64,000 nucleotides of DNA from Panopea generosa (taxonomy: Eukaryota; Mollusca; Bivalvia; Adapedonta; Hiatellidae): NCBI GenBank assembly GCA_029582155.1, contig CM055907.1, forward strand, positions 28,846,432-28,910,431, written 5' to 3'. Below, piece after piece: positions 1 through 64,000 of this stretch (position 1 is its first letter; the number at the start of each line of letters is the position of its first letter). Made by a program: the position numbers and the translations under genes. Under the pieces are notes generated by a model. That model was not told the DNA's origin. It made no database searches and saw nothing but the letters and a program-made list of their open reading frames with translations.

Positions 1-1
1 G

Positions 2-82
2 AACAAGTTCAGCAAGAATGCAATCATTCGTGAATACCCTGAGAACACAAGCCCAATGGATCCGGATGAAACAGAGTATTGA
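2..82 (+). CDS. C-terminal end of an unidentified protein (last exon, partial)
   Basis: Reading from base 2 gives 26 codons ending in TGA at 80-82, with the ending MDPDETEY. The composition (charged, with Asn and Pro) looks like a normal protein tail rather than random AT-rich sequence. No domain is visible and I do not recognise the family. The exon start lies before the window, so the reading frame is supported only by the open stretch and by the change to AT-rich sequence after the stop. The other two frames close early. It could be chance, given how short it is. Confidence 0.4.
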   Translation, partial: NKFSKNAIIREYPENTSPMDPDETEY

Positions 83-1103
83 CAATTACTGGCATGTCAG
101 GGAGGTGATGATGAGCTCTGATGAAGCTCCCTAAATAACAACTATCTGTATCCATGGCAACAGAATCTGTAGATTATCAGTTTTGTTTTTTTTGCTTAAT
201 TTCATGACAAATAAGTTTGATATTTACTCCAAAAACAAAGGTTCAAGTATGGAAAAGGGTACAGGACGTAAGTGCCATATTTGGAGAGAATATGGTTAAA
301 GAAACTGGTTTATTTTCAACTCTGATAAAACAAATGTATCTCTATTACTAGTATGTAATCAACATGACAGTGTGTGTGAGGAAACTGTGTTTCTGTTAGA
401 GAATCTCTACTTTATGTTAGATCAAGTAAGGTTGTTATCAAAGAGAAGTGTGTAAATGGTGCATGTGGCTGACCACAGTAGAGCAGTTTGTTTTCAGTTA
501 TTCTGTGAATTCTGTGTTATATGCTGATTCAGATAGACTGAAATAACTCACTGATAACTGTCTCAAATGACAGCTAGAATGTTTGCCAGTAACTTCCATG
601 ATGTTTTAATTGATAGAATGGTTACCATTGGCTTATTATTACCATTCATGACATGAGGCAACCAAAAGTGTCAGAACCAAATCACAAATTTTCTTCAAAG
701 ATAACTGTCAACAGACCTTCAAAACTTGAAAGGCAAGGCACAGTAAAAGTGTTGAGTCTTAATTTCTTTTGAATGTGCTAAATAATTTTTATCTGCTAAT
801 CTACATAATGCATCAACCATTGCAGAGTTTGTCCTTTGACTGTGTTAAAGAAATACAGCAGACTGGTTGATGACAGAAACAAAACAGAATCTATATTTAC
901 TCAGCTTGCATATAAGTACACATTTACAAATGATACTTATATTGTGCGGCAACAAGTAACAAGAAAATATTTGTCTACGTATCGTACATGTATCATACAT
1001 GTATCCACGTCTATCTTGAGTGACAAATTAAAGCAATAATAGTTGGCAGATGTTTGTTTCAATACTTTTTAAAATAAAATTTGAATGACAATATATCAAT
1101 AAA
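83..1103 (+). other. Probable 3' UTR of the upstream gene
   Basis: There is no repeat and no convincing reading frame from the stop codon at 80-82 up to two AATAAA polyadenylation signals at 1073-1078 and 1098-1103. The sequence is about 65 percent AT and not internally repetitive, unlike most of the window. A 67-codon open frame at 836-1039 has no recognisable features and is probably chance. The UTR call depends on the exon call at 2-82. Confidence 0.35.
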
Positions 1104-1333
1104 TCAAGTTACATTAATTTTGTATAATTATATATAATTTCCATGCAAGTATACATATAATTTCAGTATAAGTATATATATATGTGCTTCAATTAAAAAC
1201 TATGGTTGTAGCAAAGTAATATTTTATAAAAAAAAATCTAATTTTGATATACATGTACTAATTGCTCAGGAATTTTTCTCAAAATAGATCTAACGACAAA
1301 TTTGACATGGTTAAGTAAAATGTTATGTATGTG

Positions 1334-2002
1334 TATATCGTATATTCCCTAATTAACGCCCCCGGGGGCGTTACATTTTACAAGGTGGGGTCGTTTATAA
1401 AAGATAAAAAAAGCAAAATTAACAACAGTTAAAAATACAATAAAACCAATAAAACCATGGAAAAAAACCTTAATTCCAGTTTAAATCCCTGAAAAAGTGG
1501 TTCAGAATTATTTTAGAGTGAATGAAATAATCGACATAGGATGAAAAAAGGTTGAAAATCTGTATGAAATTACTAGTCTGCGTACTGGAATATCCGAATT
1601 TATGGTCAGTGTACTCTTCATTTTAAATCACTTGGACGCTTGCTCTTATCAACGTGGAACAATGAGCTCTCAGCGTACACAGACTAACCTTATTTTCTGA
1701 CGTTTTGTAATGTTTTAATCGGCAGACGGTATTTTTACTAGTATTAAACAACAAATATGAAGTATTTGTTCAACCAAAAGTGGTTAAGTGGTCACCCAAG
1801 ATATAAACAATGGGTTTAAGAGTTCAAAGGTAATAAACACTTCACTAATTGTTGTCTGTGTAACAAAATAATCGATCAGGGAAAGGTGGGGGAATACGCA
1901 CTCAAATCGCATATACGTTTTATTTTTTAATTTTCCAGAAAAAATAGGTGGGGGGGCGGGGGGTATTAGAGTGGGGGCGTTTATAAGGGAATATACGGTA
2001 TA
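1334..2002. mobile_element. Non-autonomous DNA transposon with 30-bp terminal inverted repeats
   Basis: The left end (1334-1363, TATATCGTATATTCCCTAAT and onward) and the reverse complement of the right end (1973-2002, TATACCGTATATTCCCTTAT and onward) match over about 30 bases with three or four differences. Both run into a C-rich or G-rich stretch. TA dinucleotides at the ends suggest a TA target, as in Tc1/mariner-type elements. The 670-bp interior has no transposase-like reading frame, so it would need a transposase from elsewhere. Confidence 0.7.
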
Positions 2003-2259
2003 TTATTTTTGTATGAGTTGCAAACACAGAGTTAAATATGTGCAAACAGTTATGTATGATGAAAGTTGTATCTTCCGCTCATAGCAAGTATCAAGTGAAG
2101 TCATATGCTTGCCATAGTAATGAATAAGGTGAAGGTGGAACTGAATGACTTTTGCAAAGTGGCTTAGGAAAACAGTTACAGCAATACTGAGTGCTTATTT
2201 ACATACATTATTTATGTCAGTGTTTTAATTACCATGTTCTGTAAATGGTTACGGTGTCA

Positions 2260-3815
2260 TATTATATTTTCACCCGCCTAAAAAGTTTCATTCCGCCTGA
2301 AAATATTATAGAATTTTGCTATAATATTCCCCCCCCCCCCCCCCCCCCAAATTTTATTTTTTTCAAAATTGATCACCACTACTTACTAAGATAAAAAAGC
2401 ATTAAACTTCAATTTCAATGTTGATATACATTTCGAAGAAAAGAGAGGCGGGTGAAAATATTATAGAATTTTGCTATAATATTATAACCCCACCTCCCCA
2501 GCCCCCTCTTAAACTGTCTTAAAAAAACACTTTGTAATCATAATATGACCAAATGCATTTTGTAATAGAGGGGCGGGTGAAAATATAGCCATTATATTTT
2601 CACCCCACCCCCACACCCCAATTTTCATATTTTAAAAATTATAATTTGATTCTCTTCACTTTAATGACAAACTGTAGTGGAACAAACAAAAGCAATCTAA
2701 TTGAGATAGTAACCAAATGTATTTTGTAAGAATAGAGGGGCGGGTGAAAATATTATAGCCATTATATTTTCACCCGCCCCCACAATTTTCATATTTTAAA
2801 AATTATAATTTGATTCATTATTTTAAATGATAGCTTTATTATCTTCACTTTAATGACAAACTATACTGGAACAAACAAAAGCAAGCTAATTGAGACAGTT
2901 ACATGTACCAAATGTTTGCTTCATCATAAATGCAAGTTTTATGCTTTCTTTATCATAATAAGTAGTTGTGTTCATTTTTTTATATAAAAAAATATAATGG
3001 GGGTGGGAGGATGAAAATATAATGGCCATACTATAATCACCTGGGTGAAAATATAATAACTATAATATTTTCACCCCTCCCCCCCACCCCGCCTCTGTTG
3101 TTTTTTTCTTTTAAGTTTGCTTCATCATAAATGAAAGTTTTATGCTTTCTTTATTATAATAAGTATTTGTGTTCATTTTATAATTGGTGGGGGGGGGGGG
3201 GGGGGGGGGGGGAAATATAATGGCCATAATATTTTCACCCACCCCTATCCCCTGTTATTTTTTTCTTTTAAGTTTGTTTCATCATAAGTACAACTGTAAT
3301 GCTTTTTTTGTCATTATAAGAAGTGTTCATTTTTTAACAATATATAAGAGGGTAGTTTGTGAAAATATAATGGCTATAATATTTTCACCCCCCTCTGTAA
3401 TTTTTTTTCTTTTAAGTTTGTTTCATAATAAGTACAATTGTAATGCTTTCTTTTTCATAAAAAGAAGTGTTCACCGGGATGAAAATATAATAGCTAAAAT
3501 ATCTTCACTCCCCTCTGTTGTTTTTTTCTTTTAAGTTTGCTTCATCATTAATGCAAGTTTTATGCTTTCTTTATCATAATAAATAGTTGTGTTCATTTTT
3601 TTTAAAAATGTAAAAAATATAATTGGTGGTGGTGGGGGATATAATGGCTATAATAGTTTCACCCACCCCAATCCCATGTTATTTTTTTCTTTTAAGATTG
3701 TTTCATCATAAGACCAACTGTAATGCTTTCTTTATCATTATAAGTGTTCATTTTAAAAAATATATATATGGGGGTGGTGGGTGAAGACATACTGGCTATA
3801 ATATTTTCACCCAAC
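2260..3815. repeat. Array of about ten palindromes flanked by G and C runs
   Basis: About ten near-palindromes recur at roughly 2270, 2450, 2575, 2740, 3005-3080, 3186, 3352, 3475, 3625 and 3770. Each has the plan G-run, TGAAAATATAATGGC, short centre, ATAATATTTTCA, C-run. From about 2900 onward they are separated by a shared spacer of about 80 bases containing TTTAAGTTTGCTTCATCATA, so part of the region is a tandem array of 120-170-bp units. Homopolymer runs reach about 18 C at 2331-2348 and about 24 G at 3188-3212. No protein is indicated; the glycine-rich open frame at 3184 is a product of the G run. Confidence 0.8.
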
Positions 3816-3889
3816 CCTCTTTCCTCATCAGATAAAATATTTCAATAAAGCAAATATATTTTTTGTATGATAAAGCATATAAGTCATAC

Positions 3890-3909
3890 ACCCCCCCCCC
3901 CCCCCCCCC
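3890..3909. repeat. Poly-C tract
   Basis: This is a run of about 19 consecutive C just before the 22-bp satellite. Its length in the assembly may be unreliable. Confidence 0.8.
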
Positions 3910-4017
3910 TTGTTTTTCAGTCTGTATATTGATTTGTTCTTGTACATCGAGAGTGGGCCTGGAATCTTCCTTCCAGTTGGCATCATATGGCCCTTCTTCT
4001 CATATCATTCAGTCTGT

Positions 4018-6735
4018 TTAGTAGAGAGTTACAATCCATCATGTAGAGCGTTACAGGCCTTCATGTAGAACGTTACAGGCCATCATGTAGAGCATTACAG
4101 GCCATCATGTAGAGCATTACAGGTCATCATGTAGAGCATTACAGGCCTTCATGTAGAGCATTACAGGCCTTAAGTAGAGCGTTACAGGCCTTCATGTAGA
4201 GCGTTACAGGCCATCATGTAGAGCGTTACAGGCCATCATAAAAAGCGTTACAGGCCATCATGTAGAGTGTTACAGACCATCTTGTAGAACGTTACATGCC
4301 TTCATGTAGAGCATTACAGGCCATCATGTAGAGTGTTACAGGCCATCATGTAGAGCATTACAGGCCTTCATGTAGAGCATTACAGGCCATCATGTAGAGC
4401 ATTACAGGCCTTCATGTAGAGCATTACAGGCCATCATGTAGAGCGTTACAGGCCTTCATGTAGAGCATTACAGGTCATCATGTAGAGCATTACAGGCCAT
4501 CATGTAGAGAGTTACAACCCATCATGTAGAGCGTTACAGGCCTTCATGTAGAGTGTTACAGGCCATCATATAGGGCATTACAGGCCATCATATAGGGCAT
4601 TACAGGCCATCAAGTAGAGCATTACAGGCCTTTAGTAGAGCGATACAGGCCATCATGTAGAGCATTACAGGCCTTTAGTAGAGCGTTACAGGCCATCATG
4701 TAGAGCGTTACAGGCCTTCATGTAGAGCATTACAGGTCATCATGTAGAGCATTACAGGCCATCATGTAGAGCGTAACAGGCCATCATGTAGAGCGTTACA
4801 GGCCTTTAGTAGAGCATTACAGGCCATCATGTAGAGCATTACAGGCCATCATGTAGAGCATTACAGGCCTTCATGTAGAGCGTTTCAGGCCATCATGTAG
4901 AGCGTTACAGGCCTTCATGTAGAGCATTACAGGCCATCATGTAGAGCATTACAGGCCATCATGTAGAGCATTACAGGCCTTCATGTAGAGTGTTACAGGC
5001 CATCATGTAGAGCGATACAGGCTTTCATGTAGAGCGTTACAGGCCATCATGTAGAGCATTACAGGTCATCATGTAGAGCATTACAGGCCATCATGTAGAG
5101 CATAACAGGCCATCATGTAGAGCGTTACAGGCCTTTAGTAGAGCATTACAGGCCATCATGTAGAGCATTACAGGCCATCATGTAGAGCATTACAGGCCTT
5201 CATGTAGAGCGTTTCAGGCCATCATGTAGAGCGTTACAGGCCTTCATGTAGAGCATTACAGGCCATCATGTAGAGCATTACAGGCCATCATGTAGAGCAT
5301 TACAGGCCTTCATGTAGAGTGTTACAGGCCATCATGTAGAGCGATACAGGCTTTCATGTAGAGCGTTACAGGCCATCATGTAGAGCATTACAGGTCATCA
5401 TGTAGAGCGTTACAGGCCATCATGTAGAGCATTACAGGCCATCATGTATAGCGTTACAGGCCATCATGTAGAGTGTTACAGGCCATCATGTAGAGCGTTA
5501 CAGGCCTTTAGTAGAGCATTACAGGCCATCATGTAGAGCATTACAGGCCATCATGTAGATCTTTACAGACCATCATGTAGAGCTTTACAGACCATCATGT
5601 AAAGCATTAAAGGCCATCATGTAAAGCATTACAGGCCATTATGTAAAGCATTACAGGCCATCATGTAAAGTGTTACAGGCCATCATGTAAAGCATTACAG
5701 GCCTTTAGTAGAGCATTACAGGCCATCATGTAGAGCGTTACAGGCCATCATGTAGAGCATTACAGGCCATCATGTAGAGCATTAAAGGCCATGTAGAGCG
5801 TTACAGGCCATCATGTAAAGCATTACAGGCAATCATGTAGAGCGTTACAAGCCATCATGTAGAGCATTACAGGCCATCATGTAAAGCATTACAGGCCATC
5901 ATTTAGAGCGTTACAGGCCATCATGTAAAGCGTTACAGGCCATCATGTAGAGCGTTATAGGCCATCATGTAAAGCGTTACAGGCCTTTAGTAGAGTGTTA
6001 CAGGCCATCATATAGGGCATTACAGGCCATCATATAGGGCGTTACAGGTCATCAAGTAGAGCATTACAGGCCTTTAGTAGAGCAATACAGGCCATCATGT
6101 AGAGCATTACAGGCCTTTAGTAGAGCGTTACAGGCCATCATGTAGAGCGTTACAGGCCTTCATGTAGAGCATTACAGGCCATCATGTGAAGCTTTACAGG
6201 TCATCATGCAGAGCATTACAGGCCTTTAGTAGAGCGTTACAGGCCATCATGTGATGTGTTACAGGCCATCATGTAGAGCATTACAGGCCATCATGTAGAG
6301 CGTAACAGGCCATCATGTAGCGCATTACAGGCCATCATGTAGAGCATTACAGGCCATCATGTAGAGCGTTACAGGCCTTCATGTAGAGCATTACAGGCCA
6401 TCATGTAGAGCATTACAGGCCATCATGTAGAGCATTACAGGCCATCATGTAGAGCATTACAGGCCATCATGTAGAGCGTTACAGGCCTTTAGTAGAGCGT
6501 TACAGGCCGTCATGTTAAGCATTACAGGCCATCATGTAGAGTGTTAGAGGCCATCATGTAGAGCATTACAGGCCATTATGTAGAGCGTTACAGGCCTTTA
6601 GTAGAGCGTTACAGGCCGTCATGTAAAGCATTACAGGCCATCATGTAGAGTGTTAAAGGCCATCATGTAGAGCATTACAGGCCATCATGTAGAGCGTTAC
6701 AGGCCTTCATGTAGAGCGTTACAGGCCTTCATGTG
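4018..6735. repeat. 22-bp satellite, about 120 copies, with higher-order structure
   Basis: The monomer is read as GTAGAGCATTACAGGCC plus ATCAT, 22 bases, with variants GCATT/GCGTT, CCATCAT/CCTTCAT and a 21-base form CCTTTA. A block carrying the rare variants GCGTTTCAGG (4880 and 5209) and GCGATACAGGCTTT (5011 and 5340) recurs at exactly 329 bp, about 15 monomers. A second block with ATATAGGGC recurs about 1,442 bp apart (4571 and 6013). Stop codons occur in each monomer, so it is not coding. Confidence 0.95.
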
Positions 6736-7664
6736 CCTCTTTTAGTGTAATGCTAACTAACTCTTTCAATGGAATAAACAACTGTTCAGGAAAATCTGGA
6801 CAGTAATTGAAGTATCTGAAATATACAGGATTGTACTATAGAATCAAAGTTGTAAGAATGAAGTATATTATTATATAAATGTTGCTAACATATCATTGTG
6901 TAATAAGTTGGTGATCTGGGGGATAAGGTTTCATCATGCTATGGTATTTTGGGTTTGGTTGCCTTACGTAAATATTTCATAATGATGTTTTTTGCCGCTG
7001 TTCATTCAGAGTTAAAACAAGTTGTTTTTCTATTGACATATCTGTTTTTTCTATTGACAGATCATTTTGTTTTAAAGGAACACAGCCATTTTGATCAATT
7101 TTCATTATAGTAGTAATTTTTTAAAATATATATCTACCAGATGCAAACATGAACTTTGAATTTCATACATAAATTCTTGATGGTTTAAAAAATAAATAAC
7201 TTTATAACAATGCTCATTTACGTGTGTAGTGCAATAATTACTTTCCCTGGGTCACACCCACCCCAAGTTTTCCTTTTACTTGAGTTTCCCAAACTTTTTC
7301 TTGTTTTTTCCCCCAACTTTAAATTCCTGAGGTTATTGTCATCGATGATACTTTACATGTTGTTAGTGTTTCATATTTTGATATAAGTTTTAACCTAAAT
7401 CAATTTGCATATGAAATTAGCTGGATTTTTTTTCTCTCATTGACTAAAAGAATCCCACAAAACTTTGATATAACTAAAAAACACATGACTAGATAAAGCA
7501 GGTAACCATGTACTGTGATTTAATGTTTATGCATAGTAAATTAGTGATTACTGTAATATCTGTGTTAAAGCCCCCTCCTTAATAAAGACATGCCCCTCCC
7601 CATGATATTTTAAAACAAAAGCAAAATTAAAACTTACAAACATCTGTTCCAAGTCTTTTTAATC
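6736..7664. other. No gene seen
   Basis: The sequence is AT-rich, without long open frames, clear repeats or motifs that I can support. Confidence 0.5.
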
Positions 7665-7760
7665 CATTAGAAACAATACATTTCATGTGACGATTGTTGA
7701 CATTAGAAACAATACATTTCATGTGACGATTGTTGACATTAAAAACAATACATTTCATGG
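7665..7760. repeat. 36-bp direct repeat, 2.6 copies
   Basis: A 36-base unit containing GAAACAATACATTTCATG followed by TGACGATTGTTGACATTA occurs twice in full and once in part. Copies are nearly identical. Confidence 0.85.
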
Positions 7761-8289
7761 GTTATAGTATCATTTTTATTGAATATAATGTTTCAGAAAT
7801 ATATATTTTTTATTTGATATGATTTTTCAGAAAAGTATGTTTTTGAAAATGCAAAAAAAATATTTTGGAAAAATAATTTATACAGACTTTATAATTTTGT
7901 CATACATTCAAGTTAATATTGTTCTGTGTAACTTGCTTACATTAATTCTTTATGATCAGCTTTCATGTTATGGCATGTGTTGTTTTTCTACTGGTTATAC
8001 TGGTATATAATCTATATTTGACTTAAATGCCTGCCTCGTTATTTTGTAAAACTTTTATTTATATAGAAATCTTACTTATATATACACAACGTGTCATATT
8101 TGTTCAGTAAAATAAACACAACTTTCAGAGTCGTTGTTTATATCAATATACCCTTGCAAACAAGACATAAGTGGCTGTGTCCCATCCCGAACCAAATCAA
8201 TAGGCACTTGAAGGTTTCTCCTAGATTAACACAGAAGCATTATTGTATAAATAACTTCTTCTCTGAAACTACCTGACAAATATTCACAA

Positions 8290-8950
8290 AATTTGTTGTT
8301 AAGCATTCTTACATGAAGGTCTCTCAAATTTGTTCAAGTCATGACCCTGGGGTCAAATTTGGCCCCTTCTTGAAGGACTTATCAGTTTGTTTTTCGAAAT
8401 TTGAAAATCTTATCAGATAGTTTGAGACCTGAAGTTTAAGTATTTTGCATGTACCCAATCATTTTCTCAGATTTATTCAAGCCGTGACCACGGGGTCAAA
8501 ATTGGCACCACCCTGGGGAATTATTAGTTAAAAAAAAGAAATTTTTAGGTTACCTAAAATTGTGAATTGCATGATCCCCACCCCCTGGGTCCTTGGGCTT
8601 AAACAGTCAAATTTAAGGTAAACTTTGAAAATCGTCTTACTATAGGAAGCACTGGGAAACAGATGGTAAGCATTTATATAGGTCCTTTATACAAATTGTG
8701 AATTGCATGTCCTTGGGGTAATGGTTTGGCCTTTGGGTCGGGGCCAACTTTACTAAATCTATATAAGAGAAAATGGCAAAAAAATGTCATTTCTGATGAC
8801 TGAATAGACTCATTTGAATAGTATGATTTGTTGTTGCTGACATGGCGATTAATGCTTATGTTTTATTGACAAAAGATAAAAAAAGATTCATACAGCTTTA
8901 TGTCATCAAGGATAATCAGGTGACCATTAAGACCCATGGGTCTCTTGTAA
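8290..8950. mobile_element. Degraded bivalve-type dispersed repeat
   Basis: Loose internal repeats of the form TTTGTTCAAGTCATGACC followed by CTGGGGTCAAATTTGG occur near 8328 and 8468, with a weaker copy near 8705. The right end CAGGTGACCATTAAGACC, CATGGGTCTCTTGT (8918-8948) resembles the CCCATGGG-containing terminus I know from short DNA repeats in bivalve genomes. Family assignment is from memory of such repeats; no transposase is present. An open frame that crosses into it at 8842 is not a gene. Confidence 0.5.
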
Positions 8951-9059
8951 TTCAAACATCTCACGAACTGACAAACAAAATGTGTTCATATGAAGTATGT
9001 TCAAATGAAGGGGTCAATTTGGGCCCAGGTTTATCCCATCTATCTAAATCTAAAATTGG

Positions 9060-9462
9060 TCACCCATGGATTCTATCTATCTCGTTTTTCGCAGATAACT
9101 GTGTTTTATAAAGAAACATCTACATCCAGGATATTGAGAGATCCTTCAAGATGATCTCGACAAACCTTCCACTGGGGAAAAAAACTGGCTAATGGAATTT
9201 AATGTAGGAAAATGTCACCACACAATGTGAGTCACTAGACATCAATCTTACACAATTATTAGAGGAGATATACACTTGATGGTGAAGTGTTAGAGAGTGT
9301 AACATCTGCACTGTATCCAGGGGCAACTTTAACTTCAGGGGATCATTTAAATAACATTACTAGTAAACAACCCCATAGAAAATAAATTGAAAAACTTTAT
9401 GGGTCATCCTGTGGAAATATGTCTCTAAATTAATCAATATTTTAGCTAAGTAGATACCTGTG

Positions 9463-9518
<56 letters not shown>

Positions 9519-9850
9519 CAAATAAATAAAAAGTAAGGCAACAAAATCTCTAGGTTCCATTCGTCCTAGCTTGGTTCTAGCGCCAAGACAAAGTGGTTGC
9601 CTATAACACCCAGGTCAGACCCCAGTTGCAATACGCGTCACCAATAACGGATCCCCTACCACCAGTCATATATTAACACAACTGAAAAGGTTCAGAGAAC
9701 TGCTGCCAGATGGACATATAGACGCTGGCGTAACCGAAGTCGTGTCGGAAAAATGCTTGAAGAACTCCAATAGTCATCTTTAGAATCCTGTTGAACCAAA
9801 GCTATCTCAACCTCTCTTTATAAAATACACTCAGGTCAATTCTGCATAAA
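9060..9850 (+). pseudogene. Relic of a non-LTR retrotransposon reverse transcriptase (C-terminal half)
   Basis: Broken frames read in order like the second half of a Jockey/CR1-group reverse transcriptase. First comes SFFADNCVL, a mutated form of the FADDxxLY catalytic box with the second Asp changed to Asn. Then come LDKP and WLMEFNVGKC (about 9190) and LNNITSK (about 9350), and after an interruption VRPQLQYASPI and VQRTAARWTYRRW (about 9620-9740). The frame changes several times and stops are frequent. About 150 bp including an AC/AT microsatellite separates ITSK from the expected continuation at about 9517. It is long dead. Confidence 0.75.
9462..9516. repeat. (AC)n(AT)n microsatellite
   Basis: About 9 AC repeats pass directly into about 18 AT repeats. 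It sits inside the reverse-transcriptase relic. Confidence 0.95.
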
Positions 9851-9895
9851 CAAGGAAAATATCCCCTGCCCAATATTCTGGGCACCATCCACCAA

Positions 9896-10860
9896 TCATG
9901 CAATGTTTCGATTTTTTATGCCCAGGACACTCCCGATGGTGGATTGGTAATGGTGATCAATTACTGCCCATAAGCTCTCCTGTTTCTCTTGCTCCACAAC
10001 CAAAATGTATGCCTTCTCTGCTGCCTTCCGGAGCTTCTGAACTGCAGCTGTCTTATCCCTGCCGGCTATTCCTAGGGTATTAAACATCGCCCATATTGAC
10101 TGTACAGGGAAGCCGCAACAACCAACCGAGACTGGGTCCCATGCCTGCCATTCGCGCTCCTTCAGTACTTTCGTATCTTTGTATGTTTGTCTTTATGATT
10201 TTATTTCATGGACTGGCATCTTTCTCCCCAGCGAACTGTCATCATCAGCCTCTTTTCCTTCATGTGCAGACCACTGTGCTGTCTTGAGGTTCATTCCCAT
10301 CACAAACAATATACTCGAGGGTTTCTGCAACCTGTGACAATGCCTTTTTCGAGTCGTTGCCATCGTGTTGCAATGGCTCCTGTTGTAACCCTGAGGTGAA
10401 TACCACTGTAGTAGCTTATAACCAATTTATTCACTTGTTCTAGGACATGGGAGTAATGAAGTGCTGTTTCGATCAGTTGATTGGGAATTGATCCATAAGC
10501 ATTGGTAAACTCCAAACAAACAGGCGTTAACTCGCTGTCCGAGGCATGTAGTCATTCTGTCATGTATTTGGTTAGTCTTCCAGATATGTCAGAGAAAAAA
10601 ACTCCGATGGTTAGGTGCAAAATACCTTCTGAAGTCTTCCAGCAGGATGGTACCTTGCTCTTCCATCAGACGACTCTCATCGGGCCCAGTAATCGGATAA
10701 TCGGCGTAGAAGCTTTGGACACTTCTAGACTGTGTACGGTATTTTGCTTGACCCAGGAGAAGAACTTGTGTGAGACTGCATAGAGATCCTGACGCATATA
10801 GCTCCCCGAGAAGCTCTATGCGTTGCGTCCTGACGAATAGAACTCCCGCGGAGCCCAATA
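9896..10860 (-). pseudogene. Relic of a second, unrelated reverse transcriptase-like element
   Basis: On the minus strand, broken frames resemble a reverse-transcriptase family common in invertebrates. Near 10515-10400 the reading is TNAYGSIPNQLIETAL, and then WQRLEKGIVTGC near 10350. After a frame shift FVMGMNL follows near 10270, then LGIAGRDKTAAVQKLRKAAEKA near 10070-10000, which fits the later part of that family. The stretch 10858-10589 (LLLGQAKYRTQSRSVQSFYA) may be its upstream part. There are many frame changes and stops. The exact clade is not certain. Confidence 0.6.
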
Positions 10861-10990
10861 CGTTAAGCTTCGGCGTATAGAGTTCCCGAGAGCTCTACGC
10901 GTCAAATATACACATCGACTTTAAGACGGGTCTGACATTTTGACGCATAGAGCTCCCGAAATAAAAGTGATAGTCATACTGACTATCACG
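10790..10990. repeat. Cluster of imperfect hairpins around GAGCTC
   Basis: Three imperfect palindromes and one half-copy of the form GACGCATAGAGCTCCCGA, GAGCTCTACGCGTC occur at about 10792, 10828, 10866 and 10938. They are followed by a perfect 10-bp stem (GTGATAGTCA at 10967-10976 with its complement at 10980-10989). They may belong to the end of the minus-strand retroelement relic or to a separate element. Confidence 0.5.
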
Positions 10991-11800
10991 TTATTTGCTA
11001 GACCCTAAGCGCCAACATTATTATAATTATGCAGTGTCTGTCGATCAGCACTGTTGTTTAAATCTACACTACGACCCCGCATTACGACCATCTTTATCTT
11101 TAATGATCATTTTGTTTAATAATAATATGGCCATCCCTATATTCGGTATTAGTACCGCTTTTATGACGACGGATTTGTGTATTTTCTTTTAATTTAACTC
11201 CGGAAATTGAAACACCAGTTGATCCCGTCATTCTTTGTCTCTTCTCTTTTTTTTCAGGTGACGATTATCAACAAATCATTGGACGTTTATAAAGTGTGTA
11301 CAAGGGTGTCTTTGTTGATTAGGTGTTAATTATTATTCAGCATCTCAGTTACACCAGTGTCATTTTGTTTGTCCCATGTAAGAAATAGATGATTAAATAT
11401 GTTTTATGTGTGCAATGTATTAGTGAAAAAATAATTCATTTATTTTTTATAAATTAACATCATTCAATTATACATTATAGTTGCATTGTTTAATCATTGA
11501 AGAGGTGTTGTTTTGAATTTCATCCTTCATAAAGTAACATTTTATATTGTATATTTCAAGACTTTAGTTATTGTTAATGGTGAAAATGATGATGAATATA
11601 ATGGTGATGATTGTGATATTGATGATTATGATGATGATGATGATTATGAAGGTGAAGACAATGTTAAAGATGAAGATAATGAAATCGACAGCTTTGATGA
11701 TTGTTATCGTTGTTGTGGAAGAAGTGGTAGATGCACTAGTTCCCTAAATAGAATTAATCAATATTAAAGCCGGTTTGCTGTGCTGCGCTGTATTATATTA
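10991..11800. other. No gene seen; contains a GAT-rich low-complexity stretch
   Basis: Bases 11585-11660 are GAT/GATGAA-rich and create an acidic open frame (11513-11767). I treat that as simple-sequence expansion rather than a gene because its flanks look like ordinary intergenic sequence. Nothing else is recognisable. Confidence 0.45.
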
Positions 11801-11960
11801 AGTTTTCATCAGGTGAGGAAAAACATAAGGCCAGTTTAATGTTCGCGAAGCCTGAAGAGCAAACTGGTTCTTTTAGCTCCGCCCAGCTGCAAATGTTTTT
11901 CATTGGGTAATCTATATGGTTCATTTTGGCCGCTTGCAGTAAACATGCGAACATTGGTAT
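11801..11960. mobile_element. Dispersed repeat, copy A (short form)
   Basis: It matches 46015-46370 in order. Shared blocks include GTTTTCATCAGGTGA / GTTTTCATCGGGTGA, AAAAACATAAGGCC, GTTTAATGTTCG, CCGCCCAGCTGCAA, GTTTTTCATTGGG and ACATTGG. This copy lacks about 170 bp present in the middle of copy B. There is no coding capacity. Confidence 0.75.
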
Positions 11961-12299
11961 ATGGTAGAGATATATAACACCTCACGTTGCACCAGATCTG
12001 TTTTACAACAACTAAATCTATCTACAAATTACAATATATGAAACTTGATATATATATATGAAATATTGTCGCTCATATCGGCTATATCTTATCTAAAGGA
12101 CGTAAAATAATATGACAATGAAGCGGTTTTCTTGTCTCCCTGTTCAAACACGTGTTTACAACCGTGTTAGCGTGCAAACTGCTGTAGCTTGCGGCGTTGT
12201 AGCCGTATATATGCAACATAAATGTAAGTTAATGTAACATTTTAAATCTCGCCAGCACACCATTTTCCAAGTAGAATTTAACCAGTTCCCCACCCCTAT

Positions 12300-12835
12300 A
12301 TCGCCCCCTTCACTAAGTTTGTTCAAACCGTAGTGATTCGTCAAAAAAACATGGCGGCCAGGGGGTGGGGTCAGTTTACTATATAAACTATAGTAAAAAC
12401 TTAAAAAATCTTCTTGTCAGAAACTACTGGCTCGATTTTAATATAATGTCACAGAAATGTTCCTTGGAGGACCCTTCACCTAGTTTGTTCAAACCGTAGT
12501 GATGCGTCTAAAAACATGGCGGCCAGGGGGTGGGATTAGTTTACTATATAAGCTATAGTTAAAACTTAAAAAATATCCTTGTCGGAAACCACTGGATCGA
12601 TTTTAAAACAGTTTCGCAGAAATGTTCCTTGGGTGACCCTTTACCAAGTTTGTTCAAGCCGTTGTGATTTGTTTAAAAACATGACCGCCACAGTGAGGTG
12701 CTAGTTTACTATATAGGCAGCTATAATAAAAACTTCAAAAGCCTTCTTGTCAGAATCTACTGACCTGATTTCGATGTAGTTTCACTGACATTTACCATGG
12801 GTGAACCTCTACAAAGTTTGAACTCTTCTACGCAT
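12300..12835. repeat. 166-bp tandem units, about three copies (bivalve-type dispersed repeat)
   Basis: AGTTTGTTCAAACCGTAGTG or close variants recur at 12316, 12482, 12647 and, weakly, 12815, spacing 165-168 bp. Between them ACATGGCGGCCA and TTTACTATATAAACTATAGT recur. The later copies are more diverged. Internal tandem units of this type are a feature of common bivalve dispersed repeats; this link is from general knowledge. Confidence 0.8.
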
Positions 12836-13049
12836 CTGTTACATCTTCAAAACAAATCAAAATTCTAACTACTCGCACATCTTGTTTTTCTGGAATTTTG
12901 AGTAGAATAGTATAAAATTGAATTTGTTTGAAAATTAATGTTTTTGGCGTTGGATATGCTACTTTTCCGTTTTATTGGGTTTCGGTTCCAATGTCAATCA
13001 ACATTTATTTATTGCAAACTATTAATTTGTACTGCTAGATTGAAAACAT

Positions 13050-13480
13050 TGGTTTTATTACCCCCACCGCATAACGGGAGGGGAATACATGTATTAGAAT
13101 GACGAGGTGCTTCCATGATTTCGTGTCCATCATGTATGTTCACAAAACCTTCAAACTTTTCATGAAACTTTGGACAAAAATTTATAAAATCCTCGAGACG
13201 ACGTGCAGAGCCTACATTTCAACCATGTTGGTTCAAGGTTAATATCATGGTTTAAGGTCGAATGTTTTCACCCTTGACTTAGCCATGGTGTCATGTCCAC
13301 TCTGTAGGTATATCTCCTAACCCCCATGGAGGATTTTCATAAAAATTGGGACAGATGTTTACCTCCTCGAAACAACTTGCAGAAGCCATATTCTAAACAC
13401 ATTGATTCAAGGTCAAGGTCAACCTTTACTTCAATGTCCATTCTATATCTTCTAGACCCCGATGTCGCAGCCGAATACTG
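13050..13480. mobile_element. Probable degraded DNA-type dispersed repeat
   Basis: It begins with TTACCCCCACCG and has two or three diverged internal units of about 195 bp. Both carry TGTCCA, then CTCGA followed by CAACTTGCAGA or GACGTGCAGA, then a TTCAAGGT box. No protein is seen. Family assignment is tentative. Confidence 0.45.
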
Positions 13481-14049
13481 AAAACTTTCTACAAACACTC
13501 TAACGTGTGGAAACTTTAGCAGACTAGTGTCAACCGGATGTTGTAGATATTCTATAATACATCACCTACAACTTCACAGCAACATATTTCTGGAAAATCT
13601 AAACGTGTCAAGTTATATGAACCTTCTGCAGACTGCCACTAACCAAGTGCTGCTATATAAAGATATACACATAACATCATGGTTAGGGAACTCTGCCACA
13701 ACTTGGAGTGATTCACGTCGGCAGTTTGTCACAGATTCACGTCGATCTGATTTGGGAAAACACGGCATACTTTGATGTCTATAGTCAATTATTTACTGGA
13801 CACAGCCATAAATTTAAAACTTTACATGATTGAGTTTTACCAAATATTAATTAGTATTTTTAAAGCTCCAATCGATCATGCGTGCATTATTTGAGGTTTA
13901 AAACGCACAAATTAACAAATCCTCGCTGAATATGTATCACGGTAAAACGAAAGTAGAAGTGAAATTGTCAATAAAAACATTAATCAGTTCAGAATACCAT
14001 GTACAACTATTGTACAAGTAATTTTGTTTAAAAAGGGTTATAATTAATT
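13481..14049. other. No gene seen
   Basis: Short open frames only, none with recognisable protein features. Confidence 0.45.
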
Positions 14050-14152
14050 GACTTTTTATATATCGCCCCATTGGTGCAATAAGGTACTTAGTGTATATAA
14101 AATATGAAGGCACTTGGTACCTTCTTGCACCAATGGGACGATATACAAAGTG
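14050..14152. repeat. Long hairpin (snap-back repeat)
   Basis: Arms 14050-14092 and 14111-14152 are reverse complements over about 42 bases with few differences. Both contain CCCATTGGTGCAA (minus-strand form TTGCACCAATGGG). The loop is about 18 bases. It could be a miniature inverted-repeat element reduced to its ends. Confidence 0.8.
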
Positions 14153-14542
14153 AGAAATACCGTTTGAAAAAAGCGTGTCACAGGTTTGTGTCGATGACAC
14201 TATTGGCATGACTAGACAAATATTCTGTCTAAGATTCCTCGCTGTATTGTACTGTATCTGAATGTACGCCTATTATTGATAACATGTCCTATTTTCTCAG
14301 CCAATAAAATCGATCAGATTTTTCAAAAGAGAACATTCCATTTTACATAGACTGTCATTGCCGTCAGTAGATGTTGACCTCTTTCCTAAGCCGATGAAAT
14401 CGTTCCAGGAACTTCGGAGAAAGTAGATCAACAACTAATAAGCCGGTTAGATGTTGTACATGGAATTTTCTACTAGCCAAATAATTTCTAACATATACAT
14501 GTGTTTTTGGACAAAAAATGAAATGAGGCATGTCCCAAAACT

Positions 14543-14740
14543 GTGTCAAGAAGCAAGAACAGTATATATTCATGTAAACAGTGTAAGGTCACTACCACCA
14601 GTAGCGGGAATTACAGTAGGCATGTGACGTGTGCACACAACGGCAGAACATATTCCGGTCACTCGCGCGACCGCATGTATAGCGCACTGTTTGATTTAAA
14701 AGAAGACAATCGTTCACAACATCTACATATACCCAGATGA
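14543..14740 (+). CDS. Possible single C2H2 zinc-finger open frame
   Basis: A 65-codon open frame contains CKQCKVTTTSSGNYSRHVTC followed by AH, which fits the C-x2-C-x12-H-x4-H spacing of a C2H2 finger, with Tyr two residues before the first Cys. No second finger, splice context or partner domain is visible. It may be a fragment of a larger gene or element, or a chance match; one finger alone is weak evidence. Overlapping minus-strand frames show nothing better. Confidence 0.2.
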   Translation: MSRSKNSIYSCKQCKVTTTSSGNYSRHVTCAHNGRTYSGHSRDRMYSALFDLKEDNRSQHLHIPR

Positions 14741-15072
14741 TATGTGAAAAATCAATTACTTTATGACAGACTTTAAATATGCACAGGTCAAAGTATTGTA
14801 TCTTGAACCGACAACACCCACCGTACGCACGAAAATATAAACACAAATCTTGTATTTGTGTGTTTGATGTTCATTTGAAGATATTATTATGACATCTTTT
14901 TTTCTTCAAATGAACATATAATTCCATAAAACACATAAATAAAAGATTTATTTTTTGTGTTGCTGGGTAGGCTGGGTCCAATATCTTGCTACATTTAGCG
15001 TTAAAGGTGCGACATAAAGCGGCAGATGGTTTTGCGACGTTTAGCGTTGGTTGCGCCATTTAAGGTAGTTCG

Positions 15073-16003
15073 CGGCGTTCCTATCGGATTTTTTTGAAAT
15101 CTAGCGTAAATTATCAAAAATATGTACACGTATACTAAGAAGTGTCAGCTTTCGTTTTAGTACCATCGTTTCTCGTTTACAGCGGCCCCTGGCAGTACGT
15201 ATTTTTCGGACGATTTTCACTGTTTTTTTCTTTGTAAAATAATCAATATTGATTCAAACTTGATTTTACTAACATTATTAAATTACTGATTTTATTTCCT
15301 GTGATTAGATTATAACTTTAATACAGATAACACGCAATTTATGTTATATTTACATCTCATCATTACGCCAAATTTGATATTCACAGCCGGTTGCACGAAA
15401 AAGCTCTGGTACAAGAATTTCACAATGTTAAACTTCATTAATTTCACTAAAATATGAACGTATAAAAAGATGGGGTGTTTACGGTATTTTTTTTTCATAA
15501 GTTTGAATTTAAATTAAAATAAAACACTTAAAAAAACACGCTTGCTTGTGATTTCGGACGACGTTAGGAGAACGCCATACAATATAGCAAGCACAAACGT
15601 TTAAGTATTTCATTTTTAATTTGAATTCGAAAATCTAGCGTGAACACACCCTCTTTTTATTCAGTTGGTTTTGTTGGTTTTAAACCCGCGTTTTAAACAA
15701 CACTGGAGTAATGATTAGATGTAAAGGTAACATAAACTGCGTTCTATCTGTATTAAAGTTATAATCTTATCATAGAAAATAAAATCAGTAATTTATAAAT
15801 GTTATTAAAAACAGTTTTCAATTAATATTGACCATTTTATAAGGAAAAAACAGTGAAAATCGTCCGAGAAACACGTACCGCTTGGGAGCGCTGTACTATA
15901 TAAAAAATACAAAACTAAAACGAAAGCTGGTACTTGATAGTATGTGCATACAGATCTTTGATAATTTACACCAGATGCCTACATATCTGGTAGGAACGCC
16001 GCC
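15073..16003. mobile_element. Fold-back element with arms of about 290 bp
   Basis: The left arm (15073-15365) and the right arm (15703-16003, reversed) match along their whole length with scattered differences. Shared blocks include GGCGTTCCTA, GTAAATTATCAAA, CAGCTTTCGTTTTAGT, CGGACGATTTTCACTG, TTACTGATTTTATTT, AGATTATAACTTTAATACAG and TTTACATCT. The centre (about 340 bp) includes AAATCTAGCGT again (15628), also present in the left arm (15097). There is no transposase. It resembles fold-back or hairpin-forming non-autonomous DNA elements. Confidence 0.8.
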
Positions 16004-16029
16004 ATATTTAGCCACAGCGGCAAATCCAT

Positions 16030-16428
16030 TTTTGTGGGAGGTTGTGTCAGTCACGTTCGGTGATACATTTTTGTGAGAGGTTGTGTCAGTCACGTTCGGT
16101 GATACATTTTTGTGAGAGGTTGTGTCAGTCACGTTCGGTGATACATTTTTGTGGGAGGTTGTGTCAGTCACGTTCGGTGATACATTTTTGTGAGAGGTTG
16201 TGTCAGTCACGTTCGGTGATACATTTTTGTGAGAGGTTGTGTCAGTCACGTTCGGTGATACATTTTTGTGAGAGGTTGTGTCAGTCACGTTCGGTGATAC
16301 ATTTTTGTGAAAGGTTGTGTCAGTCACGTTCGGTGATACATTTTTGTGAGAGGTTGTGTCAGTCACGTTCGGTGATACATTTTTTGAAAGTTTGTGTCAG
16401 TCACGTTTGGTGATACATTTTCTATCGT
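16030..16428. repeat. 39-bp minisatellite, about ten copies
   Basis: The unit contains GGTTGTGTCAGTCACGTTCG and GTGATACATTTTTGTGAGA. At 39 bases, a multiple of three, it leaves open frames on both strands: a 13-residue repeat with TSHKNVSPNV on the minus strand and CQSRSVIHF on the plus strand. Copies are nearly identical, so the open frames are expected from the repeat alone and I do not call them genes. Confidence 0.95.
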
Positions 16429-17483
16429 TACTTGGTAATCGGCTCTTCTGAAGTATTGTTTTAAATAGTTCGATGGTCATTGTTTCTATTGATCAATAAT
16501 ACTTATTTTCGAATTGAGCCTGCAAATATTTACTGTTAGGTGACGCTAAGCGGATGTGGGCGAAAATGAAGAACAATCAAAATGCATTAACAGGGTCATA
16601 CTTCATCAGTATTTGTTTGTTGTACTCATATTTACCCATTTAAACGTAGCTATCTAAACGCTTTTATTGAATTTCAAATAGCTCGATTTTTAACAAAAAA
16701 TTCAATCAAGGACAGCCTAAATATCCGGAATTATCGGTTGACTAGTTCCATCCAGGCCTAGTAGAAGGAATCGTCCGTTGACCAGGGGACCAGGGAGCGC
16801 TGGACAGTATATCCCGGGTATATTTTGGTTTTACTTTATTCTGCGAATTACGTTGTGGTAAAATTATCGTGTAATTTGGAAGTAGATATATTGGAAATAT
16901 ATATATATTAAATTAATTATTTCAGTTTATTCAATTTTTAAATATAAATGGAAGATGTCACCTATGAATGTATATTTAAACTGGTTTTCATTTCAATGTA
17001 CGATGAACGGTAATATGTGATTAATGACACGTGCATTGCATGGTACAAGTATGCGAATTACCATGGAAAAAAGTAATATTTCAAAACTGCTGACATTTTA
17101 CTTGTCTGAACATCTCTATATATAATGTAATTGTACATTCTTAAGTATTAAGGTCAGTTTTAATGGAAAATGTGTCTATTCTATTTATTTTGTTTCGTAG
17201 ATAGAATACCAAACAAAGCAAATGTGAGTGTCTGCTATTATAATTTATTTGATTACAGTTAGTTGTTCCTGTGACCGTTCAGTACTACACGTCACGTTGG
17301 ACACATTATATATTTTCTCAGATTTGAATACATAATTAGTTATTATTATTTGTAATTATTATGAAACTGAGATCGAGATCAATAGTTAATAATCAAAGCA
17401 ACACTTAATTGTAAGTAAGGAAGATAAAGTTGTCGTAGAGCAAAACTATTGTTTAAGATTCATTATTTTCTTCCTAAGATAAG
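16429..17483. other. No gene seen
   Basis: AT-rich sequence with no clear open frames or repeats. Confidence 0.5.
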
Positions 17484-20125
17484 GCAATGAGCGTTCAGTG
17501 AGACCTACGGTCATTAAGTCATTTGATGATGCAATGAGCGTTCAGTGAGACCTAGAGCCATTAAGTCATTTGATGATGCAATGAGCGTTCAGTGAGACCT
17601 AGAGCCATTAAGTCATTTGATGATGCAATGAGCGTTCAGTGAGACCTAGGTCATTAAGTCATTTGATGATGCAATGAGCGTTCAGTGAGACCTAGAGCCA
17701 TTAAGTCATTTGATGATGCAATGAGCGTTCAGTGAGACCTAGAGCCATTAAGTCATTTGATGATGCAATGAGCGTTCATTGAGACCTAGAGCCATTAAGT
17801 CATTTGATGATGCAATGAGCGTTCAGTGAGAGCTTGATGCACTAAGTTCAGTGAGACCTACAGCCATAAGTAATTTGATGATGCAATGGACGTTCAGTGA
17901 GAACTGGATGCACTAAGACAGTTGAATAAAACAATGAGCGTTCAGTTGACCTGGAGACATAAGTCATATAAATAAAACAATGAGCGCTCAGTGTGACCTT
18001 GAGACATTAAGTCATTCTATAAAGCAATGAGCGTTCAATGTGACCGGGATACACGAGTCATATAAATAAAGCAATGAGCGTTAAGTGTGACCTGGAGACA
18101 TTAAGTTATGTGAATAATGCAATGAGCGTTTGTTGAGACCTAGATGCATTTGGTAATTTGAATAATGCAATTAGCGTTCATTGAGACCTAGATGCATTTA
18201 GTAATTTGAACAATGCAATGAGCGTTTAGTGTGATGTAGCTGTATTAAGTCATTTGAATAAAGCAATAAAGCCCGGGAGACCTAGATGCATTTAATAATT
18301 TGAATAAAACAATGAGCTTTCAGTGAGACCTAATTACATTAGGCCCTTGAACAAAGCAATGACCGTTCAGTGAGACCCAGAGGCATTAAATCATTTGAAT
18401 AAAGCAATGAGCGTTCAGTGAGACCTAGACGCATTTAGGAATTTGAATAGTGCAATAAGCATTCAGTGAGATCTAGATTCACTAAGTCATTTGAATAAAG
18501 CAATGAGCGTTGAGTGAGAACTAGATGCATTAAGTCATTTGAATACAGTAATGAGCGCTCAGCGAGAATTAGAGGCATGCAGTCATTTGGATAAAGCAAT
18601 GAACTTTCAGTGAGATCTAGATTCACTAAATTATTTGAATAAAGCAAAGAGAGCTCAGTGAGAACTAGATGCATTTAGTCATTTGAATAAAGCAATGAGC
18701 GCTCAGTGGGACCCAGATACATTAAGTTATTTAAATAAAGCAAAGAGCGCTCATTGAGAACTATATGCATTTATTTTGAATAAAGCAATGAGCGCTAAGT
18801 GGGACCCAGATACATTAAGTGATTTGAATAAAGCAATAAGAGCTCATCGGGACCCAGATACCTTAAGTGATTTGAATAAAGCAATGAGCGTTCAGTGGGA
18901 CCCAGATACATTAAGTCATTTAGATAAAGCAATTAGCGCTAAGTGGGACCCAGATACATTAAGTGATTTGAATAAAGCAATGAGCGTTCAGTCGGACTCA
19001 GATACATTAAGTCATTTGGATAAAGCAATTAGCGCTCAGTGAGAACTATATGCATTTAGCCAGTTGAATAAAGCAATGAGCGCTAAATGGGATCCAGATA
19101 CATTAAGTGATTTGAATAAAGCAATGAGCGTTCAGTGAGATCTAGATTCACTAAGTCATTTGGATAAAGCAATGAGCGCTCAGTGAGAACAAGACGCATT
19201 AAGTCATTAGGATAAAGCAATAAGCGCTCAGTGAGAACTAGATACATTAAGTGGTTTGAATAAAGCAATGAGCGTTCAGTGAAAATTAGAGGCATTAAGT
19301 CATTTGAATAAAGCAATGAGCGCTCAGTGAGAACTAGATGCATTAAGTCATTTAGTTTGTACTATTTTTTATTTAAAGCTCAGAGCTTCTATGAACCGCT
19401 CTCGAGTCCGCTGCCTGGGTAGAAACAATACTCAGTGTTGTTTTATGAGAAGCATCGGGTCGAGCTGGGGATCGAACTCGCAACCTCTGGAGTGAGCGGT
19501 CAACACTCTATCCGTTAGACTACCGCCCCGCTTAAAGTCATTTGAATAAAGCAATAAGAGCTCAGGGAGAACTAGATGCATTTAGTCATTTGAATAAAGC
19601 AATGCGCGTTCAGTGAGAACTAGATACATTAAGTCATTTGAATAAAGCAATGCGCGTTCAGTGAGAACTAGAGACATTAAGTCATTTGAATAAAGCAATG
19701 CGCGTTCAGTGAGAACTAGAGACATTAAGTCATTTGAATAAAACAATGTGCGTTCTGTGAGAACTAGAGACATTTAGTCATTTGAATAAAGCAATGCGCG
19801 TTCAGTGAAAACTAGATGCATAAATTCATTTGAATAAAGCAATGAACGTTCAGTGAGAATTTGATGGTTACGTCATTTGAATAAAGAAATGAGCGTTCAG
19901 TAAGAATTTGATGGTTAAGTCATTTGAATAAAGAACTGAGCGTTCAGTGAGAATTTGAGGGTTAAGTCATTTGAATAAAGCAATACGTGCTCAGTGAGAA
20001 CTAGATGCATTAAGTGATTTGAATAAAGCAATGAACATCCAGTGAGACATAGATGTATTATTTGAAGAATGCAATGAGCGTTCAGTGAGACCTAAATGCA
20101 TTCAGGCATTTGATAAAAACGAGTT
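17484..20125. repeat. 47-bp satellite, about 52 copies
   Basis: The unit reads GCAATGAGCGTTCAGTGAGA, CCTAGATGCATTAAGTCATT, TGAATAA or close variants. The first eight copies (to about 17,840) are the most uniform and use TGATGAT; later ones use TGAATAAA and are more diverged. The array is split by a SINE at 19354-19531. Open frames across it arise from the repeat. Confidence 0.95.
19354..19531 (-). mobile_element. tRNA-derived SINE inserted in the 47-bp satellite
   Basis: Read on the minus strand from 19531, GGGGCGGTAGTCTAACGGAT has a tRNA-like 5' end and A box. GCGAGTTCGATCCCC (about 19482-19467) is a good RNA polymerase III B box. A non-tRNA tail follows to about 19354. The flanks TTAAGTCATTT (19343-19353) and TTAAAGTCATTT (19532-19543) look like a target-site duplication, although the satellite itself contains this word. 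A second copy is at 48691-48853. Confidence 0.75.
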
Positions 20126-20351
20126 GTTAAATAATCGATGGAGGAAATCCGAAAATGGTGGCTATCGGAAAGACATGGTTTTCGTCGATCTAATTAAGAA
20201 ACGAAATTAAAGGTCGTATTATTTCTGAACAGTTTCAATGCCACCGTAATTTTTTCATGACTTCAGTGAACCAAGCTATAATTAAATTTCCTTTATTTAG
20301 ATTAAATCTAAACTATGTATGTATTTATTCATGCAAGAAAACACTTTATTA

Positions 20352-21148
20352 AGGTGTTACGGGATGGCATATACTGACTATCCTGCTTCTCTCAATGGTG
20401 TTACGGGATGGCATATAGTGACTATCCTGCTTCTCTCAATGGTGTTACGGGATGGCATATACTGACTATCCTGCTTCTCTCAATGGTGTTACGGGATGGC
20501 ATATACTGACTATCCTGCTTCTCTCAATGGTGTTACGGGATGGCATATACTGACTATCCTGCTTCTCTCAATGGTGTTACGGGATGGCATATAGTGACTA
20601 TCCTGCTTCTCTCAATGGTGTTACGGGATGGCATATACTGACTATCCTGCTTCTCTCAATGGTGTTCCGGGATAGCATATACTGACTATCCTGCTTCTCT
20701 CAATGGTGTTACGGGATGGCATATACTGACTATCCTGCTTCTCTCAATGGTGTTACGGGATGGCATATACTGACTATCCTGCTGCTCTCAATGGTGTTAC
20801 GGGATGGCATATACTGACTATCCTGCTTCTCTCAATGGTGTTACGGGATGGCATATAGTGACTATCCTGCTTCTCTCAATGGTGTTACGGGATGGCATAT
20901 ACTGACTATCTTACTTCTCTCAATGGTGTTCCGGGATGGCATATACTGACTATCCTGCTTCTCTCAATGGTGTTACGGGATGGCATATACTGACTATCCT
21001 GCTTCTCTCAATGGTGTTACGGGATGGCATATAGTGACTATCCTGCTTCTCTCAATGGTGTTACGGGATGGCATATAGTGACTATCCTGCTTCTCTCAAT
21101 GGTGTTACGGGATGGCATATACTGACTATCCTGCTTCTCTCAATGGTG
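20352..21148. repeat. 44-bp satellite, 18 very uniform copies
   Basis: The unit contains GGTGTTACGGGATGGCATAT and ACTGACTATCCTGCTTCTCT followed by CAAT. Copies differ only at a few sites (ACTGACT/AGTGACT, one CTGCTGC, one TTACTTC, TTCCGGG twice). The near-identity indicates recent amplification or ongoing homogenisation. Confidence 0.97.
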
Positions 21149-22704
21149 AACAAATGTGCAATCATTAGCTTGAGATTAAACATTAAAAAAACATAGAGGA
21201 GATCGGAACATAAAAATCTGAACAGAATGTTGATATTTTCATTTTCGACTTAATGTTTGAATGGGAATTTAAACCATGAAAGAAGAAAAATATACTTCTC
21301 ATCTCGGATGAGTGATGCGACAAAATGACGACTCGGACTATCAACTTTGTGATGATATCATTTGATACGTATAAGCAGTATTAGCATGCACATTTTTATA
21401 AATATTATGTATTCATCATAGACACATTAATAAAATATTTCTAAATATCATAAATTACGAATATTTTTAGCATGCATTTATAGTCAAGAATACATTATAT
21501 GTCTCAATATCTTATATGTGTCGATGGTTTCGCTGCTTAAACAATCACATACACCTCACATGTAAACTTGACAACCTCTGCCAGCATACCAGTCAAATGT
21601 GTTCATATTTGATAATCGACCACTAATCGTAATTAAATAATATACATGAACTATAGTTAGGGCCTCCGTTGCTAAGGGCGTAGTTATCTAACGGCCACTA
21701 TATCTCACTACTGAACATGTTAGTCGGTTCAGCCTCTCGCACGTCTACTTTTTAATCGTTACATGGTAACAGTTTTAAACTAGTTTTAAACATTGTTTGA
21801 CTTTACTAATTCAGTATTGATTATATTTTTGGTGACGCATTTAATATTTTAAAGTTTGAAAGGATTTCTATTATATCTACACATTTATATTTGATTTTAG
21901 TGTACATATGGACAACACGATAATGGACACTTTGTCCTGTTGGAAGTGTAAACAATCCCATTGGTTGTTACCATACAAATTAAACGAATAGAATTCAAGC
22001 TGTATATTGATGTAGTAGAGCCATTAACACTTTAAACACATTCAATGTCAAAACTAATTTGCTCAGTACTTTCACAAACAAATGTAAGTGACGTTATGTA
22101 ATTTTCGTACGTTATTTATATCATAGCGAAGACTTTTGACAAATTATTTTTCTTAAATCTCTTATTGATACTTTCACAGAAATACTGGAGTGCTTATTCA
22201 GTTCTGTAAATCTGTTAAGATTATAAATTTTAAATAATAGTGTAATGGTGTTGATTTAGTTAAACAGATTTATTCATTCAAATTTACATACATACAAATC
22301 AGTTTATAAAGTATAAATATGGATTAATACGGAAGATAAAATCTTATAAGGTGTTAATTTACTGGCACCATGTGACAGCCTGTTTTACAATCGCACATAC
22401 TCGGCTAATTTCCCCACCATTCGGTATAAGAGTAATCGGCAAAGTGTTACGAATGTTTGATTTTATTGGTAGAGGTAACTTGGAGAAACGTCGTCCTTCA
22501 ACAAATAACTGGCAACTTTTCTCATATAAAAGTTTTATACTGAGGTCGCCAAGGACGACCCCTCCTTCAAAGCAGACAACGTAATAATTAAAACATGATG
22601 GACTGTTAAAGGGCACAAATTTACATATGATTAGAAGACCTCAGTGTACAGACCTTTAATTCCGAATAGTTGAAAGGCATTCTAGTTCACATGGTTACAT
22701 ATGA
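21149..22704. other. No gene seen
   Basis: No repeat or supported reading frame. Two overlapping open frames near 22350-22620, on opposite strands, have no recognisable features. Confidence 0.45.
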
Positions 22705-23239
22705 CAAAAAAGTTCCGGACCAAGGGGTATAAAACGATGACGTGTCTGATAACTACACTACTATTCACATCGGCTTGTAAACTGGTTTAGAGAGCCCCGT
22801 GCACGTTATACCTCAGTTAAGTGTTTCTACACTGACGTATTTTGCGTTATTCACCTTTTTTGCTGATAATATTCTACTTCAAATTAATCCAAAGACGCCC
22901 TATAAACCTCTAAAGAATGTGACAATAATGACAACAGATTAATATTTAACTAGAAACTGTTAATTGTTCTGTGTGACAGTTCTACTATATTAACCACAAT
23001 AAAGGACGAGAACATGGAGTTAAAAGAAATATAATTCACATATTTTAAAAGAATAGGGTATATTTAATTAAAATACACATACTATAGGCTTTGCTGAAAA
23101 ATAAGTATTTAAAAGAAATGTTTTTTTAACAGAGCCGATATTGGGGACATCGTTTGCCTGGTCCTTTATCTTCCTAAATATTTAATTATAAGTTTGCAAA
23201 CATATTATTTAGCATAACCTTTGGTCCGGAACTTTTTTG
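22705..23239. mobile_element. MITE with perfect 19-bp terminal inverted repeats
   Basis: CAAAAAAGTTCCGGACCAA at 22705-22723 is exactly repeated in reverse complement at 23221-23239. The 535-bp interval has no transposase frame. It lies about 290 bp before the first coding exon of the fibrinogen-related gene. The target-site duplication is not clear. Confidence 0.7.
22728..22734 (+). promoter_or_regulatory. Candidate TATA box
   Basis: TATAAAA preceded by a G run lies inside the MITE just after its left end, about 800 bp before the first coding exon of the plus-strand gene. If used, transcription would start near 22758 and a 5' UTR intron could end at the acceptor TTATTTTCAG at 23433-23442. 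There is no direct evidence for use; TATA-like words are frequent in AT-rich DNA. Confidence 0.2.
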
Positions 23240-23525
23240 CCGGATATATATCAAAAAGTATTTCAGAAAAATGTCTGTTTGGATTGTTTTGAGAATTTTT
23301 ACAAATATTTTTTCAAAAGTTTTTTGACGTCACTTGTATAAGAAATATAATTTCTATGAAATAAGCTTGTGTATGATTTGCAATTGATATTCTAATTATG
23401 TATTGTTATGTTTTCAACTGTAATATATTTTATTATTTTCAGAAAAATTCTGAACAAATACGTGACTGCATGTGTTAACTGCGTGAAATGTTTCAGTAGA
23501 ACTACATTGTGTTTAATTTTAAATA

Positions 23526-23867
23526 ATGGGCCCTGTTCTATATGTTATCATATACATGTATATGCTAATGTGTTGTCGGGTACCAGTCTGTGAAACATTA
23601 GGGGTCAATTTGCATGCTGGAAGGGATTTTCAAATTACCGATTGGAACAGGTGCCCGACTTCGAAACAAACCGGTTTCCTAACTTTACATAATAAACCTT
23701 TAGGCGAATGTGTATTTGGTTGTGGTATCAGGATTCAATGCGAAGCTGTTGTTTACAGGAAAAAACATCGCTCTTGCGAACTATTACTATCGAAAATTGA
23801 CTCGCCCGGAATACGACGACATGCGCCTTGTCTTTACGTTGAACTAGATAACGTGAGCAAAAACGCT
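23526..23867 (+). CDS. Fibrinogen-related gene, exon 1: signal sequence and PAN/apple-like domain
   Basis: This exon encodes 114 codons, starting at the first ATG after an in-frame TAA at 23520. Residues 3-15 (PVLYVIIYMYMLM) are hydrophobic and could be a secretion signal. The body is Cys-rich, with WNRCPTSKQTGF, LGECVFGCGIRIQCEAVVYR and CELL. This spacing and the C-x3-C-x5-C-x3-Y core resemble the PAN/apple modules found in many mollusc secreted proteins. It ends in phase 0 at the strong donor GTAAGT (23868); GTGAGC at 23853 is an alternative donor. A good acceptor at 23433-23442 may end a 5' UTR intron. Later in-phase exons add a short Cys-rich piece, a Sushi domain and a fibrinogen C-terminal-like domain, so the product is probably secreted and may be a recognition lectin. 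The PAN assignment is by pattern only. Confidence 0.65.
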
Positions 23868-24368
23868 GTAAGTAATATAATTTTATGTGTTCTATTCGTG
23901 ATCGAATATCGATGTTTTATTGTATGGTTGCATAATTTTATTTTGAATTAGCGTTTTCAGTCTATGTGACACTTGATTAAACTATTAAAGTCTATGTCTA
24001 TACAAAGTCACCAAAATATTTACACTTTTATTATTTTTTATGGGTTTACGACAATTATGACTTAAGACAGTGTTTACAAATTACCACAATCACCACATTC
24101 CATGAACATTTGTTTGAACACCTGGTGCACTCTACCTACGAAGCTTCTGTGATATAACATTTAATTAATACTGTATGAATTTGTTTTATCTTAAAACGTT
24201 ATGTTAAAAAATATTGTGAATTTGTGTGTGTGTTTGTGTCTGTTTATTCAACATACGTATTTTGTGTATTAATTTGCCCAAATATCGTGATCTTCCCGGA
24301 TCGCCCCCTCTCTCCCTGTATCCCCTATTGTCAATGTTATAATTCTATATTTGACCTAATCTTCCCAG

Positions 24369-24447
24369 ATTTCAAATATTTGCGATGCACCGTGTTCAAA
24401 TGATTCAGGATGCAACAACAACGCCCGTGATGTCTGTGCAGTGACAG
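24369..24447 (+). CDS. Fibrinogen-related gene, exon 2: short Cys-rich linker
   Basis: This 79-base exon lies between acceptor CTTCCCAG and donor GTAATA. It enters in phase 0, as exon 1 requires, and leaves in phase 1, as exon 3 requires. It encodes ISNICDAPCSNDSGC followed by NNNARDVCAVT. The pattern of four cysteines (C-x3-C-x5-C-x7-C) recalls the linkers found next to PAN and EGF-like modules in mollusc secreted proteins. No separate function is evident. The phase match on both sides is the main support. Confidence 0.7.
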
Positions 24448-24550
24448 GTAATACATATCTTAATATGTTTAATACGTTTTATTTTCCATGTATTCATATC
24501 TCATAAATGTTCAACGTATAAACTTCATTCCTCATTCATATGATAAAACA

Positions 24551-24700
24551 CTCAACTGACACCATCATCTCCCGGCTATCTCAGTCGCTGCAGCGTCTGG
24601 CTAGCAATCCGGGGGGCCGTCAGTTCGAACGCCCAGCCGGCCGCAGTCTCTGTGATGACGACACTGTGTCTCATTGTCATTCGTCGCTCAACGCCGATTT
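24551..24700 (+). mobile_element. tRNA-derived SINE in intron 2
   Basis: CCCGGCTATCTCAGTCGCTG (24571 on) resembles a tRNA 5' part with a degraded A box, and GGCCGTCAGTTCGAACGCC (24614-24632) carries a good B box. The bases between form a plausible anticodon arm (TGGCTAGCAATCC). The tail is not resolved and no target duplication was found. It differs from the minus-strand SINEs at 19.4 and 48.7 kb. Confidence 0.6.
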
Positions 24701-25248
24701 AATTTTAACGTCATCAGTCACTTGCGGAGATGGGGTGTGTAGAGTACTGGTTAAACTTTCAGGATCCCAAGAAAGGGTAATTAAGCTAAACGATCGTCTG
24801 TTAGACATCGATGGCATAAGATAACGCTTTAAATATTCAAACAAACAACAATGTCTCGTATTTTACTTATCTAACACTGCTATACCGGTAAATGATATAA
24901 TTGTATTCTCAAGTTTAACTTGGCGAACAGAATGCCATGCACACTTAACGTTGATTCATGACGTGAATAAACGTTGTCAATTACAACGGTGTTGTCTTCA
25001 TAATAAACCATAAATCTAGGCAAAGATGATTTTCCCCGAAATATTCCTGAGCTGAAATGACCGTTCATTGCTGTGCGATCGCAGGAAAACAAACGACAAA
25101 TTTATATACTGGTGTATACTGGTTAGTTTCTACTAATTTATTTTAGAGAGGCATTGGAATGCTATTTTTACATATGTTTTATATGACATAGAGGACCCAG
25201 ATCAAACAATTTCTTTAAGAGCAGCATTCTGTTTGCATGTATTTCTAG

Positions 25249-25419
25249 ATTGCCAGTTTCCGTCTGTACCAAATGGAAAGTTTGTTGGCAATATGATTAC
25301 AGCGGGCTCTATATTAATGCTGGAATGCGACGATTCGTACGAAGCGGTAGGAAGTAACGTGTACATGACATGCTCACCGTCCACCCTACAGTGGCTTCCA
25401 ATCTTGAATTGCACGGAAG
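25249..25419 (+). CDS. Fibrinogen-related gene, exon 3: Sushi/CCP domain
   Basis: This 171-base exon has phase 1 at both ends, the usual arrangement for a shuffled extracellular module. It runs from acceptor ATTTCTAG to donor GTATGT. With the G from exon 2 it reads DCQFPSVPNGKFVGNMI, then LMLECDDSYEAVGSN, MTCSPSTLQW and PILNCTE. The four cysteines, the PNG after the first Cys, the G before the central YxxxG-like part and the Trp before the last Cys are the CCP signature (Cys1-3 and 2-4 pairs in the family). The domain is about 57 residues, the normal size. CCP modules bind proteins or glycans in complement-type and recognition molecules. Confidence 0.85.
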
Positions 25420-25548
25420 GTATGTGGTTCGGGAGCAGCCAAAGATTTTCTTTTTAAAATTTGTAATTTGCAGAACAGGCTGTCTCGATAGATCCGTTAC
25501 ATAGCAATGGGATTTGAGCACATGTGCGAACGATAATTATGATATTGT

Positions 25549-25559
25549 TAATGATGATC

Positions 25560-25600
<41 letters not shown>

Positions 25601-25607
25601 AATGATG
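25549..25607. repeat. (ATG)n/(GAT)n microsatellite
   Basis: About 18 trinucleotide repeats in the intron after the Sushi exon. Confidence 0.95.
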
Positions 25608-26320
25608 AACATACCTAAAGTTACATTGAAATTGAAATTAAAGATATAATATATAATGATTATAGCTATCACCTATTACATTTGTATTAAGATTAAGTAA
25701 ATTATATTGTAATTATGTGATGCGTTTGGCACAAACGCAGCTTGTTTATTTAATATCACTGGTTTGTAGTTTTATTGAATTATAACTACCAAAAAATGAT
25801 ACGGTTTGTTCATTGTCATACCAAGAGATACTTTGTGTGATTATTGTATGATATACAAATTTGTTTTTGAGTTTTCATCTTGCAAGTGCAGTGCAGAACA
25901 TTTATATTTTTAAGAGCATACATTGCTTATATAGTATAAATATATGTGCTTTGAAACCTACTTGTTACAAATTATTGAATTTTCATGTGTACATTTTGTT
26001 TTCCACTAAAGTCTGAATTAGTTTTTAATACTACTTCTAAAACGAAAGTAATACGGTGACATTAAAAAAAATGTTTATAAATCATCATTCTAATTAGGCC
26101 AGTTAGTCTATTCTCTGACTTAGAATGAATGAATTTATTTTATTTTTCAAAGTCACTATTTCAATATTCTTATTCATTTTATTACTAAATGAATATTCCA
26201 TTGTTTTATCTGGTTTGGTCCTGGTTTATGCGGTTTGTCATGAGCGTGGTGTAGTTTTAATTTGTATGAAAACAAACCGGTTGTTCCAACAATTTGCTTT
26301 TTGTATGAGACAATATCCCA

Positions 26321-27306
26321 ATGGGTAATGGCATAAATTCATGGCGTGTGGCAATCGGTATGTTTCACAATTGCACAAGCGGAGTATTCGGGAGACTCAC
26401 TCTAAAATATAACCATTTGAAAGAGTTGTTTATGTTTCTTGAGTTTATATTTACCATCGCAGGTTTCTATTTCAAATTTACTTCTGTCTATTTTCAACAA
26501 AGTATTGTCAATCTCCAATGTGCTATGGTCATCCTGTTATTAGTCTTGATGTCAGGAGATGTTGAGACAAATCCCGGTCCCGACTTTACGGATACTGTGA
26601 ACATACTAGGTGCTATTTCAATTATCCATTTAAATATAAGGAGCATTATCCATAAATTTGATTTTATTTCCCAAAACTTTACTGATATTGACATAATGTG
26701 CTTTACTGAAACTCATCTTAACAACTTGGTACCTTCTGACGATCTAGTTATTGATAACTTTGACGGATGCATCTACAGAGAGGACTGTACTTCTCATTCG
26801 GGAGGTCTTTTAACTTATGTTTCAAAGACAATTATGTCGTAAAGACGTACGGATCTCGAAAGCACAGTAGTCCATGCAATATGGGTAGAGGTTTGTTACA
26901 AATCGTCTTCCTTTTTACTTTGTAATATATATCGTTCTCCAAATACACCAGTTTGTTTTTGGGAAAATTTTAATATTTCTATCGAACGTGTTCTCGAATC
27001 AAATTCCAATAGTGTCATTGTCGGTGACCTCAACCAAGATTTATTGAGCAAAAGAGACTGCCACTTACGTAACATTATCATCATAAATATCATGAAAAAT
27101 ATAATCGATAAACCGACACGAGTGACAGATACCTCAGCAACCTTACTTGACCCTATTATCATATCCGACAGTATACTACCTTTAACCTCTGACGTAATAG
27201 ACATTGATAGACGAGTTAGCGACCACAAAGCTACACTCTTAATAATAAAGTTTCACGATTACAAACAAACATGTTCAAAGCGAAAAATCTGGAATTACAA
27301 AAAAAG
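26321..27306 (+). pseudogene. LINE 5' part: 2A-like motif and APE endonuclease
   Basis: Residues 69-87 read MVILLLVLMSGDVETNPGP, with the 2A-like core at 26558-26581. In 2A sequences the ribosome skips the last Gly-Pro bond, so the N-terminal piece would be released from the enzyme part. The endonuclease follows with IHLNIRS, ETHL (catalytic Glu), YRSPN, GDLN (catalytic Asp and Asn) and SDH (catalytic His). A TAA at 26840-26842 interrupts it where Lys is likely, and the same frame then resumes. A frameshift occurs at an A run near 27300. Confidence 0.85.
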
Positions 27307-29733
27307 GTGACTATGAAACGTTAAACCGCATAATATCCGACCAAGACTGGGACTTTATTGAAGAACTTGACATAAATGACTCATGTTCACGATTTACAGA
27401 GACATTTCTATCACTTATGACTAAATGTATCCCATCCAAAGAAGTAACAATTCGATCTAATGACAAACCGTGGTACGACTCACAGTTACGAACAACTTCA
27501 AGACAAAGAGACAGACAAAAGAAAATAGCGACCAAAAGTACAAACCAAAAGGAACAAGGTTAACAACTTGAAAAAACATGCAAAAGAACGCTTTTTCAGC
27601 AACTTGGAACAAAATATTGCCACATCTCGGACAGACAATCCAAATCAATACTGAAAAATCTTAAGGAACTTGGTTAAAAATAATAGTAAATCCGAAACAA
27701 TCCCAATACTGAAAACAACACTTAACGACAGCTCCGACAATATATGTTTCTCAGACAATGAGAAAGCAAATTGTTTAAATGAGTTTATTTGCTCTATCTC
27801 TAACGTAGATGATAGAGGGTCAACCCTACCAGAACCGAGCATACGGACAAACAGAACAATTAACGACATAACTATATTAAAGAACGACATTGAAGATATG
27901 ATTTCTTGTTTAGGTATTAATAAAGCTGTAGGGCCAGACCTAGTAAGTCACAGAATTTTAAAACTAACCAAGGGTACAATTTCAAAACCTTTATGTATTT
28001 TATTTGATAAGTCTATTCGGGAGGAATCTTTTCCATGTAACTGGAAACATGCACTTGTTATGCCCCTTTATAAGAAAGGCGATTCATCGTGTGTTAGTAA
28101 TTACAGACATATTTTCCTGTTAAGTTGTATTGGTAAACTTATGGAACGTTGTGTGTATAAGTATATATATAATTACCTTATCTCTTATAATCTTATATAT
28201 TCTAGACAATCAGGTTTTTCAACTGGTCATTCCACTGTATACCAATTAATCGACATATACCACCAAATTGTTTATTCAACTGACTCTAAACTTAACACTT
28301 GTATGGTCTTCTGTGATATTTCTAAAGCATTCGACCGTGTTTGGCACTAAGGCCTTCTATTCAAAATGCAACAATACGGTATAAATGGCAAACTCTTAAA
28401 TTGGTTCAATAACTATCTTTCCGGTAGGAGCCAAAAGGTATTTGTCAGCACATCCTCTTCTCATACAATGTCCGTCAATGCTGGTGTACCGCAGGGGTCT
28501 GCCCTGGGTCCATTACTATTTCTAATTTACGTAAATGATATAGCAGCCAATTTATTAAGTCTTGCACGTTTGTTTGCAGATGACACTTCCTTAGCGAGCT
28601 CTGCTACAAATATATCAGATCTTGAAGGTATAATAAATCGCGATCTAGTTATGTTATCTGCTTGGTCAAAACAGTGGTTAGTTACGTTCAATCCCTTGAA
28701 AACTGAAGCAATATTATTCACATCAAAAAAAGTTCGTAATCCATCACTATTGTTTGAAAATATTCCTGTAACATTTGTTGAAAATCACAAACACTTGGGC
28801 CTTACAGTCAGTAATAATGGTTAATGGCACGCTCATATTGAAAACATAATACAGTCTGCATCCAAAATTCTTGGCATGATGAGAAAAGTTAAATTTGAAA
28901 TACGTAGGGACTTTCTTAATCAAATTTATATATCATTTATTCGCCCAATTTTTGAATACGCCTCGGTAGTGTGGGATAACTGTACCTCTTACGAGAATGA
29001 CAACTTAGAAAAAAATCAACATGAAGCTGCCAGAATTGTTACTGGCACAACAAGATCAATATCCATTTCAAAATTATATAAAGAAATTGGCTGGTTATCT
29101 CTGTCAGACAGAAGAAAGTATCAAAAATTGATATTGGCATACAAAATAAAACATGGTATGACACCAAACTTCTTAATAGATTTATTTCCCGATACAGTTA
29201 GTATTAGAACAACATACGATCTTAGAAACTCACAAGATCTTGATATCATTACCAGACGAACTGAGCTCTTTGCAAATTCTTTCATTCCATCAACAGTTTC
29301 GTTGTGGAATAAACTATCAGTTGCTTTAAGGGAAGCACCATCATTATCAATATATAAACGAAACCTTATAAATACTTGTTTTCATCCAGTTATAGTTCCA
29401 AAACACTTTAACTATGGTATACGAATATTATCTGCACAGCATGCAAGACTAAGAAATAATTGTAATAACTTAAATCATGATCTTTACGTTAATCATATAG
29501 AAAATTATCCAACATGTATCTGTACGCATGGAGTGGAAGATGTTGAACATTACTTTTTTAACTGCATTCTTTTTGTACAACAAATAATTAAATTATTTCA
29601 AATCACAAGGTTATTCCATCGACTCAATGTTAAAAAGCTGTTATATGGATCAGACGATCATTCATATGAAGACAACATAAATCTCTTCGAAAGTGTTCAA
29701 AATTTCATTCACGAATCCAGAAGATTCCAATAA
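27307..29733 (+). pseudogene. LINE 3' part: reverse transcriptase and C-terminal domain
   Basis: After the frameshift the linker continues to about 27555, shifts frame again, and then stays in one frame to the stop at 29731-29733. Nonsense codons occur near 27650 (TGA where Trp is expected), 28348 (TAA) and 28822 (TAA). RT landmarks are NKAVGPD, YRHIFLLSCIGKLMER, QSGFSTGHST, FCDISKAFDRVWH, AGVPQGSALGPLLFLIYVND, the catalytic ARLFADDTSL, and HLGLTVSNNG. The thumb and C-terminal part include RPIFEYASVVWD, EAARIVTG, LYKEIGWLSLSDRR and the Cys/His motif. It would reverse-transcribe the element RNA at a nicked target. Confidence 0.9.
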
Positions 29734-29840
29734 CTAATTTCGTTATAGTATTTTGTTTTTCTCCCCTGACTCTGTAACAGCTACCACACCATAACCGATC
29801 GCGTGAATATCAGTGACCAACCAGATAATACTTTATATAC

Positions 29841-29844
<4 letters not shown>

Positions 29845-29896
<52 letters not shown>

Positions 29897-30075
29897 TTTC
29901 TAATAATTTAATATGTAATTTCATTTAAAAAAAAAGCAAAAAATAAAAAGATTCCCGTTTTTCAGTAAATACCTCAACATACATTCATATGTGTGTGCGT
30001 GTTTGTATGTTTGCATGTGAATGTCTGTGTATATGTGTGTGTGCTGGCGTGTGTGCGTATGTGTGCATGAGTGTG

Positions 30076-30107
<32 letters not shown>

Positions 30108-30130
30108 TGTGTCCGTGTGTTTGCGTGAGT
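29845..30130. repeat. (GT)n microsatellites in the LINE 3' UTR
   Basis: A pure GT run at 29846-29892 is followed by GT/GC-rich simple sequence at about 29990-30120. Confidence 0.9.
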
Positions 30131-30404
30131 ACGCATGTATACTTTCTCATTAACTACACTTTATGTCACTCATATTGACTTGCCAGGAATGTAATATATC
30201 TTAACCATCGTTAAAAATTGCAAAATATAGTTGAAGGGGAATGGCCGAATCTTATGTTGAGAGAACTTGTGGCCAGATCCTTTTGCCTTAAATTGTATTT
30301 GACTTATATGCATGATAAATATTGTAATATGTGTTTATTTGGCAATAAAATATGTTTAAACTAAAACTAACAGACAGCGAATGTCCTTCATTGGGGTTAA
30401 TTAG

Positions 30405-32505
30405 ACATGATTCGGGAAATGTCAGGGTCTGGGATAGACATGATCCAGGAAATGTCAGGGGCTGGGATAGACATGATCCGGGAGATGTCAGGGACTGGGA
30501 TAGACATGATCCGGGAGATGTCAGGGACTGGGATAGACATGGTCCGGGAGATGTCAGGGACTGGGATAGACATGATCCGGGAGATGTCAGGGGCTGGGAT
30601 AGACATTATCCGGGGGATGTCAGGGGCTGGGACAGACATGATTTGGGAGATGTCAGGGACTGGGATAGACATGATTCGGGAGGTGTCAGGGACTGGGATA
30701 GACATGATTCGGGGGTTGTCAGGGACTGGGATAGACATGATTCGGAGGATGTTAGGGACTGGGATAGACATGATTCGGGGGTTGTCAGGGACTGGGATAG
30801 ACATGATTCGGGAGATGTCAGGGACTGGGATAGACATGATCCGGAAAGATGTCAGGGACTGGGATAGACATGGTCCGGGAGATGTCAGGGACTGGGATAG
30901 ACATGGTCCGGGAGATGTCAGGGACTGGGATAGACATGGTCCGTGAGATGTCAGGGACTGGGATAGACATGATTCGGGAGATGTCAGGGGCTGGGATAGA
31001 CATGGTCCGGAAAGATGTCAGGGACTGGGATAGACATGGTCCGGGAGATGTCAGGGGCTGGGATAGACATGATTTGGAAAATGTCAGGGACTGGGATAGA
31101 CATGATCCGGGAGATGTCATGAGCTGGGATAGACATGAGCCGGGAAATGTCAGGTGCTTGGATAGACATGATCCGGGAGATGTCAGGTGCTTGGATAGAC
31201 ATGATTCGGGAGATGTCAGGGGCTTGGATAGACATGATCCGGGAGATGTCAGGGGCTGGGATAGACATGATTCGGGAGATGTCAGGGACAGGGATAGACA
31301 TGATCCGAGAGATATCAGGGACTGGGATACACATGATTCGGGAAATGTCAGGGACTGGGAAAGACATGATTCGGGAGATGTCAGGGACTGGGATAGACAT
31401 GATTCGGGAGATGTCAGGGACAGGGATAGACATGATCCGGGAGATGTCAGGTGCTTGGATAGACATGACCCGGGAGATGTCAGGGGCTGGGATAGACATG
31501 ATTCGGGAGATGTCAGGGACAGGGATAGACATGATTCGGGAGATGTCAGGGACTGGGATAGACATGATTCGGGAGATGTCAGGGACTGGGAAAGACATGA
31601 TCCGGGAGATGTCAGGGACTGGGAAAGACATGGTCCGGGATATGTCAGGGACTGGGATAATCATGATTCGGGAGATGTCAAGAACTGGGATAGACATGAT
31701 TCGGGAGATGTCAGGGACTGGGATAGACATGATTCGGGAGATGTCAGGGACTGGGATAGACATGATCCGGGAGATGTCAGGGACTGGGAAAGACATGATC
31801 CGGGAGATGTCAGGGACTGGGATAGACATGATCCGGGAGATGTCAGGGACTGGGATAGACATGGTCCGGGAGATGTCAGGGACTGGGAAAGACATGATCC
31901 GGGAGATGTCAGGGACTGGGATAGACATGATTCGGGAGATGTCAGGGACTGGGAAAGACATGATCCGGGAGATGTCAGGGACTGGGATAGACATGGTCCG
32001 GGAGATGTCAGGGACTGGGATAATCATGATTCGGGAGATGTCAAGAACTGGGATAGACATGATTCGGGAGATGTCAGGGACTGGGATAGACATGATCCGG
32101 GAGATGTCAGGGACTGGGATAGACATGATCCGGGAGATGTCAGGGACTGGGAAAGACATGATCCGGGAGATGTCAGGGACTGGGATAGACATGATCCGGG
32201 AGATGTCAGGGACTGGGAAAGACATGATCCGGGAGATGTCAGGGACTGGGAAAGACATGATCCGGGAGATGTCAGGGACTGGGATAGACATGATCCGGGA
32301 GATGTCAGGGACTGGGATAGACATGGTCTGGGAGATGTCAGGGACTGGGATAATCATGATTCGGGAGATGTCAAGAACTGGGATAGACATGATTCGGGAG
32401 ATGTCAGGGACTGGGATAGACATGATTCGGGAGATGTCAGGGACTGGGATAGACATGATTCGGGAGATGTCAGGGACTGGGAAAGACATGATTCGGGAAA
32501 TTTGT
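30405..32505. repeat. 33-bp minisatellite, about 63 copies
   Basis: The unit contains GGGATAGACATGATTCGGGA and GATGTCAGGGACT. Being 11 codons long and free of stops in most frames, it creates very long open frames: about 640 residues with DRHDSGDVRDW on plus, 458 with MIREMSGTGID on plus, and 501 with MSIPVPDISRI on minus. The variant block TAATCATGATTCGG, GATGTCAAGAAC recurs at about 31657, 32020 and 32350, spacing 363 and 330 bp, so a block of 10-11 monomers was itself duplicated. It starts just after the LINE end. I do not call a gene. Confidence 0.97.
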
Positions 32506-32507
32506 TT

Positions 32508-32690
32508 TTAGACATTGCTGGGAGAGTAAGTTTACTATTTTCTTTACTTGTATGTGGTCTGTCTGTGTTTAGGCATTGCTGGGAGAGTAAGTCTACTATT
32601 TTCTTTACTTGTATGTGGTCGGTGTTTATACATTGCTGGGAGAGTGTCTACCATTTTCTGTACTTGTGTGTGGTTTGTGTTTTCGAGCAT
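32508..32690. repeat. About 63-bp direct repeat, three copies
   Basis: CATTGCTGGGAGAGT recurs three times (about 32513, 32572, 32632), each followed by TTTTCTTTACTTGTATGTGG or a variant. It directly follows the 33-bp array. Confidence 0.9.
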
Positions 32691-32981
32691 CCGTTTATAA
32701 GAAAAAAAGAGAGAAAAAAGAGAAAACAACACTGCAGCATATACATCCTACACAACACATAACGCTATGCATGTGTGGAACAAACATAACAATATAGTAT
32801 GTAGTTAAAAAAATACAACTATACAAGGGGACATGAGGGGCGTTACATATGTCATGATCCCTCATAAACAGGCTTGTAAAACCCGAACATGTTGTTGTAT
32901 TTCCTTGCTTGCTTTCTTTGCTCCAAAAATATTCGAAGATAATAGTATAATGATTATCATAATTTTATATTGTAATGATAG

Positions 32982-33121
32982 CCCGAGATGTGACCGACTG
33001 TTCCGACGTACTGGCGAGAGGTTATGGAAGCAATAGCGGAGGTTACAACATAACACTGCCGATCTCAGGAACACCGAAATACGTGTATTGTGACATGGAT
33101 ACAGATGGGGGCGGATGGACT
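32982..33121 (+). CDS. Fibrinogen-related gene, exon 4: start of the FReD
   Basis: This 140-base exon enters in phase 1, matching the Sushi exon, after acceptor TAATGATAG, and leaves in phase 0 at GTAAAT. It encodes DCSDVLARGYGSNSGGYNI, then VYCDMDTDGGGWT. The leading DC, the G-x-Y after the loop, and VYCDM followed by GGGWT are the hallmarks of the N-terminal part of fibrinogen C-terminal-like domains (ficolins, FREPs, tenascins). The two Cys form the first disulphide in the family. It is placed about 7.6 kb after the Sushi exon because of the LINE and the 33-bp array. Confidence 0.9.
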
Positions 33122-33663
33122 GTAAATATTTTTTTAAATATTTTTTTATGTTTCTTTTTAAAAATATCTTTAAATTATTCAATCAATATGTATCAAAATA
33201 ACCCGATATGTATGTAAATTATATTTCCCCGTTTAAACTTTTAGTTGCTTGATCTAAGTTTTTATTTTGCTTTTTAACATGTTTATAAGTTTACATGTAC
33301 TGTTGTTTGAATAAATAGATATAGAATATCTACTTTTGTTACTATTTTAATTTTTTGCTCAAATGTTAGGTAAATGTCTAGTGAATTGCTTTGAGGGGAG
33401 ATTTTGTTTTACAATTTTCGAGAGAAGATTTGAAACTTTACCTTGTGATATTTAAAGTTTACTGAACATTTTGTTATTAATAACACATTAAATTATATTT
33501 AAGATACAAGATATGTCTGGTTTAACTGATATGATATTAGCACGTCGTACTTTCATTATTTTGTGAACTAATACCACGATGCTATGCATACTCGACACTT
33601 TCACCTTTTGAATTTCAAAGCAGATTATCACAGAACTGTCTCTCCCTCCCTCCCTCCCTCCCT

Positions 33664-33722
<59 letters not shown>

Positions 33723-33862
33723 CCACCCCATCCCCCATTTTACAAGTGTTTTATCTGTTTGCAGTCTGCATGTACATCGTTTCTTTATGTTTAAATGTGC
33801 TTGCACTTCAGTTTCGCAACTAGTTATTAATGACTTAAATAAAAATCATGTTTTTGATTCAG
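33122..33862 (+). other. Intron 4 with a (CCCT)n(CT)n microsatellite
   Basis: The intron runs from donor GTAAAT to acceptor TTTTTGATTCAG. Bases 33641-33722 are a CCCT repeat passing into about 29 CT repeats. No other feature was seen. Confidence 0.8.
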
Positions 33863-33959
33863 GTATTCCAAAACCGGTTTAATGGTGTTGTAGATTTCTT
33901 CAGACCGTTTGCAGATTATGTTAGCGGATTTGGAGACATTGATGGGGAATTCTGGATGG
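33863..33959 (+). CDS. Fibrinogen-related gene, exon 5: middle of the FReD
   Basis: This 97-base exon is in phase 0 to phase 1. It continues GGGWT with [20 protein letters not shown] and then [13 protein letters not shown]. The family pattern is WTVFQRR-x-DGSVDF-x-R-x-W-x-x-Y-x-x-GFG-x-x-x-GEFWLG, so the match is strong; the usual Trp in RxW is Phe-Ala here. The donor is GTAATT at 33960. The last 12 bases (AATTCTGGATGG) and the donor are the first copy of the 37-bp minisatellite that fills the next intron. If this donor is not used, translation adds only [12 protein letters not shown] and stops at 33998-34000. Confidence 0.92.
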
Positions 33960-36900
33960 GTAATTATACTGTCCCTGTATTCACTATTCTGGATGGGTAA
34001 TTATACTGTCCCTGTATTCACAGTTCTAGATGGGTAATTAAACTGTCCCGGTATTCACAATTCTGGATGTGTAATTATATTGTCCCGGTATTCACAATTC
34101 TGGAGGGGTAATTATACTGTCCCTGTATTCACAATTCTGGACAGGTAATTATACTGTCCCTGTATTCATAATTCTGGATGGGTAACTATACTGTCCCTGT
34201 ATTCAAAATTTTGGACGGGTAATTATACTGTCCCTGTATTCACAATTCTGGATGGGTAACCATACTGTCCCTGTATTCACACTTTTGGACGGGTAATTAT
34301 ACTGTCCCTGTATTCACAATTTTGGACGGGTAATTATACTGTCCCTATATTCACAATTCTGGATGGGTAACTATACTGTCCCTGTATTCACAATTTTGGA
34401 CAGGTAATTATACTGTCCCTGTATTCATAATTCCGGATGGGTAACTATACTGTCCCTGTAGCCACAATTCTGGATGGGTAACTATACTGTCCCTGTAGTC
34501 ACAATTCTGGATGGGTAAGTATACTGTCCCTTTATTCACAATTATGGATGGGTAATTATACTATCTCTGTATTCACAATTCTGGATGGGTAATTATACTA
34601 TCCCTGTATTCACATCTCTAGATGGGTAATTATACTGTCCCTGTATTCACAATTCTGTATGGGTAATTATACTATCCCTGTAATCACAATTCTGAATGGG
34701 TAATTATACTGTCCCTGTATTCACAATTCTGGATGGGTAATTATACTGTATAGGTATTCACAATTCTGGATGGGTAATTATACTGTCCCTGTATTCAAAA
34801 TTCTGGATGGGTAATTATACTGTCCCGGCATTCACAATTCTGGATGAGTAATTATACTGTCCCGGTATTCACAATTCTGGATGAGAAATTTATACAGTCC
34901 CAGTATTCACTATTCTGGATGGGTAATTATACTGTCCCTGTATTCACAATTTTGGATAGGTAACTTTATTGTCCCTGTATTCACAATTTTGGACGGGTAA
35001 TTATACTATCCCTGTATTCACAATTTTGGATGGGTAATTATACTGTCCCGGTATTAACAATTCTGGATGAGTAATTTATACTGTCCCTGTATTCACAATT
35101 CTGGACGAGTAAGTATACTGTCCCTGTATTCACAATTCTGGATGGGTAATTATACTGTCATAGTATTCACAATTCTTGACGGGTAATTATACTGTCCTTG
35201 TATTCACAATCCTGGATGGGTAATTATACTGTCCCTGTATTCACAATTCTGGACGGGTAATTATACTGTCCCTGAATTCATAATTCTGGATAAGAAATTT
35301 ATACTTTCCCATAAATCATAATTCTAGATGGGTAATTATACTGTCCCGGTATTCACATTTCTGGATGGGTAATTATACTGTCCTCGTATTCATAATTTTG
35401 GACGGGTAATAATACTGTCCCTGTATTCACAATTCCTGATGGGTAATTATACTGTCCCGGTATTCACAATTCTGGACGGGTAATTATACTGTCCCTGTAT
35501 TCACAATTTTGGATGGGTAACTATACTGTCCCTGTATTCACAATTTTGGACGGGTAATTATACTATCCCTGTATTCACAATTCTGGATGGGTAACTATAC
35601 TGTCCCTGTATTCATAATTTTGGACGGGTAATTATACTGTCCCTGTATTCACAATTCTGGATGGGTAACTTAACTGTCATAGTATTCACAATTTTGGATG
35701 GGTAATTATACTATCCTTGTATTCACAATTCTGGATGGGTAATTATACTGTGTCTTTATTCGCAGTTCTGGATGGGTAATTTTACTATCCCTCTATTCAC
35801 ATTTCTGGATGGATAATTATACTGTCCCTGTTTTCACAATTCTGGATGGGTAATTATACTGTCCCTGTATTCACAATGATGGATGGGTAATTATACTGTG
35901 TCTGTTTTCTAGATGACTAAATATACTGTTTCTGTATTCAAAATTTTAGATGGATAATTATATTGTCCCTGTATTCACAATTCTAGATGGGTAATTATAC
36001 TGTCCCTGTATTCACATCTCTAGATTGGTAATTATATTGTCCCTGTATTCAAAGATCTGGATGGGTAATTATACTGTCCCTCTATTCACAATTCTAGATG
36101 AATAATTATACTGTCCCTGTATTCACAATTCTAGGTGGGTAATTATACTGTCACTGTATTCACAATTCTAGAATGGTAATTATAATGTCCCGGTATTCAC
36201 AATTCTAGATGGGTAATCATACTGTCCCAGTATTTATAATTCTTGGTGGGTAGTTATACTGGCAACGAATTCACATCTCTAGATTGGTAATTATACTGTC
36301 CCTGGTTTCACAATTCTAGATGGGTAATTATACTGTCCCTGTATTCACAATTCTGGATGGGTAATTATACTGTCCCTGTATTTACAATTCCTGGTGGGTA
36401 ATTATAATGTCCCTGTATTTACAATTCTTGGTGGGAAATTATACTGTCCATGAATTCACATCTCTATATTTGTAATCATGCTGTCCCTGTTTTCACAATT
36501 CTAAATGAGTAATTATACTGTCCCTGTATTCACAATTATAGATGGGTAATAATACTGTCCCTGTATTCACAATTCTAGAATGGTTATCATTCTGTCCCAG
36601 TATTCACATCTCTAGATGGGTTATTATACTATCCCTGAATTCAAAGTTCTGGATGGGTAATTATACTTTCCGTGTATTCACATCTCCAGATGGGTTACTA
36701 TACTATCCCTGTATTCAAAGTTCTGGATGGGTAATTATACTATGCCTGTATTCAAAGTTCTGGATGGGTAATTATACTATCCCTGTATTCAAAGTTCTGG
36801 ATGGGTAATTATACTGTCCCTGTATTCACATCTCTAGATAGGTAATAATACTTTTCCTGTATTCACATCTCCAGATGGGTTACTATACTATCCCTGTATT

Positions 36901-39892
36901 CAAAGTTCTGGATGAGTATTTATACTGTCACGGTATTCACAATTCTGGATAGGTTATTATACTGTCCCTGTATTCACAATTCTGGATGGGTAATTATACT
37001 GTCCCTGTATTCACATCTCTAGATGGGTAATTATACTTTCCCTGTATTCACATCTCCAGATGGGTTACTATACTATCCCTGTATTCAAAGTTCTGGATGA
37101 GTATTTATACTGTCACGGTATTCACAATTCTGGATAGGTTATTATACTGTCCCTGTATTCACAATTCTGGATGGGTAATTATACTGTCCCTGTATTCACA
37201 TCTCTAGATGAGTAATTATACTGTTCCTGTATTCACAATTCTGGATGGGTTACTATACTATCCCCGTATTCAAAGATCTGGATGGGTAATTTTACTGTCC
37301 CTGTATTCACAATTATAGATAAGTAATTATACTGTCCCTGTATTCACAATTCTAGAATGGTAGTTATACTGTCCCTGTATTCACATCTCTAGATGGGTTA
37401 TTATACTGTCCCTGTACTCACATCTCTAGATGGGTTATTATACTGTCCCTGTACTCACATCTCTAGATCGGTAATTATACTGTCCCTGTACTCACATCTC
37501 TAGATGGGTTATTATACTGTCCCTGTACTCACATCTCTAGATGGGTAATTATACTGTCCCTGTACTCACATCTCTAGATGGGTAATTATACTGTCCCTGT
37601 ATTCACATCTCTAGATGGGTTATTATACTGTCCCTGTACTCACATCTCTAGATGGGTAATTATACTGTCACGGTATTCACATCTCTAGATGGGTTATTGT
37701 ACTGTCCCTGTTCTCACATCTCTAGATGGATAATTATACTGTCCCTGTACTCACATCTCTAGATGGGTAATTATACTGTCCCTGTACTCACATCTCTAGA
37801 TGGGTTATTATACTGTCCCTGTACTCACATCTCTAGATGGGTAATTATACTGTCACGGTATTCACATCTCTAGATGGGTTATTGTACTGTCCCTGTTCTC
37901 ACATCTCTAGATGGATAATTATACTGTCCCTGTACTCACATCTCTAGATGGATTATTATACTGTCCTTGTACTCACATCTCTAGATGGATAATTATACTG
38001 TCCCTGTATTCACGATTCTGGATGGGTAGTTAAATGTCTCTGTAATCAAAATTCTTGGTGGACAATTATACTGTCTCTGTTTTAACGTCTGTAGATGGGT
38101 ATTTATACTGTCCCTGTATTCAAATTTTGAGGATGGGTTATTATACTGTCCCTGTATTCACAATTTTGGATGGGTAATTATACTGTCTCTGTATTCAAAA
38201 TTCTAGATGAGTTATTATACTATTTCTTTATTCACATCGCTAGTTGATTAATTATACTGTCCCTGTATCCACAATGCTTGATGTGTAATTATACTGTCCC
38301 TGTATTCACAATGCTTGATGTGCAACTATACTGTCCCTGCATTTACAATGCTTGATGTGAAGTTATACTGTCCCTGTATTCACAATGCTTGATATGTTAT
38401 TATATTGTCCCTGCATTCACAATGTTTGATGTGTAATTATAATGTCCTTGCATTCACAATGCTTGATGTGTAATTATATTGTCCCTGCATTGACAATGCT
38501 TGATGTGTAATTATACTGTCCCTGTATTCACAATGCTTGATGTGTAATCATACTGTCCCTGTATTCACAATGCTTGATGTGCAATTATATTGTCCCTGCA
38601 TTCACAATGCTTGATGTGTAATTATACTGTCCCTGTATTCACAAAGCTTGATATGTAATTATACTGTCCATGCATTCACAATACTTGATGTGTAATTATA
38701 CTGTCCCTGTGTTCACAATGCTTGATGTGTACTTATACTTTCCCTGCATTCACAACGCTTGATAGGTAATTATACTTTCCCTGTATTCACAATGCTTGAT
38801 GTGTAATTACACTGTCCCTATGTTCACAATGCTTGATGTGTGATTATACTTTCCCTGCATTCACAATGCTCGATAGGTAATTATACTTTCCCTGCATTCA
38901 CAATGCTTGATGTGTACTTATACTTTCCCTGCATTCACAATGTTCGATAGGTAATTATTATACTTTCCCTGCGTTCAAACTGCTTGATGTGTACTTATAC
39001 TTTCCCTGCATTCAAAATGCTCGATAGGTAATTATACTTTCCCTGCATTCACAATGTTCGATAGGTAATTATACTTTCCGTGCATTCACAATGCTCGATA
39101 GGTAATTATACTTTCCCTGCATTCACAATGCTTGATGTGTACTTATACTTTCCCTGCATGCACAATGCTCGATAGGTAATTATTATACTTTCCCTGCGTT
39201 CAAACTGCTTGATGTGTACTTATACTTTCCCTGCATTCAAAATGCTCGATAGGTAATTATACTTTCCCTGCATTCACAATGTTCGATAGGTAATTATACT
39301 TTCCCTGCATTCACAATGCTTGATGTGTTATTATACTTTCCCTGCATTCACAATGCTCGATACTTAATTATACTTTCCCTGCATTCACAATGCTTAATAG
39401 GTAATTATACTTTCCCTGCATTCACAATGCTCGATAGGTAAATATACTTTCCCTGCATTCACACTGCTTGATAGGTCATTATACTTTCCCTGAATTCACA
39501 ATGCTTGATGTGTACTCATACTTTCCCTGCATTCACAATGCTTGATGTGTAATTATATTGTCCCTGCATTCACAATGCTTGATGTGTAATTATACTGTCC
39601 CTGCATTCACAATGCTTGATGTGTAATTATACTGTCCCTGTGTTCACAATGCTTGGTGTGTAATTATACTGTCCCTGTGTTCACAATGCTTGATGTGTAA
39701 TTATACTGTCCCTGTGTTCACAATGCTTGATGTGTTATTATACTGTCCCTGCATTCACAATGCTTGATGTGTAATTATACTGTCCCTGCATTCACAATGC
39801 TTGATGTGTACTTATACTTTCCCTGCATTCACAACGCTTGATAGGTAATTATACTTTCCCTGCATTCACAATGCTCGAGAGGTAATTATACA
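33947..39892. repeat. 37-bp minisatellite of about 160 copies, seeded on a splice donor
   Basis: The unit reads AATTCTGGATGGGTAATTAT followed by ACTGTCCCTGTATTCAC. The first copy spans the exon 5 end. Most copies keep GGGTAATTAT, the exon's own donor context. Three zones are visible: the founder type to about 37.3 kb, a CATCTCTAGATGGG type at about 37.4-38.0 kb, and a CACAATGCTTGATGTG / GCTCGATAGG type from about 38.25 kb, where ACTTTCCCTGCATT is common. Copies at the start of the array are diverged, while runs such as 37.38-37.98 kb are uniform. Confidence 0.95.
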
Positions 39893-40241
39893 ATGAATTC
39901 ATCTCAACTGGAGTGTGCAGTCCACCTAAAAATACATTATTCATTAAACATGTTTAATAACAGTGTGGTAATTATTACGTCTGTATGTTTACCTACGCGT
40001 CATAAGAACATGAGAAGCTGCATACTACAATACATTACAGACAGTTTTACAGTGCAATATACACTGTACATGTGACAAACGTCTAGCAATATTCACTAAA
40101 ATACACAAACAATCCTGTGTAACATATTAGGATATTTGTATTCCGGAAAAATAACAAAATGCTTTTGGAATATATGGAAATCTTCGTAGTGAATTTATTT
40201 ATTAAATTTAAAGTAATTGTTTCATTTTGAATATTAAACAT
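39893..40241. other. Unique intron sequence, no gene seen
   Basis: AT-rich sequence between two tandem arrays. A 60-codon open frame at 39893 has no recognisable features. Confidence 0.5.
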
Positions 40242-40598
40242 TGTATGTATGTATCACATAGACATTGTATGTATGTATCACATAGACATTGTATATGTAT
40301 CTTATAGGCATTATATGTATGTATGTATCACATAGACATTGTATGTATGTATCACATAGACATTGTATGTATGTATGTATGTATGTATGTATGTATGTAT
40401 GTATGTATGTATGTATGTATGTATGTATGTATGTATGTATGTATGTATGTATGTATGTATGTATGTATGTATGTATGTATTGTATGTATGTATGTATGTA
40501 TGTATGTATGTATGTATGTATGTATGTATGTATGTATGTATGTATGTATTGTATGTATGTATGTATTGTATGTATGTGTGTATGTGTGTATTGTATGT

Positions 40599-40658
<60 letters not shown>

Positions 40659-42770
40659 ATGTATGTATGTATCACATAGACATTGAATGTATGTATCACA
40701 TATACATTGTATGTATGTATCACATATACATTGTATGTATCGCACAGACACTGTATGTATGTATCACATGGCATTGTATTTGTGTATCACATAGACATTG
40801 TATGTATGTATCACATAGACATTGTATATATGTATCGCACAGACATTGTATGTATCGCACAGACATTGTATATATGTATCACATAGGCATTGTATGTATG
40901 TATCACATGACATTGTATGTATGTATCACATAGACATTGTATATATGTAACACATGGCATTGTATGTATGTATCACATGACATTGTGTGTATGTATCACA
41001 TAGACATTGTGTGTATGTATCACACAGACATTGTATGTATCACACAGACATTGTATATATGTATCACATAGGCATTGTATGTATTTATCTCATAGACATT
41101 GTATGTATGTATCACACAGACATTGTATGTATGTATCACACAGACATTGTATGTATGTATCACACAGACATTGTATGTATGTATCACATAGACATTGTAT
41201 GTTTGTATCACATAGACATTGTATGTATGTATCACATAACATTGTATGTATGTATCACATAGACATTGTATGTATGTATCACACAGACATTGTATATATG
41301 TATCACAGAGGCATTGTATGTATGTATCACATGACATTGTATGTATGTATCGCATAGACATTGTATGTATGTATCGCATAGACATTGTATGTATGTATCG
41401 CATAGACATTGTATGTTTGTATCGCATAGACATTATATGTATGTATCACATAGACATTGTATGAATGTATCACATAGACATTGTATGTACATGTATGTAT
41501 TACATAGACATTGTAAGTATGTATCACATAGACATTGTATGTACATGTATGTATCACACAGACATTTTATGTATGTATCACACATACATTGTATGTATGT
41601 ATCACACAGACATCGTATGTATGTATCACCCAGACAGTGTTTGTATGTATTTATCACACAAACATTCTATGTATTTATCACATAAACATTTTATGTACAT
41701 GTATGTATCACACAGACATTTTATGTATGTATGTATGTATGTATCACACAGATATTGTATGTATGTATCACACATACATTGTATATATGTATCGCACAGA
41801 CATTGTATGTATCACACAGACATTGTATATATGTATCACAGAGGCATTGTATGTATGTATCACATGACATTGTATGTATGTATCACATAGACATTGTATG
41901 TATGTAACACATGGCATTGTATGTGTGTATCACATGACATTGTGTGTATGTATCACATAGACATTGTATGTATGTATCACATAGACATTGTATGTATCAC
42001 ACAGACATTGTATATATGTATCACATAGGCATTGTATGTATTTATCTCATAGACATTGTATGTATGTATCACACATACATTGTATGTATGTATCACATAT
42101 ACATTGTATGTTTGTATCACATAGACATTTTATGTATGTATCACATAACATTGTATGTATGTATCACATAGACATTGTATGTATGTATCACACAGACATT
42201 GTATGTATCACACAGACATTGTATATATGTATCACAGAGGCATTGTATGTATGTATCACATGACATTGTATGTATGTATCGCATAGACATTGTATGTATG
42301 TATCGCATAGACATTGTATGTATGTATCGCATAGACATTGTATGTTTGTATCGCATAGACATTATATGTATGTATCACATAACATTGTATGTATGTATCA
42401 CATAGACATTGTATGAATGTATCACATAGACATTGTATGTACATGTATGTATCACACAGACATTTTATGTATGTATCACACATACATTGTATGTATGTAT
42501 CACCCAGACATCGTATGTATGTATCACCCAGACAGTGTTTGTATGTATTTATCACACAAACATTCTATGTATTTATCACATAAACATTTTATGTACATGT
42601 ATGTATCACACAGACATTTTATGTATGTATGTATGTATGTATGTATGTATGTATGTATGTATGTATGTATGTATGTATGTATGTATGTATCACACAGATA
42701 TTGTATGTATGTATCACACATACATTGTATATATGTATCACATAGACATTGTAGGTATATATCATATAGA
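40242..42770. repeat. TATG tetranucleotide array mixed with a 24-bp minisatellite
   Basis: Long pure GTAT runs lie at about 40364-40590 and 42626-42690, with a GT run near 40606-40640. Around them a 24-base unit CATTGTATGTATGTATCACA, TAGA recurs about 90 times, with 20- and 26-base variants (CGCACAGA, CACACAGA). A block with TTTATCACACAAACATTCTA occurs at 41650 and 42548, so a segment of about 0.9 kb was duplicated. Long Cys/Tyr/Val/Met or His/Thr/Tyr open frames across it are products of the repeat. Confidence 0.95.
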
Positions 42771-42892
42771 AGCAGTTATGATATTGCAGCTGGATTGCAT
42801 ACTGAAATTTAGACTAAATGTAAATATGGGAACTGTTGTGTTGAATAACTTATTTGTTTTATCCGTTAGATAACTACACCCGAATCTCAAAT

Positions 42893-43712
42893 TATCCATA
42901 AGTTGGACATGTGCGTATGTTTGCCATTATCCACTAGTTGGGCATGTGCGTATGTTCGCCATTATCCACAAGTTGGACATGTGCGTATGTTCGCCGATCT
43001 CAAATTATCCACTAGTTAGACCTGTGTGTATGTTCGCCGATCTCAAATTATCCACTAGTTGAACATGTGTGTATGTTTGCCGATCTCAAATTATCGATTA
43101 GTGGGACATGTGCGTATGTTCGCCATTATCCACTTGTTGAACCTGTGTGTATGTTCGCCGTTCTCAAATTATTCACTAGTTGAACATGTGTGTATGTTCG
43201 CCGGTCTCAAATTATCCTTAAGTGTGACATGTGCGTATGATCGCCGATCTCAAATTATCCATTAGTGGGACATGTGCGTTTGATCGCCGATCTCGAATTA
43301 TCCATTAGTTGGACATGTGCGTTTGTTCGCCGATCTGAAATTATCCATTAATTGGGCATGTGCGTATGATCGCCAATCTCAAATTATCGATTAGTGGGAC
43401 ATGTGCGTATGTTCGCCATTATCCACTTGTTGGACCTGTGTATATGTTCGCCGTTCTCAAATTATTCACTAGTTGAACATGTGTGTATGTTCGCCGGTCT
43501 CAAATTATCCTTAAGTGTGACATGTGCGTATGATCGCCGATCTCAAATTATCCATTAGTGGGACATGTGCGTTTGATCGCCGATCTCAAATTATCCATAA
43601 GTTGGACATGTGCGTTTGTTCGCCGATCTGAAATTATCCATTAATTGGGCATGTGCGTATGATCGCCAATCTCAAATTATCTTTTAGTTGGGCATGTGCG
43701 TATGATCGCCGT
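42893..43712. repeat. 43-bp satellite with a 35-bp short form, about 20 copies
   Basis: The long unit contains CATGTGCGTATGTTCGCCGA, TCTCAAATTATCCA and TAGTTGGA; the short form lacks the CGATCTCAA part. A block beginning CGATTAGTGGGAC recurs at 43094 and 43388, spacing 294 bp, so seven units were duplicated together. Confidence 0.93.
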
Positions 43713-44105
43713 CCGTGTATATGGAATTCACTGATAACTTTTAGAGAGCGATGGTCCTACCGTATTACAGCTGTGGCATCGGACATATATAAGGCCAACT
43801 GGGTCACACTCAGACCTGGAGCTGGCTGATAGAATTGTAGGAAAAGTGCGATTTTCATATTTTGATAGAGAAAATAAAAAAAAAGTCAGTTCACTCAATT
43901 TTCTATCTATTACAGTTTAAAAAATGACAACCCGGGCTTGTCATAACAGTCATAAAAATAAAAATAATGTAATTAATTTTATTTGAATGAATTTGTTTCT
44001 GCTCTAGTAGTCGAGTAACAGTAAGTACATGTGACAGCTATTGGCCAATGGTAAATGGTGACATGTATCGTTAGGTGGTTTAAAGGATGATAGAAGTTAT
44101 CTATC
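43713..44105. other. Unique intron sequence, no gene seen
   Basis: No repeat or supported open frame between the 43-bp and 40-bp arrays. Confidence 0.5.
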
Positions 44106-45147
44106 ATAATAAGTGACAATAAGTGACACGTGCTGTTTGGGCTATCCTATATCAGTCTCAGTGGCACGTGCTCTGTTTGGACTATCCTATACCAGTCTCA
44201 GTGACACGTACTCTGGTTGGACTCTCCTATATCAGTATCAGTCACACGTACTCTGGTTGGACTCTCCTATATCAGTCTCGGTGGCACGTGCTCTGTTTGG
44301 GCTATCCTATATCAGTATCAGTGACACGTACTCTGGTTGGGCTTTCCTATATCAGTCTAAGTAGCACGTGCTCTATTTGGGTTATCCTATATCGGTCTCA
44401 GTGACAAGTGCTCTGTTTGGGCTATCCAATATTAGTCTCAGTGGCACTTGCTCTGGTTGGTCTATCGTATATCAGTATCAGTGACACGTTCTCTGGTTGG
44501 GCTATCCTATATCAGTCTCAGTGACACGTGCTCTGTTTGGGCTATCCAATATTAGTCTCAGTGGCACTTGCTCTAGTTGGGCTATCGTATATCAGTATCA
44601 GTGACACGTTCTCTGGTTGGGCTATCATATATCAGTCTCAGTGACACGTGCTCTGTTTGGGCTATCCAATATCAGTATCAGTGACACGCACTCTGGTTGA
44701 GCTATCCTTTATCAGTCTCAGTGTCACGTGCTCTGTTTGGGCTATCATATATCAGTATCAGTGACACGTACTTTGGTTGGGCTATCCTATATCAGTCTCA
44801 GTGGCACGTGTTAATTTGGGCTATCCTATATCAGTCTCAGTGGCACGTGCTCTGTTTGGGCTATCCTATTTTAGTTTCAGTGGCACGTGCTCTGGTTGAG
44901 CTATCCTATATCAATTTCAGTAACACATGCTCTGTTTGGGCTACCCTTTATCAGTTTCAGTGACACGTACTCTGGTTGGGCTATCCTATATCAGTCTCAG
45001 TGGCACGTGCTCTGTTTGGACTTTCCTATATTAGTCTATGTGGCACGTGCTCTGTTTGGGTTTTCCTGTATCAGTTTCAGTGACACGTATTTTGTTTGGG
45101 CTTTCCTATATCAGTCTCAGTGACACATGCTCTGTTTGGGCTATATT
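44106..45147. repeat. 40-bp satellite, about 26 copies
   Basis: The unit contains CAGTCTCAGTGGCACGTGCT, CTGTTTGGGCTATCCTATAT. CACGTG (an E-box) occurs in many copies. Variants alternate TGCTCTGTTTGG and TACTCTGGTTGG, suggesting a two-unit (80-bp) higher-order pattern in parts. Confidence 0.95.
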
Positions 45148-46014
45148 TAATTTGCACGTAATGTTATTTCAAAATGAAATGAAATGAAAGACTTATTGAA
45201 TGAAAAACATATTATATCTTGTCTCTGTGATAGTAGGCAAAAATCGGACATCTCTTTCATTTTCATTTTTATCATACAAAATTATACTTATTTTTTAAAT
45301 TGGATTTTGAAATAAAGGTCGTTTAATAAAAAAAAATGGCCACCAGTAAACTTTTAATGGATAAGCTGGGCAAGTTTTAACACAATATTAGCATGCTATT
45401 TTTCTATGAACTGCAGTCTTAAACAAAGTTCAATTTTATTTGGAAAAAATGATAATATACGCAAAATACCATGCCCAATTACCCCACCCACTTTATCATG
45501 TTTAATAAAATCTTCGCTAATTTTTCCTTTCTTCATAATTTTTATTAGATTTATCATTACTTAACAAATGGAAACAGTTCTCTCCGGAGCCTCGGAAGAG
45601 GCGTTAAGCCGCCGGTCTTGTGTACAGAGAGAATAACTCGATGTACATTAAAAATCTCACTGAACTTCAGTTTTAAGCAGTAGTTCAATTACCCGTAAAT
45701 TTTTTATCTTTAATATCGTATTTTATAAGTAAAAAATAAATTCGATTTTTGATTTCTCTAAATCATTTCATCTATTAAAATGTATATCGCCTGCCGTGAA
45801 ACACCATTCATTCAGTCAGCCAATTATGCATTCATTCATATATATTTTTGTCTTTGTACAATATATCATAAAATCATATGTCTGCGACCGCTCTGTATTT
45901 ATACAAATCAATCAAGAAACTATTTACTCATTTTCATCGGCGACATTATCCATTGCTGCAAAGTTGAAACAACTTACTCCCCGACATTCACTTCAGGATT
46001 AAAAGCTGAATTTT
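45148..46014. other. Unique intron sequence, no gene seen
   Basis: AT-rich sequence. Two short overlapping open frames at 45780-46016 have no recognisable protein features. Confidence 0.45.
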
Positions 46015-46370
46015 GAGTTTTCATCGGGTGATGAAAAACATAAGGCCCGTTTAATGTTCGTGAATTTGACTTTTAATCCTTATATTTACATTCTATTTCC
46101 AAACTATTTTAGATAAAACTATAACGTTATTTTTGTAATTTTGATATCTAAAAAGCAAATTATACGCATTAATCCGCATAGCCAATATCATGGATGTAAC
46201 GTGACGTCTCGCCAGCAAAACAAAATCGTGCAACATATGAAATGCAAACGGGTCCTCTTTAGCACCGCCCAGCTGCAAGTGTTTTTCATTGGGAAATGAA
46301 ATGCAGTAAATCTGTATATATAGTTCATTTAGGGCGATTGCAGTGGGAATGTAAATATTGCACATTGGAG
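46015..46370. mobile_element. Dispersed repeat, copy B (long form)
   Basis: It shares ordered blocks with 11801-11960 (GTTTTCATCGGGTGA, AACATAAGGCC, GTTTAATGTTCG, CCGCCCAGCTGCAA, GTTTTTCATTGGG, ACATTGG). Between GTTTAATGTTCG and the GCAAACGGG block it carries about 170 extra bases absent from copy A. No coding capacity. It may be a MITE, with copy A an internal deletion. Confidence 0.7.
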
Positions 46371-46499
46371 AGCATTCAAGTCCGTGTTTCTTGCATATGC
46401 AGCGAGCATTTCTGCATAGATCACCTTAAGAAGTCTATTTGGTGCGTGTTGCCAGTCAGTCTGGATAGGAAGCATACGCCCATTTGATATTTTCCATCC

Positions 46500-47345
46500 C
46501 CATTCTTAAACGTTCAAATAATTCCCTGCCCATATTTGTTTCTGGTAGTATACTCTGTAACTATGGTATTTCGCAGCATTTTGGGTTGGTGGCAACTGTT
46601 CAGGATTTCCACATTTAATACTCTCTGCAACCTTTTGGAAGAACTTAGACATGTGTAAAGAACTTAAAGTATCTTCCTTTTTGCCATTAAAAAGAATAAC
46701 TAATGCTTTTTGGCCGGCTTCGCTAATGTCTTCACGAGATGAATCTCCTCGATAAAACGTGATTGAAGACTCTCGGAATTGTGCATCCATTGTAAATTAC
46801 TTGAGGGCCAGTCCTTTTCCTAAGCTATAAATCCTCGATGTTGTGTCGCAGCCGAGTAGCGCATGTATGAAAAGTATATTACTGCATGTTTCGGGACCTA
46901 ATAATACAGATTTGATGATATATGGCATCTACTGCGTGCAAATCTTGTACACACTGGATTCTAGCAAATACTATTTCACTCCAAGAGTCTTGTCTTTTAG
47001 CGCATACATCTGCTACCTTTCGTTGAAAGTCAAAGGTGCGAACGGGATATACATTTTTCATAGGTTTGTCATCAATGTTAGTGGATTTACTACAAAATAA
47101 ACACTCATTTTTAATTTTAAATATTTTTTCCGAACGAAGAACTCGCTTAACACTGCTTGTTGATTGACTTTCTTTTTCAAATGACAGTCGGCAGGTTTTG
47201 TGCACATATTGACCTGGTTGCAAAGTCATATTATCATTGGCTCCTTGCTAGCTCTATTGATACCCTCACAACCTTTGAACCTCAGTTTTAAAATATCGTG
47301 ACCATTTTCAAGACTTTCTGTACACAACGGGCATAGTCCATTCTT
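46500..47345 (-). pseudogene. Antisense relic of a Cys/His-rich invertebrate protein family
   Basis: On the minus strand, three linked pieces read in family order. Near 47330-47240 is CPLCTESLENGHDILKLRFK followed by GCEGINRASK. After a one-base shift, 47235-46879 reads MTLQPGQYVHKTCRLSFEKE, CLFCS, VADVCAKRQDSW and DLHAVDAIYHQIC. After stops, 46790-46506 reads QKALVILFNGKKED, LPPTQNAAKYHSYRVYYQKQ and IWAG. I recognise this order (Cys pair, VHxxCR, CxxC, DLHAxDAxYHxxC, KYHSxRVYYQxxxW) from large uncharacterised families in molluscs and cnidarians that behave like mobile or expanded genes. Function is unknown. The frame breaks and stops show it is dead. It lies antisense in the large FReD intron. 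Confidence 0.6.
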
Positions 47346-47969
47346 CTTTTAATGACTATAAACAACTTACAGAAAGATACTATCGTTCAATTGAATACCT
47401 TTATATAATATAATAACATTAATTGATACCGCGTCATTAATTGATACCGCGTATTAAACAGTAACAGAACAATGCTTCGTGAACAATACTGGATAACGAC
47501 AACTTTCAGAGAAACGTTAACTACTCGCGCCAGCAGTCGCCAGTGATAAGCTCGTTTCTGAATTGAACGCTGACATTTTTAAGCTGCATTTTATACTAAC
47601 AAAAAAACAAAAGTACTCAGATTGATAAATTTTCGTGAATAAATGATTGAATTTCTATTCGCGGAGCATTTTAATCCGTACAAAAGTAAACAATTCGATT
47701 AAATTACATAACAGTATGCCAAATTTAATGTTTATTAAAACCGAAAGTACAAAATATGTCACAGTATTCGGATAGTACAACTGTCCGAATTATGACCAAG
47801 AATAAAAGTACTTAAATGAGCTCCGATTTTGTCCTATTTTCATTTCTATGGTCAAATTAAGTAATGGTTTCAGAAACTGCAAAAACATTTTCTGTTGCAA
47901 TTAGTCCTAGGTTCATTTTATTTTTATCCATCTATGACAGTTTGTTTCACATTTTCTTGTTATAAATAG
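47346..47969. other. Intron end, no gene seen
   Basis: AT-rich unique sequence leading to the acceptor TTGTTATAAATAG at 47957-47969. Confidence 0.5.
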
Positions 47970-48119
47970 GTTTGGACAGTATACATGATATGACGTCGGG
48001 TGTGACGTCAGATCTGCAGATACAACTATTGGCTGTTAACGGACTCATTGCCACATTTACCTATGATAGGTTTTACTTGTCCGAAGGTCCGAAATATACA
48101 TTGCATTTCAAGCAAACTG
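47970..48119 (+). CDS. Fibrinogen-related gene, exon 6: FReD continuation
   Basis: This 150-base exon has phase 1 at both ends and joins the G of exon 5 across a 14-kb intron. It reads GLDSIHDMTSGVTSDLQIQL, then LIATFTYDRFYLSEGPKYTL, HFKQTG. The family pattern here is GLDKIHxLT, then LRVxLxDxxG, AxYxxFxVxxExxxYxLxVxGYxG, so both content and phase fit. The expected acidic/Asn residues of the LED-x-x-G part are replaced by LAVNG. The donor is GTAAGT at 48120. The C-terminal FReD third with the Ca-binding DxDxD, the Cys pair and the WW motif is not found with confidence downstream and may lie beyond the window. Confidence 0.88.
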
Positions 48120-48690
48120 GTAAGTTTTCATTGTTTTTACTATTAATGATTATTGTCAGCGGTTTTCAGTTAGAGATACTCGATGTCTCTTCTTTGATTT
48201 TTTGTGTATTGTAAAACTAGCGCAGCCATTGTAAATAAGTAGACGTCCCTGAAACACCACAACTTTAATTAATAAATATTAATCGGACTATTGCCAAAGA
48301 TAGTTTCGGTAGCATTTCTAAACCAGAAGAATATTTGGCGAAAAAGAAAACCAAAAGCACCCAAATGGTTACTGTGTTAGTACTAGTATCTGTGTTAAAC
48401 AGAGCTTGTGGAATCTCACAACACAATGTTTCAAGAAAAAACAAATAGCACATTCGGTTTTAAATACTAGATATAAAAACATCACCTAATATTTTACAGC
48501 CACCCTGACATAACACTGCTGCACGTGTATTGGAATTTAACAATGTTGAAATGACCCTTTGTTAGCAAAAAACGCTGCTAAGCAAAGGAAATAACAAACT
48601 CGGTTTTATCGAATCTGTTTGATTCTGATTTTTCTTTGTGATAAATTTTGCCTTGTCAAAAACACTTATTTTATTTGATCTCAATTGCGA
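48120..48690. other. Intron sequence, no gene seen
   Basis: Unique sequence after the exon 6 donor. No supported feature. Confidence 0.5.
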
Positions 48691-48853
48691 GGTAAGCTCA
48701 GAGTCAAGGTATATAACTCGCTTTCGAGTACGTTTCCTTGATAGAACTGGTATTAAGTGTTGCTTTTTAGAGGCCATCGGGTCGAGCCTGGGATCGAACC
48801 TGCATCCTCTAGGGTGAGCCGCAAACATTAAATCCACTGCACTACTATCATGT
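48691..48853 (-). mobile_element. tRNA-derived SINE, diverged second copy
   Basis: It aligns with 19372-19531 along its length: GCTCAGAG, CTCGCTTTCGAGT against CGCTCTCGAGT, AAGTGTTG, CATCGGGTCGAGC, GGGATCGAAC, CCTCT-GG-GTGAG. The B box reads GGTTCGATCCC on the minus strand. The tRNA-like 5' end is mutated (ACTACTATCATG at its right edge). Confidence 0.7.
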
Positions 48854-49459
48854 TGTATAAAACTTTATGAAAGAGACACTCACGTATGTATATCAAGGGC
48901 GGATCCAGCGGGGGATGGGATGGTCGGGGGGGGGGGGGGGGGGTCCCACCCCCTGGAATTTTCAAGATAGAGACCTATAGTAAACTGTACTGTGAAAATT
49001 TAATCAAACTAGATCTACATAAACTTACAAGTTGGGTGACAAGATATAGAATCTAAATATTATTTATTAATAGGAATATGAATTATGTATACAACAATTC
49101 TCATTAACAAAGCATGTTACAAACGACAAATAATTGTATTAATGTCCGCGTGCACAAATCCTCCTCCATCCAATATAAATACAACGATGATGAAGTGTTG
49201 TGTAATTAGTCTATGACGTCACGTGTTGCTCAATATACGTAAGTATTCAGTCGGAAAAGGTTTTTCGACTTACGTAATCGTTGAGCCTTCTTAAACGGTA
49301 ATTCATTATTGGATACCGTAATAATAATATGTTGGTTTCCCATACATTAAACACGTATCTCAGACTTTCGATTCTACTAGGAACAAACATAGTGTAACAG
49401 TTTATGTTATTCTGTCATTTCTAATCGAGAATTATACTGATAATAACATATTTGTCAAG

Positions 49460-52400
49460 ATGAGCGAAGATTTGGGCAAACTGCAATTTGCCTTGCAAAA
49501 AGCAGCACTGCATGGGTGGAAGGCAATTAAATTTCAAGTTTCATTGAGATGCAATAGTTTGAAGAGTGATTTTACTAAATGTGGTGCTACAGCAGCATAT
49601 ATAAAAGCCTCTGGCACGTCGCATGACGCGATTGCAAAGTTTTTTTTACCCGAGTGATGCTGCTCCTCAAGAGCACACCCCTGTCAAAATTTATGGAGAT
49701 GGCAATTGCTTTTATAGATCAATCTCTAAAGCGCTTTTTGGTCACGAAAACAGATATTCTGAGTCGGCATCAGTACAATATTTGAACTCGTTAAGAATAT
49801 AAAATTGTATGTCTCTCAAGAAACATACAACACAATGAGCTAATCGCAAACAGATTTACAGTATGTCATAGAATCATCTGTATCGGACGACGCTCTCGTT
49901 AATAAAAATTTGGAAAGGTGTCTCCAGAATGAGGTGCTAAAATCAATTAGAAATGGGGAATATTCTTCTATTGTACATTTCTTTGCAGCTGTAAATCTAA
50001 TAAATCGTCCAATATATAGCATTTACCCACTGGTTCAAAACATTGCTGTAAATAGAAGTGTACACAATCAAAGGAACGATCCAATTCCCCGACAGGATGA
50101 TCCCCCAGGTCCCCCTATCTATATTATGTGGACACATACAGAAACTTCTGATCTTGAAAACTGCAATCGAAACCACTTTGTAACATGTTTTCCAAATTCA
50201 CTCCTTAGTTCGAACGATGATGAGCCTCCTGTAAAAAATAAAAAATAAAACGGACCGATGACATCAATGAAACTGAAACTACAGCCAATGGTAGTAGGAG
50301 GACGGCGGCTTATACGGAAGAAACAAACCAGTCAGAGAGGACAGAAACGGGACAAAAACAGGAAAGTGGCGACAAGAATATTGCAGCAGACGATAAAGAA
50401 ACGGGTCACTCTGGAGAAAAAGACACGGATCCAAATCGTGAAAATAGGAATGATTTGGGTAAAATTGTCAATGGAACAATTGATTTATCAAATTTAGCAT
50501 CTGTAGAGAAAATACGCTTTGGAGAAAACCAGAAAAATCCAGATCTGTTTTTAAATATGAAGCCCCAATCTATTTCCAAAGGAAACGGAGATACGAAAAA
50601 GATTTTGTCTTTTCAAAGTTCATGGAAGAGACAGTATAAATTGGCTTACATATAACCATATTTTGATGGCGGTCTGTGTACTTGCTGCGTATTATTCCCT
50701 CAAAAGAGCTTGAAAAATAATAACACATTTGTAACAAGGCCATTCACCACATACAAAAAGACCCTTGGAAAACATTCCTCCCTCTCAAAACATGAAAGTT
50801 CCGAGTACCATAATATGGCAAGACTCGATTATCGAACGACCAAATCCATTCTTGAGAGGCCCACATCCTCCTTACCATACAAAATAAACAAACAGAGCCA
50901 GGCAATGACCGTAATTTCAAACTTTTGAGGGAAATTGTTCAGACAATAGTACTCTGCGGCAAACAGAACTTTTCACTCCGAGGACACCAAGATGATAACA
51001 CAAGCGATGCGTCAAATAAAGGAAATTTCCTTGCAATTTTACAGCTTTTACCAGAGTACGATGAAGAGCTTTAAAATCTTCACTTGGAAACTGCAAAAAA
51101 ATATGCAACATACACTAGTAAGACAATACAGAATGAGGTCATACAGATTGTTGCCAAATATATCAGAGACAAAATGATAGATATTCTTAAGAAAGGCAAA
51201 GATTTTTTCTCTGTTATGGCAGACGAAGTAACGGACAAATATACAAATAAGGAAATTTTGGTTATTTATTTGAGATTTCTGGATACGGGCAAAAAATCTG
51301 CAGTCATTAGGGAAGAGTTCTTTGACTTTATTCAGTTAAAAAGAACCACAGGTGAAGCTATAGCAGAGGATATAGTTGGAATGCTTCAAAGCAATGATAT
51401 TGCAGTAGATGCAATGCGTGGACAGGCTTATGATGGGACTGGATACGGGCAAAAAATCTGCAGTCATTAGGGAAGAGTTCTTTGACTTTATTCAGTTAAA
51501 AAGAACCACAGGTGAAGCTATAGCAGAGGATATAGTTGGAATGCTTCAAAGCAATGATATTGCAGTAGATGCAATGCGTGGACAGGTTTATGATGGGACT
51601 GCGGCTATGTCATCGAAAAAACAGGGTTGTCAAGGACGAATTAAAAGATTGAACAAGTTGGCCATCCACACTCACTGTCGAAGTCATGTTCTCAATCTTA
51701 GTATAGCTCCAGCATGCAAATTACCTCTAGTGAGATATATGATTGATAATTATCTCAGTGTTTCTTTTTTTTTTATCATTATCCTAAAAAACAATCGTTT
51801 CTTGAGCATATCCTTGAGGTTGAAGGCTCGGAATATGCGAAGAAAAAATTAGTTGGACTTTGTAAAACCAGATGGGTAGAGAGGCATGTGTGTTTTGACA
51901 CATTTTATCATCTCTACGGTTACATTGTCAAGTGCCTACATCGTATGTTGAATCCGTTGGGTGAAAGTAGCAATGAAGATTGGTCACGGGATAGACAGTC
52001 AAAGATAACAGCACACGGATTGCTCACATCACTGACAAACTTCGCGGTTTTGATTGCTTTTGTATGTGTAAGATATGTTCTTGACACAATAAAACCTCTG
52101 ACATTGAAGCTTCAAAAAAGAGATGTTGACATCTTTAAAGCTTGCAAAATGCTTGATCATCATGTCGAAAAATATCTGAAATACGTGAACATTGAATTTA
52201 AAACATGTTTCTCTAATGCCACACAAATTGCAAATGACATAGAAATAGAGATCAAAGTTTCTAGAACGTGTGCAAAACAACAGCATAGAGCAAATGTTAA
52301 CACAACAGAACCAAAGGAATATTTCAAGTCTACATTGGCCATTCCATTATTTGATTATTTACTCCAAGAGTTAAGATCTCGCTTCCAAACCGAAGATACA

Positions 52401-52892
52401 TCAGCATATTCTATATGCTCTTTATTACCATCCAACATAACTGAACTTGGCGAAGAAGAGCTGACAAGACTTTCTCATCAGCTGATGTTCTGGGAAACTG
52501 ATCTTGACTGCATTTCGTCCCAGGATTTACTACAAGGAATTAAAGAATGGAAAAGATATTGTCAGAAATTGGAAGACGATCAATTTGACATCCTCAGTGA
52601 CCTGGTATCCCTTTACAACGAATTGGATGAAGACATGTTTCCAAATATGAAGACACTTATTTACGTAGGTTGTGTTTTACCGATTACTTCATGCGAAGCA
52701 GAGAGTTATTTTTCTGGGCTCAGGAGAATAAAGAATTATATGCGCAATACAATGCACGAGGAGAGATTAACTGGGCTGGCTTTGATGCATTTACATCATT
52801 CGATGGATATTGAACTTGACGATATTGTCCAGAGATTTATTAAGACAAGCAATAGAAAGCTTTTTTCAGTCGAGCGTAGTCTTTTCATCTGA
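49460..52892 (+). pseudogene. Broken OTU / TTF zinc finger / hAT transposase gene
   Basis: The N-terminal part starts MSEDLGKLQFALQKAALHGW. A T8 run near 49640 shifts the frame into YGDGNCFYRSISKALFG, the Asp and Cys box of OTU cysteine proteases. The OTU continues with GEYSSIVHFFAAVNLINRPI (about 49950) and IYIMWTH with NHFVTC, the likely catalytic His (about 50175). Around 50640-50830 a TTF finger follows (WLTY, CTCC, SLSKHESSEYHN). The transposase begins near 51084 with FFSVMADEVTDKYTNKE, IREEFF, RTTGEAIAEDIVGML and RGQAYDGT. A 160-bp tandem duplication (51281-51600) breaks the frame. It resumes with AAMSSKKQGCQGRIKRLNKL, shifts once more near 51770, and ends with LPITSCEAESYFSGLRRIKN and LTGLALMHLH, the hAT dimerisation region. 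Confidence 0.85.
51281..51600 (+). repeat. 160-bp tandem duplication inside the transposase
   Basis: Bases 51281-51440 and 51441-51600 are the same except for one or two bases (CAGGCTTA against CAGGTTTA). As 160 is not a multiple of three, the copy puts the following frame out of register. Confidence 0.97.
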
Positions 52893-53382
52893 GTGTGCTG
52901 AATGAGAATGACCCTCAAATCTAGCCAATAAGAATAAAGATGTTTCTTAACATGAAGACACCCTAGTGGTTAAACTCGTTTTAAAATAGACAAACTATAA
53001 GTATGAAAAAAGAAAATATATATAAAGAATAAAGCAATGGTATTAAAAGACCTATGTGTAAGAACAGCTTGGCTTTTCAATACCTCGGTTTAATATGGAT
53101 AAGAAACAAAAACCAAAAAAGAGAGAAAAAAAGACGGTTCTAGAAGTGGAGACCTCCGCGCGGTTAGAACTGGAAAACGTTTAAAAATGAAACGGCTAAC
53201 ATCCACATCAATTCTGTATGAAATTCAATTTTGGACCCCCCCCCCCCCCACCCCTTGGGATAAAATCCTTGATCCGCCCTTGTATATGCTGTGATTGCAG
53301 TCAACTTACAATGTGAATCATTTGGATTTGTTCATATAGTCATGTTTTTGTTCTGTATGAAGTTTTCGTGTTGTGGTTTCAG
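52893..53382. other. hAT 3' end and flank, no gene seen
   Basis: AT-rich 3' untranslated part of the hAT element to 53282, then about 100 bp of unique sequence before the 87-bp satellite. Confidence 0.5.
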
Positions 53383-55825
53383 TTATATAAATCGCGATCA
53401 GCGCATATAATGTTTGTTCCTTCTGGACGGTTAACATATACTAGACACTATGTCTCTGCAAGTCACTGACTATATAAACCGCGATTAGCGCACCTAACCT
53501 TTGTTCCTGCTAGTCAGTTTACCAATATTTGACACCATATCTCTGCAAGTCACTGGCTATATGAACCATGATCAGCGCACCTAATCTTTGTTCCTGCTAG
53601 ACGGTTAACCAATACTAGACACCATGTCCCTGCAAGTCACTGACTATATAAACCGCGATCAGTACATCTAACCTTTGTTCTTGCTTGACAGTTAACGAAT
53701 TCTAGATACCATATCTTTGCAAGTCACTGACTATATAAATCGTGATCATCGCACCTAATCTTTGTTCCTATTGGACGGTTAACCAATACTAGACACCATG
53801 TCCATGCAAGTCACTGATCATATAAACCCCGATCAGCGCACCTAACCTTTGTTCCTGCTGGACGGTTAACCAATACTAGACACCATGTCCATGCAAGTCA
53901 CTGATCATATAAACCCCGATCAGCGCACCTAATCTTTGTTCCTGCTGGACGGTTAACCAATACTAGACACCATGTCCCTGCAAGTCACTGATTATATAAA
54001 CCGCGATCAGTACATCTAACCTTTGTTCCTGCTGGACGGTTAACCAATACTAGACACCATATCCCTGCAAGTCACTGATCATATAAACCCCGATCATCGC
54101 ACCTAATCTTTGTTCCTGCTGGACGGTTAACCAATACTAGACACCATGTCTCTGCAGGTCACTGATCATATAAACCGCGATCAACACACATAAAGTTTGT
54201 TCCTGCTGGACAGTTAACCAATACTAGACACCATGTCCCTTCAAGTCACTGATCATATAAACCCCGATCATCGCACCTAATCTTTGTTCCTGCTGGACGG
54301 TTAACCAATACTAGACACCATGTCTCTGCAAGTCACTGATCATATAAACCGCGATCAACACACATAAAGTTTGTTCCTGCTGGACGGTTAACCAATACTA
54401 GACACAATGTCTCTGCAAGTCACTGATCATATAAACCGCGATCAACACACATAAAGTTTGTTCCTGCTGGACGGTTAACCAATACTAGACACCATGTCTC
54501 TGCAAGTCACTGATCATATAAACCGCGATCAACACACATAAAGTTTGTTCCTGCTGGACAGTTAACCAATACTAGACACCATGTCCCTGCAAGTCACTGA
54601 TCATATAAACCCCGATCATCGCACCTAATCTTTGTTCCTGCTGGACGGTTAACCAATACTAGACACCATGTCTCTGCAAGTCACTGATCATATAAACCGC
54701 GATCAACACACATAAAGTTTGTTCCTGCTGGACGGTTAACCAATACTAGACACCATGTCTCTGCAAGTCACTGATCATATAAACCGCGATCAACACACAT
54801 AAAGTTTGTTCCTGCTGGACGGTTAACCAATACTAGACACCATGTCTCTGCAAGTCACTGATCATATAAACCGCGATCAACACACATAAAGTTTGTTCCT
54901 GCTGGACGGTTAACCAATACTAGACACCATGTCTCTGCAAGTCACTGATCATATAAACCCCGATCATCGCACCTAATCTTTGTTCCTGCTGGACGGTTAA
55001 CCAATACTAGACACCATGTCTCTGCAAGTCACTGATCATATAAACCGCGATCAACACACATAAAGTGTGTTCCTGCTGGACGGTTAACCAATACTAGACA
55101 CCATGTCTCTGCAAGTCACTGATCATATAAACCGCGATCAACACACATAAAGTTTGTTCCTGCTGGACGGTTAACCAATACTAGACACCATGTCCCTGCA
55201 AGTCACTGATCATATAAACCGCGATCAACACACATAAAGTTTGTTCCTGCTGGACGGTTAACCAATACTAGACACCATGTCCCTGCAAGTCACTGATCAT
55301 ATAAACCGCGATCAACACACATAAAGTTTGTTCCTGCTGGACGGTTAACCAATACTAGACACCATGTCCCTGCAAGTCACTGATCATATAAACCGCGATC
55401 AACACACATAAAGTTTGTTCCTGCTGGACGGTTAACCAATACTAGACACCATGTCTCTGCAAGTCACTGATCATATAAACCGCGATCAACACACATAAAG
55501 TTTGTTCCTACTGGACGGTTAACCAATGCTAGACACCATGTATATGCAAGTCACCGACTATATCAACCGCGATCAACACACTTAATGATTGTTCCTGCTG
55601 GACGGTTAACCAATACTAGACACCATGTCCCTGCAAGTCACTGATCATATAAATCGCGATCAACACACATAAAGTTTGTTCCTACTGGACGGTTAACCAA
55701 TGCTAGACACCATGTATATGCAAGTCACCGACTATATCAACCGCGATCAACACACTTAATGATTGTTCCTGCTGGACAGTTAACCAACATTAGACTCAAT
55801 ATCGATGCAAGTCACTGACTATTTT
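53383..55825. repeat. 87-bp satellite, about 28 copies
   Basis: The unit contains GTTCCTGCTGGACGGTTAAC, CAATACTAGACACCATGTCT, CTGCAAGTCACTGATCATAT, AAACCGCGATCAACACACAT, AAAGTTT. Two sub-types exist, CCGCGATCAACACACATAAAG and CCCCGATCATCGCACCTAAT. The second recurs at about 348-bp spacing (54262, 54609, 54957), a four-unit higher-order repeat. Copies from 54.2 to 55.5 kb are the most uniform. In most copies CACCATG opens a 15-codon frame ending at the TAA of CACATAA. Confidence 0.95.
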
Positions 55826-55873
55826 TCCCACATATGAAGAGATGACCGCGAAGCTTTTTTATCACCATCACAG

Positions 55874-55971
55874 ATATTGTGGCCCAGCTGGCACCCAAAT
55901 TCACGACCCAGGACTCACAGACAGACACGTTGACGGCTGAGCTAGTCGGGCCCGTGTTGATATGCATGTAT
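55874..55971 (+). CDS. Weak candidate for a further FReD exon
   Basis: After TTTTTATCACCATCACAG a phase-1 reading, as exon 6 requires, gives DIVAQLAPKFTTQDSQTDTL. The FReD family here has GDAL-x-x-x-NG-x-x-FST-x-D-x-D-x-D, so KFTTQDSQTD is suggestive, but the two acidic Ca-binding positions are only partly kept. No good donor fits: GTCGGG and GTGTTG are poor, and the one used for the end here (ACAG followed by GTTGTT) is weak. No Cys-WW motif follows. It may be a decayed exon or chance. Confidence 0.2.
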
Positions 55972-56139
55972 ACAGGTTGTTATATATCGCCGGTAGTTTA
56001 TAAATGTACACAATTGCTCCAATGTCAAGATTGTATATTTCAGTGTTCTTTGTCTTTATACAGCAAGCAACTATGACGACACCATAGTCCAATGGGTTTC
56101 ATCTGTGACTGCCGTTTCCTCCGAATACTTTACTGAACG

Positions 56140-57480
56140 GTACTACTATTAATATTTCTATGTTAAAGTGACACTCCGTAATATTTCTATGTTGAAGTGA
56201 CACTCCGTAATATTTCTATGTTAAAGTGACACTCCGTTATATGTCTATGTGAAAGGGACACTCCGTTATATTTATATGTGGAAGGAACACTCCGTTATAT
56301 TTCTATGTTTGAGTGACACTCCGTTATGTTTTTATGTTAAAGTGCCGCTCCGTTATATGTCTATGTGAAAGGGACACTCCATAATATTTCTATGTGGAAG
56401 GAACACTCAGTTTTATTTCTATATGAAAGGGACACTCCGTTATATGTCTATGTGAAAGGGACACTCCGTTATATATCTATGTGGAAGGAACACTTCGTTA
56501 TATTTCTATGTTAAAGGGACACTCCGTATTAGTTCCTTATTAAAGGGACACTCTGTAATATTTCTACGTTAAAAGGACACTTCATTATATTTCTATATTA
56601 AAGGAACATTCCGTTATATTACGTTGTTAAAGGGACTCTCGGTAATATGCATATGTTAAATGACACTCCGTAATATTTCTTTGTTAAAGGGACACTCGAT
56701 TATATTTCTTTACTAAAGGGACACTCCGAAATATTTCTGTATTAAAGGAACACTCCAAGGGACACTCCATAATATTTCTTTGTTAAAGAGACACTCTGTA
56801 ATATTTCTATGTTAAAGAGACACTTCGTAATATTTCTATGTTAATGGGACAGTCCGTAAGGGACACTCCATAATATTTCTATATTAAAGAGACACTCTCT
56901 TATATTTTTATGTTAAAGAGACACTTCGTAATATTTCTATGTTAATGGGACAGTCCGTAAGGGACACTCCATAATATTTCTATGCTAAAGGGACACTCTG
57001 TATTTTTCTTTGTTAATGGGACACTCAGTAATATTTCTTTGTTAAAGAGACACTGTGTAATATTTCTATGTTAAAGGGACACTCCGTAACATTTCTATAT
57101 TAAAGAGACACTCTCTTATATTTCTATGTTAAAGAGATACTCAGTAATATTTCTATGTTAAACGACACTCCGTAATGTTTCTTTATTAAAGGGACTCTTC
57201 GTAATATTTCTATGTTCAAGCGACACTCCGTAATATTTCTTTGTTAATGGGACAGTCCGTAAGGGACACTCCATAATATTTCTATATCAAAGGAACACTC
57301 CGTAATATTTCTTTGTTAAAGGGACACTCTGTAATATTTCTATGTCAAAGGGACAATCCGTAATATTTGTATGTCAAAGGGACACTCTGTAATATTTCTA
57401 TGTCAAAGGGACAATCCGTAATGTTTGTATGTCAAAGGGACACTCTGTAATATTTCTATGTTAAAGAGACATTCCGTAAA
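56140..57480. repeat. 29-bp satellite, about 46 copies
   Basis: The unit contains TAATATTTCTATGTTAAAGG followed by GACACTCCG. Copies vary in length (27-30 bases) and in sequence. A composite CAGTCCGTAAGGGACACTCC occurs at about 56848, 56950 and 57250, probably from unequal exchange. Each strand has frequent stops. Confidence 0.92.
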
Positions 57481-59079
57481 ATTTAATACTATTTCACTGA
57501 ACACTCATTCTGGAAATTACACAAATATGAAATTAAAACACCCGAGTATGTTTGCAGATAATTACACTGGTTCGACAATATAACTGTTTATTTTTGCATT
57601 ATAATGTTGTTTACTAAATTTCAAAACAAGATTATTTTACTTAAAAAAACAAAATTGTTACACAATGCAGTAGTCAAAATCACAGAAAAATCATTTTTTT
57701 AGATTGGAAAATCAGATCTAAATAGTTTGCGGTACACAGAACAGTGACGTCATGTTTATTCTCTGCAAGGAGCGAGCAGATAGCTGCTGCTTCGTTCACT
57801 CGCCTGTGTGTGCGTGCGTGCGCCCGAATCCTTTTTCGGATTATAACTCCAAAATAACAGATTGGACTCCAACGAAACTTGAAACATGGATAAACGGTAA
57901 TATGACGAACGGCGGCGAAACAATCATAACTCTATCTTGAATAATGTCAGAATTATATCTCGTTTTGTACTTTATTTTTGTTTGCCTCTTAAAACATATA
58001 AATCGGAACATCGATAGATCGTCAAATAATAGAGGGCAATGTGTGATAGTGCAGAACAAAAAAAAACTAATTCTTGAACATAATGACATAATTACTCTCC
58101 TTTTGTACATATATTATTGTTATGTTTGCCTGCCCAGATCATATCGTCAACGTATGTAAAGGCTCCCAGTGACTCTTAATACGGATAGACTGTAATGTTT
58201 GGACATGCAGAGACAGAAATTAATAACTCTATAGTGAATCATGACATGTGTATCTCCTCTTTTGTTCTTTAGTTTCGGTTATAATTGCTTGTCTGGAGTA
58301 TACCTTCAACAGATGGAAGGGAAGCCAACGAGACTTGGAACATGGATCGAGGACAATGTACTATAACTCTGTCTCGCCGCTTTTTGTTCCATATTTTCGG
58401 TTTCTCCAGAGTAAACGTTCGACAATATGGACATGGGGTTAACTGCTCAATCTAGCACGTCTTCAGGGGAGCGCGCGTCGGCTTTATCAATATCATACAT
58501 AAACACTTTGTTTCTTTTGAGCAGTTAACTAGTACTTTAATGAAACGTAACCTTGGCCTTGGGGGTGTAAGTGTATTACGCGAGATATGCGAATATAACT
58601 GGGGCATCATTCCAAATGGCAGACGCGTTGGTACTTCAATGTGGCAGCGATGGCCGGAATGTCGTAGTTAAAGGTTTTCTCTCGCTGAATGATTTCTTAA
58701 TATCAAATAATAATTGAAACAATTCTAAATAAGCACTTGGCAACATATCCGGGTTTGAGTCTGTTCAAATCATTGAATAATATATATATATAGTTAATCT
58801 ACATTACAATACTATTTTATCAACGAATAGCATACTTTTCCTGTTTTTTCAATGTAACATGTAACAAAAAAAAAAGCAACAACAGAATATATTTGACATA
58901 GATGTATTGCTTTTTTATGAAGGCGTCCTACTTGCAAAGAACGATTGGAAATATAATGCATCCCCCGACACGGTCGTTTATTTGGGATTTTAGGATATAC
59001 TCGTATGTTTGATATTGCCCCGAGTTGATCACATCGTGATGTGTAGAAACTATATTGCTGATACTTAATTTTTTTTCAG
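57481..59079. other. No confident gene; short protein-like pieces only
   Basis: Two short related pieces lie at about 57862-57895 (PTKLETWINGN) and 58311-58345 (PTRLGTWIEDN), in plus-strand frames. The second follows a good acceptor (CTTTTGTTCTTTAG, about 58260-58272). Neither has a convincing exon structure. Confidence 0.35.
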
Positions 59080-59209
59080 GTGGTCTGCAGAACAAATAAT
59101 TGGGAAACCAGACGTATATCCACAATATGGGGACATACCCGAGGCTTGGAGCCCGTTAAATAAAACCAAAGGTCAATACATTGTGGTAAATAACGACTTT
59201 AGAGAATAA
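59080..59209 (+). CDS. Candidate exon with a YPxYGDxxxAW motif
   Basis: After a strong acceptor (CTTAATTTTTTTTCAG ending at 59079) the frame starting with one carried base reads WSAEQIIGKPDVYPQYGDIP, EAWSPLNKTKGQYIVV, and stops at 59207-59209. The stretch is protein-like and the motif recalls galactose-binding-like (discoidin-type) folds; this is from general memory and not secure. It enters in phase 2, so it does not join FReD exon 6 directly. It could belong to another gene or to unseen exons. A donor at GGTCAA (about 59171) is possible. The mariner element starts 18 bases after the stop. Confidence 0.35.
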
Positions 59210-59297
59210 ATGCATGTATTTATTTACGAGGGGTATTTGAAATGTATTGTGTATTTTGCTCTCTAACCATTAATAACTAACTCAATCGCTAATGTCT

Positions 59298-61115
59298 TCA
59301 TTTCATTCCCTCAAAGTACTCTTCCCGGTTAGAAATACATATTTTTAGTCTGTGGATCCATTTCCGGAAAGCGTCACGGTAAGTTGATTAGGGTATACTA
59401 CGAAGGCACTGGTTTACGACAAAACCAAGAGCCTGCAGTGACCCACATCTGCGACCAGACAGGAGGTTTTTCAATTTGGGAAAGAGGAAGCAGTCACATG
59501 GGGCAAGGTCTGGGGAGTAAGGCATGGCGGTTGGTTGTTGTGATGGCACTGTAACTTTCTCAGACTTCAAAAAATGCGTTACAAGAACACAGGTGTGTAA
59601 TGGGGTAGCCATCCTAAATAGGGTCAGTTGGAGTATAGCGGTATGTAGTGACTGGCAAGTCTCGACATAATTACCTCCCTTTGTGCGCGGAGCTGGTGTG
59701 CATTAAAACTAAAGCAATCGTCCTTAATACATTTTCTTTTACTGATTTAGCTTACATGAGCTATTGTGACCAATCTTCGTCCATCGTTTGACAGTCCGTG
59801 CGTCCGTAAGTAAACAGTTGCTTCAAAAGACATCTCTGAATTCGCTCATCCAATTTAAAACAAACAACACAGGAGTGATCCTTGTATGGCCCTCTACAAA
59901 AATACCTAAAACGAACTCGATCAATATGGTGCAGTGATTGTCATGGCAACGTAAAGGAAATCAATTTAAAAATATTTTCCTTTAAAACCGGTTGTCAGAT
60001 TATTAGTATGTGACCGCTACTTATGTTGCTTAATTGAACAACATGGTCGTGGCACTCTTGTTAATTAAAATAATTAAATAATGAAAATAGTTAGACGTTT
60101 TTGTAAAACAAAATTATTACGATAATTCAATTGTTTGGTTAATAACGTGTCTGCTTTGGTAATGCAGATTTATGTATCTACCTGCTGGACTCTGGCACGT
60201 GTAAATGATGCATAACATGGTTTTTAACAGCCGGATGTTTAAATAAACAAGTTTCCACTAGTCAAGCACGCTGACGTAATACTAACATTTGCATACATAC
60301 ATTTAAGTGATACATGTCGAAATCAAAAAGTCATTGAAATTTAAAGAGAGTAAAGTTTCATTTTTTTGCTGAGTATAGTTGCCATAAAAGAGTGACACAT
60401 AGCATTACTAAACAAAGGTCATATGTACCAACAGGTAAATACATGTATAAGACGGACACGCTGGGCAGTGATTTGTGCTAAATCTCCAGCTGTGACAGAA
60501 CGCGCACAAAGCCTGGACACATCCTATTCTCTTGACATGTCATTAATCGTCCAGAGATAGGTGGGTGGGTCATATACTAAAATTAACTTTTGTAGTCTCG
60601 TCTGATTAGGAAATATCCTACAAAGGTATTATTATCATGGTTCAAATATTAAGGTATTAAACTAATAAAATCAATAATTAATGGGTCACATAGAAATACC
60701 TTCCAGTCACACTTTTACCTTTGTTTAACGGTACCTGTATTGCTAAATATTCAACAGAGAAGAACATTGCATAAAGAATCTTCTTTACACTCAAGGTCCG
60801 TTTGGCAATGTCTGGCCTTCTGCCATGTTTGGTGGCCCACATTTTATTCCCAATCTTTCGCACTGGTTCGAAATAGTGTACCAAGGTTTTGTCACCAGTG
60901 ACAAAATTTGCAAATTACCTTTGGTTATATTTTAATATTTTAAGCATTTTTTTAGCAGTTTCAACACGTGTCTTCCTTTGGTTGTCAGTTAGTGAGACAC
61001 CCACATAGCAGAAAGTTTCCTAATTTTCATGATTTTTCTCGGAACCATTGTGTAGGTATTGAATAGAGATATCCATGCATATAAATATCGATGCAAAATT
61101 CACGTTCATTTTGCG
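59298..61115 (-). pseudogene. Broken mariner transposase
   Basis: From high to low coordinates the pieces are LTDNQRKTRVETAKKMLKIL (about 61000-60930), FANFVTGDKTLVHYFEPVRK (about 60920-60850; catalytic D present in GDKT), WATKHGRRPDIAKRTLSVKK, and IQVPLNKGKSVTGRYF (about 60710). A gap of about 1 kb follows, then THFLKSEKVTVP, YSPDLAPCDCFLFPKLKNLL (third catalytic D, about 59520-59460), SGRRCGSLQALG, and AFRKWIHRLKICISNREEYF with the stop at 59298-59300. The second catalytic D segment is damaged at the inner junction. It is non-functional. Confidence 0.88.
59640..60690. mobile_element. Sequence inserted in the mariner, with bivalve-type repeat words
   Basis: It separates the two halves of the transposase. 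Bases 59752-59890 contain ACATGAGCTATTGTGACC, CGTCC, ACATCTCTGAATTCGCTCAT and CACAGGAGTGATCCTTG, an order I associate with a widespread bivalve dispersed repeat. The rest (59.9-60.65 kb) has no recognisable feature. Inner boundaries and target duplication were not resolved. Confidence 0.5.
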
Positions 61116-61274
61116 CAACTTATAAATACACAATACATTTGGAACAGCCCTCGTATGAATAAACATATTTTCATAATAATAATCTGCTAGTCAAATATTA
61201 GAGCCAAGAAAAGTCAATCAAATAAAAAATGGAAATGATTGTTATATAACACATATGATTATATAACTATGCCA

Positions 61275-64000
61275 GGAAGTGCAAATATGTGGTCCTGACG
61301 TCATAGATAAGTATTATGTACAAGTAGTATAAATGTGTGGTCCTGACGTCATACAGTTATACATAAGTATTATGTTTAAGTAGTATAATGTTATGTACAA
61401 TATTATAAATATGTGGTCCTGAAGTCATAAATAAGTATTATGTACAAGTAGTATAAATATGTGGTCCTGACGTCATAAATAAGTATTATGTATAAGTATG
61501 ATAAATGAGTGGTCATGACGTCATAAATAAGTATTATGTATAAGTATGATAAATACGTGGTCCTGACGTCATAGATAAGTATTATGTATAAGTATGATAA
61601 ATATGTGGTCCTGACGTCATAGATAAGTATTATGTTTAAGTTGTATAAATATGTGGTCCTGACGTCATAAATAAGTTTTATGTATAAGTATGATAAATGA
61701 GTGGTCATGACGTCATAGATAAGTATTATGTACAAGTAGTATAAATATGTGGTCCTGACGTCATAAATAAGTGTTATGAATAAGTATGATAAATGAGTGG
61801 TCATGACGTCATAAATAAGTATTATGTATAAGTATGATAAATATGTGGTCCTGACGTCATAGATAAGTATTATGTACAAGTAGTATAAATATGTGGTCCT
61901 GACGTCATAAATAAGTATTATGTATAAGTATGACAAATGAGTGGTCATGACGTCATAAATAAGTATTATGTATAAGAATGATAGATATGTGGTCCTGACG
62001 TCATAGATAAGTATTATGTTTAAGTATGATAAATATGTGGTCCTGACGTCATAGATAATTATTATGTTTAAGTAGTATAAATATATGGTCTTGACGTCAT
62101 ATATAAGTATTATGTTTAAGTAGTATAATGTTATGTATTAGTATTATAAATATGTGGTCGTTACGTAATAGATAGGTATTATGTACAAGTAATATAAATA
62201 TGTGGTCCTTACGTCATAGATAGGTATTATGTACAAGTAATATAAATATGTGGTCCTTACGTCATAGATAGGTATAATGTATAAGTAATATAAATATGTG
62301 GTCATGACGTCATAAATAAGTATAATGGTAAAGTAGTATAACTATGTGGTCCTTACGCCATAAATAGGTTTTATGTACAAGTAATATAAATATGTGGTCC
62401 TGACGTCATAGATAAATATTATGTTTAAGTAGTATTAATATGTGGTCCTTACGCCATAGATAGGTATTATGTACAAGTAATATAAAAATGTGGTCCTGAC
62501 GTCATAGATAAATATTATGTTTAAGTAGTATTAATATGTGGTCCTGACGTCATAGATAAGTAGTATGTATAAGTAATATAATGTTATTAACAAGTAGTAT
62601 AAATATGTGGTCCTTACGTCATAGATAGATATTATGTACAAGTAATATAAATATGTGGTCCTGACGTCATAGATATTATGTACAAATAATATAAATATCC
62701 GGTCCTGACGTCATAGATAAATATTATGTATAAGTAGTATAATGTTATGTATAAGTAGTATAAATATTTGGTCATGACGTCATAGATAAGTATTATGTAC
62801 AAGTAGTATAAATATATGGTCCTTACGTCATAGATAGGTATTATGTACAAGTAGTATAATGTTATGTACAAGTAGTATAAATATGTGGTCCTTACGTCAT
62901 GGATAGGTATTATGTACAAGCAATATAAATATGTGGTCCTTACGTCATGGATAGGTATTATGTACAAGTAATATAACTATGTGGTCCTTACGCCATAGAT
63001 AGGTATTATGTACAAGTTATATAAATATGTGGTCCTGACGTCATAGATATTATGTACAAGTAGTTTTAATATGTGGTCCTGACGTCATAGGTAAGTATTA
63101 TGTATAAGTAATATACATATGTGGCCCTGACGTCATAGATAAGTAGTATGTATAAGTAGTATAATGTTATGTACAAGTAGTATAAATATGTGGTCCTTAC
63201 GTCATAGATAGGTATTATGTACAAGTAATATAAATATGTGGTTCTGACGTCATAGATAAATATTATGTATAAGTTGTATAATGTTATGTATAAGTAGTAT
63301 AAATATGTGGTCATGACGTCAAAGATAAGTATTATGTTTAAGTAGTATAAATATGTGGTCCTTACGTCATAGATAGGTATTATGTACAAGTAGTATAATG
63401 TTATGTACAAGTAATATAAATATGTGGTCATGACGTCATAGATAAATATTATGTATAAGTAGTATAAATATGTGGTCCTGACGTCATAGATAAGTATTAT
63501 GTATAAGTAGTATAATGTAATGTACAAGTAATATAAATATGTGGTCCTGACGTCATAGATAAGAATTATGTATAAGTAGTATAATGTTATGTACAAGTAA
63601 TATAAATATGTGGTCATGACGTCATAGATAAGTATTATGTTTAAGTAGTATAAATATGTGGTCCTGACGTCATAGATAATTATTATGTTTAAGTAGTATA
63701 AATATGTGGTCCTGACGTCATAGATAAGAATTATGTTTAAGTAGTATAAACATGTGGTCCTGACGTCATATATAAGTATTATGTATAAGTATGATAAATA
63801 TGTGGTCCTGACGTCATAGATAATTATTATGTTTAAGTAGTATAAATATGTGGTCCTTACGTCATAGATAGGTATTATGTTTAAGTATTATAATGTAATG
63901 TACAAGTAGTATAAATATGTGGTCCTTATGTCATAGATAGGTATTATGTACAAGTGATATAAATATGGGGTCATGACGTCATAGATTAGTATTATGTTTA
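61275..64000. repeat. 48-bp satellite with a CRE palindrome in each unit
   Basis: The unit contains TATAAATATGTGGTCCTGAC, GTCATAGATAAGTATTATGT, ATAAGTAG. Some units carry an extra 18 bases (TATAATGTTATGTACAAG), giving 66 bp. I count about 37 exact TGACGTCA octamers; the other units have TTACGTCA, TTACGCCA or similar. The array continues past the window end. Minus-strand open frames rich in Tyr, Leu and Ile follow from the unit length and are not called genes. Confidence 0.95.

Follow-up and report, generated by a model that had tools for sequence, protein, structure and literature searches.

A mirage-type minisatellite behind a FReD splice donor in the bivalve Panopea generosa, apparently built in place from the exon's own boundary

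Can a minisatellite grow out of an exon's own splice donor, and what becomes of splicing when about 160 further donor-like copies stand behind the real one? This question is raised by a FReD gene of Panopea generosa that lies in the window analysed here, a 64,000-nucleotide stretch of contig CM055907.1 (GCA_029582155.1, positions 28,846,432 to 28,910,431, forward strand). The original prediction held that the end of exon 5 had seeded a 37-bp repeat, that most copies keep the donor context, that use of any later copy would add a stop, and that no such case was known, short of a search. The last of these claims does not stand, because lancelet "mirage" minisatellites and the human IFI6 array were already published. 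Turri et al. in 1995 are said to have described a minisatellite with multiple splice donor sites in human IFI6 (6-16), and Zhuo et al. in 2007 reportedly dealt with introns from tandem arrays. For molluscs, we found no splice-junction minisatellite in the literature searched, a search that mostly did not reach subscription papers.

Results

The following features, given in window positions, define the gene model.

32982–33121, forward strand: FReD exon 4 (RDVTDCSD...GGGWT), donor ACT/GTAAAT; supported by sequence, Pfam on the joined exons and an own-genome exon match
33863–33959, forward strand: FReD exon 5 (VFQNRF...GEFWM-G), phase-1 donor TGG/GTAATT; junction position common to six multi-exon paralogs
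33960–47969, forward strand: intron 5, ~14.0 kb, holding the 37-bp array and other arrays
47970–48119, forward strand: FReD exon 6 (LDSIHDMTSG...), acceptor AATAG/GTTTGG, donor CTG/GTAAGT; placed by tblastn with paralog exons and matched again in the own-genome search

Exon 7 (L039) lies ~5 kb past the window end. When exons 4-5-6-7 were joined via donor 1, Fibrinogen_C (PF00147) matched at 1.2e-52 over profile positions 3-219 of 221, in a frame that was fully open without a stop. The score of 179.4 bits, against a curated cut-off of 22, makes this a FReD gene, one of a family with 150 scored profile matches in the genome. Exon 5 is real, because it is through donor 1 that the joined exons yield this domain.

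Both TRF and unit alignment confirmed a 37-bp array of about 160 copies that begins 12 nt inside exon 5.

33948–39891, forward strand: putative mirage-type minisatellite, 37 bp × 160.6 copies (TRF, 85% matches; GT retained in 144/161 units)
33948–33984, forward strand: copy 1 of the unit, formed by the last 12 nt of exon 5 and the first 25 nt of intron 5; 0 differences from the array consensus

A wrap-around alignment gave 161 units, the final one partial. Copy 1 was identical to the consensus at 37/37 positions; its exon part is AATTCTGGATGG and its intron part begins GTAATT, which bears out the prediction that the unit is part exon and part intron. GTAATT was intact in 91/161 units (57%), so the claim that most copies keep it is true but modest, and the exact donor 9-mer TGGGTAATT was present in 43 units, copy 1 among them. 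The array contains multi-unit block duplications and diverged subtypes, and its distal subtypes (AATGCTTGATGT) bear little resemblance to the exon.

The unit was found only at this locus. Its intronic 25-mer had 132 matches at ≤3 mismatches in the 1.47-Gb genome (100 of the 132 among the matches listed), and a count within the window gave the same 132, every one inside the array. The array is beyond chance, since the same search gave 0 matches on the other strand genome-wide and 0 for a backwards control. Among seven paralogs fetched, all six multi-exon paralogs with a readable junction carried a single donor at the intron 5 position; L040 has a stop within its exon end. For L044, the 3 kb of sequence retrieved contained no exon-5 junction. 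The nearest paralog, L062, shares the intron position and has one donor and no 37-bp array. Compared with 14 distinct paralog exon ends, the exon-derived 12 nt had a mean of 3.5 mismatches in copy 1, 4.09 in copies 2-25 and 5.62 in copies 136-160, a rise with distance (rho 0.64) among units that are not independent. Because the paralogs are single-donor at the shared position and the exon-proximal copies are nearest to the paralog exon ends, the array grew out of the exon, with this gene's exon 5 boundary as its local source. Seeding by the exon end is thus supported by genomic uniqueness, paralog comparison and polarity. We rejected exaptation of the exon from a pre-existing array, given that the unit occurs only here and the polarity runs from exon to intron.

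The copies were scored as donors, by U1 duplex energy and by fixed-register match. Relative to the real donor, 29 of the 143 later GT copies had a stronger duplex, 45 an equal one and 69 a weaker one; in the fixed register, 27/160 later copies scored higher and 88/160 at least equal. Many donor look-alikes therefore do stand behind the real site, as predicted, and some match U1 better than it does: copy 16 (TGGGTAAGT) has a duplex energy of -12.2 versus -6.3, and copy 6 (CAGGTAATT) a U1 match of 8/9 versus 6/9. In a wholly silent array, decoys that match so much better would perhaps not be expected to persist, and we counted this against the explanation preferred below.

33998–34000, forward strand: in-frame TAA, met by transcripts using donor copy 3 or later

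The predicted stop at 33998 was correct for copies 3 onward and incorrect for copy 2, use of which would instead add 37 nt and shift the frame, so that exon 6 would be read out of frame up to a stop within it. Copies 4, 7 and 10 would keep the exon 6 phase yet carry the TAA at 33998, and all six later donors tried (2, 3, 4, 5, 7 and 10) would break the protein. As donors, copies 2-6 would add 37 to 185 nt, within ordinary exon-size reach. In copies 2-25, GT was retained in 24/24 and the AC at unit positions 21-22 in 23/24; the corresponding values for copies 26-160 were 118/135 and 122/135. The GT positions rank 17th and 11th among the 37 unit positions for retention. Because GT is kept no better than neighbouring unit positions, the sequences give no sign of selection on the decoy donors. 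Selection against near decoys was rejected on the 24 of 24 nearest copies that retain GT, and selection for decoys on the ranks of only 17th and 11th.

Sampling elsewhere in the genome showed junction-bound arrays at several junctions. The same exon 5 junction carries a 53-bp array, separate from the 37-bp one, in five C11 paralogs, with 7.3 to 64.3 copies across these paralogs in one haplotype only; 71/72 genome matches of its unit lie in their introns. At L091, the exon-4 donor carries a 50-bp unit (×2.4) that includes ~41 exon nt, and L121 has an acceptor array of 33 bp ×4.0. Myosin genes had arrays at 4/72 sampled junctions (donors in L131 and L141, acceptors in L134 and L140), junctions that were set at profile-match ends and hand-corrected for the four positives only; some ends are perhaps not true junctions. 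One of these four arrays carries CAG/GTAAGC decoys, and the decoys of L141 equal its real site in their match to the consensus. A further myosin locus, L163, was flagged near an acceptor and left uncounted, the match being unclear by eye. The idea that such arrays are special to FReD genes was dropped, as myosin genes carry them as well. Kinesin junctions, also set at profile-match ends, had arrays at 0 of 12 sampled, which we counted against the explanation preferred below. A lancelet origin of the window, mirages being known from lancelets, was considered and set aside in favour of a mollusc. One muscle myosin exon scored highest on squid and scallop chains (154 to 145.6 bits, followed by 127, 124 and ~116); a second had scallop chains in front by 1-2 bits only, and squid below some human chains. 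A search for the GFP family gave no match, which does not by itself show absence, and a COX1 search aimed at a mitochondrial contig gave none.

Array coverage was 42.1% (union of rows). Leaving out the query gene, which had prompted the search, and treating the five paralogs with the 53-bp array as one birth, we counted array births in 7/139 junction lineages (~5%) versus 75/3327 free intron positions (2.3%, expected 3.1; p 0.039), a comparison in which positions from the same flank cannot be treated as independent. Adding the 12 kinesin junctions gave p 0.056. Leaving array rows unmerged gave 6/139 versus 22/712 shifted positions (p 0.30); in that variant, the shifted set includes higher-order periods as additional arrays. 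The junction excess is at most weak and near the random-birth expectation, and we regard as doubtful a preference for splice junctions in this genome, whether in the birth of minisatellites or in their survival, at about twice the rate of free intron positions.

Discussion

We favour a neutral birth of a mirage-type minisatellite across the exon 5 junction, followed by expansion into the intron, with splicing from the exon-proximal site, and give this reading a probability of about 0.8. A 37-bp segment across the exon 5/intron 5 donor was tandemly duplicated in this gene's lineage, as its uniqueness and the paralogs without it show. Block duplications and diverged subtypes point to later expansion by slippage or unequal exchange, which would have run only intronward because the exon-side copy is presumably held by selection on the protein. 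The decoy donors would be by-products with no visible selection. Under exon definition, splicing most likely takes the exon-proximal donor, because this would yield the normal 97-nt exon, and the array is most likely tolerated because that site wins. Some misuse of copies 2 to ~6 may produce frameshifted or stopped transcripts, which surveillance would remove. The same process has struck other sampled junctions, at donors and acceptors and in FReD and myosin genes.

That the array started at another site, or further inside the intron, and matches the exon end by coincidence has negligible probability; the barely exon-like distal subtypes would fit such an origin, but copy 1 is contiguous with the array and identical to its consensus, the unit is nowhere else in the genome and the polarity is toward paralog exons. 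A role for the array as a functional splice-control element is also quite improbable in our view; its repeated donors would then hold U1 along the intron, or send a fixed share of transcripts into stop-containing forms, and so tune the amount of recognition protein. The intact GT of the nearest 24 copies and the 29 later copies that pair better with U1 would suit this role, as would human IFI6, for which two downstream repeat units used as donors and three mRNA species are reported (PMC4526556). Such control is, however, hard to square with GT being kept no better than other unit positions, with similar arrays in myosin genes, with the loss of the protein through every later donor tried and with a nearest paralog that has no array.

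It is unlikely, too, that the array is a mildly harmful accident drifting in a redundant family, misread by the splicing machinery with noisy splicing and partial loss of function as the result. Equal or better-matched decoys do lie within exon-size reach and the family is large, but the Fibrinogen_C domain is full and open without a stop, and myosin genes carry arrays too. Lancelet RT-PCR also speaks against such harm, since it is reported to have shown no disturbance of splicing, which suggests that mirage-type arrays need not disturb it.

On sequence grounds, the preferred reading would make the FReD array a mirage-type minisatellite, a kind already described in lancelets. Like IFI6, it is a minisatellite that would supply several donors, here as candidates. 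The 12-bp IFI6 unit keeps the frame and its variants therefore stay coding, whereas the 37-bp unit breaks it. In human segmental-duplication genes, internal tandem repeats at exon–intron boundaries are reported to alter splicing patterns (PMC2812944); those and the tandem-array cases form new introns, whereas here an old intron gained an array with its position unchanged. Lancelet mirages are reported in Adh3, the globins BflGb6 and BflGb9 and troponin C, with similar repeats in PGBD5 (PMC3902484). As in those mirages, the tandem unit here spans an exon–intron boundary, was built in place while paralogs have a single donor, and carries splice signals. It differs in its mollusc host and in its ~160 copies over 5.9 kb; the lancelet numbers reported there are 6 and 3 (BflGb6 haplotypes) and a triplication in PGBD5, Adh3 not being among them. 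A sampled rate per junction is also given here.

Within one genome, these arrays form a graded natural series of ~2.4, 7-9, 64 and 160 donor copies behind the real one, together with acceptor arrays before exons. Splice-site choice among competitors is often studied with engineered minigenes, and this series bears on how exon definition selects the exon-proximal site among near-identical competitors. The birth of tandem repeats across junctions would also become a way of gaining splice sites that can be measured outside chordates. If the tentative preference for junctions were true, mirages would extend beyond chordates as a genome-wide class that continually supplies alternative splice sites and changes to introns and exon boundaries.

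Origin and structure of the 37-bp array

We searched the whole genome (1.474 Gb in 39 contigs), in which the window lies within contig C14. Among PDB chains, molluscan myosins were the top matches of one muscle myosin exon from this genome, with a second exon discriminating less clearly, which fits a mollusc source. The fibrinogen-related (FReD) gene of the window is laid out as follows.

32982-33121, FReD exon 4
33863-33959, FReD exon 5
33948-39891, 37-bp array
47970-48119, FReD exon 6
past the window end, FReD exon 7 (profile-match locus L039)

Spliced through donor 1, the exon-proximal site, the exons matched Fibrinogen_C in a Pfam profile search (1.2e-52, profile positions 3-219 of 221). 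Window 23545-23800 and 25270-25450, upstream of the FReD exons, hold PAN-like (under cut-off) and Sushi (1.4e-05) pieces, and these may form one multidomain gene with the FReD pieces. A 61-bp unit containing TTTAG, which resembles an acceptor, and GAGAGTAAGT, which resembles a donor, occurs three times at window 32502-32678, adjoining a 33-bp array (30402-32498). Transposon-related matches at 26843-28818 and 51750-52892 comprise pieces of LINE-like reverse transcriptase (RVT_1) and the C-terminal region of a hAT transposase (Dimer_Tnp_hAT); an endonuclease match with the RVT_1 pieces was under its cut-off.

TRF reported 160.6 copies of the 37-bp unit with 85% matches. Unit-by-unit splitting revealed that copy 1, AATTCTGGATGG/GTAATTATACTGTCCCTGTATTCAC, has no differences from the array consensus. 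The 12 nt left of the slash (AATTCTGGATGG) are the final coding bases of exon 5, and TRF and the split both bear out the predicted overlap of the first unit with these bases. Unit subtypes follow position: AATTCTGGATGG lies close to the exon, ATCTCTAGATGG in mid-array and AATGCTTGATGT at the far end. The array finishes with a partial unit, after which the sequence is unrelated. Multi-unit blocks recur within the array.

The intronic 25-mer of the unit had 132 matches genome-wide at up to 3 mismatches, and the window count was also 132, every match lying within the array. Neither reverse-strand matches nor matches to a control were found across the whole genome at the same threshold. The intron position, a phase-1 glycine after EFWL or EYWL, is common to six multi-exon FReD paralogs (with a stop in one locus, L040), each of which has a single donor there. 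The nearest paralog, L062 (exon-5 identity 77%), has no array at its donor, and intronless paralogs (ten shown) read uninterrupted through EFWLGN or similar. Against 14 distinct paralog exon-end 12-mers, mean mismatches were 3.5 in copy 1, 4.09 in copies 2-25 and 5.62 in copies 136-160 (rank correlation with array position 0.64, for units that are not independent). Because the unit is bound to this locus, the paralogs have single donors and mismatches rise with distance, the exon is the starting point of array growth and the intron its direction. With copy 1 equal to the consensus, seeding from the end of exon 5, as originally predicted, is nearly certain.

Decoy donors

Of the 161 units, 144 retain the GT and 43 the exact donor 9-mer. 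GTAATT is kept in most copies, as predicted (91/161). The real donor has a U1 duplex energy of -6.3 kcal/mol; among 143 later GT copies, 29 pair better, 45 equally and 69 worse, and copy 16 (GTAAGT) reaches -12.2. By fixed-register consensus match, 88 of 160 later copies at least equal the real donor and 27 exceed it. The expected crowd of look-alike donors behind the real one is thus present. Neither decay nor protection of these decoys is visible: the two GT bases rank 17th and 11th in conservation among the 37 unit positions, and GT is kept in 24/24 of copies 2-25 and 118/135 of copies 26-160, similar to the other dinucleotides compared. Use of copy 3 or any later copy, in-phase ones included, encounters the TAA at 33998. 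The original prediction extended this stop to every later donor, which fails for copy 2, whose use adds 37 nt and leads to a stop within exon 6.

Recurrence at splice junctions

Among 32 exon-5 donor junctions examined, six (query included) have an array over the donor: the query and five paralogs on contig C11 (L084, L085, L086, L087 and L088). At the homologous junction, these five carry a 53-bp unit that differs from the 37-bp unit in length and sequence and is unrelated to it. Their copy numbers (7.3, 8.3, 8.3, 8.4 and 64.3) show that copy number changed across gene duplicates, and 71 of 72 genome matches to the unit fall in those five introns, with one stray. Array-free relatives were found for both array types. 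On the exon-5 tree, two or more changes are needed across well-supported branches, with bootstrap unsettled and gains indistinguishable from losses.

C11:13237289-13241500, L085, 53-bp splice-donor array
C19:31329790-31330440, L091 (1-200), exon 4 end and donor repeated 2.4 times

L091, the one exon 4 row of 22 examined with an array, is a nascent case: its 50-bp unit (x2.4) copies about 41 exon nt plus the donor. In its extra exon copies, TAG replaces the exon's GAG, a stop in the exon frame. At exon 5 acceptors, one of 21 rows (L121) has an array, whose 33-bp unit (x4.0) duplicates the tract, the AG and the beginning of the exon. Separately, at L092 (C14:31863880-31864530) a 50-bp array whose consensus contains a strong GGTGAGT donor-like site starts 69 bp past the exon 4 donor, leaving the exon untouched.

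In a control sample of 36 myosin exons (72 flanks), five flanks were flagged near the junction and four confirmed by eye.

L131, myosin-head donor, 41 bp x5.2
L141, myosin-head donor, 34 bp x5.2, CAG/GTAAGC repeated
L134, myosin-head acceptor, 44 bp x5.2
L140, myosin-head acceptor, 60 bp x2.6

In L141, copy 2 shares CAG/GTAAGC with the real donor and the last copy is better. None of 12 kinesin junction flanks (six exons) had an array. Array births numbered 7 in 139 junction lineages versus 75 in 3,327 free intron positions (2.3%; expected 3.1, p 0.039); p was 0.056 with kinesin junctions added, and an unmerged version of the test gave 0.30. Arrays over splice sites are about as frequent as chance birth predicts, or perhaps double that, with no firm excess claimed. 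Tandem arrays of period at least 15 make up about 42% of the window (union of 80 TRF rows), and frequent junction overlap is therefore not strange here.

Discussion

The original prediction knew of no described case. However, published reports describe tandem repeats across exon-intron boundaries in lancelets, termed mirages (Adh3, globins and troponin C; PMC3902484), with similar repeats in lancelet PGBD5; the authors describe splicing as regular and suggest that mirages take part in intron gain. In human IFI6, a minisatellite offers several donors, of which two downstream units are used (PMC4526556), and boundary tandem repeats alter splicing in human duplicated genes (PMC2812944). The 37-bp array therefore belongs to a kind already described. 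Like mirages, it spans an exon-intron boundary. Our literature search found no earlier mollusc case of a splice-junction minisatellite, and the new part is this mollusc occurrence with many copies.

Our data show birth in place, growth from exon to intron, preservation of the donor copies to the same degree as other unit positions, the frame effects and recurrence in the sample. Slippage or unequal exchange would be the engine of growth. Exon definition would let the exon-proximal site win, at donors and acceptors alike, and low-level misuse of decoys may be cleared by surveillance. Judging from sequence, we put at roughly 80% the reading that this array was born and grew in place and would be tolerated through predicted exon-proximal splicing.
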